Assembly (NCBI GenBank): GCA_028289375.1
Contig: JANQQK010000013.1
Coordinates: 1 to 64,000 of the forward strand
Source: Phycisphaerae bacterium
GTDB lineage: Bacteria > Planctomycetota > Phycisphaerae > UBA1845
Direction of reading: 5' to 3'
Length of the DNA stretch: 64,000 nucleotides
A model generated the notes under the pieces. It was not told the DNA's origin. It ran no database searches and saw only the letters and a program-made list of their open reading frames with translations. The translations under genes were made by a program, and so were the position numbers. Below are positions 1 to 64,000 of the stretch, piece by piece (positions within the stretch are counted from its first letter, which is position 1; each line of letters begins with the position of its first letter).

Positions 1-209
1 CCGCTGATCTCGGCTTCGTTGGACAGCCCGTCACCGTCGAGGTCGCCGGGTGTCGGTGTTGGCCGAACACCGGGATTTCCGCCGATGTCGCGATCACCAC
101 CGCCATCGTCGATTGGCATGCTGCCGCATCCGGCGAGCATGGCGAGAGGTGTCGCCAACAGGAGCGTGAGGATGGTGAGACGGACGGACATTGAGCGATG
201 CAGAGTCAT
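1..209 (-). CDS. Secreted lipoprotein with Asp-rich calcium repeat (5' part only)
   Basis: Reading from ATG at 209 the product starts MTLHRSMSVRLTILTLLL, a signal peptide ending in the lipobox LAGC, so it should be lipidated. The mature part is Gly/Asp/Pro-rich and reaches DLDGDGLSNEAEI, a thrombospondin type-3/dockerin-like calcium-binding loop, before leaving the window at base 1. The start is supported by GGAG 8 nt upstream. A second in-frame ATG lies at 191. The gene is divergent from the sigma factor at 448. Only about 69 residues are visible, so no function can be given beyond an exported calcium-binding surface protein. Confidence 0.72.
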   Translation of the reverse strand, partial: MTLHRSMSVRLTILTLLLATPLAMLAGCGSMPIDDGGGDRDIGGNPGVRPTPTPGDLDGDGLSNEAEIS

Positions 210-447
210 ACAGTTTTCTCCAATGGACCTCAGAGATTCCCACTTTTCCGGCGCGGATGGCCGGACCCGCACGCACTACGCAGTCGGGGAGGAAACCCCG
301 TCAAAATTGGTCAGAAAAATCAAAAATGACGCGTGTTTCGACGCGCGACGGGTGATTTGAAGTGTTGGTGCAAGATCGTGGGCAGCGGTGGATTTGAGCG
401 GTGAATGTTGGGAATGGCGTTATGATGGGTATAGGACAGGTTGATAG

Positions 448-1053
448 ATGGCGGAGACGGGCGTCGGGATGTCGGCTGACGAGAAACACGAGAATGAGGT
501 GACGCGGCTACTGTCGGAGGTGGCAGCGGGCCGGGACACGGCCGTCGGATCGCTGCTGTCGCTGGTCTACGACGAGTTGCGCGGGTTGGCTGGGGACATC
601 TTCAGGGTGCAGAGTCCGGGACATACCTTGCAGCCGACGGCGTTGGTGCATGAGGCGTTTGTGAAGCTGGTCGGAGCGCGGGAGGTGGCGGTCGAGAGTC
701 GGGCGCACTTCTTCGCGTTGGCAGCGAAGGCGATGCGTCAGATTTTGACGGATCATGCGCGGCGACGGCGGGCGGAGAAGCGCGGGGGCAATCGCGCACA
801 GGTGACGCTGTCGGACGTCGACGGCGTCGGGCAGGCGGAAAAACTGGATATTTCGGTACTGGACGATGCGCTGCGACGTTTGGCGGCGATGGATGAGCGA
901 CAGTACAAGATCGTCGAATTGCGGTTTCTGGGTGGGCTGACGCATGAGGAGGCGGCTGGTGTTCTGGATGTGTCGGTGTCGACGGTGGAGCGGGAGTGGC
1001 GGATGGCGCGGGCGTGGTTGCGGCGAGAGTTGAAGGAGCCAGGTGAAACTTGA
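448..1053 (+). CDS. ECF-type RNA polymerase sigma factor (Sig-70_X6-like)
   Basis: A 201-residue sigma factor lacking region 1. Region 2 covers about residues 20-95 (LLSLVYDELRGLAG and LQPTALVHEAFVKL, then a basic DHARRRRAEKRGG stretch) and region 4 about 130-195 (LDDALRRLAAMDERQ, then a helix-turn-helix with GGLTHEEAAGVLDVS and VSTVEREWRMARAWLR). These motifs are characteristic of the TIGR02999 Sig-70_X6 family, common in planctomycetes and acidobacteria and usually found beside Ser/Thr kinases. Its stop overlaps the TTG start of the downstream kinase gene by 4 bp (TTGA), so the two are translationally coupled. It probably redirects RNA polymerase to a regulon controlled by that kinase. No anti-sigma gene is adjacent, which fits kinase-based control. 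A paralogue lies at 33804. Confidence 0.93.
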   Translation: MAETGVGMSADEKHENEVTRLLSEVAAGRDTAVGSLLSLVYDELRGLAGDIFRVQSPGHTLQPTALVHEAFVKLVGAREVAVESRAHFFALAAKAMRQILTDHARRRRAEKRGGNRAQVTLSDVDGVGQAEKLDISVLDDALRRLAAMDERQYKIVELRFLGGLTHEEAAGVLDVSVSTVEREWRMARAWLRRELKEPGET

Positions 1054-4000
1054 CTGATGCGCAACGTGAAAAGCTGAAGAAGATCTTCGCGACGGCGGTT
1101 GAATTGTCGGAGGACGAGCGTCATGCATATCTGCATGAGGCGTGCGGGGATGATGCAGCGCTTCGGGATGAAGTCGTGTCCCTGCTGCGTCATGACGAGA
1201 CGAGCGCGACGGGGTTTCTTGGGGATGGTCAGATCGGGCAGATGCGGGAAGCGGTCGGAGACGTGCTGACGCCGCGGTCGGGGGATACGGTTCCGCAAAG
1301 CGATGTGGACCAAGCGGTGTTGCCGGAGTCGGTCGGGGACTACAAAGTGGTGCGGCTGATCGGTCGCGGCGGGATGGGGCATGTCTACGAGGCGCGGCAG
1401 CAACAGCCTGAGCGACGCGTGGCGGTGAAGGTGATTCAGCCTGGGGCGATGTCGGAGCGGGCATTTCGAAGATTTGAACATGAAGTGCAGGTTCTGGGTC
1501 GGCTGCAGCATCCGGGGATCGCGCACATCTACGATGCCGGAACGGCAACGGTCAGATTCGGGGATGGGCGGACGTCAGAGCAGCCGTTTTTTGCGATGGA
1601 GTATGTGGATGGTGAGTCGCTGACGGCGTATGCGCGGTCGAGGAGTTCTGATCCGGCGGCGCGATTGCGGTTGGTGGTGCGGGTTTGCGAGGCGATACAG
1701 CACGCGCATCAAAAGGGGGTGATTCATCGCGACTTGAAACCGGCCAACATCATGGTCGATGCGTCGGGTCAGCCGAAGATCCTGGACTTCGGAATTGCAA
1801 GATCGACGGAGTCGGACATCTACACGGTGACCATGCAGACGGATATGGGGCAGGTGGTCGGCACGCTCGGGTACATGAGTCCAGAGCAGGTGGCGGGGGA
1901 TTCTTCACAGATTGATACGCGAAGCGACGTGTATGCGATCGGGGTGATTCTGTATGAGCTGTTGACGAACCAGTTGCCGCATACGGTGCGGAGTCGGTCG
2001 CTGGCAGATGCGATGCGCTCGATTCAGGAGGATGAGCCGACGCGGCTGGGGCGTGTCGATGCGCGATTGCGGGGTGATCTTGAGACGATCGTGTCGAAGG
2101 CGCTGGAGAAGGATCCGCAGCGTCGGTATGCGGCGGCGTCGGAGTTGGCGGCGGATGTCCAGCGGTATCTGGCGGATGAGCCGATCGTGGCGAGGCCACC
2201 GAGTTCGTTCTATCAGTTGCGAAAATTTGCCCGGCGGCATCGCGCGATCGTGAGCGTATTGGTGTTGCTGTTTGTCGTATTGGTTGGCGGCGTGGCGGTG
2301 AGTTTGGATCAGGCGATTCGAGCACGGGATGCGGAAAGGGTTGCGCGGGAGCGGTTGGCGGAGGTTGAGGCGGCGCAGGCGTTGGCGGAGGAGCGTCTCG
2401 ACCGGGCCGAGGCGGCAGAGCAGTTGGCGCGGGAAAGGACGGTGCGGACCGAGTCGGCATTGCAGGAAGCGGACGCGGTGATTGCATTCCTGCAGGAGAT
2501 GCTGACGAACGCGGATCCGGCCAAGACGATGGGCGAGGCGTTGACGGTTCGGGCGCTTCTTGATTCGGCGTCGGAAACGATCGAACGGTACTCGATGGGT
2601 ATGCCGCTCGCCGAGGCGCGGATCCGTCGGACGATCGGCAAGACGTATCAGATGATTGGCCAGTATGAAGCGGCGGTCGATCCGTTGGCGTCGGCGCTGA
2701 CGATTCAGCGTGCGGAGCTGGGGGAGAATGATCGCGCAACGTTGACGACGACGCGCGATCTGGCGCGGCTGCGGTATCTGATGGGGGATCTGGATGGAGC
2801 TCAGGTATTGCTTGATGCGTTGATTCCGACGTTGCGTGCACAGGGTGATGCACATGAGTTGTTGGCATTGTCGTTGGAGACGATGGGGAGCGTACACAGG
2901 CGTCGAAGTGAGATTCCGCAGGCGGTGGCCATCCTGGAAGAGTCGTTGACTCTGTTTGAGGAACATGTGAAGCGCGACGGACCAGTCGCGCGTGTGAAGG
3001 GTGAGTTGGGGGCGGCGCTGATGCGGATGGCCCGATACGAACGGGCGGAGACGCTGTTGCGCGAGGCGATTGAGCAGGCAACGCGGGAGCATGGGCCGGA
3101 GAGCGCTTACGTGGCTGGTCAGTTGTCGAATCTGGCGATCGTACTGAATCGGTCTGGTCGGCCAGTCGAAGCGGAACCTGTGTATGAGCAGGCGCTTCGA
3201 ATACAGCAGAAGCTTCATGGTCCTGAGCATCCCGCGGCGGTGTCGACATTGATGAACATTTGCATGCTGCGGGTGGATACGCGCCGGTACGAGGAGGCGT
3301 TGGAACTTCTGGATGAAGCGATCGCGGGGGCAGAGGCTGCACATGGCGAGACGAGTTTTCAGGTGGCAATTGCGTTGGGGACGAAGTCGAGCGCGATGGT
3401 CGGCTTGAATCGGCTTGAGGAAGGGTATGCGTTGTCGGAGCGGGCGTTGGCGATCTTTCGGACGGTGTTCGGCGAGCAACATGAATACATCGGGACGCAG
3501 TTGATCAATCTGTCCAATCTTGAGATCAAGATGGAGCGGTATGCGGAGGCAGAGAAGAATCTCCTTGCGGCAAAGGAAGTGTATGCGGAAACAGTCGGCG
3601 TGAAGCATCCGTGGAACGGCATCGTGCTGGAGAAACTGGCTCGGGTGCGGTCGTTTCAGGGCGACTTCGACATGGCGCGACAGCATTTGACCGAAGCCCT
3701 CGCGTTGTATGAATCCACGCGTGGTCCGAACAGTCTCGACGTGGCATCCTGTCTGGCGACATGGGCGGATGTTGAGCGGGAGGCTTCGGAGTTCGATGCG
3801 GCGGTGTCCAAGTGGGAGCGTGCGATTGAGATTCGCATTGCTTCGCCCAACGCCGTGCCTCGAACCGTGGCGGATTCGGTGCGAAAGTACGCGGCGGCGC
3901 TCTTGGCGGTGAAGTCGGAGGCCGAGGTCATGAAGATCATTTCGGATGTGCTTGCGCAGATTCGCGCGCGGCACTCACCGGATGCGTGCCGCCGGTTGCT

Positions 4001-4085
4001 GGACCGGGTCGTGCAAGACGGGGATAGCCTGCCGTTCTTTGCGAACCAGGCGGGTGCACTTCGTGAGGCGTGCGATGCAGCCTAG
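1050..4085 (+). CDS. Membrane-anchored Ser/Thr protein kinase with TPR repeats
   Basis: 1011 residues. Residues 1-58 form a helical leader (EKLKKIFATAVELS) shared with the paralogue at 34500. The kinase domain covers about 97-375: Gly loop GRGGMG 105-110, catalytic Lys127, HRDLKPAN from 226, DFG 246-248 and the SPEQ activation-loop end at 277-280. All catalytic residues are present. A transmembrane helix follows at about 400-419, then an Ala/Glu/Arg-rich coiled coil to about 480 and TPR repeats to about 960. The kinase should face the cytoplasm with the TPR part across the membrane. The start is TTG at 1050, inside the stop of the sigma gene, with AGGAG upstream. It is inferred to control the adjacent sigma factor. 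No PASTA domain is present. Confidence 0.94.
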   Translation: MTDAQREKLKKIFATAVELSEDERHAYLHEACGDDAALRDEVVSLLRHDETSATGFLGDGQIGQMREAVGDVLTPRSGDTVPQSDVDQAVLPESVGDYKVVRLIGRGGMGHVYEARQQQPERRVAVKVIQPGAMSERAFRRFEHEVQVLGRLQHPGIAHIYDAGTATVRFGDGRTSEQPFFAMEYVDGESLTAYARSRSSDPAARLRLVVRVCEAIQHAHQKGVIHRDLKPANIMVDASGQPKILDFGIARSTESDIYTVTMQTDMGQVVGTLGYMSPEQVAGDSSQIDTRSDVYAIGVILYELLTNQLPHTVRSRSLADAMRSIQEDEPTRLGRVDARLRGDLETIVSKALEKDPQRRYAAASELAADVQRYLADEPIVARPPSSFYQLRKFARRHRAIVSVLVLLFVVLVGGVAVSLDQAIRARDAERVARERLAEVEAAQALAEERLDRAEAAEQLARERTVRTESALQEADAVIAFLQEMLTNADPAKTMGEALTVRALLDSASETIERYSMGMPLAEARIRRTIGKTYQMIGQYEAAVDPLASALTIQRAELGENDRATLTTTRDLARLRYLMGDLDGAQVLLDALIPTLRAQGDAHELLALSLETMGSVHRRRSEIPQAVAILEESLTLFEEHVKRDGPVARVKGELGAALMRMARYERAETLLREAIEQATREHGPESAYVAGQLSNLAIVLNRSGRPVEAEPVYEQALRIQQKLHGPEHPAAVSTLMNICMLRVDTRRYEEALELLDEAIAGAEAAHGETSFQVAIALGTKSSAMVGLNRLEEGYALSERALAIFRTVFGEQHEYIGTQLINLSNLEIKMERYAEAEKNLLAAKEVYAETVGVKHPWNGIVLEKLARVRSFQGDFDMARQHLTEALALYESTRGPNSLDVASCLATWADVEREASEFDAAVSKWERAIEIRIASPNAVPRTVADSVRKYAAALLAVKSEAEVMKIISDVLAQIRARHSPDACRRLLDRVVQDGDSLPFFANQAGALREACDAA

Positions 4086-4392
4086 CTTGATTCCTGCGGA
4101 TGGGGTCGCCTATCGGGATGTTGACCGCGGGAATCAGGGCTGCTGTTGATGATGTCGCATACCGCATTGCTCGGGCCACAGCGTGTGATGGGCAAGAATG
4201 AATCGAAATGGGCGAGATGGGCCAATCGTCACCGCTTTTTTCCTTCAGAATTCTGCTTACTTTCCCGTTGAATAAGGTAGTGTTTACCACGATGCGGCTC
4301 GGACACGCACTTACCATGGTCCCGGTGGTCTTCGCGCGAGTCGTTCGCTTTCGAGCGCAAACGTGGGGGATGGTTCAGCCCAAGCTTTTGGC
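4086..4392. other. Non-coding stretch before the first Fur-type promoter
   Basis: About 300 bp between the kinase stop and the promoter at 4393. I see no credible gene, no strong hairpin with a T tract and no repeat. It contains short A/T-rich islands around 4240-4290 (a TTTTTT run and TTGAATAAGG) that could be promoter remnants, but nothing I would call. Confidence 0.5.
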
Positions 4393-4421
4393 TTGACGGT
4401 ATTTGGAGCTCTCTCTAAACT
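4393..4421 (+). promoter_or_regulatory. Sigma-70-type promoter upstream of membrane protein gene
   Basis: TTGACG at 4393-4398 (5/6 to the -35 consensus), a 17-bp spacer and TAAACT at 4416-4421 (4/6 to -10). The predicted start is near 4428, at the edge of the palindrome at 4430-4450. The same -35 hexamer, spacer length and distance to the operator recur at 9654-9708, which strengthens the call. Confidence 0.7.
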
Positions 4422-4429
4422 CCCCGGGC

Positions 4430-4450
4430 ACTTGAGAATGATTCTCAAGT
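4430..4450. promoter_or_regulatory. Fur-type iron box (perfect 10-1-10 palindrome)
   Basis: A perfect inverted repeat of 10 bp arms around one central G. Its 15-bp core, TGAGAATGATTCTCA (4433-4447), is the 7-1-7 form of a Fur operator. It sits at the predicted transcription start, where a repressor would block RNA polymerase. Known family behaviour: Fur bound to Fe2+ represses such promoters. Binding by another Fur-family regulator (Zur, PerR) cannot be excluded. Confidence 0.75.
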
Positions 4451-4517
4451 ACGGTTCTGCGGATCTGTGTCGGTTGTCACGCACATGCCTCGGAATCTTA
4501 GCTCTGCCAAGGACGCA

Positions 4518-5054
4518 ATGCCTGCAGTAACAACGACATCCTGGCTACCGCGACTTCGCAAGGGCGTTCGAAGCCTGAATGTGCTCTGGCTTCTCGCTCG
4601 AGTGGCGTGGTTGATTGCGCTCGCAAGCCACAGCGTGTGGTTCGTGAAGGGCATCGTGAGCGGCGGCGGCATTTCGCTTCCACTTGGGCTTTCACTCTGC
4701 TTCTTTGCCCTCAAGGTGTGGGATGTTCCCTTCCTGCGGGTCACATGGTCGCGACGATCCGTGATCGCTGCCATCGTCGTGGTCCTGTTCCTGCACGCGA
4801 ACGTGATCACGGATGCTGCGGCTGACGCGGACTGGACATTCCTCTGGTCATCTTTTGAGCTTCCGTTTGGCCTTACGCTGAAGTTCGTCCTAGTGGCGGT
4901 TGTTGCTGCTGCCGGATTCGTCTCCCTTGGCCGACTCGGTCGCTTTGCCAAGATACGCGGTCCTGACCCGTCGGTTGCGTTGACACAACTCACGCATCCA
5001 ATGCTGCAGGTCGCGCTCGTTCGCAACAGTCCGTTGCGTGCCCCCCCTGTCTAA
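4518..5054 (+). CDS. Fur-box-controlled integral membrane protein, unknown function
   Basis: A 178-residue protein read from ATG 4518, chosen because AAGGA lies 6 nt upstream; in-frame GTG 4467 and ATG 4485 lack a ribosome site. Four hydrophobic helices are visible at about 22-43, 50-69, 82-98 and 118-138. The N-terminus is basic, and a hydrophilic C-tail of about 35 residues follows. There is no signal-peptide cleavage site and no family I recognise. It lies directly behind a Fur-type operator, so an iron-limitation role (metal transport partner or membrane redox protein) is inferred from regulation only. A run of seven C near the 3' end could make the last codons prone to sequencing error or slippage. 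Confidence 0.72.
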   Translation: MPAVTTTSWLPRLRKGVRSLNVLWLLARVAWLIALASHSVWFVKGIVSGGGISLPLGLSLCFFALKVWDVPFLRVTWSRRSVIAAIVVVLFLHANVITDAAADADWTFLWSSFELPFGLTLKFVLVAVVAAAGFVSLGRLGRFAKIRGPDPSVALTQLTHPMLQVALVRNSPLRAPPV

Positions 5055-5398
5055 CCCATTCCCCGCTGCCTGCGGACTCGTTCCTGACGGTGTGCCGTCA
5101 CGTCCGCGGATCAACTGAAGTTTTCAAAACAACCAGCGTCTGTCACGCGTCGCGCCCTGACATAAACAGGAGTCGCATTCGATGGACAGGTCCATGATCA
5201 ATCAGCGAATGTCGCGGTCCCCCTTGTGGACGCGTGACGTTCCCTTGCAGCACGAGGTCACGTTGGCCACGCTGCGAGAAGCCAACGCATTCGAGCGAGA
5301 TGGCTGGCGCCGCGAATTCGCGTCGCGTGCACGGAGCGTTTCATGGCCGGAAAGACAATTGTCCACAGAGTCGCTCATCTATTGGAGGAAGGAAAAAG
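5055..5398. other. Intergenic region with weak hairpin and doubtful small ORF
   Basis: 344 bp without a confident gene. It holds the composite hairpin at 5072-5107 and an ORF at 5182-5409 (75 codons) with AGGAG 9 nt before its ATG. That ORF has no recognisable sequence, no signal peptide and overlaps the strong ribosome site and start of the next gene. I do not call it, but a leader peptide is possible. Confidence 0.5.
5072..5107 (+). terminator. Composite stem-loop after membrane protein gene
   Basis: Inner stem TGACGG (5085-5090) and CCGTCA (5095-5100) with a 4-nt loop, enclosed by GCGGAC (5072-5077) and GTCCGC (5102-5107). There is no T tract directly after it, so termination is uncertain; it could instead be a 3' stabilising structure. 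Confidence 0.35.
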
Positions 5399-6241
5399 AT
5401 GTTTCATAAGGCATCCGCAACTCTTGCGGTTTTGATGGTCGCATGCGTTGCGTCGGCAACCACAGTCCCCTTCGTTGAGGACTTTGACGCAGACGCGTCC
5501 AACTGGTTCGACGGAGGCGGCGCTGCCGTGGTCGACTGGTCGGCGTCTGGCGGTCCCGACGGAGGCGCGCACGTGTTCACGACACTGAGTCTCGCCACAG
5601 CCATGACCGACGACACGCCGACGCTGTTTCGTGCACAGGATCGCTTCGGATCGAGTGGTGGAGCGTTCGAGGGCAATTGGATCGCCGACGGGGTACTGCA
5701 GTTCAGTGTCTTCGTTCGCCACGATGCGCCGTTTCCGCTGACGTTCTTCACGCGTTACTCGGGTCCGGGAAATTTCCCCGGGGCGATCGCGGTCAACTTT
5801 GTGCCCGTCTTCCCGAACACATGGACGGAAATCGCCTTTGCCATCGATGCGTCGAGTCCGCAATTCATCAGCTTCGAGGGCACGAGTTTCCCGGCGGTGT
5901 TCAACAATGTCGGCCACGTTCAGGTCGGTGTATCGGTGGGTGCTGGCCAGGGTGGATTCCCGTTCCCGATCAATGTCGATCTCGACAAGGCCGCGATCAC
6001 GAACTGCATTCCGGACTGTGCTGGACTTGAGTGCGGCGATGATGGTTGCGGCGGCTCCTGTGGCGTCTGTGTCTCGGGGGAGCAGTGCAACGCGAGTGGG
6101 ATTTGTGAGGAGATCGATCTGCCTGAACCGGAAGCCGTGCCGGCGATGAGCGAGGGTGGAATGACGGCGTTGATGGCCTTGTTGGCGATCGCGCTGATGT
6201 ACAGATTCAAAACAAGGTGGGCTGAGGCGTCCAAACTTTAG
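5399..6241 (+). CDS. Secreted protein with Cys-rich module and CTERM-like tail
   Basis: 280 residues from ATG 5399, preceded by a very strong ribosome site (GGAGGAAGG). A signal peptide (MFHKASATLAVLMVACVASA) leads into a beta-rich body of about 180 residues (FVEDFDADASNWFDGG and following), reminiscent of jelly-roll surface modules but not assigned. A Cys-rich module follows (CAGLECGDDGCGGSCGVC), a pattern recurring in planctomycete and myxobacterial secreted proteins. The C-terminus is VPAMSEGGMTALMALLAI with a basic end (RFKTRW), which looks like an IPTL/PEP-CTERM-type sorting signal: motif, hydrophobic helix, positive tail. It is therefore predicted to be exported, processed and retained at the outer surface. 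The tail resembles those at 9487 and 58264. Confidence 0.85.
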   Translation: MFHKASATLAVLMVACVASATTVPFVEDFDADASNWFDGGGAAVVDWSASGGPDGGAHVFTTLSLATAMTDDTPTLFRAQDRFGSSGGAFEGNWIADGVLQFSVFVRHDAPFPLTFFTRYSGPGNFPGAIAVNFVPVFPNTWTEIAFAIDASSPQFISFEGTSFPAVFNNVGHVQVGVSVGAGQGGFPFPINVDLDKAAITNCIPDCAGLECGDDGCGGSCGVCVSGEQCNASGICEEIDLPEPEAVPAMSEGGMTALMALLAIALMYRFKTRWAEASKL

Positions 6242-6335
6242 GCGCTTCAAGGCTGCGACCGGGCGGAGACGGGTACGAAACGGACTACTCACCCGATCCG
6301 TGTGCATTGAAGGCCCCATTTGGGAGGAAGAACCC

Positions 6336-7463
6336 ATGGCGTTCCGATCAGCCGGCATTCTCGCCGTTCTGATTTCAATGACCTGCTCAGTGGTTGCGGG
6401 CGCGGCGGACACCGCGTTCGTGTTTGACACTCCGAGCGACGATCGCTGGCACTATCCGTTTAACTTTACGCCGGGATTCAGACCAGTAGCGTCGGCGTTC
6501 GGTGCGGCTGACATACCGGGTTTCAATGACCGAGATGGCACGATCCTGATCGCATGGGACACTTCTGAAGATATTGAACCCGGCTTGGGTGCCGAAGCGT
6601 ACGAGATTCAATCCATCAGAATCACGATGACGAACCAGGTGAACGAATTCGTCAGCCCGCAGTGGCCAATTGACTTGACCGTCGATGAGTGGTTCACCTT
6701 CGTCGAAGGCGGTGTCGATGACGATCCCGGTCGGCCGATCGAGTTGTTCGGCGTGGCATTCGGCCCGGCCACCAGCGAAGCACTTTGGAATGAAACGACG
6801 TTCTACAACGGTTCGTCGTCCACAGCCGATCTGCCGCGTGATCCGTTTCCATTTGTGTACCAGGAAGAGACCTTTGAAGCGTTGCACGTGGAGGACTGCG
6901 TAAAGGGCCTGCACAACGAAGGACTTTCCACACCGCTTTGCGACGATCCCGACGGGATCTGCCCGTTTACGCCGACCCCATGGGCCATCGGCGTACCAAC
7001 TGGCTACACACCCGGATCACAGGTCGCGCCCTTTGATGTCACGTTTGACATCAATCTTGAGCTCTCCGACGGGCATGTGAAACAGTACTTCCAGGAGCAG
7101 CTGAACAACGGCCGCATCCTCGTGTTTGTCACGTCGCTGCGTGAGACGGCGGTTCAGGGACCTGCGTCAGGGTTTCCCAGTTTTTACATGAAGGAAGGCG
7201 TTCCGCTGGACCCGAATGCACGGGCAGGCCGCCTTGAGCTTGTGCTGGGCAACGCCGTGACCGGCGATTTGAATTCTGATGAAGCCGTTGATCTCACCGA
7301 CTGGTCAGGATTTGCGGACTGCCTTAGCGGGGAGGGAGTTGCTCCGTTTCCGGTCGAACCGCTGACGGTGGAGCAGTGTTTGTGCACGTACGACTTCGAT
7401 CGTGATGGAGATGTGGACCTGCTGGACGCGGGAGACTTCGCGATTGCGTTCTCCGGGCCGTAG
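6336..7463 (+). CDS. Secreted protein with dockerin-like C-terminus (paralogue of 8444)
   Basis: 375 residues from ATG 6336, preceded by GGGAGGAAG. A signal peptide ends near VVAGAADT. The mature body (FDTPSDDRWHYPFNFTPGF, then DPGRPIELFGVAFGP and FQEQLNNGRILVFVTSLRET) aligns along its length with the product of 8444-9487. Unlike that paralogue it ends in two EF-hand-like loops (DLNSDEAVDLTDW and DFDRDGDVDLLDAGDF), i.e. a dockerin-type calcium module. The function of the shared body is unknown; it looks like a planctomycete exported all-beta domain. An upstream start at 6300 is less likely because it lacks a ribosome site. Confidence 0.87.
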   Translation: MAFRSAGILAVLISMTCSVVAGAADTAFVFDTPSDDRWHYPFNFTPGFRPVASAFGAADIPGFNDRDGTILIAWDTSEDIEPGLGAEAYEIQSIRITMTNQVNEFVSPQWPIDLTVDEWFTFVEGGVDDDPGRPIELFGVAFGPATSEALWNETTFYNGSSSTADLPRDPFPFVYQEETFEALHVEDCVKGLHNEGLSTPLCDDPDGICPFTPTPWAIGVPTGYTPGSQVAPFDVTFDINLELSDGHVKQYFQEQLNNGRILVFVTSLRETAVQGPASGFPSFYMKEGVPLDPNARAGRLELVLGNAVTGDLNSDEAVDLTDWSGFADCLSGEGVAPFPVEPLTVEQCLCTYDFDRDGDVDLLDAGDFAIAFSGP

Positions 7464-7521
7464 GGATCGGACTGGAAAGATCACGCTGCGATCGCCCCAC
7501 TTCGGATAGGAGAGTTCGACG

Positions 7522-8340
7522 ATGAGAGTCGCCAGACAGTTCATTCAACGCAAGGGATTCACGCTGATTGAACTACTCGTTGTTGTTTCGATCATCGCGC
7601 TGTTGATCAGCATTTTGCTTCCGTCGCTGAAGAGCGCGCGAGAGTCATCCAAGGTGGTGGTCTGTCGCAACAACCTGCGCAGCATCTGGACCGGGATCAT
7701 CCAATACTCGTTCGTGAACATGGACAATGTCCCGTTCATGGAGGACATCAATCAGACGGATCCCAACGCCGACCCGTTTGATCAGGATCCGGCCCACAAT
7801 TCGACCGTTGGCCGGGTTCTTCAGAAATACGTCAACGAGAAAAGCTGGATATGCCCGAGTGCGATTCGTGGTTACCCGGCGAACGCCCCACGGGGCCAGT
7901 GGAAGATGACCTACTGGTTCCGCACGGCTGGTGCGATTGGGGAGGGTACTCCGTATTCACCATCGAACGCGACAGAGGGCGCGTTGGGACCGCTGGTCAG
8001 CAACTACGTCAGTTTTGACGGTCGGCCCTTGCGGGTGCTAAGCGGTCGTCGCCATACGCCGAGTAATCCACTGGCTCCGAATCGCGATCACATTGGCCCG
8101 TGGACATTTTCGTTTCCCTTGATCGCCGACCTGATCAATGGGGACGAGTCTGCTGGACGACCCGTATATCCGCACAGTGGCGTTGTTGAGCAACGTCTCG
8201 ATCTGCAGAACGCCCGCGGGTTGTTCGAGCGGAACACGGGCAAGGGTCGCAAGAAAGCCCGAATGGAATTGCATACGGAAGGAGACAAGGTGCGTATCAT
8301 GCTGACGCGCGTGCCCTTCCCGCATCAGCCTGGGTTCTGA
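7522..8340 (+). CDS. Type II secretion/pilin-like protein with prepilin N-terminus
   Basis: 272 residues. After a short basic leader comes the prepilin motif KGFTLIELLVVVSIIALLIS, with cleavage expected between G and F and Glu at mature position 5, then a long hydrophobic helix (LLISILLPSLKSARE). This matches the pseudopilin-like proteins that are strongly expanded in planctomycetes. Processing would need a PilD-type peptidase, which is not in the window. The body contains one early Cys (VVVCRNNLR), typical of this group, but no clear H-X9-DG motif at the end. It lies between two paralogous secreted proteins in the same orientation and may form a surface assembly with them. That link is inference. 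Confidence 0.88.
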   Translation: MRVARQFIQRKGFTLIELLVVVSIIALLISILLPSLKSARESSKVVVCRNNLRSIWTGIIQYSFVNMDNVPFMEDINQTDPNADPFDQDPAHNSTVGRVLQKYVNEKSWICPSAIRGYPANAPRGQWKMTYWFRTAGAIGEGTPYSPSNATEGALGPLVSNYVSFDGRPLRVLSGRRHTPSNPLAPNRDHIGPWTFSFPLIADLINGDESAGRPVYPHSGVVEQRLDLQNARGLFERNTGKGRKKARMELHTEGDKVRIMLTRVPFPHQPGF

Positions 8341-8443
8341 ATCCGGCTGTCGATTTGGCGTGAAAGGACAATGCGCGTTGATCTGCGAATCGAACACATC
8401 GTGAAACAGAATTGAGCGCAACACAAGTGGAGGTATAGAAGCG

Positions 8444-9487
8444 ATGAAGAAGATGGCCTGTTGCATGGCTGCTGTATTGACCATGGTGACTGCAGCGCCC
8501 GCTGCTGATTTTACATTTGACACGCCCAGTGACGATCGCTGGCACTACCCGTTCAATTTCAGTCCCGGATTTCGGACGACAGCCTCGTGCTTCGGGACGG
8601 TTGGCACGCCGGGATTCAACAACCGCGATGCCATGATCTACGTGGCGTGGGACACGAGCGAACTGATCGCACCGGGGAAGGGAGCGGGTGCTTACGACAT
8701 TCAGTCCATTACCGTCACCCTGACCAATCAAGCCAATGCGTTCATCAATCCAGATTGGCCGATCGATACAACCGCTGACGAGTGGTTCACGTACGACCTC
8801 AATGCCGACGGCATGAACAACGCCGACGGCATCCCACGTGGGGAAGCCGGCGATACCGACGGGGAAAGCGACGACATCGATCCGGGCCGACCACTGGAGT
8901 TGTTCGGGCTGGTGTTTGGACCGACCACCAGCGAATCCACTTGGGGTGAGTTCACGCCGTTCATCGGCGGTGACAGCATGACCGTTGTCGAGCGCGATCC
9001 GTTTCCCTTTGTCTTTCAGGATGGTACCAACGCACCTCTGCACGTTGAGGACAACGTCTCAGGCCTGTTCAATGACGGTCTCGGCGTGTTTCAATTCACG
9101 CCGACTCCTTGGGCAACCGGCTCACCGATCGGCTACACGCCCGGCGCGCAGAGCGTACCGTTCGATGTCCAGTTCGACATCGATCTGACGCTCGCCGACG
9201 GCGAAGTGAAGGCCTATTTCCAGGAGCAGCTCAACAATGGCCGCATCATCGTGGCCGTCACCTCGCTTCGTGAGACGGTCATGATGGGATCGTCTTCAGG
9301 TGTCCCCAGCTTCTACATGAAAGAAGGGGTCAGCCTCGACCCTGGAGCGAAGGCGGCAAGCCTCCGCGTCACCATTGCCGAGCCGGACGTACCAGCAATT
9401 TCCGGCATGAGCATGGCGGCGATGGCCAGCATTTTCGTGGGTGTGGGCGCGCTCGTATCGCGTCGGCAACGCCTGCTGGCAGCCTGA
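8444..9487 (+). CDS. Secreted protein with CTERM-like tail (paralogue of 6336)
   Basis: 347 residues from ATG 8444 with GGAGG upstream. A signal peptide (MKKMACCMAAVLTMVTAAPA) precedes the same body seen at 6336-7463: DTPSDDRWHYPFNF, then DPGRPLELFGLVFGP and FQEQLNNGRIIVAVTSLRET. Instead of dockerin loops it ends VPAISGMSMAAMASIFVGVG followed by SRRQR, a CTERM-type anchor. One duplicate thus carries a calcium/dockerin tail and the other a membrane sorting tail. An insertion rich in Asp/Gly (DLNADGMNNADG) is present in this copy only. Function unknown. Confidence 0.87.
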   Translation: MKKMACCMAAVLTMVTAAPAADFTFDTPSDDRWHYPFNFSPGFRTTASCFGTVGTPGFNNRDAMIYVAWDTSELIAPGKGAGAYDIQSITVTLTNQANAFINPDWPIDTTADEWFTYDLNADGMNNADGIPRGEAGDTDGESDDIDPGRPLELFGLVFGPTTSESTWGEFTPFIGGDSMTVVERDPFPFVFQDGTNAPLHVEDNVSGLFNDGLGVFQFTPTPWATGSPIGYTPGAQSVPFDVQFDIDLTLADGEVKAYFQEQLNNGRIIVAVTSLRETVMMGSSSGVPSFYMKEGVSLDPGAKAASLRVTIAEPDVPAISGMSMAAMASIFVGVGALVSRRQRLLAA

Positions 9488-9653
9488 TCAGTTTTTTGAC
9501 CTCGCCCTACATCCGGGTGAGCAGGCTGTTTCAGTTCTGAACTTGGAGCGGCCCGTTCACCCCTTTTTGTCACCCCTTCTCCCTAATTTGAACAAGCTGT
9601 CACACTGTTCCTCAATGGACGCGGATTTCTCGCGCGTTGTCACGCGTGGCCAT

Positions 9654-9682
9654 TTGACGGACTCGACCGCTGCTCCTACCAT
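9654..9682 (+). promoter_or_regulatory. Sigma-70-type promoter upstream of DUF4198-Kelch gene
   Basis: TTGACG at 9654-9659, a 17-bp spacer and TACCAT at 9677-9682. The geometry is the same as at 4393-4421: identical -35 hexamer, equal spacer, and operator core starting 12 bp after the -10 box. Predicted start near 9689. Confidence 0.68.
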
Positions 9683-9693
9683 ACGCCGCCTAT

Positions 9694-9708
9694 TGAGACT
9701 GAGTCTCA
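9694..9708. promoter_or_regulatory. Second Fur-type palindrome (7-1-7)
   Basis: TGAGACTGAGTCTCA is a perfect 7-1-7 inverted repeat. It differs from the core at 4433-4447 only by one symmetric base change in each arm plus the base pair next to the centre. Its position relative to the -10 box is the same to the base. It probably binds the same regulator. Confidence 0.7.
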
Positions 9709-9798
9709 TCTAGCTGCCTCTGCGGTGGGTGATTTCGGGCTTCACCTATCCATGACCGCTTGATTTCGAATTGAAGATCAACACTCGCGAGGAGTCCC

Positions 9799-12027
9799 AT
9801 GCGATCAACTTCATACGCTGCTCTTTCTTTGCTCTTTTCGCTTCTGTTCGGGAACGTGGCGCACGCCCACTTCTCGTTCATCGTGCCTTCCGACGATGGA
9901 CAATCGGCTCGGATCATCATGGCGGAAACCCTTGATGAATCAGAGGCAATCAGCGTTCAGTTTCTGGGCAACATGACCCTGTTCGCGAGGAACGGAACAG
10001 ATGAACCGCGGGCGTTGACAACCACGGCAATCGACAAGCGTGCTCTGCGGATCGAGACGCGCGGGTCCGGCACACGGGTGATTTACGGACGAGCCGACCT
10101 GGGCGTCATGGGACATGGGTCCGCACCGCACCACCTGATTTACCACCCCAAGACCATCGTCGGCAATCCGTATGACCACGCCACTCACCTGGGGAAGGCT
10201 GTTCCGCTCGAGTTGATTCCGGTGCGTTCATCCGATGCTGATCAGTTTCGAGTTCAACTGGTCGCCAACGGCCAAGCCCTGACTGAATCCGAAGTCACGC
10301 TCATTCTGCCAGACGGAAACACGGAAGTGATGGTCACGGATGACGCGGGGATGACGCGGGCCTTTGACGCCGTGGGACGGTATGCGGCATGGGCGCGGCA
10401 TTGGCATGACACGCCGGGAGAGCTGGACGGCAAGGCGTTTGAGCAGGTGCGCCATTACGCAACCCTCGTCTTCGACGCTGACGGTGATCGGTCTGTTCAT
10501 GCCGATTCCGCGACTGCGGCGATGGAGACACGCGTCGAAAAGTGGATCGATCTGCCAATTGCGACAGCCAGCTTCGGCGCTGTGGCGTCGCGGGGATGGC
10601 TGTATCTGTATGGCGGGCACACGGCTGTCCCTCACGAATACCACACGAGTTCGTCGTCCGGAGGGTTCTGGCGATTGGATCTGACGGCGCCTTCAGAATG
10701 GCAACAGCTTCCGGGCGATGTCGCACTTCAGGGAATGAATCTTGCGGCAATCGACGGGTTGATCTACCGGGCAGGCGGCATGCGGTCGCTAAACGCGGAA
10801 GGCGAGCCGGCGGACAATCGTTCCAGTTCCGACGTCGCCGTCTTTGATCCCGCGTCGATGTCGTGGCAGGCGCTGCCCCCCCTGCCCGTTCCGCGTTCGT
10901 CACACGACGTGGTGGCTGTTGGCCGGACGCTGTATGTATTGGGCGGCTGGGAGATGCGTCACAGCGCGCCATCGCAGTGGGCCAGCATGATGCTCGCACT
11001 GAACATGAACGAGAAGAATCCCGAGTGGCAACAGGTGCCGCAGCCATTTCATCGGCGGGCGCTGATCGCTGCGGCCTTTGGTGAACGCATTTACGTGATG
11101 GGTGGGTTCAACGAATCGAACAAGCCGAGTCGTCGCGTCGAGGTCTACAACACCGTCACGCGGAAGTGGTCGGAAGGTCCCGACTTGCCAGGCCGATCGA
11201 TGAACGGGTTCGCACCGGCAGCATGCGTGCATGACGGACGGCTGCTGGTCAGCGTTGGCGACGGCACGATGTATGGCTTGACCGACAACCGCAATGCGTG
11301 GGAGCCGGTCGCAGAGACAACGCCCCGAATTGTGCATCGCATGGCGCCGGCAGGTTCGCGCGTGCTGGTCATCGGCGGAGCGGCTGAGGGTGACGTCGTC
11401 GATCTGCTCGAAGCGGTCCGCGTGTCTCAACCGCCCACGACTGTCAGCGAGAACAATTCCCATATGGTGTCGAGCGATAACAAGAACGAACTCGGCACGC
11501 GCGATGATGTCGTGGCCACTGCCGTCGATTCAAAGAAGGCCGACAAAGAGCCGACGACACAATCCACGCCGACCGTTCAGGATGAAGTTGCGTCAGGCGG
11601 TACGGCATCGAAAAGCCCGATCGCGATGGGCCAGTCCGTCTGCCCGATCATGACGTCGAAACCCATCGATGGTGACAGCCCGGTGGCCATGTATCGGGGA
11701 CGTCCCGTGGCGGTATGCTGCGAAACGTGCCTGACGAAGTGGGATCGCAATGCGGATGGTTACGCAGCGGTTGCGGCGTTGCCACAACTGGATGGCCTGA
11801 AGATTCCACAGCGCAAGATCGAGCAGGTGTTCTGTCCCGTGTACAGAACGCGCGTCGTCACATCAGCTGATCCAACGGTCGAATACGAAGGCCAGACGAT
11901 ATACCTGTTCAATCGCTCCGCAGTCCGCCGGTGGAATGAAAACCCGCAAAAGTACGCAGACGTCGCATTGCTGCCGCAGTTGCGGCAAAATTCGCAAGAG
12001 AAAACGGTCGCAAGGTCTGACGACTGA
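9799..12027 (+). CDS. Periplasmic DUF4198 - six-blade Kelch propeller - double YHS-like metal-binding fusion
   Basis: 742 residues. A signal peptide ends AHA/HFSFIVP, so the mature N-terminus is His, as in DUF4198 (NikK-like) metal proteins. DUF4198-like domain to about 235, with His-rich spots (HGSAPHHLIYHP, WARHWHD). Six Kelch-type blades follow to about 550 (LYLYGGH, LIYRAGGM, LYVLGGW, IYVMGGF, LLVSVGDG, VLVIGGA). After a polar linker come two YHS-like modules: SVCPIM with VCCETCLTKW, and VFCPVYRTRV, where the second Cys pair is lost (LFNRSAVRRW). The Fur-type operator upstream suggests induction under iron limitation. Inferred role: extracytoplasmic metal capture or handover. The fusion order is unusual. 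Confidence 0.82.
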   Translation: MRSTSYAALSLLFSLLFGNVAHAHFSFIVPSDDGQSARIIMAETLDESEAISVQFLGNMTLFARNGTDEPRALTTTAIDKRALRIETRGSGTRVIYGRADLGVMGHGSAPHHLIYHPKTIVGNPYDHATHLGKAVPLELIPVRSSDADQFRVQLVANGQALTESEVTLILPDGNTEVMVTDDAGMTRAFDAVGRYAAWARHWHDTPGELDGKAFEQVRHYATLVFDADGDRSVHADSATAAMETRVEKWIDLPIATASFGAVASRGWLYLYGGHTAVPHEYHTSSSSGGFWRLDLTAPSEWQQLPGDVALQGMNLAAIDGLIYRAGGMRSLNAEGEPADNRSSSDVAVFDPASMSWQALPPLPVPRSSHDVVAVGRTLYVLGGWEMRHSAPSQWASMMLALNMNEKNPEWQQVPQPFHRRALIAAAFGERIYVMGGFNESNKPSRRVEVYNTVTRKWSEGPDLPGRSMNGFAPAACVHDGRLLVSVGDGTMYGLTDNRNAWEPVAETTPRIVHRMAPAGSRVLVIGGAAEGDVVDLLEAVRVSQPPTTVSENNSHMVSSDNKNELGTRDDVVATAVDSKKADKEPTTQSTPTVQDEVASGGTASKSPIAMGQSVCPIMTSKPIDGDSPVAMYRGRPVAVCCETCLTKWDRNADGYAAVAALPQLDGLKIPQRKIEQVFCPVYRTRVVTSADPTVEYEGQTIYLFNRSAVRRWNENPQKYADVALLPQLRQNSQEKTVARSDD

Positions 12028-12109
12028 ATCGCAACATTTGGGTGTCGCGACCAGACGATCCGCTACGACTCACCGCTGCTTCGCACAGCGATGACTTGGC
12101 GTCCAACTG

Positions 12110-13288
12110 TCAGTCACTTGGCAGGAACAACCACAACGCCGGGCGACCACTGTTGCAGTGCACGGCGCGCCCCAGGAGTCCAAGGCACACCCATGACATG
12201 GGAAGCGCCATCCGCGCGGCATGCCATGCCCCGCCACTGGCGTCCGGCTGATCAAGGCGGGCCAATCGATTGTTGACCGCGGGAATGGGATGGAAAATCG
12301 TCTCGACGCCCGACGATCGCTGTGGCTCATCGTCCTGCCACTGATCCAGCGTGCGGACCGTTCCGGCGAGCACTTTTTTGTCAATGCCAGATTCGACGGC
12401 GGCAGCGTCGGCTGCGAAGACGGCCGGCCGGGACATGGACGGGAGCACGAGCAAACCAATAAACGACCAGAGCGTGAACCACAGTGACAGTGCCACAAGC
12501 TGGCCAACATCACCAACCCCCGCACCGGGAAGATAAGAACAGAGCAGGAATCCGCTCAGATTCCATACGACACCGACGACTATCCCACGCGTTCGAAGCC
12601 CGCGGTGCATCACGGTGCGGCGACGCGCCAAAACCGCGCGCATCTCGTCGTCGGAGAGTCGGTTGATCCAGTGTTCGGGTACGACGACGCGGGCGAATCC
12701 GAACAGCCCTGCAACTCCGCCTGTGAATCCCTCATCACGGGATGACACGCCGACGATCCCTTGGCCGTCGATTCCCGTCATGTCGCCATGTGCACGAACC
12801 AGGCGAATACCGCCCACAAACCTGGCGATGGGCAACTGGAAGGCAACCACCGCGAGCATGAGCACGAGAAGGAGCAACGCCACGCCCCATCGACCTGTTG
12901 CGGATCCCACCGTGACGATCAGGCAACCGGCGGCCAACATGACCGCAACCTGAACGGTTGCGCCACGCAGCAACCCGAGAAGAAATGCCGACAACGGAGG
13001 ATGCTGTCGCCCGCATCGCTTCGGCAGAACGTATCCACCCAACACATCGAACGGCAACGACATCAGAACGTACACAGCCAAGAACACAGCCAAAGAAGAG
13101 ACGACAGCCGACAGCGAGCCTGACGCCTCAGCGAACCACTTGGACCCTGCATCAGCAATCAGCGCGATCACCGATGCAAGTACAATCGTCCCGACGCCGG
13201 TAATCCCGAGCCACAATCGGGCGCGGGCGTAAGTCATCGTCCGGTTCGGTTCGGTATGGAGCACACTCGCGCTGGTGTTCATCGTCAT
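12110..13288 (-). CDS. Membrane protein resembling M48 peptidase, zinc motif lost
   Basis: 392 residues. At least four hydrophobic helices lie in the first half (about 28-48, 58-85, 102-130, 135-155). Then comes VVVPEHWINRLSDDEMRAVLARRR, which matches the M48/HtpX segment preceding the HExxH helix, but the catalytic HELGH is replaced by ARRRTVMH. Further helices follow, and near the C-terminus HPIPAVNNRLARLD resembles the 'HP..R...L' end of M48 proteins. I read it as a non-catalytic M48 relative. It lies 84 bp downstream of the flavoprotein gene at 13373 on the same strand, so they are probably co-transcribed. It converges with the DUF4198-Kelch gene. Function unknown. Confidence 0.68.
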   Translation of the reverse strand: MTMNTSASVLHTEPNRTMTYARARLWLGITGVGTIVLASVIALIADAGSKWFAEASGSLSAVVSSLAVFLAVYVLMSLPFDVLGGYVLPKRCGRQHPPLSAFLLGLLRGATVQVAVMLAAGCLIVTVGSATGRWGVALLLLVLMLAVVAFQLPIARFVGGIRLVRAHGDMTGIDGQGIVGVSSRDEGFTGGVAGLFGFARVVVPEHWINRLSDDEMRAVLARRRTVMHRGLRTRGIVVGVVWNLSGFLLCSYLPGAGVGDVGQLVALSLWFTLWSFIGLLVLPSMSRPAVFAADAAAVESGIDKKVLAGTVRTLDQWQDDEPQRSSGVETIFHPIPAVNNRLARLDQPDASGGAWHAARMALPMSWVCLGLLGRAVHCNSGRPALWLFLPSD

Positions 13289-13372
13289 GGTTTCATCCGT
13301 TGTCGTCTAAACAGTGTTCACTGAGATCGCCATGTTAAACACGAATCCCACCTGCTCTGACTGTGCACGCGC

Positions 13373-14617
13373 CTATTGCAGGTAACGGATAACGGCTTCC
13401 GATGTTGTTCGACCGCTGAGCAAAGCGCCATTGATCGACGGGTCCTGTACGTGATCGCCGCAGACAAACCGGCCATCGGGGTGTGCGGGGGTTCCAGAGT
13501 TGGTGTTCCTGAATCTTGGGAGCGCTTTGCTGATCCGGTACGCGCGCAGGAATCTCCAGTCCGCGACGCTGTGTTTGAACCACGACGCCATCTCGCCGCG
13601 AATGCTTGCATCGAGTTGGGCATCGTCCTTGTCATGCGGTCCGACGATGCTCACAGAAATCAAGCTCTGCCCCACTGGCGCGTAACTCGCACACACATCA
13701 CTCGGTACACAAATATGGTTCACCAAGCCCTGTCCATTGCCGTTGAGCAACAGGATGTTCTCGCCGAGTGGCGATGAGTCCGCGGCGTAGTAGACGGTCG
13801 TCGTGCTGTTCCAGTCCGCTCGGAATCCATCTCCGGCAAGTCGCGCAGCCGCATCCGCGTCAGTGGCCATCACGACCGCACTGGCGGTCAGAGTTTCACC
13901 ACTGGCCAGCACAACCTGACGATCGCGAAGTGACGACACGGCGGTATTGAGCATCACACATCCCGCCGGAAGCCCTGCCGCGAGTTGCTCGGGAAGTGCC
14001 TGCATGCCGGCGGCCGGCAACGTCGCAGGGCCTCTTGCGAACATGGAAAACACAAACCGAAAAAATGAACTCGGCGTGGACAATTCCCGGTCGAGCATGA
14101 CGCCGCCGAAGAACGGCCTGAAGAAGCGTTCGATCACGCGCTGCGATAGTCCACGCTGTCGCAGAAACGCATCTGTGGACGCGGTATCCTGTGCGGGGTT
14201 CGGATCATTGTCTCGCAGGGCGTCCGATCGGGTTTTGGCGATGCGAATGGCATCTCCGATTGTCGCGATCGGGGCGAAGATGGCCGGCAGACTGGCGAAC
14301 GGTTTCTTCCAGGGATCTGCAAATCGGTAACGTTGCTCGCCGACCTGAATCAGCGCCCCGGGGTAGAAAGCGTGCAAGTCCAACGCCTCGTAGTCGAAGT
14401 GCTTCATGGCTTCTGGATACGCGGTCAGAAGCACCTGAAAACCGCGATCCAGCTTGAAGCCATCAACCACGTCGGTGACCACTCGCCCGCCGACACGATC
14501 CGCTGCTTCGACCACGCGAACGGCGATGCCTTGCGCGTGAAGCGAGGCGGCACAAGAAAGCCCACTCAAACCAGCGCCGATGACGATGACCGGTTTGTCA
14601 TTTTCCCGATGGTCCAC
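13373..14617 (-). CDS. FAD-dependent amine-oxidase-like oxidoreductase
   Basis: 414 residues from GTG 14617 (GGGAG about 11 nt upstream). The N-terminal dinucleotide fold is VIVIGAGLSGLSCAASLHAQG, followed by the second FAD motif VEAADRVGGRVVTD and a C-terminal FAD-binding end (RFVCGDHVQDPSINGALLSG). FFRPFFGGVMLDRELST matches bacterial protoporphyrinogen-oxidase/phytoene-desaturase-like flavoproteins of the NAD(P)/FAD amine oxidase clan. The substrate is not predictable. It faces the photolyase-flavoprotein fusion across a 232-bp divergent region, which suggests a shared light or redox function; amine-oxidase-like genes beside photolyases are known in other bacteria. Confidence 0.87.
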   Translation of the reverse strand: MDHRENDKPVIVIGAGLSGLSCAASLHAQGIAVRVVEAADRVGGRVVTDVVDGFKLDRGFQVLLTAYPEAMKHFDYEALDLHAFYPGALIQVGEQRYRFADPWKKPFASLPAIFAPIATIGDAIRIAKTRSDALRDNDPNPAQDTASTDAFLRQRGLSQRVIERFFRPFFGGVMLDRELSTPSSFFRFVFSMFARGPATLPAAGMQALPEQLAAGLPAGCVMLNTAVSSLRDRQVVLASGETLTASAVVMATDADAAARLAGDGFRADWNSTTTVYYAADSSPLGENILLLNGNGQGLVNHICVPSDVCASYAPVGQSLISVSIVGPHDKDDAQLDASIRGEMASWFKHSVADWRFLRAYRISKALPRFRNTNSGTPAHPDGRFVCGDHVQDPSINGALLSGRTTSEAVIRYLQ

Positions 14618-14849
14618 GAATCATCGACTCCCGCGAGATGCCGCCACCGGCTGACGTTGCGTCCGTCGTGCCGCCAGCCGGTTGAATTACCATCACTGGA
14701 ATTTAGATGGCGTCGCGGGAACCGACCATCCCCGCAGCGGAAGTCGCGATTCTCCTGGCCCGCGAGACAATCGAAGCATGGCGCGCTACCGTCTGTTTTG
14801 AGTTTATCAAGCGGGACACCGATCACTTCGTCGAAGTCCGATAGCCAGG

Positions 14850-17324
14850 ATGGCCGCCATGCTCACCCAAAGCACGCTCCTTGACGCACTGCCAATGCAC
14901 CTTGCTGAACGAGTGCGGACGTTGAATGATGCCCGCCTCAGCGAGACCGGCGAATTCGTGCTCTATTGGGCTCACCATGCTGTGCGAACAGATGAAAATC
15001 CGGCCTTGGATGCTGCGATTGCCGCAGGCCTCCAGCTCAAACGCCCCATCTTGGTGTATCAGGGGCTTGGCGGTCGTCATCGGTTCAACTCGGACCGGCA
15101 CCATGCGTTCATCCTTGAGGGTGCGCGTGATTTTTCCGCGTCATTGGCAGACAGGGATATACGGTTCGCCTTTCACTTGCCACGCTCCGCCGATGGTCCA
15201 TCGCCATTGCCGGATCTGATGATGCGTGCCGCATTGGTCATCACCGAGGACTTTCCCGCACCACCCTTCCCGCTCTGGTGTGAGTCGTTGGCGATGCGGT
15301 CGCCCGCTCCGTTCTGGACGGTCGACACTGCCTGCATCGTGCCGATGCAATCCGTCGGGCGATCATTCGAGCGGGCGTTTCAGTTCCGCAAGAAGACGTG
15401 GGATGAGTTCGAGAAGCGCGTGGTGATGCCGTGGCCAACCCCTGGTGTCGAAGCGTCGCCTTTCGTGGGTGACGTGGGGTTTGAACCTGTCGATTTGGCA
15501 ACAGCATCGATTTCAGATCTCTGTGCGTCCTGCGACATTGATCACACGATCGGTCCGGTGTCGCACACGCGAGGCGGAAGCGTGGCCGGCGACGCGCGCT
15601 GGGAACAATTCAAACGTGACGGGCTATCTTCGTACGCGCGCCTTCGCAACGATGCCACGATAGAGCCGCCGCGCGGGGTCAGCCGATTGTCGCCCTACCT
15701 GCACCACGGACACGTTTCTCCGTTTCGCGTCGCACGCGAGGCGGCCACCAATGGTGGTGCCGGCGCTGAAAAGTTCCTGGACGAGTTGTTTGTCTGGCGG
15801 GAACTGGCGCATAACTTCTGCTATCACCATCGACACGTCGAACGGCTCGAAGCACTCCCTGGCTGGGCTTGCGATACGCTCGAAGAACACGCGTCAGATG
15901 TGAGACCGGCTATCTATTCATGGGAGCAGTTGGCGCGTGCCCAGACCGATGACGAGCTTTGGAACGCGGCGCAGCGGTCGCTGATCCGGCATGGCGAGCT
16001 GCACAACAATCTGCGCATGACCTGGGGCAAGGCCATTCTGCAATGGACGCATTCGCCATCCGACGCCTTGCGCATCATGATCGATCTGAATCATCGTTTC
16101 GCGCTCGATGGGAGTGACCCGAATTCCTACGGAGGGCTGCTCTGGTGCCTGGGTCTCTTCGATCGACCCTTCACACCACCCAAGCCGATCATCGGCACGA
16201 CGCGTCCAAGACCCGCGGCCACGCATGCATCGCGCATGGATCTCGACCGTTACACAGGGCGCATCGATCAGCCTTCTGGCAGTTCACCCCTCAGTGTTGC
16301 GGTAATCGGTGCGGGTATCGCGGGACTGACGGCTGCGAGGACGATGCAGGATCATGGTCACACTGTGACGGTGTTTGAGAAATCGCGGGGCGTCGGCGGG
16401 CGAACAGCCGTTCGAACCGTACCACCATTTTCGTTTGATCGCGGTGCACAATACTTCACGGTGCGAGACGAACGGTTCGGGCGGTTCGTCGCGTCGTGGA
16501 TGGAGATGGGCATCGTCGCGGACTGGGACGTGCGCGTTGTGTCGATTGGCACCGGCGATGCGCTCGATTCTGTGGAGAAACGTCGATACGTGGGTGTTCC
16601 AGGCATGACTGCCATCGCCAAGCATCTCGCGGTTGATCTTGACGTCCGTTTTGAAACGCGCGTTGCCAAGCTCAAACGACATGGGCAACGATGGCAGCTT
16701 GCGGACGCGACTGGGAATGACCTCGGGGGTTATGACGCGATCATTCTCGCAATTCCACACATCCAAACGGTTGAACTGCTGGGAACCGCTGGCGTGACGA
16801 TCCCTGTATCGAACCACGTCCGGCTGGCTCCATGCTGGTCGGTTCATCTGGGTTTGGACCGAAGGCTTGACGTGCCGTTTGACGGAGCGTCGATCGAAGG
16901 TTCGGCGTTGTCATGGATCGCGCGCAACAACAGCAAACCGGGGCGCGAAGCGGGTGAAAGCTGGGTCCTCCACGCTTCTGCCGACTGGTCGACCGAGAAC
17001 ATCGAAGCCGACGCCGATGACGTCATCGATCGATTGACCAACGCGTTCTTTGACGCAACCGGCGTCGTTGCTCAGAAGCCCGCCTATCGAGATGCCCATC
17101 GATGGCGTTACGCGTTGCCGACTGCCGCGATGAGTGAGGGTTGCATTTCCGATGTCGATGATCGATGGTTTGTGTGTGGTGACTGGTGTCACGGAAATCG
17201 ACTTGAGTCCGCGTTTCTTAGTGGCGCTGCGGTGGCGGGACGCGTGCTTGGCGATGCGGATCGTTTGGTGGACAACGCCCACGCACGTGAGGAGGAGATG
17301 TCGCTCCAGCCTGAAATCAAGTAG
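14850..17324 (+). CDS. Class II photolyase fused to renalase-like FAD oxidoreductase
   Basis: 824 residues. Residues about 22-455 are a photolyase of class II type: FVLYWAHHAVRTDENPAL, then WRELAHNFCYHH at 316-327, WNAAQRSLIRHGELHNNLRM from 371 and WGKAILQWT from 392, with DGSDPNSYGG at 420-429. Class II enzymes repair pyrimidine dimers using FAD and blue light. Residues 480-824 are a second flavoprotein: GAGIAG at 487-492, EKSRGVGGRTA at 510-520, RGAQYFTVRD and a C-terminal WFVCGDWCHGNRLESAFLSG, resembling renalase-type oxidoreductases. No stop or frameshift lies between them. The class II helix usually reads HGYMRMYW; here it is HNNLRMTW, a divergent lineage. An ATG at 14859 has a better ribosome site (AGGA) and may be the true start. 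Confidence 0.88.
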   Translation: MAAMLTQSTLLDALPMHLAERVRTLNDARLSETGEFVLYWAHHAVRTDENPALDAAIAAGLQLKRPILVYQGLGGRHRFNSDRHHAFILEGARDFSASLADRDIRFAFHLPRSADGPSPLPDLMMRAALVITEDFPAPPFPLWCESLAMRSPAPFWTVDTACIVPMQSVGRSFERAFQFRKKTWDEFEKRVVMPWPTPGVEASPFVGDVGFEPVDLATASISDLCASCDIDHTIGPVSHTRGGSVAGDARWEQFKRDGLSSYARLRNDATIEPPRGVSRLSPYLHHGHVSPFRVAREAATNGGAGAEKFLDELFVWRELAHNFCYHHRHVERLEALPGWACDTLEEHASDVRPAIYSWEQLARAQTDDELWNAAQRSLIRHGELHNNLRMTWGKAILQWTHSPSDALRIMIDLNHRFALDGSDPNSYGGLLWCLGLFDRPFTPPKPIIGTTRPRPAATHASRMDLDRYTGRIDQPSGSSPLSVAVIGAGIAGLTAARTMQDHGHTVTVFEKSRGVGGRTAVRTVPPFSFDRGAQYFTVRDERFGRFVASWMEMGIVADWDVRVVSIGTGDALDSVEKRRYVGVPGMTAIAKHLAVDLDVRFETRVAKLKRHGQRWQLADATGNDLGGYDAIILAIPHIQTVELLGTAGVTIPVSNHVRLAPCWSVHLGLDRRLDVPFDGASIEGSALSWIARNNSKPGREAGESWVLHASADWSTENIEADADDVIDRLTNAFFDATGVVAQKPAYRDAHRWRYALPTAAMSEGCISDVDDRWFVCGDWCHGNRLESAFLSGAAVAGRVLGDADRLVDNAHAREEEMSLQPEIK

Positions 17325-17493
17325 ATCCGATACGGGACACCTTCACGAAACGCACTCATGATTCTTGATACGTGGAGTGTTCGTGATCGCGATGTCCATG
17401 AACGACACATCCTCATTCAGCGAGACGCACCCCAGCTCTTCGCTCTCCGCTCAAGGTGACATGCGCGTGGTGTTCGAAATGTATGCAAGAAGA

Positions 17494-17525
17494 GGGCGCG
17501 GGTAACCTGGGAGATACCCGCGCCC
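17494..17525 (-). terminator. Strong hairpin between convergent genes
   Basis: A perfect 11-bp stem, GGGCGCGGGTA (17494-17504) with TACCCGCGCCC (17515-17525), and a 10-nt loop. It lies 24 bp past the stop of the minus-strand peptidase gene, and on that strand is followed by TCTTCTT. It may also stop transcription from the photolyase gene on the plus strand. Confidence 0.72.
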
Positions 17526-17549
17526 CATGTGAATCGCACGAAGACTTCC

Positions 17550-20500
17550 CTACTGACCGGCTGCCGGAAGTTGGACGACCTGCCACTCGAGGTAGCTTGG
17601 TTGGCCCCAACGCATGCGCTGAATCTGCAGGTTCGACGACGAAGTCAATACGCCGGTTGCGAACGGTCGCGGGAATGCGCGTCCGGTTCCACCGCAAGTC
17701 ATGCTCTGGAAGATCAGCGTCCGCGCAGGATCGATCGGCGCCAACGACGCGTTGGCCGTCGACCAACTGCTGTTGGACGCGTTGTTGATCTGTCCTCGTT
17801 GGGCGGCGCCGCCGCTGCCAAAGTCGATGACATGATACTCAACGGTCCGCGTGCCGCTGCTGCCGGTGTGCTGGTAGAACTCAACAGTGTCGCTGCCAAC
17901 AAGGCGACCGGCGATCGCCGCGTACGCCAAACCGTTTTGCGTTGAACGCGACTGGAACAGCAGAATCGATGACGCCGGGTCGATCGGGTTGATCGACGCC
18001 GCGGCCGGCGCGTTCTGGCGCGGGCCACTGAAACTGATCGTCCCGTGCTGCACGCTGCCGATCTTGCTCGGATCGAACTCGACGACGGTCCAGTTATAGT
18101 TGACGCTCGAGTTGTTCGACGCGGCACGTTGAATGCGTACCGATGTCGACGTCTCGACATGCGCGGTCAACTGAGCCTCGTTGTAGTAGCTGCGGCTACC
18201 CGAATTCGTGTCAGCCGACACGAACGCGATGGCGTTGCCGGCGTCCACGACGCCACCGATGTTGTCGGCACGGCTGCCCTGCCCGTTGCTGAACGAGCCG
18301 TTGCCGTGGTAGGCGGTGAATTCATCGCCGACACATTCGACGACCTGCCAGCTGACCCACGTCGAGTTGCCTGAGTTCTGACGCTCGATGCGAACGGTAC
18401 TCCCATCCAGCAGATAACCGCGAACCATGGCACGATCGGCGTTGGTATTGCCATTCGTGTAGCCCGTTCCGTAACTGATCATGGCGAATGCATGGTTGAG
18501 ATCGACCGTATTGATCGGCACATCCAGCGACGCACCAGTCACTTCGACTCGCCCTGACTGCACGCTGTAGCCGGACATTGCGTTCGGATCGAACGGCGTG
18601 ACGGCCACTTCGTTGCTGTTCGGGCTTTCGTTGCCGAAATCGTCGAACGCGGTCACGACGTAGTGGTAGGTCGTTCCGTTGACAAGTCCGCCATCGGCGT
18701 AGCTGGTGGCGTCGTCGTTGTCGATGTTGACGTACGGTCCGCCGCTCGTGGTGCTGCGGTAGATGCCATACTCGCGGAAGTCAGGTTCCGAATTGGCATC
18801 CCAGGACAGATCAACACCACCGTTGGTCGGCGTTCCGACAAGATTGGTCGGTGCAGCCGGCGGAATTGTGTCGACCGGTGTGGCCGTGACCTCCAGGCTG
18901 TACGCGCTCTCCTCCTGCGTGCCGCCATTGATGGACACCACGACGTAAAAGTAGGGTTGGCCGATGACGACGTTGGTGTCGACATGCGGCGGGTCGTAGA
19001 CCTGGGCGATGCCTGTATACGGACCACCAGAGCTCGTCGCACGATACACACCATAGCCAATCAGCTCAGGATGCGAGACCGGGCTCCAGTTGATGGTGAC
19101 CTGCCCCTGGCCCCCGGTCGCGCTCACATTCTGCGGCTGCGGCATTGGCTGCTCAGGGTCGGCGAAGACCTCGTTGCTGAATCCGCTTTCGCGCGCGAGG
19201 TTGTCAACGGCGGTCACGACGTAGTAATAGCGCGTACCGTTCACGACCGTGTCATCCTCGTACTCGCTCAACACATCGCTGCCGACGTAGCTGTACGGTC
19301 CACCGCTTGTCGTGCTGCGGTAGGTGTTGTAGCTGGTCACGCTTGGCTGCGTTGAGTCATCCCAATCGAGGAACACGTACTCGTCGCCTTCGACGAGAAC
19401 CTGGAGATTCGTCGGCGGCAGCGGTTCGGGCGTCGACGACGGAACCGCGGATACCTCATTGCTGTAAGGACTCAGATTGCCCCAGTTGTCCTCAGCCTGC
19501 ACGACGAAATAGTATGTCACACCATTGGTCAATCCGGTGACAAGCCATTCGGTAACATCGTCGCTGTCGATCTCGTCATATGGACCGCCCTGCGTTTCGG
19601 CGATGTAGATGAAGTAGCTGTTGAAGTCCGGTTCGGTGTTGGCGTCCCAGGTCAGGTAGACCTGACTGTCCAGCGCCGTCGCCTGCAGGTTCGTCGGTGC
19701 TGCTGGTGGAACCATGTCGCGTGGCAGCGCCTGAACCTGAACACTGTAGGCACTTTCCGAACCGCCCAGATCCGTCGCGGTAATGACGTAGTAGTACCAC
19801 GTTCCATTCGTCACGTTGTTGTCGACGTAGTCGCTGGTAAAGGCATCGTCGATCAGCGTGTACGGACCGCCGTTGGCCGTTCCGCGGTAGACGGTGTAGA
19901 AATCGAGATCGGATTCGCCACTATCTGCCCAGTCGAGTGAGACGCTGCCGTCGCCGGCCATCGCGACAACACCGGTCGGAGGATTTGGGGCGGGGTCAGC
20001 GGTCGGCGTCACGAAGATACCCGAGCTGTAGTCGCTCTCGTTGCCGGCGTCGTCGAGCGTCGTGACCTGGTAGAAGTAAGTCACTTCGTTGGTCAATCCG
20101 GTGTCGAGGTATTCCGGGTCTTCGGTTGTCCCGATCAACGTGTAAGGCGGACTGGACGAGAGACTCCTGTAGACGTTGTACTCCAGGACGTCCGGCTCGT
20201 TGACCGCCTCCCAGAAGAGCGAGACCGTCTCAAAGCCGGCCACACCGGTGAGGTTGTCAGGCTCGGATGGTGGGTTGTCGTCGAACGGAATGGCTGATAC
20301 CTCAGCGCTGAATGGACTCAGCGCTCCTGACGTATCCTCGGCCTGAATCACGAAGTAATACGTGACACCATTGGTCAGGCCGCCCACGTACCAACTGGTA
20401 ACGTCATCGTTGTCGATCTCCTCGTAAGGACCGCCACTCGTCAGCGAATAGTAGATGTAGTACGAGTTGAAATCCGGCTCTGGATTCTGACTCCACGACA

Positions 20501-22418
20501 GGATGACGTGGCGATCGTGCGGCTCAGCCGTCAGCCCCGTCGGCGCAGACGGCGGGAAGTTGGTCGGTGTACCGCTGACTTCCCCGCTCAGCACGCCTTC
20601 ATTGCCGTTGGCATCGCGGGCAAGAACAACGTAGTAGTAGGTCGTGTCGTTGACCAGCCCTGTATCATAGAAGTCGCTCGACGACAGCAAGCCGCTGTGC
20701 ACCTGCGTGTACGGCCCACCCGTTGTCAATGAGCGGAACAGCTTGTAACCAACGATGTTTGATTCCGGGTTGTCGTCCCAGTCGATCGACAACGCTGTCT
20801 CGTCGATGGTCGTCGCGAGATTCTGCGGGGCGATCGGGAACACGACGCCGGCAGTGCCGAGATCCTCATTGCTCACCGTGCTCTCGTTACCCTGTGCAAA
20901 GGCGCTAACGACATAGTAGTAGGTCGTGCCGAGCGTAACGGTCGTGTCATCGTAGGACGTCGTTGTGCTCGTCCCGACCTGAGTGTACGTGCCGCCGGGC
21001 GAAGTCGCGCGGTAAACGCGATACTCGACGATGTCCGGTTCGGGATTGGCGTTCCACGTGACGTTGATGCTGTCCGCGTCGGCCGTGGCGATCAATCCGG
21101 TCGGTGCACCCGGGTAGCCACCCTGTACGGTCCAGGAACGGGTGGCAGTCATCCACTGGGCGCGGGCGGTTTCATCGCGGACGCGCGTCGTGTTATCAAC
21201 CACCGTGACGGAAACGTCGTGAATCGTGTCGGAGAGGTTGTCATAGTCGGGCGTGAAACTCGCACCGTTCGCACCGCTCACGGGCAACCCATCGATAAAC
21301 CATTGGACGTCCAGACTGTGGCCAACCGGTTGCATCGGAGTCACGTTGAACGTCGTACCGGCGAAGTATGGCTCGCTCGATGACGGCGTTGCGGCGTCGA
21401 TGGGCGACACATCCTGATAAAGGACGATGATGAACTGCTCTGCGTTGACCTCCTCAAACGGGCGATTGAGGCTCCGCATCTTGGACGAAACCGTCGGGCG
21501 ATAGATGCCGGTCGCACGATAGTACGCCCCCTCGAACGTATCCACGTTGGGCAGGTCCAGCCAGCGATACCACTTCGTTTGCAAGGACGTCTGCTCGGCG
21601 GCGGTATAGATGCTCACATTGGCAAGCCAGGGATCGCTTCCGGTATAGGGCGAGCTACTGTCGACGTATTCATCGGCAAGGTTTCCGAAGCTGTGGCCAA
21701 ACTCATGCAACGCCACCTCCTTCGACAGGCTGTGGTTGCCGACAACCGTACCGATTTCAAGCGTGTACCATGCGACACCACCGTACGTCGTCGAATTGGC
21801 GAGCGCGAGAATCTGATCCTCATCTGGAGCGTTTGAAGCCGCGTCGCGCGCCTTGCCGATGTTGATCAGCAGTCGGCGACCGTTCGAGTAGTACATATCC
21901 AACGCCGTATCGCGAAGCGGGCCACCCTCCTCATCAACGCCCGACTCGTTGGAGATCACATCGACACGGTGCACGTTGAAATAGGGCTCGTAAGCATCGA
22001 ATGGATTCTCCGCGAAGAAGCCGGCGAGGATGTTGTTGACGTGCTGTTCGTAGTCCGGCAGGTCAGCCACGGTGTACCCGTCGCCGACAAACACAATGTC
22101 AACGCGGTTGTCGACGGGGCCGTTGTCATGCAGCGTCGTGGTGTTGAAAGGCACGGCCATCTGCAACGTTGAGTCCAGTCCGTAGAGCGCGCGTGCCTGC
22201 GGATCGCTCGGGTCAGCGTGGATAGCGGTACAGCCGGTTGTCAGGTGATGGTGCGGACCATCATGCTGCTGATCATCACCAGCATCGTAATACGTTTCGC
22301 GACTGGGTTTGTCGGAATCCTGCTGACGTTCGATACGCAAAGGTGGCGCCGCGATGGTGTGCGTCATGACGGCCATTGAAACGGTAAACGCTGCGAGCAA
22401 TCTCGCCCTGGACAACAT
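17550..22418 (-). CDS. Secreted M64-like metallopeptidase with nine FN3 domains
   Basis: 1622 residues from ATG 22418, chosen because AAGGAGG lies upstream and a signal peptide follows at once (MLSRARLLAAFTVSMAVM). Residues about 100-345 match peptidase family M64: VDIVFVGDGYTVADL and zinc site HEFGHSFGNLADEY from 238. A PKD-like segment follows (about 350-430), then nine FN3 domains of about 93 residues (436 to about 1275). Domains 3, 6 and 9 resemble each other most (DFNSYYIYY / DFNSYFIYI, NGVTYYFV), suggesting growth by triplet duplication. The last 330 residues are four repeats of about 75 residues, each with a VRIERQ/VRIQR strand and a WQVVE-like strand, a domain I do not recognise. No dockerin or CTERM tail is present. 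Predicted extracellular protease, possibly for glycoproteins. Confidence 0.88.
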   Translation of the reverse strand: MLSRARLLAAFTVSMAVMTHTIAAPPLRIERQQDSDKPSRETYYDAGDDQQHDGPHHHLTTGCTAIHADPSDPQARALYGLDSTLQMAVPFNTTTLHDNGPVDNRVDIVFVGDGYTVADLPDYEQHVNNILAGFFAENPFDAYEPYFNVHRVDVISNESGVDEEGGPLRDTALDMYYSNGRRLLINIGKARDAASNAPDEDQILALANSTTYGGVAWYTLEIGTVVGNHSLSKEVALHEFGHSFGNLADEYVDSSSPYTGSDPWLANVSIYTAAEQTSLQTKWYRWLDLPNVDTFEGAYYRATGIYRPTVSSKMRSLNRPFEEVNAEQFIIVLYQDVSPIDAATPSSSEPYFAGTTFNVTPMQPVGHSLDVQWFIDGLPVSGANGASFTPDYDNLSDTIHDVSVTVVDNTTRVRDETARAQWMTATRSWTVQGGYPGAPTGLIATADADSINVTWNANPEPDIVEYRVYRATSPGGTYTQVGTSTTTSYDDTTVTLGTTYYYVVSAFAQGNESTVSNEDLGTAGVVFPIAPQNLATTIDETALSIDWDDNPESNIVGYKLFRSLTTGGPYTQVHSGLLSSSDFYDTGLVNDTTYYYVVLARDANGNEGVLSGEVSGTPTNFPPSAPTGLTAEPHDRHVILSWSQNPEPDFNSYYIYYSLTSGGPYEEIDNDDVTSWYVGGLTNGVTYYFVIQAEDTSGALSPFSAEVSAIPFDDNPPSEPDNLTGVAGFETVSLFWEAVNEPDVLEYNVYRSLSSSPPYTLIGTTEDPEYLDTGLTNEVTYFYQVTTLDDAGNESDYSSGIFVTPTADPAPNPPTGVVAMAGDGSVSLDWADSGESDLDFYTVYRGTANGGPYTLIDDAFTSDYVDNNVTNGTWYYYVITATDLGGSESAYSVQVQALPRDMVPPAAPTNLQATALDSQVYLTWDANTEPDFNSYFIYIAETQGGPYDEIDSDDVTEWLVTGLTNGVTYYFVVQAEDNWGNLSPYSNEVSAVPSSTPEPLPPTNLQVLVEGDEYVFLDWDDSTQPSVTSYNTYRSTTSGGPYSYVGSDVLSEYEDDTVVNGTRYYYVVTAVDNLARESGFSNEVFADPEQPMPQPQNVSATGGQGQVTINWSPVSHPELIGYGVYRATSSGGPYTGIAQVYDPPHVDTNVVIGQPYFYVVVSINGGTQEESAYSLEVTATPVDTIPPAAPTNLVGTPTNGGVDLSWDANSEPDFREYGIYRSTTSGGPYVNIDNDDATSYADGGLVNGTTYHYVVTAFDDFGNESPNSNEVAVTPFDPNAMSGYSVQSGRVEVTGASLDVPINTVDLNHAFAMISYGTGYTNGNTNADRAMVRGYLLDGSTVRIERQNSGNSTWVSWQVVECVGDEFTAYHGNGSFSNGQGSRADNIGGVVDAGNAIAFVSADTNSGSRSYYNEAQLTAHVETSTSVRIQRAASNNSSVNYNWTVVEFDPSKIGSVQHGTISFSGPRQNAPAAASINPIDPASSILLFQSRSTQNGLAYAAIAGRLVGSDTVEFYQHTGSSGTRTVEYHVIDFGSGGAAQRGQINNASNSSWSTANASLAPIDPARTLIFQSMTCGGTGRAFPRPFATGVLTSSSNLQIQRMRWGQPSYLEWQVVQLPAAGQ

Positions 22419-22719
22419 GGTAGATGCCTCCTTCAAAAGGGAATGGGAAGTGTCGGTGGTTGTCACTGTGACCCGCGCCATACACCATGGATTATCCAGC
22501 GCCCCTGAAGGAGTGGAACTGCTCGGTGATTTAGATTGCGTTAAGTCTTTGTGCGCGCAATTGACTCTCTTGATATGAAGATTCCAACCAATGAATGAGC
22601 GTTTTGCACGAATTCTTTCGCACGTGTGTCATGCCCGTGCGCGATCACCAGATGGGATTGCGCGCATCGCACACGGGGTGCTTCACGCTGCATGAATGGA
22701 TAAGCGCGTGACGAAAATT
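22419..22719. other. Promoter region of the M64 peptidase gene
   Basis: 301 bp between the M64 start and the stop of the next minus-strand gene. Apart from the AAGGAGG ribosome site next to 22418 I see no convincing -35/-10 pair, terminator or repeat. Confidence 0.45.
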
Positions 22720-25450
22720 CTACGGACTGGTGGCTGTCGCAAGTCTCTCGAAGTCAAAGAGATCGACATCGCCGTCCTGGTCGAAGTCGGCGTCGACCGC
22801 AGGATCGCAATTGGCGGAGGCCAAATTGCCGGAGCCGTTGAAGCATTCTTGAAACAACTGAAAGTCCAGAAGGTTCACAACGCCGTCACCATTCAGGTCA
22901 GGCGAAACCGCCGCGATCGTCAACGTCACATTCGTCGGGTTGTAGTGCACCTCGTACACTGGCGGAATCGACAAATCTGTAAATTCACCAGACACGTCCG
23001 CAGCCTCGAGAATGACAAACTCGTCGGTCATCTTCGGCGCAAAGGCATTGAGATGCGTCACAACCAAAGTACCGCCAAGCGTCGCGCTCCCGGAAATCGT
23101 CAGCATGTCTGACCCCGTGTCATCGATCTCGATATCGAGTGCACCGCCTGGCTGATCGTAGTCGCCATCGATCATGAGTTGGCCGATCGACGTTCCCGGT
23201 GCAACCGCCCCGCCGCTGTTCTCGAGATCCCCGAGGTACTGACCATCACCCTTGAACAAGCCGCCCTGCAACGCAAACGGATCGCTCGTACTTAGATCGA
23301 GCATCGTGCCGGCGTTGATGATCGTCCCGCCAGCCATCTGCGTGACCAGCGCCGTCGTGACTTCCAGCGTACCTTGCTGAATGTCGATCACGCCCTCGTT
23401 GTTCAGATCAGTGTTCTGAAGGAGCGTGACTCCGTCGTTCGTCGTGCGGATGAGCGTGCCGGAATTGTTGATACTCCTGCTGCTCGTGGCCCTGCCGTCG
23501 TATCGGAAGTCGATCAGCCCCGTTTCGTTGTTGTCGATTCTCCCCGAGCCACTGAACCCGAAACCGCCACGAAAGACCATGGTGCCGTTGTTGATGAATG
23601 GACGAGACAAGGATCGCGAGCTGCTGGTGGGATTGATCGTGGTCACGCCATCGGAAGTGATAACGCCGCCCGCAAATATGGAACCATTTGACCACGTGAA
23701 GGCATCCACGATTCTAATCGGGCTTGATCCGTGGATGACGGACCCGGCGTCGAGAAATGCCAGTTCGTTGATGTTGACTTGCTGACCGGTGTCGAGGTAG
23801 AGCGATGAGCTGTTGAAATTGACGGGGATGGTCACCGTATCAAAACTGATTTCCCGATCGGTCGGGGCCTCGAATCGCATGGTTCCGCGTCTGATGGTGA
23901 CGTGATCACCGTAGTCGATGATGTCAGCATCCGGCGCGAACGTCCACCCACAACCGTCGCACTCGATTCCGTCAGAAATGTTGACGGAACCGTGGCAGGT
24001 GCTGCTGCCCGCCCAGAGCAGGAGATTCTCCGCGGTCATTGTGGATGTCGATTGAAGATCGTGGTTCGCCCCGGCGAACTTCAGGATGGCTCCGGGATCA
24101 GAGATGATGTCCCCCGTATAGGTGCTGCTACCATTGAGCGGATGCGTCGCAAAACTGAAGGTTCCCGTTTGATTGTGGAACAGGCCGTCGTTGATGATGG
24201 CACCGTTGATGCTGATCTCGCCATCGCCGACTGTTCGAAGAACGGTGCCACCGTCGTTCGTGATGACTCCGCCGGCGACACCACCGCCGTTGGTCTGAAA
24301 ATCCACGACAACGCCTGGAGCGATATTGAGTCGGCCTCCGCTTGAGAGGCTGAATCCGGAGCGAAATATCGCCTGATCATTGATATTCAGAACGCGCGAC
24401 ATGCTCCTGCTGCTGGACGTCGCATTGAAGACAACCGGACCATCGGCCGTGATGGCACCGCCAGGCCAGAAGGAACCCCTGGTCCATCTGAACTCACCAC
24501 TGATGTTGATTGGGCTTGAGCCATACAGAGACCCGGTGACCATGGTGAAGTCGACGACGTTGACCGGCTGGCCGGTGTCAAACTCGATGGTTCCGGATGA
24601 CTCGCCCGGCGTGGTGATCGTTACGGATTGCAGGTCGATCGGCTCATCGACCGGAGCAAAGAAGTTGACGCGGCCCCGTTCGACATAGACGTGTTGGCCG
24701 TAGCTGACAATGTTGGCATCGTCGGCGAACGTCCATCGACCACCAACGCCGTCAATACGCTCCGCGATGTCGACCGTTCCATGAAAGAAGCCATCGTTGC
24801 TGCTTCTCAACTGGAGGGTCTCTGCCGTCAAGGTCGACGATGGCATGAACATCTGGTCACTCTGCAGTCCGAGCAGTGTGCCCGGATCGCTACGCACTTC
24901 TCCAGTATGGGTGGCTGGGTGGTAGAGGTAGAATTCACCGGTCTGATTGTGGATCAAACCGGAGTTATTGACGGGTGTCTGAATGTTCGCGTCGCCGTCA
25001 CCTTCTGTCCGAACGAACGAGCCGCGAACATCGACAAGCCCGCTGCCACCAACGAACATTGCGGAATCGCCTTCGTACTCGAAAGTCGCATCCGTTCCAA
25101 TCTCGAACGTTGCCCCACTGTTCATGCTGACGACCCTTCGGACATTGCGGCCCACACCGCCAGTCAGGCGAAGGTCGCCGCGGCTGAGCGTGACCGAGTT
25201 GTTCACGATCGCCATACCGTCGGTCACCTCCGTCGTACCGACGCCATCAATCGTGCCCCGACGCCAGATGAGTTTGCCGTCGATCAACAGGTTGTCGTCC
25301 ACACTGAGCGTTGCGTTGCCGGTCATCTCGACATCGCCGAGGATGCTTGAAGCTTCATCAAGTTCGAGACGCGTGGAACCGTTGCTGCCGTCGATCACAA
25401 ACTCAAGGCTGCTGGCCAATGAGTTCAGAATCGTGTCACTCTCGCGATAG
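22720..25450 (-). repeat. Long degenerate direct repeat, copy A
   Basis: Encodes the beta-repeat plus dockerin part of the 22720 product. It matches copy B (26940-29690) in the same orientation, with the last 60 codons nearly identical in protein (AAVSPDLNGDGVVNLLDF, then DQDGDVDLFDFERLATAT). The limits are estimated from protein similarity. Confidence 0.7.
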
Positions 25451-25872
25451 ATGATGTGGTCCTGGCACACATCACCAGGAATGCAGGCGTTGTCCCCATC
25501 TGCCGGGATGGCGTTTTCGTACCAGTTCATGCACTCGCCCCACTCGCGGCCGCCGGGCAACCCAAGCTCCCCGGACCAGTGCTTGACCGTCTCACTGCCA
25601 CCCATGGTTTCGTCGAAGCACTCGTTGTAGCCAGGAATATCCTCGACGCATTCTGGCGTACGCGACTTGATCTGCATGCTTCCACGGACGGCGAACTGGC
25701 CACCGGACATGGCCGCGCTTCGCGCAACGCCGATCGTCCCCGTTGCCTCGAAAGGCCCACCAGTCTTGCCGACTTCACCACCTGACGTAAACGACGATTT
25801 GTTGATCTCGAAATCTTGTGCCGCCACAGACGGTACGATCAGAAGCAGAATGATCCACGGGCGCAAATCCAT
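22720..25872 (-). CDS. Secreted beta-strand-repeat protein with dockerin-like tail
   Basis: 1050 residues. A signal peptide (MDLRPWIILLLIVPSVAAQ) is followed by a short head shared with many planctomycete proteins (FEINKSSFTSGGEV), a Cys-containing link (CIPGDVCQDH) and about 750 residues of Gly/Asn/Asp-rich beta-helix repeats. Two internal modules are visible (HGTVDIAERIDGVGGRWTFA and HGSVNISDGIECDGCGWTFA). It ends in DLNGDGVVNLLDFQLFQECF and DADFDQDGDVDLFDFERL, a dockerin-type calcium module. GGAG lies 8 nt before the start and overlaps the end of the upstream gene region (15-bp gap), so it is co-transcribed with 25888. It is a close paralogue of the C-terminal two thirds of the 26940 product. 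Probable adhesive or structural surface protein. Confidence 0.86.
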   Translation of the reverse strand: MDLRPWIILLLIVPSVAAQDFEINKSSFTSGGEVGKTGGPFEATGTIGVARSAAMSGGQFAVRGSMQIKSRTPECVEDIPGYNECFDETMGGSETVKHWSGELGLPGGREWGECMNWYENAIPADGDNACIPGDVCQDHIIYRESDTILNSLASSLEFVIDGSNGSTRLELDEASSILGDVEMTGNATLSVDDNLLIDGKLIWRRGTIDGVGTTEVTDGMAIVNNSVTLSRGDLRLTGGVGRNVRRVVSMNSGATFEIGTDATFEYEGDSAMFVGGSGLVDVRGSFVRTEGDGDANIQTPVNNSGLIHNQTGEFYLYHPATHTGEVRSDPGTLLGLQSDQMFMPSSTLTAETLQLRSSNDGFFHGTVDIAERIDGVGGRWTFADDANIVSYGQHVYVERGRVNFFAPVDEPIDLQSVTITTPGESSGTIEFDTGQPVNVVDFTMVTGSLYGSSPINISGEFRWTRGSFWPGGAITADGPVVFNATSSSRSMSRVLNINDQAIFRSGFSLSSGGRLNIAPGVVVDFQTNGGGVAGGVITNDGGTVLRTVGDGEISINGAIINDGLFHNQTGTFSFATHPLNGSSTYTGDIISDPGAILKFAGANHDLQSTSTMTAENLLLWAGSSTCHGSVNISDGIECDGCGWTFAPDADIIDYGDHVTIRRGTMRFEAPTDREISFDTVTIPVNFNSSSLYLDTGQQVNINELAFLDAGSVIHGSSPIRIVDAFTWSNGSIFAGGVITSDGVTTINPTSSSRSLSRPFINNGTMVFRGGFGFSGSGRIDNNETGLIDFRYDGRATSSRSINNSGTLIRTTNDGVTLLQNTDLNNEGVIDIQQGTLEVTTALVTQMAGGTIINAGTMLDLSTSDPFALQGGLFKGDGQYLGDLENSGGAVAPGTSIGQLMIDGDYDQPGGALDIEIDDTGSDMLTISGSATLGGTLVVTHLNAFAPKMTDEFVILEAADVSGEFTDLSIPPVYEVHYNPTNVTLTIAAVSPDLNGDGVVNLLDFQLFQECFNGSGNLASANCDPAVDADFDQDGDVDLFDFERLATATSP

Positions 25873-25887
25873 CGTCGGTACTCCGGG

Positions 25888-26916
25888 CTACTTGACATTC
25901 GCACAAAGGACATGCACGCGGACGCCGTCACTGGTGTCCAAATGGCAGGACCACCCACAACCATCCTCGCCGCAAACCGGATGATTCGAATAAATGTCGT
26001 GAAGACCTACCAACGCGTTGCAGCCACCGCCAATCGGTCGCATGCCCTCCGGACAAAAGAGTTGCCCGCAGCATCCGAGGCCGCCTTCAAAATCCTCACT
26101 CATGTAGACCCAACCAATGTCGAGGGTACCACCGACAATGACGTCGCCGCCCTCATTGTTCAGATACAATGGCGCCGTGTTGCCACCATCACGGGCCATG
26201 ATTTCGTTGGCATCGATGGCGACATTGGAACCCGCTTCATCGCCAGCCACGATGATTCCGCCGCCCGCCGGGGACGCATCGCTGCTGCCCTGCGCATAGA
26301 GAACACCACCCGACCCGGCGTTGGACGCAAAGATCGTGGCAAACGTGTCGCTGTCCCAGTTCGCGTTGATTCCGAACGGAGCGCCGTCGCCTGAATCTAG
26401 GATGTTCAACTGGCCAAAAAGAGAATCCGGATCACCACCGACAGCCATGCGCTTCGTGACGTTCACGTCGCCGCGCATCTCAACGTCACCCACAACTTCG
26501 AGCTTCTTGTCCGGAATCGACGTACCAATACCGACGTTGTTGTTTTCGTCAACGAAGATCCCGCGGGTCCGCAATGAGTATGGAACGCTGGTGATCCGCT
26601 CACGCGGGCTGAGCGTTACCCCCTCAACCGTAACTTCCAGATATCGAACCGTTGAGACGAATGTGTCGTCATCCACGACCAGATCGACCGTGAAGCGCCC
26701 CTCTGACACGGCGACCTCGGGCATTGAAATCTGGTCGTACTGCGTGCCTCCCGTAAGTGAGCTCCAGATCGAGAATTCCATGGCATACGTGCCTTCGGCG
26801 AGGCAGCCATTGTCCTGCAGCTCACCTTGATAGGTGATGCGTGACGGCGCTTGCCCACTTGCCAACTGTGACATCGCGAGGAATAAGACACCGATGATGG
26901 TTGGTTTCGTACGCAT
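25888..26916 (-). CDS. Secreted trimeric-fibre-like protein, Cys-rich end
   Basis: 342 residues from ATG 26916, where AAGGAG lies 9 nt upstream. An ATG at 26943 overlaps the previous stop but has no ribosome site. Signal peptide RTKPTIIGVLFLAMSQLASGQ. The first 120 residues (ITYQGELQDNGCLAEGTYAM, then VPYSLRTRG) and the section NNNVGIGTSIPDKKLEVVGD match secreted proteins resembling phage tail-fibre shafts. The C-terminus is Cys-rich (GCCGQLFCPEGM, CGEDGCGWSCH). It is second in a three-gene transcription unit with the two large beta-repeat proteins (26940 upstream, 22720 downstream). No autocatalytic S74 peptidase motif is evident. Function inferred as surface fibre. Confidence 0.78.
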   Translation of the reverse strand: MRTKPTIIGVLFLAMSQLASGQAPSRITYQGELQDNGCLAEGTYAMEFSIWSSLTGGTQYDQISMPEVAVSEGRFTVDLVVDDDTFVSTVRYLEVTVEGVTLSPRERITSVPYSLRTRGIFVDENNNVGIGTSIPDKKLEVVGDVEMRGDVNVTKRMAVGGDPDSLFGQLNILDSGDGAPFGINANWDSDTFATIFASNAGSGGVLYAQGSSDASPAGGGIIVAGDEAGSNVAIDANEIMARDGGNTAPLYLNNEGGDVIVGGTLDIGWVYMSEDFEGGLGCCGQLFCPEGMRPIGGGCNALVGLHDIYSNHPVCGEDGCGWSCHLDTSDGVRVHVLCANVK

Positions 26917-26939
26917 ACCAAAACGCTCCTTTTTCTGAA

Positions 26940-29690
26940 TCATGGCGTGGTGGCTGTGGCGAGTCGCTCGAAATCAAACAGGTCAACGTCGCCGTCCTGA
27001 TCGAAGTCAGCGTTGACCGTCGGGTCGCAGTTGGCAGAGACCATGTTGCCCTCACCGTTGAAGCACTCCTGGAACAACTGGAAGTCAAGCAGGTTCACAA
27101 CGCCGTCGCCGTTCAAGTCCGGCGACACTGCGGCTATCGACAGTGTCACGTTCGTCGGGTTGTACAGAACCTCATAAACTGGCGGGATCGACAAATCATC
27201 AAATTCACCGTTCACGCTGGCGGCCTCCAGTATAACGAATTCGTCCGTCATCTCCGGCACAAATCCATTCAGATGTGTCACGACCAACGCGCCGCCCAGG
27301 GTTGCGTTCCCCGTGATGTTGAGCTTGTCAGCCCCCATGTCGTCGATTTCGATGTCCAGCGCACCGCCCGGCTGGTCGTAGTCGCCGCCGATGTTCAGCT
27401 CGCCGATCGACAATCCGGGAGCAACCGCCCCACCGCTGTTATCAAGGTCACCAAAGAAGTTTCCGTTCCCCTTGAAGACACCGCCCTCCAGCGCGAATGG
27501 ATCGCTCATGCTCAGCTGAAGTGACGTGCCGGCATTGATGATCGTTTCGCCAGCCGTTTGCGTTACCGTGGCCGAGGACACGAGCAACGTGCCTTGTTGC
27601 ACTTCGATCGTACCGGTGTTGTTCACGTCCACATTCTGCAGGGTCGATGTTCCGTCGTTCGATGAGCGGATGACGGTACCTGCATTGTTCAACGGACGGC
27701 TGCTGAGGACACGGAAATCAAGTTGGAAGTCGATGAAACCGGTTTCTGTGTTTTCCAGTCTTGCAGACCCGCCCAGACCGAACCCACCTCGGAATATCAT
27801 GTCGCCGTTGTTGATGAGCACCCTCGAAATCGTCCGCGACTGATTCGTCGGATTGATGTTGGCGACGCCGTTGGATGTGAGCGGTCCGCCTGCGAAAATC
27901 GACCCGTTCGTCCAACTGAATTCATCACTGACGTTGATCGGGCTTGGCCCCTCGAGCACTCCGACGATCATGTCGAACTGCGTAACATTCACAGGCTGAC
28001 CAGTGTCAAATTTGACCGTTCCCGAACCCTCGCCCGGCGATGTGATCGTGAGCGTCTCCAGCTCGATAGGCCGATCTGTCGGTGAATTGAACGTGACCCT
28101 ACCGCGCTCGGCGTACAGATGATCACCAAGGTCGACGATGGTCGCATCATCTGCGACTCGCCAGTTACCGCCGCCCTTGACGTTGATTCGATCAGAAACA
28201 TTGACCGTTCCATGAATGACACTCTTATTGTTCCCCGCAGCCAGTTCGAGCGTTTCAGCGGTGATCGAAGAAGTTGACGTGAACGTCTGCGTACCACCGA
28301 GGATGAGTCGTGTATCAGCATCTGACAGGACGTCGCCCGTGTGCACGCCGACGCCGTTGAGACCATGCGGCGCGACGTTGAGCGTGCCAGTCTGGTTGTG
28401 AATCAACCCGTCGTTGGTCACTGCCCCGGTGATGCTGATGAATCCATCACCGGACGTCCGAAGAACCGTACCGCCGTTGTTCGCGAACGTGCCGCCACTG
28501 ATGGCGCCGGAGTTGAACTGCATGTTGACAACCGCGCCATCGAAAATATTCAACCGGGCTCCGCTGCCAATGCCGAATCCGGAGCGAATGGTGGCTTGAT
28601 CGAGGACGTTCAGGTGACGACGAATCGTCCGACTGCTGCTCGTGGCGTTGATCATCACCGGGCCGCTGGCCGTAATGGCGCCACCCGGGTTGATCGCACA
28701 CCGCGTCCAACTGAAGAGGCCGCTGACGTTGATCGGGCTGGGGCCGTACAGAGATCCCGCGATCAAGTCCATATCGACACAGTTCACCGGTTCGCCGGTA
28801 TTGAAGTCGATCCGGCCCGCTGACTCTCCGGGCGTGGTGATCGTGATCGTCTGCAGATCGATCGGGGCATCGACAGGTGCGTTGAAGTTGACGCGCCCGC
28901 GTTCGACGTAGACATGGTTCCCGTAATTGACGATGTTGGCATCATCCGCAAACGTCCACGTTCCACCGACACCGTTGATTCGCTCGGAAATGTCGACCGT
29001 GCCATGAATCATGCTCTCCGCGTTGCTCGCACCGAACTCCACAGTGTCAGCGGTAAGTGTGGACGATGCTTCGAATTCGTGCTGTTTCTGGAAACCGAGT
29101 GTCGTGCCCGGATCACCGCGCACTTCGCCCGTGTGGTTCCCGCCGTTGTTTATGACCAGTTTGGCTGACAGCGAGTGAATGAGACCTGAATTGTCGAGTG
29201 GTGTCCCAATGCTGATGAAATCGTCGGTGGCGTCGCAGATCAACGTGCCATCCAGGTCAATCAGACCACCCCCGCCGTTGAAGACGACCGAGTTCCCTTC
29301 GTACGTGTACGTGGCTGAGTCACGAATGATCACATCAGCACCACTCGACAGTCCGATGCGCGGCCCATTCGAGAACGATTCTCCACTTGAGATCCTCAGT
29401 GTGGCACCGACCAGATCCACCGAATCCCGCGTCAAGCGAACACCATCGGCAACCTCCACAACGCCATTTCCATCGATCCGCCCATCCATCCAGTGGAAGA
29501 TCTCGTCGACGTACAGTCGGTCGTTGACCGTCAGCGTCGAATTGCCTTCCATCTGAAATTCGCCCAGCACGAACGAATTCTCATCCAACTCCAAATCCGG
29601 TCGCGGGAACTGCGCCGGGAAAACCGCGCCCGCGATGATGAAGTTCCGATAGTTCGCCATCGAATTCAGGTGCGTGTCTTCCTCTTCGTA
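26940..29690 (-). repeat. Long degenerate direct repeat, copy B
   Basis: Encodes the beta-repeat and dockerin part of the 26940 product and matches copy A at 22720-25450 in the same orientation, separated by the fibre-like gene. Segments such as WTFADDANIV, HVYVERGRVNF and ITTPGES are shared almost word for word. It is large enough to support homologous recombination that would delete the intervening gene. Confidence 0.7.
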
Positions 29691-32123
29691 GATCACGGTC
29701 ACCACGCCCGCGTCAGCCGGAATACACACGCTGTCGCCATCGACGGGAATCTGACCTTCTTCCCAGTTGGACGTCAGTCCCCAGAGGAAACCGTTGGGCG
29801 GATCATCAAACGCTCTGAAGTGTTTCATAATCTGACATTCGTCAGGCGTCCCGTTGACGTCACAGTCATCGCTTTCGCCTTCATTGATGTCGCACTCATC
29901 CGGCTTGAAATTCGGCTGACAGTCCGAAGACGATTCCATGCAGTCGACCACCGCGTTGCATGGCGAGATACCGAAATTGCAAACGCCCGGAATCTGCGTG
30001 AACCCGCAATCCGTGTCACACACATCCAGCACGCCGTTGTTGTTGCAGTCTGTGACGGTGAATGGACCAGCCGTCAGATAGTCATTTGACCAACGCCCCG
30101 CGTTGTCCATCGCTTTGATGCTGATGTACCAGTCACCCAAACCACCGGCTGCCACCGTCCCCTGGATCGCACAGTCGTCGACCGGCCGAACAGGTTCCGG
30201 ATCTTCATCAGGCTCCAGACCGCCCGGACTCCGCGTCACAACGTAACTGTACGTGTTCGCACCCCGCACATCGTCGCTGGCCGGCTCAAACTCGAAGGTG
30301 ATGCACGGCAGTGATCCACCAACGCCCGATGGGTGCGTCGATGATCGTACCGCCGATACCAACCCAGGCGGATCCGTGTCGTTCGGAAACGACGCCACGT
30401 ATTGTGGTCCGCCAACGTTGAACGCTGTCCCCCAGAGATTGGCTGCGTGCGGCGGATATTCGACGCGAAACGCGTTGATGAACTCGGTGACCGTGTTGGG
30501 TTCGTACAGGTACGTGACGTGGAGAATCTCTTCCATGCCGAGGCAGAGGTTGTCAAAAATCCCATCCTGGAACACGTCATCGCCAGGATTGTCATCGTGA
30601 TCATCCTGTGTTTCGTCGTCGATATCGCGAAGCAACGCACCAACGAACCCCTCCGTCGAAACGGGATCGTGGTAGTTGACATCGCAAGGGCGCGGAAACT
30701 CCTGTGAGCGAGTGATCAACGCGGTGTATGGCGTACCGTCATCGAACTCAAAACGCTTCGGAAATTCACGCGTGACAAAGTCGGCAAGCCAGTTGCACCA
30801 GCCCTCGCCCCATGCATCGAAGTCGTTCTCGCTGCACCACATGCAGTGCCCGCAGTTGTCAGGCGGGTTGGGATCGCAGTTCTGCGCGACATCGCAATAG
30901 GCTGGTTCCGGCAACGGATTGTCGTAGTGCGTGTAGTTGTGATGGTGACCATATTCGTGAATCGCGGTGGCCTCGGACCACTCCCGCTCCGTACTGATGT
31001 GGATCACCTCGTCTGAAGGGTCGTACCACGCGCCGCCACCCTGCGAATCGTCGGGCCAAAACACCTCCAGATTGTCGGTGTCGAAATTCGTCTCCGACGT
31101 CACGATGCGTTCTGCCCGAAGAATGCTGGTGAAAATCTGAAATGCCGGCGCGATGCTTGAGTGCGGCTTCAACACGCCGTAATCGATGAACGATCCTTCA
31201 AAGTCGACCATCTCCGGAACGACAATCTGATACGTGTCGTCCCGAGAATCCATCACGCGGAACGTATTTCGCTTCGTCCGGGCAACGAAGATGATGTCCG
31301 GCGTATCACATCCGAGAATGTCGCAGTCGTCCCAGGAAATCACGCCCGAATCAAAGTAACCCTGTTCATCCGTCACGCCGCCCCAGATCAACTCGAAACC
31401 AAACGTGTCCTGATCCGCAACCAACACCTCGAGGCCGTCCGCACCAACGGTCACGGGTGGCGTATCACCGGGATCGTTGAAGTCCCCGTCCGGGGGATCA
31501 CTGCGGTCGATGCCAGGCCGGTCGTACATGATCCGACCGATCGCCCGAAACGGAATCGCCCCACCTGCCGCCGAGGGTGTGGCATCGGATGCATCGACAG
31601 CCGTCGGTACAGCCGCCGCATTGTCACCGACGAACAGGTCAGCCACAGGCTGAGGTCGCCCTTCCTCGTCGAACTTCTTGCCGTGCGTCCCCGGAACACG
31701 AATGAAATACTTCTGCTGCTCTTTCTTCGCGGAAACCGCAGGTCCGACCTCGAACACCCGTCGAACCAGCCGACCGTTGAAGTAGAAACTGATGCCGATC
31801 GGCTCATCGGCATCAACCGGTATCGCCGTCACGTTGACACGAATCACGCTCTTCTCGACGTCAAGCGGCGACTCGGGCAGGTCGGTCGCCACGACATGCC
31901 ACCGATGCCCGTCGATCTGCAGATTCGTCAGCTGCCCCGGCTTACCCACCTTAATGTCAAACGCCAGCTCCGTTCGCTCACCAAACTTCGCCTCAGGCGG
32001 ATCGCCGACCAGCTTGATCGAAACCGGCGGAGAGACATCGGCGCGAAGCGTCGTTCCCATGGCGGTCAGCACGAGCGAAGCCATCAGGGCGATCGCGAAC
32101 GACTTGGCGGATTGACAATGCAT
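26940..32123 (-). CDS. Giant secreted protein: zinc metalloprotease-like head, beta repeats, dockerin tail
   Basis: 1727 residues from ATG 32123 (CGGAG 7 nt upstream; signal peptide MHCQSAKSFAIALMASLVLT). Residues 30-160 are an all-beta domain. AIHEYGHHHNYTHY from 387 contains HExxH (389-393) plus further His, consistent with a zinc peptidase site; a Cys cluster (CGHCMWCSEN) follows. Around 690-770 an Asp/Asn/Cys calcium-repeat block occurs (DCNNNGVLDVCDTDCG, DECDINEGESDDCDVNG). The remaining 950 residues are Gly/Asn-rich beta repeats, with two modules beginning HGTVDISERINGVGGTWTFA and HGTVNVSDRINVKGGGNWRV, and a dockerin tail like that of 22720. Its TGA overlaps an ATG of the next gene (ATGA). 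The protease family is not identifiable by eye. Confidence 0.84.
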   Translation of the reverse strand: MHCQSAKSFAIALMASLVLTAMGTTLRADVSPPVSIKLVGDPPEAKFGERTELAFDIKVGKPGQLTNLQIDGHRWHVVATDLPESPLDVEKSVIRVNVTAIPVDADEPIGISFYFNGRLVRRVFEVGPAVSAKKEQQKYFIRVPGTHGKKFDEEGRPQPVADLFVGDNAAAVPTAVDASDATPSAAGGAIPFRAIGRIMYDRPGIDRSDPPDGDFNDPGDTPPVTVGADGLEVLVADQDTFGFELIWGGVTDEQGYFDSGVISWDDCDILGCDTPDIIFVARTKRNTFRVMDSRDDTYQIVVPEMVDFEGSFIDYGVLKPHSSIAPAFQIFTSILRAERIVTSETNFDTDNLEVFWPDDSQGGGAWYDPSDEVIHISTEREWSEATAIHEYGHHHNYTHYDNPLPEPAYCDVAQNCDPNPPDNCGHCMWCSENDFDAWGEGWCNWLADFVTREFPKRFEFDDGTPYTALITRSQEFPRPCDVNYHDPVSTEGFVGALLRDIDDETQDDHDDNPGDDVFQDGIFDNLCLGMEEILHVTYLYEPNTVTEFINAFRVEYPPHAANLWGTAFNVGGPQYVASFPNDTDPPGLVSAVRSSTHPSGVGGSLPCITFEFEPASDDVRGANTYSYVVTRSPGGLEPDEDPEPVRPVDDCAIQGTVAAGGLGDWYISIKAMDNAGRWSNDYLTAGPFTVTDCNNNGVLDVCDTDCGFTQIPGVCNFGISPCNAVVDCMESSSDCQPNFKPDECDINEGESDDCDVNGTPDECQIMKHFRAFDDPPNGFLWGLTSNWEEGQIPVDGDSVCIPADAGVVTVIYEEEDTHLNSMANYRNFIIAGAVFPAQFPRPDLELDENSFVLGEFQMEGNSTLTVNDRLYVDEIFHWMDGRIDGNGVVEVADGVRLTRDSVDLVGATLRISSGESFSNGPRIGLSSGADVIIRDSATYTYEGNSVVFNGGGGLIDLDGTLICDATDDFISIGTPLDNSGLIHSLSAKLVINNGGNHTGEVRGDPGTTLGFQKQHEFEASSTLTADTVEFGASNAESMIHGTVDISERINGVGGTWTFADDANIVNYGNHVYVERGRVNFNAPVDAPIDLQTITITTPGESAGRIDFNTGEPVNCVDMDLIAGSLYGPSPINVSGLFSWTRCAINPGGAITASGPVMINATSSSRTIRRHLNVLDQATIRSGFGIGSGARLNIFDGAVVNMQFNSGAISGGTFANNGGTVLRTSGDGFISITGAVTNDGLIHNQTGTLNVAPHGLNGVGVHTGDVLSDADTRLILGGTQTFTSTSSITAETLELAAGNNKSVIHGTVNVSDRINVKGGGNWRVADDATIVDLGDHLYAERGRVTFNSPTDRPIELETLTITSPGEGSGTVKFDTGQPVNVTQFDMIVGVLEGPSPINVSDEFSWTNGSIFAGGPLTSNGVANINPTNQSRTISRVLINNGDMIFRGGFGLGGSARLENTETGFIDFQLDFRVLSSRPLNNAGTVIRSSNDGTSTLQNVDVNNTGTIEVQQGTLLVSSATVTQTAGETIINAGTSLQLSMSDPFALEGGVFKGNGNFFGDLDNSGGAVAPGLSIGELNIGGDYDQPGGALDIEIDDMGADKLNITGNATLGGALVVTHLNGFVPEMTDEFVILEAASVNGEFDDLSIPPVYEVLYNPTNVTLSIAAVSPDLNGDGVVNLLDFQLFQECFNGEGNMVSANCDPTVNADFDQDGDVDLFDFERLATATTP

Positions 32124-32290
32124 TTCACTTCTCCGGCGACTCTCGACCGATTGGCGGTTTCGGAACATCACGGACGGATCCTGTACAGCATCCTGCTACT
32201 TCCACAGTTCGTCGCGCACCGGGGAAACCCATCAGATTTGTTCGCGATTCGGCATGAACGGCGTCGGCAAGATCGACGCCTACAGGCCAA

Positions 32291-32318
32291 TCGACAACGT
32301 CAGCCAGTCAGCTACACT
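32291..32318 (+). promoter_or_regulatory. Sigma-70-type promoter of MscS gene
   Basis: TCGACA (32291-32296; 5/6 to -35), a 16-bp spacer and TACACT (32313-32318; 4/6 to -10). The leader to ATG 32374 is about 50 nt and contains the ribosome site GGGAG. It lies in the divergent region with the giant protease-like gene, for which I see no clear promoter. Confidence 0.5.
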
Positions 32319-32373
32319 TTATGCTTCGGGGTAATTGGTCGATTTCGGCGAATGACGACGGGAGAAAAACACC

Positions 32374-33681
32374 ATGAACAGGATCAACCTCGCCACTCTT
32401 TCAGCACTCTCCATGACGATACTCTTCGCCCTCACGCCCTGTGCGACGCGGGCTGAGGGCATAAACCTCGTGGGCGATTTCGAGCGTTCGCCGGAAACGC
32501 CGATCAACCAGCTGAAGCTCGCGTTGTCCCCACTGACCATGGCGGATATCGAAAAAGAGGTCGCAGAATGGGGTGCACTCGTCGTCGCAAAGTCCAAGGA
32601 AATCACGCGCGAGCAGATCACGCAGAAGCGCTTGGCTGCCAAAGCTGAAGCCGGCGACGAGGCGGCCGCGACAGAACGCGAGGCATCCGTTGAAAAATCC
32701 ACGAAGCTGACAGGCGAACGCACGAAGCTTGTCGACCGATTCACGCTCGTTCTCGAGGCGTACGAGGCCCGCGGCGGAGATAGAACACAGTGGGACCAAT
32801 ACCTCGACGCATGGTCCGGACTTCAGATCGACGTCACGGACGCATCCGAAGCCTACACGATCATTATCGGGTGGCTTAAGGACAAGGAAGGCGGAATTCG
32901 CTGGGGCATCAACATCGGCAAGTTCCTGCTCACACTGCTGCTCTTCCTCATCCTGAGTCGTATTGCCGGTCGGGCGATCGGGAAGGCACTTTCCTATTCC
33001 AAGAGTTCCTCCGCGCTGCTACGCGATTTTCTAGTGAGCATCACCCGCAGAACCGTTTTCTTCATTGGTTTCATCTTCGCCCTCACCGCGCTGGAAGTAC
33101 CCATCGGACCATTCATGGCTGCCATCGGTGCCGCCGGTCTGGTCGTTGGTCTCGCCCTTCAGGGGACGCTCAGCAACTTCGCCAGCGGCATCCTGATCCT
33201 CGTCTACAAACCATTCGACGTTGGCGACGGCGTGAGCGTGGCCGGCGTGTCGGGATCCGTGAAGAGCATGAATCTGATTTCGACGACGATCCACACGTTC
33301 GACAATCAGAAGGTCATTGTGCCGAACAACGCCGTCTGGGGCAGTGCCATCACCAACATCACCGGCAATCCCACACGCCGCGTCGACCTTGTCTTCGGCA
33401 TTGGCTACAGCGACGACATTGACAAAGCGAAAGACGTACTCAAACGCATCGTCACCAGCCATGAATTGGTGCTCAAAGACCCCGAGCCGGTCATCAACAT
33501 GCACGAACTCGCCGACAGCAGCGTCAATTTCGTGGTACGCCCCTGGTCAAAGACGTCGGATTATTGGACCGTCTACTGGGACATCACGCGCGAAGTGAAG
33601 AAACAGTTCGACGCCGAGGGCATCTCCATCCCATTCCCGCAGCGGGATGTTCATGTGTTCCAGGAACCGGCCGCAACCTGA
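32374..33681 (+). CDS. Small-conductance mechanosensitive channel (MscS family)
   Basis: 435 residues. Signal-like N-terminus (ATLSALSMTILFALTPCATRA), a periplasmic helical segment of about 150 residues (KEITREQITQKRLAAKAEAG), then three membrane helices at about 187-208, 225-245 and the pore-lining Gly/Ala helix IGAAGLVVGLALQGTLSNFA. The beta domain follows (PFDVGDGVSVAGVSGSVKSM, IVPNNAVWGSAITN) and the alpha/beta C-terminal domain (RRVDLVFGIGYSDDIDKAKD). MscS channels open on membrane tension and release solutes on osmotic down-shock. The extra N-terminal periplasmic domain is longer than in E. coli MscS. The ribosome site GGGAG supports the start. Confidence 0.95.
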   Translation: MNRINLATLSALSMTILFALTPCATRAEGINLVGDFERSPETPINQLKLALSPLTMADIEKEVAEWGALVVAKSKEITREQITQKRLAAKAEAGDEAAATEREASVEKSTKLTGERTKLVDRFTLVLEAYEARGGDRTQWDQYLDAWSGLQIDVTDASEAYTIIIGWLKDKEGGIRWGINIGKFLLTLLLFLILSRIAGRAIGKALSYSKSSSALLRDFLVSITRRTVFFIGFIFALTALEVPIGPFMAAIGAAGLVVGLALQGTLSNFASGILILVYKPFDVGDGVSVAGVSGSVKSMNLISTTIHTFDNQKVIVPNNAVWGSAITNITGNPTRRVDLVFGIGYSDDIDKAKDVLKRIVTSHELVLKDPEPVINMHELADSSVNFVVRPWSKTSDYWTVYWDITREVKKQFDAEGISIPFPQRDVHVFQEPAAT

Positions 33682-33697
33682 TCCGATACGGACGTAA

Positions 33698-33746
33698 AGC
33701 CCCAAAAAAGCGGCGACAATCGACCCAGAATCGCCGCTGATGGGCT
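33698..33746 (+). terminator. Composite hairpin after MscS gene
   Basis: Inner stem AGCGGCGA (33709-33716) with TCGCCGCT (33731-33738), enclosed by AGCCC (33698-33702) and GGGCT (33742-33746). A run of six A precedes the inner stem and no T run follows on the plus strand. Probable but weak terminator between the MscS and sigma genes. Confidence 0.45.
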
Positions 33747-33803
33747 GATTATCACGATTTTCTGGTTCGCCACCCTGCCATTGGGTACACTTGTCAGGGC
33801 TGG

Positions 33804-34457
33804 GTGACTGGTGTTGGCACCGCCGTCATTCAGGGCCAACGTCGTGATCATGGGATGGGCCGTTTGTTGGATCGGTTGCCGGGACAATTGATGGAGACGC
33901 TCGACGCCGCATCGAACGGGGATCCCCGCGCTGCCGACGAACTGCTCCCACTCGTCTATGAGGAACTCCGCAGACTCGCGAAGTCCCGATTGGCCAAGCT
34001 TCCGCCCGGAACCACCCTGCAACCCACCGCCCTCGTGCACGACGCCTACGTCCGGCTCATCGGAAACGAAGATCCCGGCTGGAACAGCCGCGCCCATTTC
34101 TTCGGCGCAGCCGCCCGCGCGATGCGGAACGTCCTCGTCGATCGTGCCCGCCGCAAATCAAGCTTGAAACGCGGTGGCGACAGGCAACGCGTGAATCTCG
34201 GCTTCGATGACATCGCCATTGCGACCCCGCCAGAAGACATCGTCGCCCTCGATGACGCCCTCAACGAACTCGAGCAGGCGGACCCCCGCAAAGTGCAAAT
34301 CGTGATGCTGCATTACTTTGCAGGCCTCACGCTAAAGGACACCGCCGAGTTGATCGGCGTGTCACTGCCGACCGTCGAACGCGAATGGCGATTCACCCGG
34401 ACGCTGCTCTACATGCAGCTCAAGGACCAGGTGGACGGCGTCAGCCAGCAAAAATGA
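33804..34457 (+). CDS. ECF-type sigma factor, Sig-70_X6-like (module 2)
   Basis: Up to 217 residues from GTG 33804; in-frame ATGs at 33855 and 33891 are also plausible, and the family alignment favours a start near 33855. Region 2: LLPLVYEELRRLAKSRLAK, then TTLQPTALVHDAYVRLIG. Region 4: LDDALNELEQADPRKVQIVM, FAGLTLKDTAELIGVSLPTV and EREWRFTRTLLY. It is clearly paralogous to the product at 448 and likewise followed by a TPR kinase gene, here 42 bp downstream without overlap. Expected to act as a promoter-specificity factor under kinase control. Confidence 0.92.
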   Translation: MTGVGTAVIQGQRRDHGMGRLLDRLPGQLMETLDAASNGDPRAADELLPLVYEELRRLAKSRLAKLPPGTTLQPTALVHDAYVRLIGNEDPGWNSRAHFFGAAARAMRNVLVDRARRKSSLKRGGDRQRVNLGFDDIAIATPPEDIVALDDALNELEQADPRKVQIVMLHYFAGLTLKDTAELIGVSLPTVEREWRFTRTLLYMQLKDQVDGVSQQK

Positions 34458-34499
34458 TGGCCTCGCGCTCGCTTTTGCGAACTGAATGACTGAACGACT

Positions 34500-37484
34500 A
34501 TGACGCCCGAGAATATCCAACGCATGCAGTCTGTCTTCGATGAGGTCGTGGCCGCCAGCCCCGACGAGCGGGATGCCATCCTCGATCGCTGCTGTGGGCC
34601 GGATGCTGGCTTGCGTCGATTCGTCACACGCATGCTCGACAACGACGCCAGCAGCATGGGCGACTTTCTCAACGTCCCCGTCGTTCCGCCGCTGACATTC
34701 GACGACCGAGCCGCGCCCCCTCGCCATGTCGGCCCCTACAAAATCATCGACGAAATCGGACGCGGAGGGATGGGCATCGTCTACGAGGCCGAGCAGGAAT
34801 CGCCGCGACGCAAGGTCGCACTCAAAGTGATCCGCCCCGGATTGGTCACGCAAACAACACGTCGCCGCTTCCAACACGAAGCCGAAATCCTCGCACACCT
34901 GCAGCACCCCGGCATCGCACAGATCTTTGACGCCACCGTCGCCAGCGAAACATCTTTCGACGACCGCTCGCGGCAATCCTACATCGCGATGGAATTCGTC
35001 CGCGGTGACCTGCTGCTGAACTACGCGTCATCGCATGATCTCGGCATCGACGAACGCATCGACCTGATCCTCGCCATCTGTGATGCCGTCCAACACGCAC
35101 ATCAGAAAGGCGTCATCCACCGCGATCTCAAACCAGGCAATATCATCGTTGGTGAATCAGGACCGAAAATCGTTGACTTCGGCGTCGCTCGTGCTGTGCT
35201 CGAAGATGTCAACCGCATCAGCATGCACACCGAAGCCGGCGCCCTGCTGGGGACAGTGGCCTACATGAGTCCCGAGCAGGTTGATGGCGATCCGATGGAT
35301 GTCGACGTGCGCAGCGATGTCTTCGCACTCGGCGTCGTCGCCTATCAGTTGCTGACCGGGCGTCATCCTATTCCGCTGGAAAATTGCAGCCTCCCACAGG
35401 CGACGCGACGGATCGTCGAGAACGAACCCGAACTGGCGGGTCAATCAAATCCTCAACTTCGCGGCGACATCGAGGCGATCCTCGCCAAAGCCATGGAAAA
35501 GAACCGCGACGCGCGCTACGCGTCGATTGCGGACATGGCCGAGGATTTTCGGCGACACCGCCGCGACGAACAGATCACGGCCCGTCGGCCCTCGACGATC
35601 ATGCAATTCGTCAAGTTCTCCCGCCGCAACCGTGGGTTGGTCGCCGGTATCGCACTTGCGATGATCGCCTTGATTGCCGGAACCGTCGCGACCGCGACCT
35701 TCGCGATCCGTGAACGAAACCAAGCCAGGATCGCCCGGCAGGAATCAGAACGCGCCAGCCAGATTTCCTCGCTCCTGCAGCAAATGCTCGTATCCGCAGA
35801 CCCTGCATTGGCACTCGGTCGTGATGTCACGGTTCGCGATGTGCTGGACATCGCCTCGCAGCAACTTCTGTCGGATGACGCACCTTCCGACCCCGCCGTC
35901 GCCGCGTCCATGCACGCCACCATCGGCGAGACGTACATGGAACTTGGTTTCTACGACGAAGCACTCAAACACCTCATACCCGCAGTCGACACATACGCGG
36001 TGCTTGATCCCTCATGGATGAAGAAACGCGTGGATACGGTCCTGTCGCTGGCGGAGGTCTACAGCTATCTTGGAGAGTACAAGCGAGCAGTCGTGTACGA
36101 GCGCGAAGCAGTTGCCCTTGCCCGGGAGTGGCTGGGACCGGAATCGGAGTCCACAGCACTTGCGTTGAACAACCTGGCCGTCACGCTGAGCAAGATCGGC
36201 GAGTATGAAGAAAGCGAATCATCAGCCCGGGAAGCGATCGCACTCCGCCGCGCACACAAGAGCCCGAATCTGCACGGGTTGGGCGCATCACTTGCCAACC
36301 TCGGTGGGCATCTCGCAACGACCGGACGCTACGACGAAGGCGAGACACTTCTCCGTGAAGCGCTGGACATCCACGAACGCGTCCTTGATCCCAAACACCC
36401 TACCCTCGCCAGCACGCTCAACAGTCTCGGACGCCTGTTGCACGAAAAGGGGCAAAAATCAGAAGCCGCCGACCTGCTCCAACGCTCCGTCGATATCCGA
36501 CGTGATGTCCAGGGACAAGATCACCACGAGTTTGCCATCTCACTCTCCAATCTTGCAGCCGTCTATCAGTCCATGGGCCGCAATAGCGACGCCATCGGCT
36601 TGCTTGAGGAAGTGACCGCCGTCCATCGAAAGAACTTCGGGGACGTGCATCCGGCTGTGGGCATCTCGTTGATCAATCTCGGACGGGGGTACATGCTCCT
36701 TGGAGAATCCGATAGGGCACGAAAAGTATACGCTGACGGTGTCGAAGTGCTTCGCGCCTTCTTCGGCGATGGTCACCCGCAAGTTGCGCTGGCCAACCAC
36801 AACGTCGCCGTGGACCTGATGCATCGCGGCGACGTTGCATCCGCGGAGTCGAAACTGCGTAACGCGCTTGAAATACTCAGTACCGCAATGGGGGACGCCC
36901 ATCCACACACCGCGCATATTCGCAACTCACTCGGCTCCCTTCTCGCGCTTACCGACAAACGCGAAGAAGCCACCACCATGCTGACCAAGAGCCTCGAAGA
37001 TCGCATTGCCGCACTGGGCAGCGAGCACGAGATGGTCGGCATCGCCTACGCAGCGCTCTCCGTCGTGCATCTCGACAATCAGGACCCCCAGAGCGCTTCA
37101 ACCGCCGCACGCCGGGCGATTCAGATTCTCGCGGACAGTGAAGTGCTGAAAGGCGATCTCACGACGGCGAAGCTGGTCCTGGCGGAATCGCAGTTGATGC
37201 TCGACGAAGCCGATTCAGAGACCATCGCGTTGATCGAAGACGCCTTGGTGTCGTTGGCCGAACTCAATGCCGGACCATGGATGATCGCCGACGCGGAGAG
37301 CGTGAAGCTCGCCTGTCTTGCACGGGACACCAGGCACGCATCTGAAACCAACGCGCTGAGGACTCGATTGAACTCGGTATCACTCGACTGCGCCACGGCG
37401 AATCACGTCCCCAAGTGCGAACGCGCCGTCAAACGAATCGAGCAGCGGCTGGCTAACCTTTCAGCTTCGCTTTCAGCCGAATGA
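34500..37484 (+). CDS. Membrane-anchored Ser/Thr protein kinase with TPR repeats (module 2)
   Basis: 994 residues. The helical leader (MTPENIQRMQSVFDEVVAAS) matches that of the kinase at 1050. Kinase domain about 80-355: GRGGMG 88-92 region, catalytic Lys109, HRDLKPGN from 207, DFG 226-228, SPEQ 257-260. Transmembrane helix about 380-402, coiled coil, then the LLQQMLVSADPALALG link shared with kinase 1 (LQEMLTNADPAKTMG) and about ten TPRs of the 42-residue Kinesin-light-chain type (ALNNLAVTLSKIGEYEESES and similar) up to about 900. All catalytic residues are intact. Its 3' end overlaps by 32 bp with the convergent gene ending at 37453. Confidence 0.94.
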   Translation: MTPENIQRMQSVFDEVVAASPDERDAILDRCCGPDAGLRRFVTRMLDNDASSMGDFLNVPVVPPLTFDDRAAPPRHVGPYKIIDEIGRGGMGIVYEAEQESPRRKVALKVIRPGLVTQTTRRRFQHEAEILAHLQHPGIAQIFDATVASETSFDDRSRQSYIAMEFVRGDLLLNYASSHDLGIDERIDLILAICDAVQHAHQKGVIHRDLKPGNIIVGESGPKIVDFGVARAVLEDVNRISMHTEAGALLGTVAYMSPEQVDGDPMDVDVRSDVFALGVVAYQLLTGRHPIPLENCSLPQATRRIVENEPELAGQSNPQLRGDIEAILAKAMEKNRDARYASIADMAEDFRRHRRDEQITARRPSTIMQFVKFSRRNRGLVAGIALAMIALIAGTVATATFAIRERNQARIARQESERASQISSLLQQMLVSADPALALGRDVTVRDVLDIASQQLLSDDAPSDPAVAASMHATIGETYMELGFYDEALKHLIPAVDTYAVLDPSWMKKRVDTVLSLAEVYSYLGEYKRAVVYEREAVALAREWLGPESESTALALNNLAVTLSKIGEYEESESSAREAIALRRAHKSPNLHGLGASLANLGGHLATTGRYDEGETLLREALDIHERVLDPKHPTLASTLNSLGRLLHEKGQKSEAADLLQRSVDIRRDVQGQDHHEFAISLSNLAAVYQSMGRNSDAIGLLEEVTAVHRKNFGDVHPAVGISLINLGRGYMLLGESDRARKVYADGVEVLRAFFGDGHPQVALANHNVAVDLMHRGDVASAESKLRNALEILSTAMGDAHPHTAHIRNSLGSLLALTDKREEATTMLTKSLEDRIAALGSEHEMVGIAYAALSVVHLDNQDPQSASTAARRAIQILADSEVLKGDLTTAKLVLAESQLMLDEADSETIALIEDALVSLAELNAGPWMIADAESVKLACLARDTRHASETNALRTRLNSVSLDCATANHVPKCERAVKRIEQRLANLSASLSAE

Positions 37485-39342
37485 TCTGCCGCCCCACCTC
37501 CTGGCTCGAAATGCTGAACGGCGCCCCCGGATCATTGACGGCATCATGCAACGCCCGCACGAACGCCTCGTAGTTCGACTCATAGACCACATCGAACGAT
37601 CCACGCCCACTTTCCTCACCCGAGCCAGCTTTGAAGCTGCCGCGGACCAGACTCTTGATGTGCTCGCCACCGATCTTGCTGTCGATCCAGTCGGTGATCG
37701 CGAGCATGCCCTCGTCTGATCCGATGTTGTGCACCTCGAAATGGACGCGACCCGGAGACGACCAGTGACGCATCATCCGACCCGCCAACGTCCGCACCGC
37801 ATCTTCGGCGATACCGGTCTCGGCCTTCATAAGCAGTTCATTGACGTTGTCGGACTCCGCGATCTTGATCGATCGCATCGGCTGGGCAATCGCGATCAAC
37901 CGGCTGTCCCGAGGCGTGTAGGCACGGAACGTATATCGCAACTCGAAGAGCGAACCGACACTCACAACATCTCCAAGCCCGACGACCACAATGTCGGCCA
38001 CGTCCTGGTTCAGGTACTGCAACGCCAACTCGTAATCGTCGATCGCACTGAGTTGATAATCATGCTCCTTGACGATCTGCTGCACCTGACTGCGCACGCT
38101 GACCACCTCAAGCCCGAGATTCAGAAACCGTTGCGTCATGTTGTCTTCGATATGACGCGTCTGCATCAGGTCGAACTGCGTCCAGATGTTGTGATCACCG
38201 GGACGAATCGTTGGCTTTGGAGACGAGCCGCCCTTGTTCACTTCGATGTCAACCTTCGTGTCGCCCGACTCGACTTTGGCATTGACTTCTTCGCGATCCT
38301 TCGTCTCGCTGCCACGAATCTGGGCCGCGTCATACACCTTGTGGTTGATGACCAGGCCGATCCTCGGTTGACCGACGTTCAAGTAGACCTCCTTGAACGC
38401 ATCGACCTTCTCGGTGTGCTCGGGCTTCTCATTCCCATCAAGACCCGCGAACTCATCCGGCGTTTCCCTGGGCAGTACGTAAACCGTGATGTCGCCGTCA
38501 GCGGTACTCCACGCCTGCGTGTCCGAGACCTCGATTTTCATCAACTTCGAAAGCGCCTTGCGGGCGAAGTACCGCAGGTCCAGTTCGTCACCATCACCAT
38601 AGCGCAACGTAAACGAACTGACATTCCGCCCTTTCGCACGATCCTGCTGCAGGCGAACCTTGCCCTCAACGCCATGAATCCGCCGCAGTTCGCTGCGGAA
38701 CTCACGTTCAAGATGGTCCGGCATATCGACAACGTTGATCGTGTACGTGGCAGCCACCCGCGTGAACCGCTCCAGCTTGGTATACATGTGCTCGTACATC
38801 GTCGCGCACCAGTAACCGACTTGCCGGTTGCCGACGACTCCGCGGTCAGCCGGTATCGTCCAACTGTGACGGGCGAGGTTCTGCCCGCGGTTCTTGTCGT
38901 AGATCGTGTAAGCCGCCTCGATATCACTGCCCACGCCGTCCAGCTTGAGCAACACGACCATGTCGGCGTTGACGCGATTGGCCAGCGCTCGGGCCGCGTC
39001 ATCCGCGTCATTGGCGATCATCGTTTCGAAATTGCGAATCTGCCGCAGTTCATCCGCCTTGGGATTCTTGATGACCACCAAGCCGGAGTTGCCCTGAAAC
39101 TGCTCGCTCAGACGGCTTTCAAACGAACGCCGCCGATCCTCCGGCACATTGCCGAGAGAAACCACCGTGACCACCATCTCCGGTTCGCCCAATGCGATGT
39201 AGAGTGGTTCAAATTCAGGCGGCGGCGGTGCTTCCGCGGGCGGCGGCGGGGCCGGTCTCCTCTGAGCGAACACGTTTGGCGCAACCACGACGCTCGCCAG
39301 CAATGCGAACGCGATACAACCAGATTTCCGTCGAATCATCAT
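37453..39342 (-). CDS. Exported protein of the LpoB/YcfL/COG3014 cluster, unknown function
   Basis: 629 residues from ATG 39342 (AAGGGG 7 nt upstream; the next codon is also ATG). Signal peptide IRRKSGCIAFALLASVVVAP ending FAQ, then a Pro-rich stretch (RRPAPPPPAEAPPPPEFEP). The body alternates alpha/beta segments (VVTVVSLGNVPEDRRRSF, ALANRVNADMVVLLKLDG, VADIVVVGLGDVVSVGSL) reminiscent of the FlgO/CsgG/LpoB-like periplasmic fold, possibly twice. There is no lipobox, unlike its four upstream neighbours. It is the last gene of that minus-strand cluster; 21 bp separate it from 39364. The last 32 bp are antisense to the end of the kinase gene. Function not known; inferred envelope assembly. Confidence 0.75.
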   Translation of the reverse strand: MMIRRKSGCIAFALLASVVVAPNVFAQRRPAPPPPAEAPPPPEFEPLYIALGEPEMVVTVVSLGNVPEDRRRSFESRLSEQFQGNSGLVVIKNPKADELRQIRNFETMIANDADDAARALANRVNADMVVLLKLDGVGSDIEAAYTIYDKNRGQNLARHSWTIPADRGVVGNRQVGYWCATMYEHMYTKLERFTRVAATYTINVVDMPDHLEREFRSELRRIHGVEGKVRLQQDRAKGRNVSSFTLRYGDGDELDLRYFARKALSKLMKIEVSDTQAWSTADGDITVYVLPRETPDEFAGLDGNEKPEHTEKVDAFKEVYLNVGQPRIGLVINHKVYDAAQIRGSETKDREEVNAKVESGDTKVDIEVNKGGSSPKPTIRPGDHNIWTQFDLMQTRHIEDNMTQRFLNLGLEVVSVRSQVQQIVKEHDYQLSAIDDYELALQYLNQDVADIVVVGLGDVVSVGSLFELRYTFRAYTPRDSRLIAIAQPMRSIKIAESDNVNELLMKAETGIAEDAVRTLAGRMMRHWSSPGRVHFEVHNIGSDEGMLAITDWIDSKIGGEHIKSLVRGSFKAGSGEESGRGSFDVVYESNYEAFVRALHDAVNDPGAPFSISSQEVGRQIIRLKAKLKG

Positions 39343-39363
39343 TGACAAACCCCTTAAACCCAA

Positions 39364-39786
39364 TCACCCATCCCGCGAAGGCCGAATTTCCATCCGCCAG
39401 TCTGTTGCTCCGTAGTCCAATGCATTGGACTTGATGAACGTCTCCGTTCGCGCCGGCATCCGCTCAGACAACCATCCCGGCGTCTCGCCAATCGGCACGC
39501 CGCTGCTGTCGAGATAGATGAATCGGTACTGCACCAGCCGGTCGGCGGTGCTCGTCTTACTGCGCAGAGCAACCGTCACGCGGTACGGTGGGCCCGCGTT
39601 CTCAACCACGTCGGCCACGACGATGTCACCACGCAGGCTCTCATGCAACGCGATCTTCGGGTACAGGTCACGATCAAGCGTATCCTGTTCGGCACGCGCC
39701 GGTGCATATTCGCATCCGCCAACAGCGATCACCATTACCGACGCCAACAAGCACATCATCCAGCGCGAAATTGCATCCCTCTTCAT
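39364..39786 (-). CDS. YcfL-like (DUF1425) lipoprotein
   Basis: 140 residues from ATG 39786 with GGAG 6 nt upstream. The signal peptide ends in the lipobox AVGGC. The mature domain (LHESLRGDIVVADVVENAGP, then QYRFIYLDSSGVPI) follows the YcfL/DUF1425 pattern of a small beta domain. In E. coli ycfL lies next to lpoB, which activates penicillin-binding protein 1b, and the same gene association is seen here. Likely located at the inner face of the outer membrane. The YcfL function itself is not established. Confidence 0.75.
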   Translation of the reverse strand: MKRDAISRWMMCLLASVMVIAVGGCEYAPARAEQDTLDRDLYPKIALHESLRGDIVVADVVENAGPPYRVTVALRSKTSTADRLVQYRFIYLDSSGVPIGETPGWLSERMPARTETFIKSNALDYGATDWRMEIRPSRDG

Positions 39787-39816
39787 GGTTGTCTCCGTCA
39801 TCTTTCCCCTCTTCGA

Positions 39817-41529
39817 CTAACGCCCAGCCGATCCATCTGCCTCCGTCGCCGCCCCACCGGACCAAAACGCTTTCGCCCGATCCGACGTCGGCGTATAGGC
39901 ACCATGCGGCTGACAGAACACGCGAAGGTAACCAACACTGCCCGGACGCGGCGCGATCAACGAATCACCACCCTCAAGCACATGCTGCCCCGCGCGAAAA
40001 TCCGATTCCTCAATCGTCCAGGCAATCCCCTCATCGCGATACAGATTCTGCAGATCGATCAGCGTCATGTTCGTCAGGTTGCCGGCCGCCTGATACCGAT
40101 CAAGCGTCTCCGCCGTCGGCGTGCGCACACAGTTCCCACCCAGAATGTACGGCAGGTCGTCCCCATCGATCCGGGCGTCGAAATGATCGTTGGCGTACAG
40201 GACCTTACCCGCCGTCGTCCACGATGGCGGCGTTCGCGTCGGAATCAAACGGACATACAGCATCTGGACCGACCGATCCGTCGGCGGATCCACAGCCGGC
40301 AGCACAACGCGCGACGCACGATCACCCGATACCTCGATCTCCAACGTGCTGTCGACATCGTCCACCATCAGCGGCACCAGATAGGAACGCTGCGGCATCA
40401 TCCGCGAATGCGTCGTGTCCGCCCGGGCCGACGCTTTCATCGCCAGACCCGTCGCCGCCAACACAAGACCCACTACGCGAGCATCATTCGAATCAGCAGC
40501 CACCGCCACGACGCCACCACCAACCAGCAAAGCAGTGCCCAAAACGCTCTTGGCCACCCGAACGTCCTCCAGGTTGTTCCACATCAGGTCCGCCGCCATG
40601 GCATTCACATCGCACACAGCCAGTACGGCCGGCGTGCTGCTGCCATTCACCGAGACCTTCAACGTTCGCGCGTCGCTGCTCCAGCCACGACGCTGCTCAA
40701 ACCTCGAGAACGCGTTGTCCATCCCATACGAGACCTTTGAAGGCCCGAATCCATAGTCAACCATCACCACCGTGTTGAACGGCTCGTTCTGAAACCTGTC
40801 GACCAGTGGTTTAAGCGACGGATCAATGCTCACCACCTGCCCGAATCGCTCCTCCGCCTGCGCCTCCAGCGAAGAGACCTCACGACTCAATACCTGGTTC
40901 GCAATACCCGACATCAGATAGCCAAGCACGAACGTTGACTCGGTCGGCTCGTATCCGTCAGCCAGGTAGTCGCCGCTCGCACCAGTCTGTTCCTTCTCGA
41001 TCGCCGTCTTGGCCAGTTCTTCCGATGACGCATCATCCCCGACGAATTCGCCAAAACTCTTCAAATAGAAAAGCGATTCCTGGGCAGCGGCGCGCGCGTT
41101 GTCCCATTCGCCAACCATCGCGCGCTGGGTGGCCATATAGACCCACATCAACGCCTGCTCGAACGGCTCACCTTTCCAGAAACGCACATGCTCAAACGTC
41201 GCAACGGCAGCCACCGTGCGATCCGCGTTGATTCCCTGCGTCCGAAGAATCTTGTACACCTCGTTCATCGTGCGGTTGGCTGACTCTGGAACGCCGTCGG
41301 CCAACTCAGCCATCGCGAGCATCGCCCGCTCATACATGTAGTCACGATTTTCGGGGTTCTCCTGCAGCGACGCCATGAGCGTCCCGCGGGCCGCCCCGAA
41401 ATCTCCCCGCTGCACCATCGGCTCGATTGTCTTGCCCTTGTCGCTGCAACCGGCTGCGAACATTGCAAGCACCGACGCCACCGCCATCAGGCATTGTGTT
41501 GTTTGCGATTTCATGTCTCTGATCATCAT
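39817..41529 (-). CDS. COG3014-like lipoprotein
   Basis: 570 residues from ATG 41529; the adjacent ATG at 41526 sits at a better distance from GGGGAAG, and TTG 41544/ATG 41541 overlap the upstream stop. The signal peptide ends FAAGC. The N-terminal half is helical and TPR-like (AARGTLMASLQENPENRDYM, ALMWVYMATQRAMVGEWDNA). A Gly/Ala-rich hydrophobic hairpin follows (VLGTALLVGGGVVAVAADSN), then a beta-rich C-terminal half. This matches COG3014, uncharacterised lipoproteins that accompany lpoB and ycfL in many Gram-negatives. It may couple to peptidoglycan synthesis or an envelope complex. Confidence 0.75.
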   Translation of the reverse strand: MMIRDMKSQTTQCLMAVASVLAMFAAGCSDKGKTIEPMVQRGDFGAARGTLMASLQENPENRDYMYERAMLAMAELADGVPESANRTMNEVYKILRTQGINADRTVAAVATFEHVRFWKGEPFEQALMWVYMATQRAMVGEWDNARAAAQESLFYLKSFGEFVGDDASSEELAKTAIEKEQTGASGDYLADGYEPTESTFVLGYLMSGIANQVLSREVSSLEAQAEERFGQVVSIDPSLKPLVDRFQNEPFNTVVMVDYGFGPSKVSYGMDNAFSRFEQRRGWSSDARTLKVSVNGSSTPAVLAVCDVNAMAADLMWNNLEDVRVAKSVLGTALLVGGGVVAVAADSNDARVVGLVLAATGLAMKASARADTTHSRMMPQRSYLVPLMVDDVDSTLEIEVSGDRASRVVLPAVDPPTDRSVQMLYVRLIPTRTPPSWTTAGKVLYANDHFDARIDGDDLPYILGGNCVRTPTAETLDRYQAAGNLTNMTLIDLQNLYRDEGIAWTIEESDFRAGQHVLEGGDSLIAPRPGSVGYLRVFCQPHGAYTPTSDRAKAFWSGGAATEADGSAGR

Positions 41530-41540
41530 TGGCTTCCCCA

Positions 41541-42107
41541 TCAATCAAAGACAATGCCAGGAGCATAGCGTTTGAATTCGAAACTGCCGGTCCACACGAT
41601 TTCACGATCACGCAGGCTGATCAACTCATATTCCATCCGGTAAAGATCGACCCGCCCTTCGGTCCCACCTCTGGCACCAGCCGATCGAAGCGTTCCGACG
41701 AATGCATGGACATCCTCATCCGGTGACAATGCCCCCAAATCGCCCACACGATCCGTCGACGACACGAACTTGATGTTGCGTTGCCGAAACGCTTCGCGAA
41801 GGTTGCCTTCGAAAACCCCGTTCATCAGGTAGGCCCGGTCACCCGGTGTTAGCTGATCGGTCGACAGGTTGAGCAACCGATCAACCGTCACAGTCATCTG
41901 CGGCGAATCAGAGGACCGCTCCATCAGAAACGGCGCCTCAGTCAACTCGCCCTGCAACTCCCGCTTGGCTTCCTGTAGATCGCCGATCGTCAGCGTGGTC
42001 GAGCGCACCCGAGGACCGCAACCGACCATCGCCACCAGGAACAACATCATGGACACCGCCGCCGCGCCCCGCGTCGCAAACAGCGAGACCCTCTTCCAAT
42101 GGTGCAT
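41541..42107 (-). CDS. LpoB-like lipoprotein A
   Basis: 188 residues. The signal peptide ends VAMVGC, a lipobox. The mature part has a conserved opening (TTLTIGDLQEAKRELQGEL), a beta strand with a ligand-type loop (MTVTVDRLLNLSTDQLTPGD) and GNLREAFRQRNIKFVSSTDR, the pattern seen in LpoB-type penicillin-binding-protein activators. Its TGA overlaps a possible start of the COG3014-like gene, so translation is coupled. Spacing to the upstream LpoB-like gene is 18 bp. Confidence 0.7.
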   Translation of the reverse strand: MHHWKRVSLFATRGAAAVSMMLFLVAMVGCGPRVRSTTLTIGDLQEAKRELQGELTEAPFLMERSSDSPQMTVTVDRLLNLSTDQLTPGDRAYLMNGVFEGNLREAFRQRNIKFVSSTDRVGDLGALSPDEDVHAFVGTLRSAGARGGTEGRVDLYRMEYELISLRDREIVWTGSFEFKRYAPGIVFD

Positions 42108-42125
42108 CGTGATGATCCCTTCGCC

Positions 42126-42734
42126 CTACCGGCGTTCCTTGAATTTCATCTCGTAACGCTTGCTGAACACCTCTTCACGATCGCTCGCCCGCAGCAGCGT
42201 GAACGAAAGGTAGTAGAGATGCACGTCGCCGCGATGCGATCCATAAGCGTCCGCGATCATGTGAAACGTGTAGTCCGGATTGAGATAGTTCGCGTTGCGA
42301 CGGCCAGTGCCATCCTGCATCGGATCATCCTCGACGCCAACACCCTGCCGACGATTCAGATCCTCCGTGCGTCGCTTGTCGGAGATCACCTTGACGTTGT
42401 CGCGGAACATACGCGAACCCATGAGCGAGTCCTTGATGCGGTGCTGCACCAGCTCGAAGTCCTCGGTCCGCATCGTCCCGGTTTTGTTCTGAATGTCGCC
42501 CAGAATCAGGTTGACCCGATAGCCTTCCCAATCCTGCTCCGACAGCCGATTGATGTCCGAAATGAAAGCCTCAGCCACCCGATCAGACGCCTCCACCAGA
42601 TCGCGCGTCGGCATCTGACTTGAACGCATCTCGCCCGGGGCATCTTCATAGACAGATACCCGACCACCCTGCTGACAACCAGCCAGCAGACACGCCAACA
42701 CTCCAACCGTGAGCAGTTTTGCCATCGCTTTCAT
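42126..42734 (-). CDS. LpoB-like lipoprotein B (first gene of the cluster)
   Basis: 202 residues. The signal peptide ends LLAGC. LVEASDRVAEAFISDINRLS followed by VNLILGDIQNKTGTMRTEDF and HRIKDSLMGSRMF is the typical LpoB core (strand, 'NxT' loop, amphipathic helix). It also contains an acidic-basic insertion (RRQGVGVEDDPMQDG). A ribosome site (AAGGG) precedes the ATG at 42734. Two different LpoB-like lipoproteins in one cluster suggest two penicillin-binding-protein partners or a heteromeric complex. No penicillin-binding protein is in the window. Confidence 0.74.
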   Translation of the reverse strand: MKAMAKLLTVGVLACLLAGCQQGGRVSVYEDAPGEMRSSQMPTRDLVEASDRVAEAFISDINRLSEQDWEGYRVNLILGDIQNKTGTMRTEDFELVQHRIKDSLMGSRMFRDNVKVISDKRRTEDLNRRQGVGVEDDPMQDGTGRRNANYLNPDYTFHMIADAYGSHRGDVHLYYLSFTLLRASDREEVFSKRYEMKFKERR

Positions 42735-43038
42735 GACCCTTCAAAAAACCTCCAATGACCGCCTCAACCGGCCGTCATACTCCGTACGCCATCAAAGTCA
42801 AGCAACCCTGCACGCCGTCAATGACTGTCTGGTTGATCGATCCGCGAAGACGTCGTCGCATCATGCTCAGAACCGATCCAGCCCTTCCGCCGGAAGAACG
42901 AGACCATCCCCACGGTCACCGCTGCCATCAGGCCTAACACAGCCGGATAGCCGAAGGTTAGGCGCAATTCCGGCATATTCTCGAATTCAGTGTCTAGGGA
43001 GCGCTGCGCCGTACGAAAACGCCAACGATGCCGCCAGA
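42735..43038. other. Non-coding region between hydrogenase and lipoprotein clusters
   Basis: 304 bp between the hypE stop and the first LpoB-like gene, both minus strand. It contains an imperfect hairpin (GCCTAAC at 42932-42938, GTTAGGC at 42957-42963) that might end the hydrogenase operon transcript. Otherwise I see no gene, no -24/-12 element and no repeat. Confidence 0.5.
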
Positions 43039-44085
43039 TCAGCAGATACGCGGAAGCTGCTCACCGCTCAACATGTCCACCACACGCGACGAACCGATCG
43101 ACGTCCGCATCGTCACCATCCCCCGACTCGCCTCACGCACCGCGCCGATGATCGCCGCCCCTGAACCATCATCATCGCCTCGCAGCACACTCAGCGCCTG
43201 ATCCGCCTCCCCTGCCGAAACCACCACCATGAACCGCCCCTCACACGCCACGTACAGCGGATCAAACCCGAGAAGTTCACAGCCGCTACGCACATCATTC
43301 CGTACCGGGACATCGCGTTCTTCAAGCTCGATGTGAACACCAGCCGCGTCTGCCACTTCATTCAGCGCACTGGCCAATCCCCCGCGCGTCAGATCCCGAA
43401 GGCAATGCACCGCGATCCCCGCATCAAGCAGACGCGACACCGCGTCCCACACCGGCGCCGAATCACTCTCGATCGTCGTTTCAAACGCCAGCCCCTCCCG
43501 CTTCGCCATGATCGCCATGCCATGACGACCGATGTCACCGTTCACCAACACCACATCCCCAGGCTCAACGGACTTCGCCCCGATCTTCAAGTCATGCTCA
43601 ACGAGCCCAATCCCCGCCGTGTTGATGTAAACACCGTCCCCCTTGCCCCGATCCACCACCTTCGTATCGCCGGTGACAATCTTCACCCCGACCGCTTCCG
43701 CCGCCGCCGACATCGACGCCGTCACACGCTCCAGTTCCGAAATCGCAAACCCCTCTTCCAACACGAAACCCGCACTGAGGTACAACGGCTTCGCCCCGCT
43801 CATGGCCAGATCGTTCACCGTCCCATGCACCGCCAGCGAACCGATGTCACCCCCGGGAAAGAAAATCGGTTTCACCACGAACGAATCCGTCGTAAACGCC
43901 AACCGCACGCCCGCAACATCGAGAACCGCCGAGTCATGCTGTTCCGCCCCGCCCCCCCCCAGCCGCGACAGAAACACATCCTCAATCAGGCGATGCATCA
44001 GCACGCCACCACCACCATGCGCCATCATCACCCGATCATGCGCGTTCAACGGTGTCGGACACGACATGGCGAATTCGTCGGCCAT
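43039..44085 (-). CDS. hypE: Hydrogenase maturation protein HypE
   Basis: 348 residues, usual size for the family. HypE dehydrates the thiocarbamate on its C-terminal Cys to make the cyanide ligands of the NiFe active site. Visible are AHGGGGVLMHRLIEDVFLSR (ATP-binding glycine region), DFVVKP-like core strands (FTTDSFVVKP), MVSAGEADQA-type AIRS domain and the obligatory C-terminal end PRIC. The start overlaps the hypD stop (TGATG). A run of nine G in the coding strand (plus-strand 43952-43960) encodes part of LGGGGAEQ and is a possible slippage site. Confidence 0.96.
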   Translation of the reverse strand: MADEFAMSCPTPLNAHDRVMMAHGGGGVLMHRLIEDVFLSRLGGGGAEQHDSAVLDVAGVRLAFTTDSFVVKPIFFPGGDIGSLAVHGTVNDLAMSGAKPLYLSAGFVLEEGFAISELERVTASMSAAAEAVGVKIVTGDTKVVDRGKGDGVYINTAGIGLVEHDLKIGAKSVEPGDVVLVNGDIGRHGMAIMAKREGLAFETTIESDSAPVWDAVSRLLDAGIAVHCLRDLTRGGLASALNEVADAAGVHIELEERDVPVRNDVRSGCELLGFDPLYVACEGRFMVVVSAGEADQALSVLRGDDDGSGAAIIGAVREASRGMVTMRTSIGSSRVVDMLSGEQLPRIC

Positions 44086-45206
44086 CAGGATTTGGCTCCC
44101 CCGTCACCGGATACCGCCACACCACTGCGACGATAGCGATAGTACGCCGCACACGCCCCCTCCGATGACACCATCGGCGCCCCAAGCGGCTTCTCCGGCG
44201 TACACTGGAATCCAAAGGCGGTGCACTCACAAGGCCGCTTCACCCCCTGCAGGATCAACCCACTGATGCACTCCGCCGGCTCCTCGACGTCGCCACCTTC
44301 CAACCCGAAGCGTCGCTCCGCATCGAATGTCTGATACGGCGCGCGCAAACCAAGCCCGCTCTGCGGAATCGCCCCGATCCCCCGCCACTTTCGCAGCACC
44401 ACCTCAAACACCTCTTCGATCAACGACTGCGCCGACGCATTCCCCTCCTCCGCCACCGCCCGCGAATAGGCAATCTCAACCTCCGCCCGACCCGTCTCCA
44501 ATTGCTGCACACACAGGTACACCCCCTGCAGAATGTCGACCGGCTCGAAACCCGTCACCACGATCGGAACGCCATACCGCTCCGCGATCGGTCCATATTC
44601 GCCGCACCCCATCACCGTGCACACATGCCCCGCCGCCAAGAACCCCTGCACGCGATTCTCCGATGACGACAGAATCGCCTCCATCGCCGGCGGCACCAGC
44701 ACATGCGACACCAGCATCGAAAAGTTCTCCACGCCCTTCGCATGGGCATACCGAACCGCCATCGCATTGGCCGGCGCGGTCGTCTCGAACCCCACCGCGA
44801 AAAACACAACCTGCTTGTCCGGATGCTGCTCCGCCAGTTTCACCGCATCCACCGGCGCGTAAACGATCCGAACGTCGCCCCCCTCCGACTTGACCGTCAG
44901 CAGATCCTTCTCGCTACCCGGCACACGCAACATGTCCCCGAACGAACAGAAAATGACGTCTTCCCGCGACGCCAACGCGATGGCTTTGTCGATCAATTCC
45001 AACGGCGTCACGCACACCGGACACCCAGGCCCATGAATCAGCGTGATCTCCGGCGGCAGCAGCGCATCAATCCCGTGCTTGACGATCGAATGCGTCTGCC
45101 CGCCGCAAATCTCCATCAGAACGTGCGGCTTGGTCGTGACACGACGAATCGCCGCAGCCAATCTCTGGGCAGCCTCGCCATCGCGGTACTCATCCAGATA
45201 CTTCAT
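44085..45206 (-). CDS. hypD: Hydrogenase maturation protein HypD
   Basis: 373 residues. HypD is the [4Fe-4S] scaffold on which Fe(CN)2CO is assembled together with HypC. Motifs: [45 protein letters not shown] and the C-terminal cluster-binding [19 protein letters not shown] with a later Cys ([10 protein letters not shown]). All cysteines expected for the family are visible. The ATG overlaps the hypC stop by 4 bp (ATGA). Confidence 0.97.
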
Positions 45207-45457
45207 GGCTCATCCGTTTCCAGCTCAGCCAGTTCCCCCATCTCACGAAGGTAATCAAACACCTTCTCGGCTTCCGCTTCGTCGATCACGCTCAACGCCA
45301 TCCCCACATGCACGAGAACATAATGACCAATCGCTGCCTCCGGTACGCACATCAGCGACACATCCTTCTGCACGCCGCCGAAGTCGACCTTGCCCTGCCG
45401 CAGCAGGTCTTCACCTTCTTCGATGCTGACAATCCTGCCAGGAATCGCTAAACACAT
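45203..45457 (-). CDS. hypC: Hydrogenase maturation chaperone HypC
   Basis: 84 residues from ATG 45457; the product starts [10 protein letters not shown], with the essential Cys2 that carries iron to the large subunit. A GTG one codon earlier would bury that Cys and is rejected. It continues [20 protein letters not shown] and [20 protein letters not shown], normal for HypC/HupF. The start shares TGATG with the hypF stop. Confidence 0.97.
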
Positions 45458-47754
45458 CACGCACGCTCCTTCAGTCGCGCTCGCGCCACCACAGCCTGAC
45501 CCAACGACACACCACCATCGTTCGTCGGCACCTGTTGATGCCAGTAAGGTTCAAAACCCGCCTCCTTTAACCGATCGATGGCCGACTCCAGCAGCAGGCG
45601 GTTCTGAAAACAACCGCCCGAGAGCACGACCTTCTCCTGATTGTAACACGCCGCCACCATCAGAATCGCCTCGACAAGCGTATTGTGGAACTTTCGCGCC
45701 GTTTCTTCCACCGCCCGCCCCCGACGAACATCCGCCATGATCCCCTCAATCAACCCAGCCCAATCGATCACCGCCGGATCGCCACCTCCAGCAGACACCG
45801 GATACGCATCGTCCGTCCGCCCCCGCATCGCTGCGAACTCCAGCTCCATCGCCGCATGCCCCTCATGCGCCACCCGCTGCCGCAGCCCCACCAACGACGC
45901 CACCGCATCAAACAACCGCCCGACGCTCGACGTCACCGGACAGTTCAGCCCCCTCTCAAGCGCCTGCCGCACCACGTGCAACTCCGTTTCCGCGAACGCC
46001 TTCACCGTTGGCAGATCGTCGCAATCCCAAACCGCGTCCCCCATCAACGCGTGCAACAACCCAATCGCACTGCGTCGCGGCTCATGTGACGCCGCATCGC
46101 CGCCCGGCAACCCGAATGTCCGCCAATGCGCCACCCGCTCGAATTCCCCCCGATCGCAAAGCAGAAACTCCCCGCCCCAAACGGTCCCATCCTCGCCATA
46201 TCCCGTGCCATCCCACGACACACCCAGCACCCGACCCGTCAACCCATGCTCGCCCATGCACGATGCGACATGCGCATGATGATGCTGCACGCGAATCAAC
46301 TCCGCATCCATCGCTTCCGCTCGCCGCGTCGACAAGTAATCCGGATGCAGGTCGCACGCCACGACATCGACATCGGCGTCATACAATCGCGGCAGATCAC
46401 CCACCGACCCATCGAACGCCGCCACCGCCTGCTCCGTCACCAGATCACCAATATGCTGCCCGACAAACACCTGCCGCCCCTTCGCCAGCGCCACCGTGTT
46501 CTTCTGATGCGCCCCGACGCACAACACCGTCGCACCATCGTCCTCCAACAAGACCGGCATCGGCGCATATCCCCGCGCCCGCCGCACCACCATCTCCCGC
46601 CCACAAACAACCCGAACCACCGAATCATCCATCGCCCGCACAATCGGTCGATCGTGCACCAGAAACGCATCCGCGATTCCCCGCAACCGGGTCACCGCCT
46701 CCCGCTCGTCAACACAGATCGGCTCGTCCGACAGATTCCCACTCGTCGCCACCACCGCCCCACCCAACTCACGCATCAGCAAGTGATGCAACGGCGTATA
46801 CGGCAGCATCACACCCAGATACGGATTCCGCGGACTCACCGCATCAGCCACGTCGTGCGTCACACGGTCATGACGCTCCAGCAACACGATCGGCGACGCC
46901 GGCGACGCCAACAATGCGCGCTCAACATCCCCCACATCACACAGCCGATCCGCCGTGTCCAGCGACGCCACCATGATCGCGAAGGGCTTCTCCTCCCGGT
47001 GCTTCCGACGACGCAACTCAGCCACCGCATCCCCATTGGCCGCATCCACAAGCAACTGAAAACCACCAAGCCCCTTCAGCCCGACGATCCGCCCCGCCCG
47101 AATCGCATCCACCGCCGCCATCAGCGCATCATCCCGTTCGCACACAACCGCGCCATCCGCATCCCACAACGCCAATTGCGGTCCACACGCCGGACACGCA
47201 TTCGGCTGCGCATGAAACCGCCGATCCCCCGGATCGTCGTACTCCGCCCGACAATCCGGACACATCGCAAATTTCTTCATCGAAGTGTTCGCCCGGTCAT
47301 ACGGCAGCGACGCGATGATCGAAAACCGAGGCCCACAATGCGTGCAGTTCGTAAACGGATAGCGATACCGACGATTCGACGAATCACAAACGTCAGCCAA
47401 ACAAGCGTCACAGGTGGCCACGTCCGGCAGCACGAACGCAGCCCGCGCTCCCGACACCGAACTCGCCCGAATCTCAAACGCACTACCCCCGACCGGGTCG
47501 ATCACATCCGAGGCAACCGACAACACGCTCACCAGCGCGGGACGATCGCCGTCCAGCCTCCTCTCAAACGCTGCAAGATCACCCTCCGCCCCCTCAACCT
47601 CGATGATCACCCCAGCCGGCGTATTCTCCACAAACCCCGACAACGACATCGACGTTGCCAGCCGATAGACGAATGGCCGAAACCCGACACCCTGCACGGT
47701 ACCGCTGACATGAAAACGACGGCGCGAGATCATCACGCCGACAGTCATAACCAC
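45457..47754 (-). CDS. hypF: Carbamoyltransferase HypF
   Basis: Up to 765 residues; the exact start is uncertain (47754, 47748 or 47733; acylphosphatase homology begins right after the last). Domains: acylphosphatase (FHVSGTVQGVGFRPFVYRLA), two zinc-finger pairs (CDACLADVC with CTHC; CPDCRAEY with CPACG), YrdC-like nucleotide-binding domain (GRIVGLKGLGGFQLLVDA, RRRKHREEKPFAIM) and the Kae1-like carbamoyl domain with VQHHHAHVASCMGEHGL. HypF transfers carbamoyl from carbamoyl phosphate to the HypE Cys, the first step of cyanide-ligand synthesis. It is complete. Confidence 0.96.
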   Translation of the reverse strand: MVMTVGVMISRRRFHVSGTVQGVGFRPFVYRLATSMSLSGFVENTPAGVIIEVEGAEGDLAAFERRLDGDRPALVSVLSVASDVIDPVGGSAFEIRASSVSGARAAFVLPDVATCDACLADVCDSSNRRYRYPFTNCTHCGPRFSIIASLPYDRANTSMKKFAMCPDCRAEYDDPGDRRFHAQPNACPACGPQLALWDADGAVVCERDDALMAAVDAIRAGRIVGLKGLGGFQLLVDAANGDAVAELRRRKHREEKPFAIMVASLDTADRLCDVGDVERALLASPASPIVLLERHDRVTHDVADAVSPRNPYLGVMLPYTPLHHLLMRELGGAVVATSGNLSDEPICVDEREAVTRLRGIADAFLVHDRPIVRAMDDSVVRVVCGREMVVRRARGYAPMPVLLEDDGATVLCVGAHQKNTVALAKGRQVFVGQHIGDLVTEQAVAAFDGSVGDLPRLYDADVDVVACDLHPDYLSTRRAEAMDAELIRVQHHHAHVASCMGEHGLTGRVLGVSWDGTGYGEDGTVWGGEFLLCDRGEFERVAHWRTFGLPGGDAASHEPRRSAIGLLHALMGDAVWDCDDLPTVKAFAETELHVVRQALERGLNCPVTSSVGRLFDAVASLVGLRQRVAHEGHAAMELEFAAMRGRTDDAYPVSAGGGDPAVIDWAGLIEGIMADVRRGRAVEETARKFHNTLVEAILMVAACYNQEKVVLSGGCFQNRLLLESAIDRLKEAGFEPYWHQQVPTNDGGVSLGQAVVARARLKERA

Positions 47755-47803
47755 GACAACACCCCCAGATCAAGAGCGTCCGCAGACATGCACGAAATGA
47801 AAA

Positions 47804-48304
47804 TCAACGTTCCGACGCAGAAAACGCGAATTCACCAGCGATACGTTCCACCACATCATCCACCACGCCGGACACCGCGCTCGACATGACGTCCCCCGCC
47901 TCGAACCGCGACCCCTCGATCCCATACACAACCAGCGCGCGCGGCAGCGTCCCCAGCACCCGCGCCATCTCAATCGCCTCCGCCACGCTGAACGCATGCG
48001 TCGAATAGTTGAAAAACGCGCTCGGAATTGGCTCCACATGCGCGTCCAACCGATGCACCACCCCCGCCGACGCACCCGACCGCACCGCATCCACGATCAC
48101 CACGTCATCCTCCGCCCGCCACAACGCCATCAGCGATGCCCCCTCCCCCGACGCCTCCGCCACACAGACGCCCCGACACCGATTGCGCAATCGACGCGCC
48201 ACCACCACCCCCACGGCGTCGTCACACCGATAGACATTGCCCACCCCGATCACCAGACGTCGCCCCCCATCAACATCCGGCACGGCTTTCTCGGGCAACG
48301 TCAC
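47804..48304 (-). CDS. NiFe hydrogenase maturation endopeptidase (M52)
   Basis: 166 residues from GTG 48304, overlapping the hydA stop (GTGA). Motifs: [20 protein letters not shown] (nickel-sensing Asp in the loop), [20 protein letters not shown] and [20 protein letters not shown] with the conserved His. Family M52 enzymes remove the C-terminal tail of the large subunit after nickel insertion. Here the predicted cut is after His420 of HydA, removing FLKLEVNRS. 49 bp separate it from hypF. Confidence 0.93.
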
Positions 48305-49590
48305 GACCGATTCACCTCAAGTTTCAGAAAGTGCGCCGAGCACGAAATGCATGGGTCGTAGTTACGGATCGCCTGCTCGCACTCCCACTGCAGTTCGTCA
48401 TCAGGCCGATCGAGATTCGGCTCCACGTAATGCCACAGATCCTTCTCGATCACCTTCTGATTCACCGCCGTCGGCGAGACGATCTTCGCATCCTGAATCA
48501 ACCCCGCATCATCAATCGTGTAGCGATGATAGCAGATGCCCCGCGGCGCCTCGGTGCATCCATATCCCGTCCCCGCACGAGGCTCCATCTGCACGAACGG
48601 TCGATCCGGTTCCTCATATTCCTCGACAAGCCGAATCGCCTCTTCGCACGCGAACACCGTCTCCACACCGCGAACGATGATGCTCTGGAACGGATTGCGA
48701 CAGGTTTCACCCAACCCCGCATCCTTCGCCGCCTCCTTCGCCAGCGGCGTCAGTTGATCGTAATTGATGCTGTAGCGAGCCAGCGGGCCGACATGACACG
48801 TCCCGCCACCGTTCACGTAGGTATGCAGTGCCGTCGAGTGCGGCACGTGCTTCTCGATCAGAACCGCGTCGTACTCACTGATCGGCACGTCCATGCCATT
48901 GTTGGACACGAGTCGACCTTCATTTAGCGGATACTCGTCCGGATGCTTGAGACAGACAAACTCATAATCCTGCTCAAACTCCAGGAACGGCAGGCTCGTC
49001 ACGAACTTCACCATCTTGATCGACGCATCCAGCGCCCACTTCAGATCATCCATCATTGCGCGCATTTCCCGGCGCGTCGGCACCCGATAGAAACCGCCAA
49101 CGCGCACGTTGATCGGATGAATCTCTCGCCCGCCGAGCAACTTCATGACGTCGTTGCCGATCTTCTTCAACTTCAACGCCATCTTCACCTCATCGGGATG
49201 ATCCTGTGCCATCGCGATCGCATCCGGATACTTCAGGAAATCCGGCGCATGCAGCATCGCCATGTGCAGGATGTGGCTCTCGATCCACTCCCCGCAGTAC
49301 AAAAGCCGCCGCAGGTTGCGAATCGGCGTCGGAACCGTCACTCCGCCGATCATCTCCATTGCGTGCACCGCGCCCATCAGGTACGCCACCGGACAGATGC
49401 CGCAGATCCGCGCCGTAATGTCCGGCGCTTCGGTGTAGTTCCGCCCGCGCAGAAAGGCTTCAAAAAAACGCGGAGGTTCGAAGATGCGAAACTTCACGTC
49501 GTCAAGCCGCCCGCCCTTGATATCAATCCGCAGCGCACCCTCGCCCTCAACACGCGCCAGATAGTCGACATTGATCGTTCTAGTTCGCAT
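48301..49590 (-). CDS. hydA: Group 3b [NiFe] hydrogenase large (alpha) subunit
   Basis: 429 residues from ATG 49590, which overlaps the end of hydD by 11 bp; GGGAG lies upstream. The product starts [20 protein letters not shown]. Nickel-binding motif L1 is [16 protein letters not shown] (Cys63, Cys66, His76) and L2 is DPCISCSAH (Cys414, Cys417, His420), followed by a nine-residue tail for proteolytic removal. Size and motifs fit cytosolic group 3b bidirectional enzymes (sulfhydrogenase alpha), which exchange electrons between H2 and NADP(H). It works with the HydBGD proteins encoded just upstream. Confidence 0.95.
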
Positions 49591-50368
49591 GACGGATGCT
49601 CTCCCGTTCAAAATCGGTCGCACCTGAATTGAACGTCCGCAACGACCGCACCAGATCCTCCCGACGCACATCAAGCGACGATCGCCACCACTGACTCAGC
49701 GACGGCACGTTCGCCGATTCCTTGGGACCGAAGCACGCGTAGCACCCGCGGTTGTACGACGGACACAACGCATCGCACCCCGCCTGCGTCACCGGTCCGA
49801 GACACGGCGTACCCTGCGAGACCATCACGCACGACAGCCCACGTCGCTTGCACTCCACACACACGCTGTACGTCGGAATGTTCGGCTTGCGCCCATTCAG
49901 AAACGCGTTGATCACTTCGAGAAGCTGATACTGATTGATCGGACAGCCACGCAGTTCAAAATCAACGCGCACATGGTCACCGATCGGCGTGGATTTCTTC
50001 AGCGTGTCGATGTATTGCGGCGCGGCGTACACGATCCGCGTAAACGACTCCACATTCGCGAAGTTGCGCAGCGCCTGAATCCCGCCCGACGTCGCACACG
50101 CACCAATCGTCACCAGAACCTTCGACTCCCGACGAATCTGGTGAATACGTTCAGCGTCGTGCGGCGTGGTGATCGAACCTTCCACAAGCGACACATCATA
50201 CGGACCGTCAACAACCGATTTGGTCGCTTCGGGGAAATACGCGAGTTCCACCGCTCCCACCACGTCGAGCAGTTCGTCCTCGCAATCCAACAGGCTCAAC
50301 TGACACCCGTCGCACGACGCGAACTTCCATACCGCCAACTTCGGCTTGACCTTCGGTTGCATGATCAT
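49580..50368 (-). CDS. hydD: Group 3b [NiFe] hydrogenase small (delta) subunit
   Basis: 262 residues. Start at ATG 50368 within an ATGA overlap with hydG; ATG 50362 is an alternative with better spacing to [25 protein letters not shown] carries the proximal-cluster Cys19/Cys22. It continues [20 protein letters not shown] and a C-terminal Cys-rich section ([30 protein letters not shown]) for the remaining [4Fe-4S] clusters. No twin-arginine signal is present, so the enzyme is cytoplasmic, as expected for group 3. It ends within the start region of hydA. Confidence 0.95.
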
Positions 50369-51240
50369 AGCTCCCGAATTCCGAACAGGTGTTCAATCTT
50401 GTCAAAACGAAACACAGGCCCATCCTTGCAGATGAACGTCGGGCCATACTGGCAGTGGCCGCAGAATCCCACGGCACACTTCATGTTCCGCTCCATCGAC
50501 ACGTAAATCTGATCAGCGTCCATGCCGCGACGCTGCAACGCCTCAATCGTGAAACGCATCATCACTTCCGGCCCACACACCATCGCCAACGCCTCATCCG
50601 CATCAAAACCCGCCCGCGGAATCAGCGACGTCACCACACCGATCTTCCCGCCCCAACCCGTCACAGCCCGATCCACCGTCTCGTCAACCTGGATCCGCGA
50701 CTCCACCGCCGGCGTCAGGATCTCATCGACGAACAGCCGATCGTCCGGCGTGCGCGCGCCATACAGCAATACGACGTTTCCGTAGGATTCACGATGATGC
50801 AGAATCGAGTACAACACAGGCCTCAACGGCGCCAATCCAATCCCGCCCGCCACGATGACAACGTCGCGCCCACGCGCTTCTTCGACAGGCCAAACGGTTC
50901 CAAACGGACCGCGCAGCCCGATCGTGTCGCCGCGTTTCAGTTGCCACATCGCGCGTGTGACGGTTCCAACGGCGCGGGTTGTATGCGTGACGATGTCCTG
51001 TCGCTCGGAGTCACCACTGATGGAAATCGGAATCTCGCCAACACCATGCACATACAACATGTTGAACTGACCCGGTTGAAACCCAAACGCCGTCTCACCG
51101 TCACACGCGCACAACTCGAGCGTGAATGTGTCGTGGTTCTCTCTCCGCACCCGCTCCACCGCGTACCACGACGGCAGCATCGGGTCCGCACCAATCACGC
51201 CCATATCACTCGTCATCTCAATGGTGGACATCATACACAT
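50365..51240 (-). CDS. hydG: Hydrogenase gamma subunit, FAD/NAD(P)H-binding reductase
   Basis: Up to 291 residues; several ATGs (51240, 51231, 51216) are possible and none has a strong ribosome site. It is a ferredoxin-reductase-type protein: [20 protein letters not shown] and ISISG (flavin site), [20 protein letters not shown] (NAD(P) site), [15 protein letters not shown], and a C-terminal [2Fe-2S] set [15 protein letters not shown] with FICKDGPVF. It passes electrons between NADP(H) and the iron-sulfur subunits. The beginning overlaps the end of the cyclic-nucleotide-binding gene by 23 bp. Confidence 0.93.
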
Positions 51241-51679
51241 CCAGTACTTGAAGCCGCGTTGCCTGCATTCTCTGCATGACGATCGGGAAAAACCGCTTGA
51301 TCATCGTGTAGCCAAGTTTCTTGTCTTCATCGAAGCGCTCGCGCAAGGCTGCCGCATCAAATGCAGTCGTCGCCGTCGGCATCGTCGCCTGCGCATCGAA
51401 GTTCCACAGGTAAGGATCAACCAGCCACGACCAGCCCAGCACGTCACCCTCATTGACCGTTTGAATGGTCACCGGGCCACGCTCCGGCACGAAGATCTCA
51501 ACCGCCACCGCGCCTTCGGTAATGAGATAGAATTTTTCCGCCGCGTCTCCTGCATGAAATACCAACTCCCGCGCCGCAAACATCTCCGTCGTCACAAGAC
51601 CCGAAAGAAAATCCAGATCCTTCACGGACAGTCCGGCGAAAACGGGATGGTCACGCCAATGTTCACGCATCGCATTCAC
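51218..51679 (-). CDS. Single-domain cyclic-nucleotide-binding protein in the hydrogenase operon
   Basis: 153 residues from GTG 51679, selected because AAGGAG lies 7-8 nt upstream. A cNMP-binding beta-roll fills almost the whole protein: [56 protein letters not shown] and [16 protein letters not shown]. No helix-turn-helix follows, so it is not a complete Crp/Fnr regulator. The phosphate-binding cassette is divergent (GWSWLVD instead of GE.ALL..RAA), so ligand binding is doubtful. Such lone domains occur in group 3b hydrogenase operons. An allosteric or assembly role is inferred. Confidence 0.88.
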
Positions 51680-51695
51680 GTCAAGTCTCCTTCCG

Positions 51696-52844
51696 TCACA
51701 CGTACCGCTTCGCCGGATGCTCGCTCTCGCGGATCGCAGCAACCTCTTCAGTCAGATCGATCCCCACCGGACACCAGCTGATGCACCGCCCGCAACCCAC
51801 GCAACCGATCACGCCGAACTGATCTTGCCACGTCGCCAGCTTGTGTGTCAGCCACTGCCGATACTGCGAACTAATCGACGGTCGCACACTGCCGCCCACC
51901 AGGTAGGAAAAGTCCGACGTAAAGCACGAGTCCCACTTTCGCCACCGCTCGGCATGATCACCGCTGAGGTCCGTCACGTCCTCGACCGTCGAGCAGAAAC
52001 ACGTCGGACACACCATCGTGCAGTTCGCACAACTCAGGCATCGCTCCGACACTTCCTCCCACCGCGGCGACTCGTAGTTCCGCGTCAACAACCGATGCAC
52101 ATCATCGGTCCGCATCGCACGCGTCATCCCCTGGCGAGCCGTCTCATTGATCATCGCCCGACGCACCCGATCGTCCTCGGTCGACTCACGATGCGGCACC
52201 GCGTCAAGCATCGTCGCGCCCAGTTCCGTACCGGTCTCGACGATGAATTCATGAATCCCCCCGCCAATCACCTCAGTCATCGCAAGGTCGAATCCCGATC
52301 GCGCCGCCGGACCCGTCCCCATCGACCCGCAGAAGCACGTCGCCGCAGGCTCGTTGCAATGCACCGCCACGATGAAGAGGTTCTCCCGACGGCGCTTGTA
52401 CTGCTCATCCACGAATGGACCGTCCACAAAGACCTTGTCCTGAATCGCCATCGCAGCCAGCTCGCATCCCCGTACCCCGATCAACGCCCGCTTCTGCACA
52501 TCGGCTGCAGGCGCCTCCATGTCCGGTTTGCCACCGTTTCGCTGAACCTGATAGAGCTTTTGAACCGGCGGAAACAGCTCCCGTTTCCACGAGTGAGGCC
52601 CCACCACATAACCAAACACCGCACCGTCCCCCCGCTCATGCAGGCGATACCGCCCAGGCTCCTGCTCATCCTTAAGCCCCACCGGCATGTCGCGCGTCGA
52701 GGAAATCTCGTCATACACCACCGACGCATCCCGCACCCGAGGCCCAATCAGCAGATAGCCTTCAGAAACCAGCACTTCAAAGAGCCGATCAAGCCCGTCA
52801 CGGTCAATCACATTCATGTTGGTATTCGATTCGGAAATGCTCAT
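51696..52844 (-). CDS. hydB: Hydrogenase beta subunit, [4Fe-4S] electron-transfer protein
   Basis: 382 residues from ATG 52844 (AAGGG about 11 nt upstream); longer in-frame readings run into non-coding promoter DNA. The N-terminal 260 residues match sulfhydrogenase beta ([53 protein letters not shown]). Two clusters follow: [16 protein letters not shown] (Cys269, 272, 275, 279) and [16 protein letters not shown] (Cys348, 351, 354, 358). It is the first gene of the operon, with a sigma-54-type promoter about 80 nt upstream. Gene order BGDA is the same as in archaeal sulfhydrogenase operons, except for the inserted cNMP gene. Confidence 0.93.
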
Positions 52845-52935
52845 GCAGCACCAGCCCTTCTCCGCGTCTCGACACAACAGAAAGCGTGTCGACGAGGACC
52901 ATCGAATCCCGGCCGGTATTGACCAGTTCCCTGTC

Positions 52936-52951
52936 GCAAGAACCATGCCAA
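52936..52951 (-). promoter_or_regulatory. Sigma-54 promoter of the hydrogenase operon
   Basis: On the minus strand: TTGGCATG-GTTC-TTGC (consensus YTGGCACG-N4-TTGCW). GG and GC are exactly 10 nt apart. The predicted start, near 52924, leaves a leader of about 80 nt before hydB. Hydrogenase operons under sigma-54 are well known in proteobacteria. Confidence 0.78.
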
Positions 52952-53098
52952 ACCCCACCCGACTCGCGGCCCCAAATGCCATTCTGGATTCGTCCAATTC
53001 GCGCGCGCGTGTCATTTCGCCAAACCACGGAGTCTTTTGCCCCACGCCCGGGAATCCCCAACGCGCACCCAGCCTTAATCCCGCAAATACCAGTCTGA

Positions 53099-53115
53099 TT
53101 GGCATGAGGCGTGCA
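53099..53115 (+). promoter_or_regulatory. Possible sigma-54 promoter of cytidylate-kinase-like gene
   Basis: TTGGCATG-AGGC-GTGCA keeps GG-N10-GC spacing and the same -24 box as the hydrogenase promoter, but the -12 box has one mismatch (GTGC). The predicted start near 53126 leaves 26 nt to the ATG, including the ribosome site. Weaker than the other sites. Confidence 0.45.
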
Positions 53116-53151
53116 CGTCTTTTGTTGAAAACCTCGAAGGAGGGCCAAATC

Positions 53152-53862
53152 ATGAACGCCAACTTCACCAACACCCCAGCCATGGCGAAAATCGTCAATC
53201 AGCAGATGCGCAACTGGGAATTCGCAAAGTCGCAGAAGACCGCCATCGAAACACCCACTGTCGCAGGCGTCCGTGATTTCATCTGTCTATCACGCGAAAT
53301 CGGCGCAGGCGGAGCGGACCTCGGTCGAAAACTCGCCGAGAAACACGGCTGGCCCGTTTTCGACCGCGAAGTGCTCCACTTCATGGCCGGCGATGATCAG
53401 AGCCGCGAGAACATCTACACGTCCATGGACGAACACGACCTAAGCTGGCTCGAGGAAATGCTCCGCGCAGTGCTCCAGCCGGACTTTGAGAAGAACGACT
53501 ATCTCCGACAACTCGGCAAGACCATCCTGTCACTTGCACGACAAGGCCCCGCCGTTTTCATCGGACGCGGTGCCGACCATCTGCTCCCCCGCGACGCCGG
53601 ATTGCGGGTCCGAATCATCGCCCCACTCGAACAACGCATCCGGACACTCATGCAGCGTCAATCATTGACCGAGCAGGAGGCCCAGCGCGAAATCGACAAC
53701 CTCGAGCATGAACGGACAAGATTCATCCACAAACATTTCCGCGTCGATGTGGCCGACCCGCACAACTACGACCTTGTCCTCAATCTGGCGGTGCTCTCCG
53801 ATGATTCCGCCATCGACCTGATCGACTCCGCCCGCCGCGCGATGCAACACGTCGACGACTGA
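53152..53862 (+). CDS. Cytidylate-kinase-like family protein
   Basis: 236 residues from ATG 53152 with a very strong ribosome site (GAAGGAGGG). The sequence FICLSREIGAGGADLGRKLA is the phosphate-binding loop form of the cytidylate-kinase-like family (PF13189). It continues GWPVFDREVLHFMAG, ILSLARQGPAVFIGRGADHL and LEHERTRFIHKHFRVD. Members are predicted P-loop NMP kinases, but the substrate is unknown. An N-terminal extension of about 40 residues precedes the domain. It is divergent from the hydrogenase operon and may share its control. Confidence 0.85.
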   Translation: MNANFTNTPAMAKIVNQQMRNWEFAKSQKTAIETPTVAGVRDFICLSREIGAGGADLGRKLAEKHGWPVFDREVLHFMAGDDQSRENIYTSMDEHDLSWLEEMLRAVLQPDFEKNDYLRQLGKTILSLARQGPAVFIGRGADHLLPRDAGLRVRIIAPLEQRIRTLMQRQSLTEQEAQREIDNLEHERTRFIHKHFRVDVADPHNYDLVLNLAVLSDDSAIDLIDSARRAMQHVDD

Positions 53863-53897
53863 CCGCAGCACCCACGTTCGACATTCCAAATACCAAC

Positions 53898-53920
53898 GCG
53901 TCACCCTTCGAGGGTGACGC
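53898..53920 (+). terminator. Intrinsic terminator of cytidylate-kinase-like gene
   Basis: A perfect 10-bp stem, GCGTCACCCT (53898-53907) and AGGGTGACGC (53911-53920), closing a TCG (effectively CTTCGAG) loop, followed by CTCTTTGTCC. It lies 35 bp after the stop codon. Confidence 0.75.
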
Positions 53921-53957
53921 TCGCCTCTTTGTCCTGGCAATACCAAGCCCTCCCGAC

Positions 53958-53976
53958 GCGAATGAGAATCAGTCGC
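53958..53976. promoter_or_regulatory. Imperfect palindrome, possible activator or Fur-like site
   Basis: GCGAATGAGAATCAGTCGC has dyad symmetry around base 53967 (GCGA.TGA...TCA.TCGC). By my count it matches 13 of 19 positions of the classical Fur consensus, but it lies about 180 bp upstream of the hemerythrin start, where an enhancer site for a sigma-54 activator would be expected. Both readings are inference. Confidence 0.3.
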
Positions 53977-54122
53977 CCCATCCGTCGGAGACCCCCTGTA
54001 CCGGAGCGACATCATCACGATGCAGCAACCGCCCGAGCACAATCGCTGCCAACATCGATGAATCCGAACATCACGCGCCGCACGCGTCATCACGATTCCG
54101 GGCAAATCGTGCCCCAGTGGCC

Positions 54123-54138
54123 TTGGCACACCGTTTGC
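54123..54138 (+). promoter_or_regulatory. Sigma-54 promoter of hemerythrin gene
   Basis: TTGGCACA-CCGT-TTGC: seven of eight bases of the -24 box plus the complete -12 core, with GG-N10-GC spacing. The predicted start is near 54150, leaving a 70-nt leader before ATG 54220. Confidence 0.78.
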
Positions 54139-54219
54139 CTTATCTTCCATCAAGACGACGTGCGGCAGCAGACTGGTCAACGGTCGTCCCCGATTCGCTA
54201 TTTGGGAGGCATTCACGCA

Positions 54220-54672
54220 ATGGCAGAACAGAACCTTGGGAAATGGATCCGACAGGAACACGATCACGTCGACGCGCTCGCCGCCAAGCTCCGCGAAGCG
54301 GTGGCCATCACCCCCCGCAGTTGCGGACAAGACTGGATCGAACGCATGCGCACCGTGCTCAACGAGTTTCGGGACCACCTCACCAAGCACATGGAACTTG
54401 AGGAAAACGGCGGATACATGGACGCTGTCCTCGAACGACGCCCAACCCTGTCGCACCACGTGGACCGCCTTGAGCAGGAACATCGCGACATGTCCATCCT
54501 GCTCAACGACCTTCACGAACTCGGTCAGCAGATCGATCCAAACCGTCCGCTGCTCGTCCGTGAGTTGTGCAGCCGCGTGCAGAACTTCCTCGGCTACATC
54601 GAGCACCACGAGCAATCCGAAAACGACCTCGCAGAGTTCGTCTTCACCCAGGACATCGGCTCAAAAGACTGA
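54220..54672 (+). CDS. Hemerythrin-like (HHE) protein
   Basis: 150 residues from ATG 54220 with GGGAGG 10 nt upstream. The four-helix HHE pattern is visible: QEHDHVDALAAKL, FRDHLTKHMELEENGGYMDA, RLEQEHRDMSILL and YIEHHEQSENDLAEF, giving enough His/Glu ligands for a di-iron centre. Soluble, no signal peptide. Hemerythrin domains bind O2 or NO and sense or store iron. The sigma-54 promoter and proximity to an O2-sensitive hydrogenase suggest oxygen scavenging or sensing; that link is inference. Confidence 0.88.
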   Translation: MAEQNLGKWIRQEHDHVDALAAKLREAVAITPRSCGQDWIERMRTVLNEFRDHLTKHMELEENGGYMDAVLERRPTLSHHVDRLEQEHRDMSILLNDLHELGQQIDPNRPLLVRELCSRVQNFLGYIEHHEQSENDLAEFVFTQDIGSKD

Positions 54673-54693
54673 TCCCCAACATCAGCAACAATA

Positions 54694-54724
54694 AGACGCC
54701 CGGCCATGCACTGCCCGGGCGTCT
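54694..54724 (+). terminator. Bidirectional terminator
   Basis: Stem AGACGCCCGG (54694-54703) and CCGGGCGTCT (54715-54724) with an 11-nt loop. It lies between the convergent hemerythrin and cytochrome genes. On the minus strand it is followed by TATTGTTG, on the plus strand by GTCTTCAT. Confidence 0.7.
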
Positions 54725-54755
54725 GTCTTCATACACCATCCTGTCCGCCCCGATG

Positions 54756-55262
54756 CTACTCCTCGCCGTAGCGCGGACCGGAGAAATCGCGAAACCGCCG
54801 GTGACATGAATCGCAGGTCGAATCAATCCGCGCAAGCACCACCCGCATCGAGCCAAGATCCTCCCGCAACGCCGCTGCCGTCAGATCATCGGCCTGCTCA
54901 AAAAGCGTTTCCACCTGCGCCAGAAAGCTCCGCCGATCCACTTCCGTCATATCGATGTGCGCGACCGCAACGGGGATCCGCTCCGCCGCCATCTTCAGCC
55001 GACCCGCCAAGACTTCAGCCTGATCAAACGCCTCCCGCCGACGTTCCAGACGGGTCTCTTCGATCTCCTGAGGCCAAATCGCCAACCGCCGCTGCGCCAA
55101 TTCCCCCATCACCAACCGCAATTGCTCGTCATGTACCCAGTGACCGGCTTGCCCATTTTCCATCGTCAACCCGTTGCCATTCCGATGCCCATTGCACGAA
55201 AGCGCAACGCCAGCCAATCCAGCAAGGACGAACAGACGCAACCTGTCGACAATATGCCCCAT
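54756..55262 (-). CDS. c-type haem lipoprotein (cytochrome c'-like)
   Basis: 168 residues from ATG 55262; ATGs further upstream at 55289 and beyond are possible. Signal peptide VDRLRLFVLAGLAGVALSC with lipobox at the Cys. The mature protein is helical (MGELAQRRLAIWPQEIEETR, FLAQVETLFEQADDL) and ends with one haem-binding CDSCH followed by RRFRDF. A single CxxCH near the C-terminus of a four-helix protein is the layout of cytochrome c' and c556. Possible roles are NO binding or periplasmic electron transfer. It shares a terminator with the hemerythrin gene and is divergent from the porin gene. Confidence 0.8.
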   Translation of the reverse strand: MGHIVDRLRLFVLAGLAGVALSCNGHRNGNGLTMENGQAGHWVHDEQLRLVMGELAQRRLAIWPQEIEETRLERRREAFDQAEVLAGRLKMAAERIPVAVAHIDMTEVDRRSFLAQVETLFEQADDLTAAALREDLGSMRVVLARIDSTCDSCHRRFRDFSGPRYGEE

Positions 55263-55343
55263 CAACGTTCCCAAACGAGCATTTCCCATGCCGTGCAACA
55301 CCATCATCTCCGCGCGTGGCACGATTCCTGTAGCGACCATCGC

Positions 55344-56678
55344 ATGAATGCACGACAACGTCCGCGAATCATCTGCTCACTCCTGATCATCACGGCCACC
55401 GGTTCCCTCGCCATCGCCCAGTCGACGACAACCGCAGCAAAAGACACGGACACCCAACCCGCGTCAACCGATCCTGATCCCGAAGACCCCGAGTCATCCG
55501 GTTCCAAATCACAGCTCAGGATCCTACCCCAGCAGATCACCCTCGACACCGTCCCGGACGCCATCACAGACGCACTGAACATTTACGAGGACCGCGGATT
55601 CGCATTTCACGTCTTCTTCAACAACCACTATCAAGCCGTCGTCAAGAACGGGCTTGACACCAACGGAGGTCGAAACGCCGCATCACTCGACGCGTTCCTC
55701 ACCTTCGATCTCGAACAACTCGGACTCATCGATGAAGCCGACGCCCTCATCCACCTCCAGACCAATTGGGGCGCCGGCATCAACGACCGAACGGGCTCAA
55801 ACCTGGAGGTCAACGACGACGCCGCCGGCGACCTTGGATTCCACATCGCACAAGCCTGGTACCGACACTACTTCTTCGACCACAAACTCGCCGTCAAGAT
55901 CGGATTTATCGACCATCAGGTCACCATCGACCGAAACCGATTCGCCAACGCCGAAGACATCCAGTTCATGAATCAGGCCCTCGACAACAACCCGCTCGTC
56001 CCGCTCGCCGTCGGACTCGGCACCTCCGTCACCATCGCACCGACAGATTGGACCACCCTCACACTCGGCGTCGGCGATGCACAATCCGTCCTGTACAAAC
56101 CCGGCTTCTCCACCGCTTTTCACGACGAAAATCAATGGTTCGCCTACATCGAACAGGCGTTCCATCTGCGATTCGAATCGCGCAAAGGCCCACTCGAAGG
56201 CAACTACCGTTTCGGCATGGTATACGACCCGCGTCCGCGTCCCATCTTCACCGACCAGCGGAACGTCGAGTCCGACGACGACTACGGCTTCTACCTCAGC
56301 TTTGACCAGATGCTCTATCGGGAATCACGCGACGATGATCAAGGGCTCGGCGTCTTCGCCCGCTTTGCCTACCGCACACCCGAGCAGAACCAGTTCTACC
56401 ACTTCTGGTCCGCCGGCTTTCAGTACCTCGGACCCATCCCAGGCCGAGACCGCGACCGCCTCGGTTTCGGATTCCTCGCCCAATATCCGTCCGTGAATTT
56501 CCGCGAATTCGTCGATCCCGACATCGACGAAGAAGTGATCTACGAACTCTACTACGCCATCCAGGCCACCGACCACATCGTCGTCACACTCGACGCTCAG
56601 TACATCGACAACCCCGCAGGCCAATCAGACCCCACCAACACCATCACCGCAGGCGTCCGCGTCCGATTTGCGTTGTGA
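55344..56678 (+). CDS. OprB-type outer-membrane porin
   Basis: 444 residues from ATG 55344. Signal peptide ARQRPRIICSLLIITATGSL ending AIAQ, then an acidic Asp/Pro/Ser linker. The beta-barrel matches the carbohydrate-selective porin OprB family (PF04966): AWYRHYFFDHKLAVKIGFID, NRFANAEDIQFMNQALDNNP, FGFLAQYPSVNFREF and a typical last strand ITAGVRVRFAL. It should permit sugar or other anion uptake across the outer membrane. No good ribosome site precedes the ATG, so it may be leaderless or poorly translated. A perfect -24 box (TGGCACG, 55317-55323) lies just upstream, but the -12 box is poor. Confidence 0.85.
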   Translation: MNARQRPRIICSLLIITATGSLAIAQSTTTAAKDTDTQPASTDPDPEDPESSGSKSQLRILPQQITLDTVPDAITDALNIYEDRGFAFHVFFNNHYQAVVKNGLDTNGGRNAASLDAFLTFDLEQLGLIDEADALIHLQTNWGAGINDRTGSNLEVNDDAAGDLGFHIAQAWYRHYFFDHKLAVKIGFIDHQVTIDRNRFANAEDIQFMNQALDNNPLVPLAVGLGTSVTIAPTDWTTLTLGVGDAQSVLYKPGFSTAFHDENQWFAYIEQAFHLRFESRKGPLEGNYRFGMVYDPRPRPIFTDQRNVESDDDYGFYLSFDQMLYRESRDDDQGLGVFARFAYRTPEQNQFYHFWSAGFQYLGPIPGRDRDRLGFGFLAQYPSVNFREFVDPDIDEEVIYELYYAIQATDHIVVTLDAQYIDNPAGQSDPTNTITAGVRVRFAL

Positions 56679-56742
56679 CACACCCACCTCCCGGACACCT
56701 TCTGTCGCGACGCCGGATGACCCGACGTCCAGCGACCACCAG

Positions 56743-56931
56743 CTACACCGTGACGTTGTCGGCCTGTCGCAGCCGCTCGACCAGCGAATTGAGCTGCCGC
56801 TTCTCCATCATCAGCTCATCGCGGTAGGTCGACGTCTGCGTGTGACGGATCTCCGGCCCCATGTTCCGGATCTCACGGTCAATTAGCGCCACAAGCAGGT
56901 CACGTTCCTCCCTGGACATCTTGAACACCAT
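56743..56931 (-). CDS. Small helical protein under a sigma-54 promoter
   Basis: 62 residues from ATG 56931 (AAGG 6-7 nt upstream; the preceding GTG 56934 and ATG 56916 are alternatives). The sequence MVFKMSREERDLLVALIDRE followed by IRNMGPEIRHTQTSTYRDEL and KRQLNSLVERLRQ is predicted to be two amphipathic helices, with no signal peptide or membrane helix. I recognise it only as a conserved type of unknown small bacterial protein. A near-perfect -24/-12 promoter lies 90-105 bp upstream, and this regulation groups it with hemerythrin and hydrogenase. Confidence 0.78.
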   Translation of the reverse strand: MVFKMSREERDLLVALIDREIRNMGPEIRHTQTSTYRDELMMEKRQLNSLVERLRQADNVTV

Positions 56932-57020
56932 CACACACCTTCATTGTCCAATATGTCACGACTTCAACGCCCATGCGCTGAAGAACGTGTGTGGTGAGGT
57001 GATCACGATGCAAGTGGTAC

Positions 57021-57036
57021 GCAAATGAATTGCCAG
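57021..57036 (-). promoter_or_regulatory. Sigma-54 promoter of the small helical protein
   Basis: On the minus strand: CTGGCAAT-TCAT-TTGC, GG-N10-GC spacing exact. Predicted start near 57009; leader about 78 nt to ATG 56931. It lies in the 115-bp gap after the SpoIIE phosphatase gene. Confidence 0.75.
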
Positions 57037-57046
57037 TACGAATGCC

Positions 57047-58201
57047 TCATAGCCTCGAGATAATGACCATCGTCCGGTCATCATCCGGCGACGCATCCCC
57101 TCGCCACGCAGATTCTTCTGCGAAGCATCGGTCCATTCGCTCCGCGGACACTCCATCGATCGCCGCTGCACGCAGAAGTCTGTCCACGCCGAATTGTTCA
57201 CCCGATGCGTTGTGCGACTCGATCAGGCCATCCGTCGGCACCACCAGGCAGTCACCCTCCCCCAAAGCGATCTCGGTCGATTCCAGAACATCCTCCGCAA
57301 GCCCCAACGCCAACGGTGTCGTATGCGTCGGCAGAGTCTCCAATGCACCATCGACCCGCAAGACTTGCACCGGGCCATGCCCTGCCGACAGGTACTTCAA
57401 ACGGCCTGCAGCGGGGTCCAACTCAATCGCCGCCAAGGTCACAAACGACCCAAGCTGAACATCCGCTCGCATGAGCGTGTCGAGTTCCCGCATCGCCGTA
57501 GGCAAGTCTTGCTGCGGGAACAGTACCCGTCCGAAGGATCGGCACACCGCTGCGATAAGGGCAGACCCGATGCCATGGCCTGTGACGTCGCCAAGCAATG
57601 CGATCCAGCGGTCATCTGGAAGCGCAATGAAGTCATAGAAGTCGCCTCCGACGAATTCTGCCGGTTCGCAGCGCGCTGCTATGTCATACCCCGCCAAAAA
57701 CGGAACATCCTTCGGCAAGAGTGATGATTGAACTCGGCGAGCAATCGACAATTCCCGCTCCATCGCCGCACGCGACGCCAACTCGTCCGCAAGGCGACGA
57801 TCACTGGTCACGTCTCGCGAAATTCCCAGCATCATCCGCTCGCCTGTCTTCGGGTCATCAAACGGAATGATGTTTGCCTGCAACAGCCCCGCAGATCCGT
57901 CAGACCGAATGTAAGGCAGGTCGTCCGTGGTCACCGGATCGCCACGCTCGATGATGGGGATCAACATTTCCTCGTAGAACTCTGACTGATCCGCATCGCC
58001 GTCCACATCACGATGGCGAAGCCCCACAATGCTCTCTTTGGTATGACCAAAGTACTCAGCAGCTGCGCGGTTTGCGTACTGAAAACGCATCTCAGCGTTA
58101 TGCACATAGAAAAAATCGGGAATCCGATCCAGAAGCGTCCCCATTAACTCAAGACGCTCATCATCACCAGCACGACCGCTGCCATCACCTGCCTTAGTCA
58201 T
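57047..58201 (-). CDS. PAS-domain PP2C-type (SpoIIE/RsbU) phosphatase
   Basis: 384 residues from ATG 58201. A PAS domain spans about 20-130 (DRIPDFFYVHNAEMRFQYAN, GLRHRDVDGDADQSEFYEEM), a short helical linker (ERELSIARRVQSSLLPKDVP) follows, and the SpoIIE phosphatase domain runs from about 185 to the end. Metal-binding acidic motifs are VGGDFYDF, LGDVTGHGIG, PTDGLIESH and PDDDRTMVII. RsbU-type phosphatases dephosphorylate STAS anti-anti-sigma proteins in partner-switching stress pathways. The PAS domain probably senses redox or a ligand; no haem or flavin residue can be assigned. No STAS or anti-sigma partner gene is nearby. Confidence 0.93.
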   Translation of the reverse strand: MTKAGDGSGRAGDDERLELMGTLLDRIPDFFYVHNAEMRFQYANRAAAEYFGHTKESIVGLRHRDVDGDADQSEFYEEMLIPIIERGDPVTTDDLPYIRSDGSAGLLQANIIPFDDPKTGERMMLGISRDVTSDRRLADELASRAAMERELSIARRVQSSLLPKDVPFLAGYDIAARCEPAEFVGGDFYDFIALPDDRWIALLGDVTGHGIGSALIAAVCRSFGRVLFPQQDLPTAMRELDTLMRADVQLGSFVTLAAIELDPAAGRLKYLSAGHGPVQVLRVDGALETLPTHTTPLALGLAEDVLESTEIALGEGDCLVVPTDGLIESHNASGEQFGVDRLLRAAAIDGVSAERMDRCFAEESAWRGDASPDDDRTMVIISRL

Positions 58202-58263
58202 CACTTATCCACCAACGTCGCAAACTCATCTGATCGTCACGCAAGAACGGAAGTACGGAAAAG

Positions 58264-59583
58264 TCAGACTCGCAGCCCCACCGGGTCGACTCGTCGTCGC
58301 AACGCCAGCGTCCCGCACGTCACCAAAAGCAACGCCATCAACAGCGCGCTCCAGCCCGACATCGTCGGAACCCCCGCAATCGAACACGGATCCGCACCAG
58401 CCGATCCGATTGGCCGAACCCGGAAGACCCGGCCATCGTCCGCACTGTAGCTCGACGCCAGATAGAACAGGTTCCCCCGCGGATCCAACGCCACGTACAT
58501 CGGCTTCACCCGGCCCGCCGGATCGGAATACCCCACGTCCGTGGCAAACGCTTCCAACATCGGCGACGCCTCCGACGCCAATGTCACCAACTCTCCGGAG
58601 TCGCCACCATTCCCGCCCCAGAGCGACGCGAAATAGACCCCGTGAAATGCAGGCCCGAACGTCCCGCATGACGGATACCACACCCCGCCCGAAACGATCC
58701 GCCCGCTCGATCCACCCGTTCCGACGTTAGACCAATCGTCCGTTTCGACACCGATCCCGTCGTACCCGTCGTGGCCGTAGTTCGCACCCACCGCCAAACG
58801 CAAGACGCGTGCCTTGTTCGGACCGCCAACGTCGTTGATGTAGATCTCCCCCGACTCCGGATGCACGGCCATCGAAAACGGATTCCGCAGCCCCAGTGCA
58901 TACACAGCCCGGTAGGCACCGGTGGCGTTGTTGTAAAACGGGTTGTCCGTCGGAATCGTCCCGTCAGGTTGAATGCGAAACACCTTGCCCGTGTGGGTCG
59001 ATAGGCTCTGCACATCGTCCCCGCCATTCCACCCGTCCCCGGTGGTGAAGTACAGCAATCCATCCCCGCCGAACGCCAACGCACCACCATTGTGACTGCC
59101 GCTCGAATCACCACCTGCGAACGGCATCTCGAACAGCAGCGTCTCTGTCGGATCGGCCACATTCGGATCGCCCGCGCTCGCCTGAATCCGCACCACGCGA
59201 TTGTGTCGTGGAGAGTCCTTCATGTAGAAACAGTAAACATACCCATTTGTCTCGAAGTCCGGATCGAACACAAACCCGCGCAGCCCCGAGGAACGATGTG
59301 CCTCCGGCGTCCCGTTTCCATCGGTCGGCACATCGAACGTGTAAAAGGGCTGGGGATTGAGCGTCCACGAGTCGGTCCCCGAATCCCACGTTGCCACCCG
59401 CAACTGCCCCAGAACGCGCTCGGACACGAACAACCGACCGTCCGGCGAAAACGCCATCGTCGCCGGGTCCTGCAACCCAGAGATCACCACCTCCTGCTCA
59501 AACCCACCCGGCAGCGTCGCCGCCATCAAGGGTCCACCGATCGCCATCGACGACAACAGGGACAGAACCCGTCGCATAACCAT
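58264..59583 (-). CDS. Secreted sugar-dehydrogenase-like beta-propeller with CTERM tail
   Basis: 439 residues from ATG 59583 with AAGGAG 9 nt upstream. Signal peptide VMRRVLSLLSSMAIGGPLMA. The body matches the GSDH/YliI family (PF07995), soluble PQQ-type aldose dehydrogenase-like propellers: ISGLQDPATMAFSPDGRLFV, LRGFVFDPDFETNGYVYC, SHNGGALAFGGDGLLYFTTG, YALGLRNPFSMAVHPESGEI and NYGHDGYDG. It ends VPTMSGWSALLMALLLVTCG then RRR, a CTERM-type sorting tail. The substrate is unknown; an oxidised sugar or a structural role is possible, as PQQ ligands cannot be verified by eye. Confidence 0.87.
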   Translation of the reverse strand: MVMRRVLSLLSSMAIGGPLMAATLPGGFEQEVVISGLQDPATMAFSPDGRLFVSERVLGQLRVATWDSGTDSWTLNPQPFYTFDVPTDGNGTPEAHRSSGLRGFVFDPDFETNGYVYCFYMKDSPRHNRVVRIQASAGDPNVADPTETLLFEMPFAGGDSSGSHNGGALAFGGDGLLYFTTGDGWNGGDDVQSLSTHTGKVFRIQPDGTIPTDNPFYNNATGAYRAVYALGLRNPFSMAVHPESGEIYINDVGGPNKARVLRLAVGANYGHDGYDGIGVETDDWSNVGTGGSSGRIVSGGVWYPSCGTFGPAFHGVYFASLWGGNGGDSGELVTLASEASPMLEAFATDVGYSDPAGRVKPMYVALDPRGNLFYLASSYSADDGRVFRVRPIGSAGADPCSIAGVPTMSGWSALLMALLLVTCGTLALRRRVDPVGLRV

Positions 59584-59748
59584 GGCCCAGCACTCCTTTC
59601 AATTCGACTGCGTGGTCAACCCCGCCCCAAGGCCGTTGTTCATACCCACTCAGCCGACGCGACTCAACACAATTCCAGACCTACAGTGACACCTGAACAG
59701 CGACGCTGAACGAGTCCGATGCGTTCTGCCTCAGAATCCAGCGTCCAT

Positions 59749-59765
59749 TTGGCACGGTACTTGCA
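59749..59765 (+). promoter_or_regulatory. Consensus sigma-54 promoter with no downstream gene on its strand
   Basis: TTGGCACG-GTAC-TTGCA agrees with the published consensus YTGGCACG-N4-TTGCW at every position. The predicted start is near 59776. The only plus-strand reading frame there begins at GTG 59775, before the start site, and lacks a ribosome site. A non-coding product is likelier. A direct repeat CTGAAC (59693 and 59706) lies about 75 bp upstream of the start. Confidence 0.75.
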
Positions 59766-59775
59766 GGAGTACTAG

Positions 59776-59839
59776 TGCACGCCAACCGAAGCCAAGCACA
59801 CAATCGGTTGACCTGCCTCACTCCGGGAAACGCGGAGTG
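59776..59839 (+). ncRNA. Candidate sigma-54-driven small RNA with two hairpins
   Basis: From the predicted start the transcript would fold into hairpin 1, CAACCGA/TCGGTTG (59783-59789 with 59804-59810, 14-nt loop), and hairpin 2, CACTCCG/CGGAGTG (59819-59825 with 59833-59839, 7-nt loop). No clear terminator follows, so the 3' end is unknown, and a longer RNA would be antisense to the methyltransferase gene. Candidate only. Confidence 0.3.
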
Positions 59840-59960
59840 CGAACAACTGACACGACTCCTCTTACGAAGTGGCCGCCGCCCTGATGAGTCTGGCGAATAC
59901 GCACCACGCCAGGCCTGTTCATCGCGGCGGCGACGGGTTTTACCGCACCTCACCCAAAAA

Positions 59961-60713
59961 CTACCGCAAACGCATCACAAAATACGCGTAGCTGTAGAAA
60001 TCCGAGAACTGATCGAACATCGACAGTTCAAGTCGTGCTTCGTTCAGCACATCTTCCGCCGAAACATTGCCCATCCATCGTGCTTCGACTTGGGCCAAAC
60101 GCCGTCGCAGCGGGCCGTAGTATGAACTTTCCCACACAGCGGCTGGCAGAACAAAATCCGCCACTGCGTCATATCCCACTTGGTGGATGATTTGCCACTT
60201 GTGCTCCACGCTGTCGATCTCGGGGTAGGCCGTCCAGAACGACTTCAACACCTCCGGCGGATCATTCCGCAACCACACGACTTCGCTGACGACGGCGTAT
60301 CCACCAGGCTTCAGGTAGGACTTCAACGACGCGAGACCATGTCGAAAACCGATGTTGTACAGTGCCCCTTCAGACCAGATGAGGTCAAAAGCCGCACCGA
60401 CAAACGGCAAATCCCCCATGTCCGCCAGCACCGGACTGACGCGATCCGACCAGCCTTCGTCGCCGGCGCGGTGACGCAATCGCTCGAGCATGATGGCGAG
60501 ATTGTCCACGGCGATCAGTCTTGCGTCCGTGGCTTGAGCCAACGCGGAAGTCTGCGCGCCCGGGCCACAACCGATATCGAGAATCCGCGCATGCAGTGGG
60601 AGGGAACCGACGCGCTCGAGTGCGCGGAGCGTGTGCGCGTCATCACCCGGCCCGCATCGCGGCAGGTGCGCGTACAAGTCCAGGAAGTAACCCATTCGGT
60701 CGTCGTCACTCAC
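59961..60713 (-). CDS. Class I SAM-dependent methyltransferase
   Basis: 250 residues from GTG 60713 (AGGAT upstream). The SAM-binding motif I is ARILDIGCGPGAQTSALAQA, then LIAVDNLAIMLERLRHRAGD, motif II/III FDLIWSEGALYNIGFRHGLA and LKPGGYAVVSEVVWL. It resembles small-molecule (UbiE/YcgJ-type) methyltransferases; substrate unknown. It lies 56 bp after the DUF4136 lipoprotein gene on the same strand and may be co-transcribed. Confidence 0.9.
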   Translation of the reverse strand: MSDDDRMGYFLDLYAHLPRCGPGDDAHTLRALERVGSLPLHARILDIGCGPGAQTSALAQATDARLIAVDNLAIMLERLRHRAGDEGWSDRVSPVLADMGDLPFVGAAFDLIWSEGALYNIGFRHGLASLKSYLKPGGYAVVSEVVWLRNDPPEVLKSFWTAYPEIDSVEHKWQIIHQVGYDAVADFVLPAAVWESSYYGPLRRRLAQVEARWMGNVSAEDVLNEARLELSMFDQFSDFYSYAYFVMRLR

Positions 60714-60769
60714 GCCGACATCCTGAAGTCACGCGTTGGATGTGTGGGCCATTCCACTGCCTCTTCATC

Positions 60770-61369
60770 TCAGCGTGCAAACAACCGGCTTGGAACATCC
60801 CAGCAGATTCGGTCGACGGCCGTGCGCACCCGCCATTCCCGAACCCGTGCGTTGTCCTTGAGACTCACGACCGCCGTCGCGTACCCCCGCCAGACCGGAG
60901 TCAAGGCTGCGGCGTCGATGATTTCAATCACGAGTGTGCCCTGCTCGACATCCTTGACGTACGCAGACTCCGAACCCAACTTTTCGCGGGAGAAGCGGTC
61001 CTCGCCCCACGCGCGCTCTGCGTCGCCGTCAAGAAGGGGCAAGGTGGCGACGACATTGCGCTGCAGATCGACGGTGTAGGAAAGGAAAATATCCGGCTGA
61101 GCATCGGTGAGCCGATACCCGCGCCGAGAGAGTTGTCGCGCCATTTCATCGCGGATGATGGCGTGGAGCGCGGGGTTGTCGAGTCGAGCGATCCCGGTCG
61201 GCGGCTGAAATTCGCTCCACCACGCGAACGTTCGGTATTTCGCGAGATTCACACCCGGCGTGCGCTGCCAATCGACCTTCATTGGCGCGCAACCCGTGCA
61301 CACCACCGCGACAATCAGAACCACAGCACGTATCATTTGACGCCAATTGAACATTCGAAACCATGACAT
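60770..61369 (-). CDS. DUF4136-like lipoprotein
   Basis: 199 residues from ATG 61369; alternatives at 61354 and 61336. The signal peptide ends VVCTGC, a lipobox. The mature part (VDWQRTPGVNLAKYRTFAWW, then LHAIIRDEMARQLSRRGYRL and PDIFLSYTVDLQR) is characteristic of DUF4136, a periplasmic lipoprotein family of unknown function with the 'D...YkTFaW' opening. Divergent from the M48 lipoprotein gene at 61443. Confidence 0.88.
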   Translation of the reverse strand: MSWFRMFNWRQMIRAVVLIVAVVCTGCAPMKVDWQRTPGVNLAKYRTFAWWSEFQPPTGIARLDNPALHAIIRDEMARQLSRRGYRLTDAQPDIFLSYTVDLQRNVVATLPLLDGDAERAWGEDRFSREKLGSESAYVKDVEQGTLVIEIIDAAALTPVWRGYATAVVSLKDNARVREWRVRTAVDRICWDVPSRLFAR

Positions 61370-61442
61370 CGGCCCAAGCTTCGCACGAACAACGTTCGGC
61401 GTCCAGACGCACGGTCATGTCGTCGCAACAAGGACTCACTGC

Positions 61443-62945
61443 GTGTCGCAAACGTTCCATTCACCGCCCACGATTGAAAGGCGTCGAACAGCCGTCGTAC
61501 CCGTCCTGATCGCCGTCACCGCGCTGATGTGGACGGGCTGCGCCTCCAGCGAAATCGGCCTGCCGCCGATCGAGAACGACGTCGAAATCGGAAGCGAGTT
61601 CGCCGAACGCGTTGAATCGGAGATGGGCCTTTACGACGCTCCCGAATTGCGGGCGTACCTGCAATCGCTCGTGGAGCAGTTGACCCCGCATGCGCCGGAC
61701 GATCGGTTCCAATACAAAATCGCCATCCTCGACCAACCCGAACCCAACGCTTTCGCCCTGCCGGGAGGGTTCCTGTACGTATCGCGCGGCCTGCTGGTGA
61801 CGGCACGAAGCGAAGACGAGCTCGTCGGATCGATTGGCCACGAGATGGCGCACGTGTATCGCCGCCACACCGCGCGGCAACTGGCCAAGGAGCGAATCGC
61901 GTCGCCATTCAAGCTTCCGGGCAAACTCGTCGGGTTCCTGATTCACGACGACATCGGCGACATGATCAACCTGCCCGCCAATCTGTTCGGCGGCGTCATT
62001 CTCAATGCATTCAGCCGGCAGGACGAGTACGACGCCGACGACGGCGGCATCGTCATATCGGCGTCCGCCGGGTATCGGCCCCGAGCGATGGGGGCACTTC
62101 TGTCCAGGATGGAAGCGCAATCGGAGCTGCTTAGTGGTCGACGCCGTCGACCCGGATTCTTCGACACGCACCCCATGACACCCAATCGTGTGCAGCGCAT
62201 CGATCGCCGGTCGGACGACGTGGTCGCACCGACGGCCACATCCGCATTCGGATCCGACAAATCCTACCTCGACCAGATTGAAGGACTGCTGGCCGGGGAG
62301 AATCCAGCGCAGGGCGTGCTCGTGGAGCGTTCGTACCTTCATCCGTCGATTGGCTATGTGGTGACGTTCCCCGACGGTTGGGCGGTGGCCAATGCCCCGG
62401 ATGTCGCGATCGCCATCGCAGAGGAATCGGACGGCTTCCTTCTCGTCCGTCCTCTCGAAGATGGCGGTGAACCAACGGCCCTTGCCGAGGAGCGCGTTAC
62501 CGAGTTGGACGAGGAATTCGATGTCACCCCCGAACGCAACGAATCGGTGAACATCAACGGTTGGCAAGGCCACATCGTGACGATTCGCGAAGAAGCACGT
62601 GACGGCCGATTCCTGGCATCATTTCTGTGGGTAAAGGCTGGTGACACGACGCTGCAACTTCTTGCGTTCGGCAGCGATCAGCACGAAGAGAAGATGGCCG
62701 AAGCGCTGACCAGCGTGCGACCCATGGATGTCGATGGCGATGACATGTTGTTTGTCGGTCGGGTGCAGATCGTTGAAGCGAAGGATGGCGAATCACTGAT
62801 CGAGCTGGGTGCACGATCCGGCAATCGCTGGTCGCCGCGCATGACGGCCATCATGAACGACCTATCGGTGGACGACGTGCTCTCGGATGGCATGCTGATC
62901 AAGACCGTGCGCTACGTGCCGTTCATCCCGTCGACGACGCGATAA
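61443..62945 (+). CDS. M48 family metallopeptidase lipoprotein (BepA/LoiP-like)
   Basis: 500 residues from GTG 61443 (AAGGA 9 nt upstream), giving a signal peptide ending LMWTGC. The longer reading from 61347 lacks such features. Peptidase domain: FALPGGFLYVSRGLLVTARS, zinc motif HEMAH in IGHEMAHVYRRHTARQLA, the third-ligand region RQDEYDADDGGIVISASAGY, and FDTHPMTPNRVQRID. The C-terminal 230 residues are a separate alpha/beta domain (YLHPSIGYVVTFPDGWAV, VKAGDTTLQLLAFGSDQHEE), not TPRs as in BepA. Predicted periplasmic outer-membrane protein quality-control protease. This copy keeps the zinc site that is lost at 12110. Confidence 0.92.
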   Translation: MSQTFHSPPTIERRRTAVVPVLIAVTALMWTGCASSEIGLPPIENDVEIGSEFAERVESEMGLYDAPELRAYLQSLVEQLTPHAPDDRFQYKIAILDQPEPNAFALPGGFLYVSRGLLVTARSEDELVGSIGHEMAHVYRRHTARQLAKERIASPFKLPGKLVGFLIHDDIGDMINLPANLFGGVILNAFSRQDEYDADDGGIVISASAGYRPRAMGALLSRMEAQSELLSGRRRRPGFFDTHPMTPNRVQRIDRRSDDVVAPTATSAFGSDKSYLDQIEGLLAGENPAQGVLVERSYLHPSIGYVVTFPDGWAVANAPDVAIAIAEESDGFLLVRPLEDGGEPTALAEERVTELDEEFDVTPERNESVNINGWQGHIVTIREEARDGRFLASFLWVKAGDTTLQLLAFGSDQHEEKMAEALTSVRPMDVDGDDMLFVGRVQIVEAKDGESLIELGARSGNRWSPRMTAIMNDLSVDDVLSDGMLIKTVRYVPFIPSTTR

Positions 62946-62969
62946 GCGCAGACGGCAGGCGATCGCCCG

Positions 62970-63287
62970 CTACACATTCTTGTTCTGCTCGGTGAGTTGT
63001 TCGAGTACTTCCTCATATCCGGCGACAGCGTTGTCCTGAATGCGTTTGAAATCTGCCAGCCACCGTCTGCCACTGTCGTTGGCGTGCATGCCGTGGGCGC
63101 GGAGATAGGACTCGATGCCCTTGCCGTGGTGGTAGTAGTTGCTGAGTTCGTAGTAGGCGACGAGTTCGAGGCAGTTTGCACAGCGGACGTAGACGACCGT
63201 CGGGCGGTTCGGCTCGCGACGGAGAATGTTGCGGACGTTGATCGACTTGCACCGCTGACACGTCTGACGATTGACTTGCATCTCCAT
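62970..63287 (-). CDS. Small zinc-ribbon protein, unknown function
   Basis: About 105 residues. The start is probably ATG 63287 or 63281 (AAAGGA upstream). Two CxxC pairs, CQRCKS and CANCLE, 27 residues apart form a zinc ribbon. Then comes a Tyr/His-rich helix (YYELSNYYHHGKGIESYLRA) and an acidic C-terminal helix (AVAGYEEVLEQLTEQ). Converges with the M48 gene with a 24-bp gap. No family known to me. Confidence 0.75.
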   Translation of the reverse strand: MEMQVNRQTCQRCKSINVRNILRREPNRPTVVYVRCANCLELVAYYELSNYYHHGKGIESYLRAHGMHANDSGRRWLADFKRIQDNAVAGYEEVLEQLTEQNKNV

Positions 63288-63325
63288 CATCCTTTCGCAA
63301 CTCGGCCCGCGAATCTCCGAACAAC

Positions 63326-64000
63326 CTACAGAACACCCGACGCGTTCCACCACCAGTAGCCGGCAGTAAACGCCAGCGCCACGCCGACCACGGTCAGCAC
63401 CAACCCCGGTTTGATCATATCGCCGACCGTGATTTCTTCAGAACTGAATGCCATCGCATTCGGCGGCGTTGAGACCGGCAGCGGCATCGCGAGCGAACAG
63501 GCGAATGCCGTCCCCACCAGAATCGGCGACAGGCCCTCGACGCTCAAACCCAATATGATGGGCATGATCAGATTGGCGGTGGCGGTATTACTCATGACCG
63601 ACGACATGGCACACGCGACGACGCCGAAGATCACCATCAGGCCGAACACGGAAACACCCGCGACCGGCAGCAGATCGATCAACCAATCCGCCAACCCACT
63701 TGCCGACATGGCCCTGCCGAGGCACAAACCACCGCCCATGAGCAGCAGAACGTCCCACGAGATGGCGTGCAGTTCCCGGACGGTCAGAATGCGTGATGCG
63801 AACAACACCAACACCGGAATCAACGCGACCGTACCAGCCGACTGACCATGCAACGACGAGGTCATCCAGCCAACGACCGTCACGGCGGCGGTGGCCAACA
63901 CGACGTAGAGCGACGCGCTGCGGTGCACATGAACCGTGTGATCGTCGGCCTGCAGATCCGCGTGCTCGCCCCGGTACAGGAAGAGAAGCACCCCCCACGC
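63326..64000 (-). CDS. SLC13/DASS-type anion:sodium symporter, C-terminal part
   Basis: The 3' end of a gene continuing beyond base 64000; about 224 residues are visible and the frame is open to the window edge. Several membrane helices: LYVVLATAAVTVVGW, GTVALIPVLVLFA, WDVLLLMGGGLCLG, VFGLMVIFGVVACAM, LTVVGVALAFTAGYWWW. The family signatures SSVMSNTATANLIMPI and LAMPLPVSTPPNAMAFSS (second SNT-like and the N-P-P region) identify the divalent anion/Na+ symporter family, which imports dicarboxylates, sulfate or related anions. Substrate not determinable. Confidence 0.9.
   Translation of the reverse strand, partial: AWGVLLFLYRGEHADLQADDHTVHVHRSASLYVVLATAAVTVVGWMTSSLHGQSAGTVALIPVLVLFASRILTVRELHAISWDVLLLMGGGLCLGRAMSASGLADWLIDLLPVAGVSVFGLMVIFGVVACAMSSVMSNTATANLIMPIILGLSVEGLSPILVGTAFACSLAMPLPVSTPPNAMAFSSEEITVGDMIKPGLVLTVVGVALAFTAGYWWWNASGVL

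Follow-up and report, generated by a model that had tools for sequence, protein, structure and literature searches.

A putatively secreted DUF4198-Kelch-YHS-like protein behind an iron-type operator in a planctomycete: a candidate for metal capture outside the cell

To our knowledge, it is an open question how scarce iron is delivered to the cell in bacteria that do not possess TonB-dependent receptors. The window analyzed here, a stretch of 64,000 nucleotides from a Phycisphaerae bacterium (assembly GCA_028289375.1, contig JANQQK010000013.1, positions 1–64,000), belongs to a genome without detectable receptors of this kind and carries a defined, duplicated, and presumably iron-controlled set of six genes around a domain with solved metal-binding relatives. 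The set is located on the + strand at 4467–12027, is equipped with two operators, and ends with g6, a 742-codon reading frame that is open at 9799–12027 (+) and encodes a product of 742 aa. An initial annotation had proposed a secreted metal handler at 9799–12027; this is a real gene, but the coordinates cover only the last of the six clustered genes.

Domain architecture and putative metal ligands of g6

In g6, a DUF4198 fold is followed by a six-bladed Kelch propeller, a predicted disordered linker, and two YHS-like modules. All three units were confident in the full-length model, with disorder between the propeller and the tail (mature residues 526–579, 11443–11604 (+), pLDDT under 50). The first 23 residues (9799–9867 (+)) were judged by eye to be a leader peptide, whose hydrophobic stretch ends with A-H-A in front of H24-F, and predicted cleavage after A23 (AHA/H) would leave a histidine as the first residue of a secreted protein, as had been suggested initially. 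A full-length paralog with 66% identity is present in the same genome (4.99 Mb, 99.27% complete), and among 150 related genomes five further ones (G004, G034, G072, G095, and G097) encode the same full-length architecture with 48–53% identity. In the alignment of these seven full-length proteins, i.e., the window protein and six homologs that were not picked on the basis of the N-terminal His, the residues His24 (the predicted mature N-terminus), His111, C615, C640, C641, C644, and C679 are invariant. A wider alignment of relatives of the Kelch protein comprised the window protein and 29 of 38 loci, leaving out L057, the frame of which is uncertain, as well as L079–L082, L084, and L086–L088 (Kelch only, cut or ambiguous starts).

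The N-terminal domain (mature residues 1–205, 9868–10482 (+)) scores weakly against the DUF4198 family profile PF10670, with 15.3 bits for the window protein compared to a Pfam cut-off of 34, and the mature domain by itself is not matched at E ≤ 1. The same profile is matched (E ≤ 1) by 20 of 26 aligned relatives' domains, with 6.7e-10 as the best value, and an hhalign profile-profile comparison with canonical DUF4198 domains from related genomes, namely the nine out of 20 loci (L114–L133) that met the script's length and motif rule, yielded 97% at an E value of 1.1e-10. Since a fold search with the full-length model was swamped by propellers and the other parts were not testable there, the N-terminal domain was folded alone (pLDDT 95.6). 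The resulting model aligned to the Ni-bound DUF4198 structure 9GCB with a Z score of 18.0 (186 aligned residues, rmsd 3.2), had its best match in Zcp (Z 18.7, with the next unrelated row at 7.0), and gave a Foldseek E value of 1.0e-09. An absence of the DUF4198 fold or of a relation to YHS was looked for, and neither was found; the initial DUF4198 assignment is thus borne out by fold, profile comparison, and relatives. A canonical single-domain DUF4198 gene (1.4e-33) is present in the same genome at G000:C18:67497-68156 and offers a natural comparison protein. When the sequence of one split DUF4198 protein was compared with the PDB, only weak and implausible matches to viral proteases were obtained, and these were discarded.

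The alignment to 9GCB pairs residues 1–205 of the model with residues 1–213 of the chain, so that the aligned span starts at residue 1, a histidine, in both. An N-terminal His is present in all 26 aligned domains, 23 of which had been chosen by a script with a motif containing that His, and in 79% of the DUF4198 family according to the accessible part of the IsDUF4198 report (PMC12537917). The same source describes Ni in IsDUF4198 (9GCB) as being coordinated by His1 and His18. IsDUF4198 (PF10670/NikK-like) thus shares with g6 the β-sandwich over mature residues 1–205 and the N-terminal His, whereas the two proteins are only 19% identical and the His18 ligand does not appear to be conserved by sequence position in g6. 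In the sequence alignment, no histidine around residue 18 is conserved among the 26 domains; a glutamate, E20, is conserved in 25 of them, close to the 9GCB His18 position by sequence. Judged from aligned positions rather than coordinates, this carboxylate may stand in place of the second His ligand. Furthermore, g6 differs from IsDUF4198 in its fused Kelch and YHS parts and in having an iron operator instead of a nickel neighborhood. Zcp (PDB 9mhi to 9mhn), for which our literature search found no publication, is the closest fold and has metal-bound structures; its solved chain comes without Kelch or YHS, and its mutant entry names H29, H31, and H142.

It might be, then, that g6 is a nickel or zinc handler, whose DUF4198 domain binds these metals as the solved relatives do and whose operator is recognized by a paralog of FUR (Nur or Zur). 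IsDUF4198 binds Ni best (Kd 18 nM), and the accessible part of its account does not name iron among the metals (PMC12537917). The Zcp structures contain Zn, Cu, and Co. The window itself also carries a [NiFe]-hydrogenase cluster, consisting of large and small subunit genes together with HypD, HypE-like, and HypF genes, at 43039–50368 (-). A FUR-family-controlled PEP-CTERM exoprotein for zinc, ZepA, is likewise known from the PVC group, as described in the accessible text of PMC10957091. ZepA resembles g6 in being a secreted metal-uptake protein with this type of signal and control; it differs from it in handling zinc under Zur and in acting as a single exoprotein, and the likeness is drawn from its published description. 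The operator sites discussed below make this reading unlikely.

The propeller (mature residues from about 223 to 522, 10534–11433 (+)) is recognized by the Kelch profile PF01344 with an E value of 3.3e-26. Its structural matches are six-bladed propellers with Z scores of 32–34, including the Kelch part of NS1-BP at 34.4, which agrees with the six blades counted in the initial annotation. An assignment as mutarotase or N-acetylneuraminate epimerase was rejected, as 27 bits compare to NCBIfam cut-offs of 243 and 416 and reflect a common propeller signal. The connection of DUF4198 to a Kelch propeller extends across Acidobacteria and Planctomycetota. In locus L077, a DUF4198 gene directly follows a Kelch gene, and in L080 a DUF4198 gene follows a Kelch match, though the Kelch frame was not called in the ORF list. 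The occurrence of both parts as separate neighbors supports the idea that they form a working pair.

The C-terminal tail scores 13.9 bits against the YHS profile, which is under the cut-off. Module 1 (11641–11793 (+)) retains the C..CC..C pattern (C615, C640, C641, C644) in all seven full-length proteins and appears in the full-length model as an EE-HH arrangement (E606–609, E612–615, H619–627, H629–633). Module 2 (11833–11982 (+)) keeps only the first cysteine, C679, and has lost CC..C in all seven; it is YHS-like by sequence and predicted elements and is not counted as a metal-binding YHS member. The putative fold of the pair is derived from sequence and the full-length model. Thus, of the three metal- or ligand-binding elements that had been proposed for this chain, two keep plausible metal ligands and the second YHS-like module does not. 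In a search of the 150 related genomes, the nearest relatives of the tail were small secreted proteins. Eleven of their loci (L041–L051) were taken from many C-terminal matches and their neighbors were named by eye, with the L046 pair alone being scanned with Pfam. Ten of them adjoin Cus-type RND-efflux-like ORFs, and the remaining one adjoins a P-type-ATPase-like ORF. The Cus-operon-associated proteins, which come from the same order, carry one to three homologous CPVM..CC..C modules each and retain CC..C in 38 of 39 modules; one homolog showed three YHS stretches at 3.7e-12, in line with the two YHS-like modules and Cys patterns that had been noted in g6. They differ from g6 in being tied to RND efflux genes, not iron, and in the CC..C that g6 module 2 is missing. 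Within these loci, the secreted proteins occur in pairs beside the Cus-type efflux genes across the order, one kind having a His-rich tail and the other a DUF2231 membrane part (checked for L046).

The location of the YHS relatives in Cu/Ag-efflux-type operons suggests copper rather than iron. Together with the four cysteines kept in module 1, it would fit a copper guard, in which the YHS pair binds Cu(I)/Ag(I) and, when iron is scarce, keeps copper away from iron uptake or from iron sites in the periplasm. However, the homologs from Acidobacteria and several of those from planctomycetes lack the pair, which is therefore not the core function, the operator is of the iron type, and no copper gene was found at the operator sites with the queries used, among which there were no copper-gene profiles. 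We thus regard a copper guard as improbable, more so than a nickel or zinc handler.

A Fur-type operator and its regulon

Both operators of the cluster are located just downstream of promoter-like sequences. The first pair, TTGACG-17-TAAACT (4393–4421 (+)), is followed by Fur-type operator 1, TTGAGAATGATTCTCAA, a perfect palindrome at 4432–4448 (+), and the second, TTGACG-17-TACCAT (9654–9682 (+)), by operator 2, TTGAGACTGAGTCTCAT, at 9693–9709 (+). The two pairs have an identical TTGACG hexamer and a 17-base spacer, and in each case the operator begins 11 bases past the end of the pair. The window contains two copies of the palindrome TTGAGANTNANTCTCAA (4432 and 9693), where 0.14 would be expected from shuffles. 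In the whole 4.99 Mb genome, there are eight places with at most one mismatch, two of them here, two at the paralog cluster, and four elsewhere. One of the latter, C17:28101, lies in the promoter of a heme oxygenase gene (PF01126, 9.2e-27). The matches at C22:82955 and C67:73016 are within unrelated ORFs and that at C15:12011 is close to an ORF end; these three were taken as chance or unexplained. The palindrome at G000:C15:12011-12027 has a counterpart at G001:C24:54298-54314, near or inside an ORF with the motif GCRDFRPQPP in two genomes of the genus, and a ferredoxin-like ORF is also close to the G000 site.

Across the order, the exact palindrome was found at 34 sites in 20 of 114 genomes. 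All 34 sites were inspected, with Pfam checks on examples; for the heme oxygenase sites L159 and L174, Pfam and a trimmed query both provided confirmation. They precede feoAB (8 sites), heme oxygenase genes (9), CbiX-like genes (4), and genes of the six-gene cluster (7, in four cases the Kelch gene); 6 are unassigned, and one of these precedes another prepilin-like gene. From the feoAB, heme oxygenase, CbiX-like, and cluster sites it follows that the operator is an iron operator, so that the Fur-type operator of the initial annotation stands. The feoAB and heme oxygenase sites are an iron Fur signature, which speaks against the nickel or zinc handler, including its Zur variant, as does the fact that no zinc or nickel transporter was recognized by eye adjoining the 34 sites. 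The genome of the window contains four FUR genes. Of seven other carriers, four (G004, G034, G072, and G069) yielded no exact operator in a search of the whole genome, and the first three of these encode the full-length protein.

The CbiX-like proteins behind the iron operator (L158:4017-4982, L166:4018-4986, L168:4013-4981, and L153:5632-6627) have lipoprotein-like or leader-like N-termini by eye and are candidates for exported chelatase-like proteins in the iron regulon. Pfam CbiX was checked for two of them, L158, which is just under the cut-off, and L153.

Gene neighborhood and TonB-dependent receptors

The first cluster gene, g1 (4467–5054 (+)), encodes a 195-aa membrane protein without a Pfam match, a distant homolog of which in another genome matches DoxX weakly and likewise carries this operator. 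It is followed by g2 (5399–6241 (+)). The secreted product of g2 has a C-terminus that weakly resembles IPTL-CTERM, and a homolog in L073 exceeds the PEP-CTERM cut-off. The products of g3 (6336–7463 (+)) and its paralog g5 (8444–9487 (+)) are secreted proteins of the HYPFNF kind, with a weak dockerin-like end in g3, and g4 (7522–8340 (+)) encodes a prepilin-like protein (N_methyl, 1.8e-07).

The company that DUF4198 proteins keep elsewhere would also allow a role as periplasmic redox or assembly partner, which aids ferric reduction or matures secreted partners, as DUF4198 does in PepSY/ApbE clusters. PepSY-like flavinylation clusters frequently include DUF4198 according to the accessible text of PMC8238504, and a thioredoxin-like ORF is located nearby in G034. 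However, no Pfam match to PepSY, ApbE, or DUF2271 was obtained for the products of g1–g5, and we consider such a role very unlikely, slightly more so than the copper guard.

All six genes are present a second time in the genome at G000:C3:29172-37014 (L032:3173-11018), in the same order, with both operators, and with 63–85% identity (tblastn). G099 has a Kelch-only form and, after it, homologs of the other cluster genes behind one operator, and in G097 the cluster halves are unlinked, with an operator at each. Genes of these kinds also precede the Kelch gene in more distant Planctomycetota and Verrucomicrobiota, as supported by BLAST matches among them. Of 33 sources examined, 23 were non-acidobacterial, and 11 of these have a prepilin motif no more than 2.5 kb away from the Kelch gene, compared to none of the 10 acidobacterial ones. 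Prepilin-like genes are common in planctomycetes, and this proximity is therefore weak by itself.

In the 99.27% complete genome of the window, no match to the TonB-dependent receptor barrel (PF00593) or plug (PF07715) was found, while the controls E. coli, Caulobacter, and Bacteroides gave matches; a FecCD permease and FeoB are present. The barrel is also absent from 9 of 23 other carriers tested, including five of eight genomes from the same order or class. TonB-dependent receptors are encoded in G034, G072, G133, and others. The absence of a receptor among carriers is thus common, not universal.

In Acidobacteria, the protein stops after the propeller (DUF4198-Kelch without YHS), and in 13 of 16 loci its gene is adjoined by a TonB-dependent receptor of one family, which by reading is located upstream on the same strand in 11 loci and divergently in two. 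Of the other three, L071 and L072 are without a clear receptor, and the start of L060 coincides with the edge of its contig. A FUR gene lies nearby in L058.

Proposed role of g6 and comparison with known systems

Overall, we lean toward g6 being an exported metal-capture protein that is induced by iron starvation. Under iron shortage, a Fur-family repressor would leave the operators that lie just past both promoters of the cluster, allowing the six genes to be expressed. In the mature protein, the N-terminal His in the DUF4198 cleft would bind a divalent metal. Going by the regulon only, in which feoAB and heme oxygenase genes share this operator, the cargo would most likely be iron, in a fold family that can prefer nickel or zinc. 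The Kelch propeller would be the docking part. In Acidobacteria it may sit on the neighboring TonB-dependent receptor, and in the receptor-free planctomycete its partners may be the secreted and prepilin-like surface proteins encoded in the cluster. On its disordered tether, the tandem YHS pair could receive metal from the other end of the protein, whereby module 1 with its four cysteines would take up or buffer the metal and module 2, being without CC..C, would be structural. The more far-reaching idea that Planctomycetota use the cluster to scavenge iron independently of TonB receptors, with prepilin-like and sorting-signal surface proteins replacing the receptor of Acidobacteria, is put forward only tentatively and seems doubtful to us, although a little less so than a nickel or zinc cargo.

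Fur-controlled DUF4198 proteins are known from other bacteria. In Caulobacter, DUF4198 genes rank among those with the strongest response to iron and Fur, and CC2193 and CC3061 are Fur/iron-controlled DUF4198 proteins like g6, one of which adjoins a TonB-dependent receptor (PMC3751524). They differ from g6 in the presence of the receptor and in their proteobacterial origin, and the accessible part of that report mentions neither Kelch nor YHS. Alteromonas DUF4198 genes likewise adjoin iron-responsive receptors, according to the accessible text of PMC7190382. The proposal of a metal handler under Fur control, which is well supported by the regulon and the neighborhood and presumes that the protein binds metal, was therefore not entirely new: as far as the accessible texts go, Fur-regulated and metal-binding exported DUF4198 proteins were already in print (PMC3751524, PMC12537917), and what is new is the fusion, the propeller, and a cluster without a TonB receptor. 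Our literature searches yielded no report of DUF4198 fused to a Kelch propeller and a YHS pair, nor of an iron regulon in which the partners of such a protein are prepilin-like and sorting-signal proteins rather than a receptor. The cluster thus suggests an as yet undescribed route by which metal, probably iron, is collected outside the cell, and the named genes, operators, and residues (His1, E20, and the module 1 cysteines) are now available for testing.

Downstream of g6, the window furthermore contains an 824-aa ORF (14850–17324), which by eye consists of a photolyase/cryptochrome-like half and a FAD-dependent oxidoreductase-like half.

Follow-up and report, generated by a model that had tools for sequence, protein, structure and literature searches.

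The [NiFe] hydrogenase operon of the window (the whole 64-kb stretch of Phycisphaerae DNA analysed here) and the cytidylate-kinase-like gene transcribed divergently from it probably belong to a sigma-54 regulon that is driven by a globin-coupled histidine kinase (GCSHK) and an NtrC-type response regulator (RR54), extends to at least six other promoters and is switched by a fall in oxygen. The case is built on sigma-54 boxes, an rpoN gene, paired enhancers, the kinase/regulator pair, haem-pocket residues and linkage in relatives, all read directly from the sequence; from these we infer that the GCSHK/RR54 pair acts on the enhancers, that it responds to oxygen and that the system is turned on at low and not at high oxygen. 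Membership of the hydrogenase operon and the kinase-like gene in such a low-oxygen regulon appears well supported. Sigma-54 RNA polymerase would transcribe both, GCSHK would be the partner kinase of RR54, which, once phosphorylated, would turn on the two promoters by binding to the paired palindromes at 53008-53044. RR54 would also activate at least six others, those of hypAB-hox, two 2-oxoacid:ferredoxin oxidoreductases, acetyl-CoA synthetase, a CBS protein and a cytochrome. Hydrogenases and fermentation enzymes would then probably be made once oxygen runs out, the likely purpose being to install a ferredoxin/H2-based fermentative metabolism as oxygen falls. To our knowledge, little is known about oxygen sensing and hydrogenase regulation in planctomycetes; a concrete candidate sensor, activator, DNA site and target list can now be named, and all are open to direct testing.

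A sequence-only reading of this DNA had proposed a single sigma-54 low-oxygen or redox regulon uniting all strong boxes, with its activator encoded elsewhere. Sigma-54 control, conservation of the boxes, a link to redox state or low oxygen and an activator outside the window are supported. A common regulon is supported for the hydB/kinase-like pair, which carries an enhancer, and is less certain for the hemerythrin, 62-residue protein and 59749 sites, which lack one here.

Exactly four matches to YTGGCA-N6-TTGC occur in the window, at the positions reported before except that the last ends at 59764 and not at 59765; a weaker fifth site precedes the cytidylate-kinase-like gene.

52936-52951, minus strand: sigma-54 box of the hydrogenase operon, TTGGCATGGTTCTTGC; hydB starts 88 bp downstream, and the box is found upstream of HydB orthologues as well
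53099-53114, plus strand: sigma-54 box of the cytidylate-kinase-like gene, TTGGCATGAGGCGTGC, with one mismatch in the -12 element
54123-54138, plus strand: sigma-54 box of the hemerythrin gene, strict match; recurs upstream of orthologues
57021-57036, minus strand: sigma-54 box before the 62-residue protein, strict match
59749-59764, plus strand: exact match to the box without a credible downstream gene

Chance had been put at about 0.2 matches per window; dinucleotide shuffles gave a mean of 0.25 and a maximum of 2. All four strict boxes are intergenic. Three point to a gene that starts about 80-90 bp away, and the fourth, at 59749, faces no credible gene. The -24 GG and -12 GC elements were found at the correct spacing in front of hydB and hemerythrin, both with the strict consensus, and in front of the kinase-like gene with one mismatch. 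The core letters of this fifth site are TGGCATGAGGCGTGC (53100-53114), and despite its label as weak it is among the two best-supported promoters; its GTGC variant is also present at other promoters of the system (e.g. loci L163, L196 and L215).

Across the 4.99-Mb genome, the strict pattern matched 48 times and the reversed pattern 27 times, so that a strict match without further support has about an even chance of being right. From the same 48 sites, a rough Poisson estimate for four strict boxes within 7 kb is ≈ 0.003, which is still unusual. The relaxed box TGGCAY-N6-TGC showed no genome-wide enrichment (118 versus 117), and relaxed boxes without other support were therefore left out of the promoter count. 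These genome-wide counts are what one would cite for the boxes being chance matches in a G+C-rich genome, but conservation, spacing to genes and enhancers disfavour this for hydB, the kinase-like gene and hemerythrin, and we regard it as very improbable. The genome encodes one RpoN, outside the window, with the C-terminal RpoN box SRRTVAKYR. About eleven clear sigma-54 activator genes were found, all likewise outside the window, where genes were called with a simple codon-score finder.

The earlier proposal had been made to depend on conservation of the boxes in close relatives. We scanned 300 bp upstream of orthologues in 60 genomes drawn from the genus, family and order of this bacterium. 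Boxes with at most one mismatch were found upstream of HydB in 8 of 23 cases, hemerythrin in 10 of 30 and the kinase-like gene in 8 of 30, each count including the window's own gene; the reversed pattern gave 1, 1 and 0 matches, respectively. In the family of the 62-residue protein, the box was exact in one relative and had one mismatch in two members of one genus, which is about chance level for one-mismatch matches.

The genes on either side of the best-supported promoters are as follows.

51696-52847, minus strand: hydB-like Fe-S subunit, HydB/sulfhydrogenase-type beta subunit; first gene of the operon
51218-51742, minus strand: cyclic-nucleotide-binding-domain protein of the operon (PF00027)
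50365-51240, minus strand: FAD/NAD(P)-binding subunit, HydG-like by closest match
49580-50368, minus strand: [NiFe] hydrogenase small subunit, from the ORF reading; counterparts lie beside HydB and HydG at L196 and L197
48301-49674, minus strand: [NiFe] hydrogenase large subunit, start codon uncertain; best hits ShyA and HydA
44085-48304, minus strand: maturation protease, HypF, HypC and HypD, read from the ORF list; adjoining ends, same strand
53152-53862, plus strand: cytidylate-kinase-like protein (PF13189), linked in relatives to hemerythrin or the globin kinase

The HydB, HydG, small- and large-subunit genes form an operon related to sulfhydrogenases, in agreement with the group 3b [NiFe] hydrogenase named before; this assignment is by closest hit only, the scores being below the NCBIfam equivalog cut-offs.

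A shared enhancer sought in the promoters of this genome alone gave nothing clear. Promoters of relatives yielded a palindromic enhancer, TGTGGCAATTGCCACA-like, that occurs in pairs 19-22 bp apart, as expected of an NtrC-type activator. Motif searches upstream of the boxes returned the palindrome CTGCGGGAATTCCCGCAG, mainly from more distant families, and TG.GGCAATTGCC.CA from the window's family, the latter with an EM likelihood of 75.5 versus 24-27 in shuffles. The search set comprised 59 promoters, the hydB/kinase-like pair included; the final matrix was built without this genome. At GCSHK/CBS loci, the enhancer often lies between two divergent boxes. Using the relatives-only matrix, we found the following pair between hydB and the kinase-like gene.

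53008-53044, no strand assigned: paired enhancer, CGTGTCATTTCGCCAA at 53008-53023 and GGAGTCTTTTGCCCCA at 53029-53044, 21 bp apart

Its tandem score was 19.9 (P = 0.00025). The pair is symmetric and lies midway between the divergent boxes, 58-94 bp from both; a paired enhancer of the kind sought 60-150 bp upstream of a box is present at this locus. Of four HydB boxes in the window's family, only one has the enhancer. Applied to 346 kb of this genome, the matrix gave 11 tandem hits, seven of which were at box-bearing promoters and at the right distance (≈ 1.4 expected from shuffled DNA).

We scanned 186 box-like sites genome-wide and recovered eight promoters with a tandem enhancer: those of IOR, hypAB, a POR-type operon, acetyl-CoA synthetase, CBS, the divergent partner of CBS, hydB and the kinase-like gene. 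With reversed boxes the yield was 0 of 61 versus 8 of 186, a small control that is not significant alone. The hypAB promoter leads a Hox-type NAD-linked hydrogenase operon (hypAB-hoxEFUYH type), and IOR and the POR-type operon represent two 2-oxoacid:ferredoxin oxidoreductases. On contig C14, a cytochrome promoter whose box is a variant has the enhancer as well. That a second hydrogenase was recovered blind supports the model more than any other single result. The targets found include no cbb3 or hemN promoter.

For the activator encoded elsewhere there is now a specific and strong candidate on contig C14, where GCSHK, a protoglobin-HisKA-HATPase histidine kinase, lies beside RR54, a response regulator with receiver, sigma-54 AAA+ and HTH_8 domains; a CBS-domain protein and cytochromes follow. 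The globin domain of GCSHK matches that of AfGcHK (5OHE) with E = 2.6e-27. Its Y42 and H96 align with Tyr45 and His99 of AfGcHK and are invariant in 12 orthologues; in AfGcHK, His99 is the haem ligand and Tyr45 the oxygen-binding residue (PMC8697598). Of the 60 genomes, 50 encode full-length GCSHK. Hemerythrin is no more than 12 kb from it in 8 of 33 genomes, and the kinase-like gene is equally close in 8 of 34 (≈ 0.2 expected in each case); in G004 and G034 the kinase, regulator, CBS, kinase-like, hyp and hydrogenase genes form one cluster. A search of named taxa returned mostly kinase-domain matches, the closest full-length one being from a Phycisphaerae MAG (45%). In RR54, as in every full-length orthologue examined, GAFTDA replaces GAFTGA; a Desulfovibrio study counts GAFTDA among the variants expected to stay functional (PMC4641369). 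Another activator near IOR, on contig C64 (HTH_23 plus AAA+), was set aside in favour of RR54 because of the linkage and autoregulatory enhancers of the latter.

The closest known system is NmpRSTU of Myxococcus xanthus (PMC6211767, PMC11841059), which consists of a protoglobin kinase, a hybrid kinase, a phosphate sink and an NtrC-like regulator; it binds and activates CBS, USP, cbb3 and hemN-hemerythrin promoters through NmpU/NmpR (PMC11841059), the signal being inverted through NmpS. Homologues of NmpSTU and NmpU-NmpT were noted in planctomycetes in 2018, without a regulon (PMC6211767). By sequence, the present pair resembles this system in its protoglobin kinase with haem-ligand His and distal Tyr and in its NtrC-like regulator (receiver, AAA+, HTH); paired enhancers and an autoregulated locus with a CBS-domain gene are further likenesses. 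NmpRSTU targets include USP and hemerythrin, and here hemerythrin enhancers are seen only in three relatives. Unlike in NmpRSTU, the kinase directly adjoins the regulator, and NmpS and NmpT are absent among the C14 neighbours, the locus being what was compared; the enhancer is TGTGGCAATTGCCACA-like, as against GCGCA-N5-TGCGC of Nmp; and the targets are two hydrogenases, ferredoxin oxidoreductases, Acs and the kinase-like gene. With NmpS/NmpT missing from the locus, no GCGCA-N5-TGCGC site and different targets, we regard the system as a variant and not as a member of NmpRSTU. The Nmp oxygen regulon, itself described only recently, would thereby reach a further lineage, in which its enzymatic output would be different: two hydrogenases and ferredoxin oxidoreductases.

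AfGcHK of Anaeromyxobacter sp. Fw109-5 shares the globin domain, Tyr45 and His99, and here the kinase has a direct NtrC-type partner. DosSR/DevR and OsdR of actinobacteria likewise join a haem sensor kinase to a hypoxia regulon with universal stress proteins (PMC5069765; general knowledge). They differ in having a regulator of another family and no sigma-54. HoxA/HupR-type regulation likewise uses sigma-54 promoters before [NiFe] hydrogenase genes (general knowledge). Its signal is H2 or formate. Unlike in that type, the candidate sensor here would be an oxygen-binding globin. Sigma-54 regulation of hydrogenases is enriched in proteobacteria (PMC12316311). Our literature search returned no paper joining a globin-coupled kinase, sigma-54 and oxygen, and none joining planctomycetes with sigma-54, hydrogenase and hemerythrin.

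The polarity of the switch deserves separate comment. Fe(II)-O2, Fe(II)-CO and Fe(III) are all active forms of AfGcHK (PMC8697598), and no NmpS-like inverting hybrid kinase adjoins GCSHK/RR54; both observations go against a low-oxygen switch. GCSHK could then be active with oxygen or CO bound, like AfGcHK, and the regulon be induced under those conditions. We consider this unlikely, given that hydrogenases and ferredoxin oxidoreductases, two of each among the targets, are typically enzymes of anaerobic metabolism that oxygen damages. Activation at low oxygen, the preferred reading, poses the question of how anaerobic genes are turned on via a globin kinase without an inverting kinase, when the best-studied relative is oxygen-activated. 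As a tentative extension, which we hold to be possible but rather less than probable, GCSHK signalling to a GAFTDA-type RR54 without NmpS may be the master switch by which cells of this order-level group of probable planctomycetes pass from respiration to H2-linked fermentation, with a polarity opposite to that of AfGcHK and with the several sigma-54 promoters of a locus sharing one enhancer.

The remaining strict boxes of the window concern these genes.

54220-54672, plus strand: hemerythrin-like protein (PF01814)
56743-56931, minus strand: 62-residue protein; the family occurs in 19 of 60 related genomes

No paired enhancer was found within 220 bp upstream of the hemerythrin, 62-residue protein or 59749 boxes (p = 0.80, 0.17 and 0.45, respectively). 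The small RNA suggested at 59749 is unsupported: the site has no conserved downstream sequence, Rfam match, terminator or upstream enhancer, and the DNA downstream shares only stretches of 25-34 nt with two genomes, both inside unrelated coding regions. A chance match is the likeliest reading of this box. The 62-residue protein, which had no match in a Pfam search, is a weaker candidate member of the regulon than hemerythrin. Hemerythrin boxes in the window's family have an enhancer in three of nine cases (G021, G034 and G004), which makes hemerythrin a variable member of the regulon, probable in relatives and possible in this genome.

How the promoters without a nearby enhancer might be controlled can be read in two ways. 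NtrC-type enhancers are able to act at a distance. The four strong boxes and the weak one might accordingly constitute a single regulon, in which the 53008-53044 enhancer and two UAS-like pairs at 60165-60199 and 60381-60418 act over 0.4-4 kb on hemerythrin, the gene of the 62-residue protein and the 59749 transcript. Clustering of the boxes, the conserved hemerythrin box with its enhancers in the three relatives, the fact that hemerythrin adjoins the kinase-like gene in 7 of 28 genomes and the hemerythrin target of NmpR in M. xanthus (PMC11841059) are in keeping with this, as is the pair at 60165, the top score in the 346 kb. Both distal pairs are strong and enhancer-like, but both fall within a methyltransferase gene, downstream of the box that they would have to act on, and could be coincidences that just mirror its codons. 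With the enhancer also absent from the 220 bp upstream of three boxes, we find a single regulon doubtful. Several unrelated activators, with RR54 serving hydB and the kinase-like gene and other signals serving hemerythrin, the 62-residue protein, USP and AsnA, come close to an even chance. The enhancer was not found at the USP, AsnA, groES and VOC-like promoters, nor, as described above, at those of hemerythrin and the 62-residue protein, and the roughly eleven activators of the genome include ones with GAF, RtcR and receiver domains. Against separate activators stand the RR54-type enhancers at the hemerythrin promoters of three relatives and the position of USP and AsnA, which share their locus with the enhancer-bearing IOR promoter.

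Homologues of both members of the GCSHK–RR54 pair (the protoglobin histidine kinase and the adjoining NtrC-type sigma-54 response regulator) were found in a proteobacterial MAG (L233), at 39% and 45%, respectively. There they adjoin genes reading as cbb3-oxidase, and an exact box faces these cbb3-like genes. This locus is a possible bridge to the Nmp oxygen-utilisation system of myxobacteria.

In the genome under study, sigma-54 boxes also occur outside the window:

Contig C64 (L149), 8138, 8861 and 8920: three sigma-54 boxes, before the genes for IOR (a 2-oxoacid:ferredoxin oxidoreductase), for a universal stress protein and for an asparagine synthetase of the AsnA type
Contig C19 (L009), 1501: exact sigma-54 box, 91 bp upstream of groES

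The boxes on contig C64 all lie inside 0.8 kb, and among the three genes only IOR has an enhancer, the paired palindrome proposed as the RR54 site. Sigma-54 control of chaperonins in Planctomycetota has been suggested (PMC12316311).

Within the window, the following were recorded:

54756-55358: two genes, one cytochrome c'-like and one for an OprB porin, flanked by the hemerythrin gene on one side and the 62-aa gene on the other
60165-60199: tandem enhancer-like pair, high score, within the methyltransferase gene
60381-60418: tandem enhancer-like pair, high score, within the same gene

The exact box at 59749 lies 400-650 bp upstream of both pairs, which could be downstream enhancers or a coincidence of codons. 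No strict sigma-54 box was found for the cytochrome c'-like and porin genes. The gene at 56743-56931 and its homologues (L045-L062) form an uncharacterised 60-aa family with the core L-x-PEIRHT-x-DDLK, present in 19 of 60 related genomes and without a Pfam entry.

In the relatives L206, L207, L208 and L209, a 1200-aa protein that reads like a pyruvate:ferredoxin oxidoreductase repeatedly adjoins the GCSHK–RR54 pair, accompanied in most of these loci by a DHOD-like gene.
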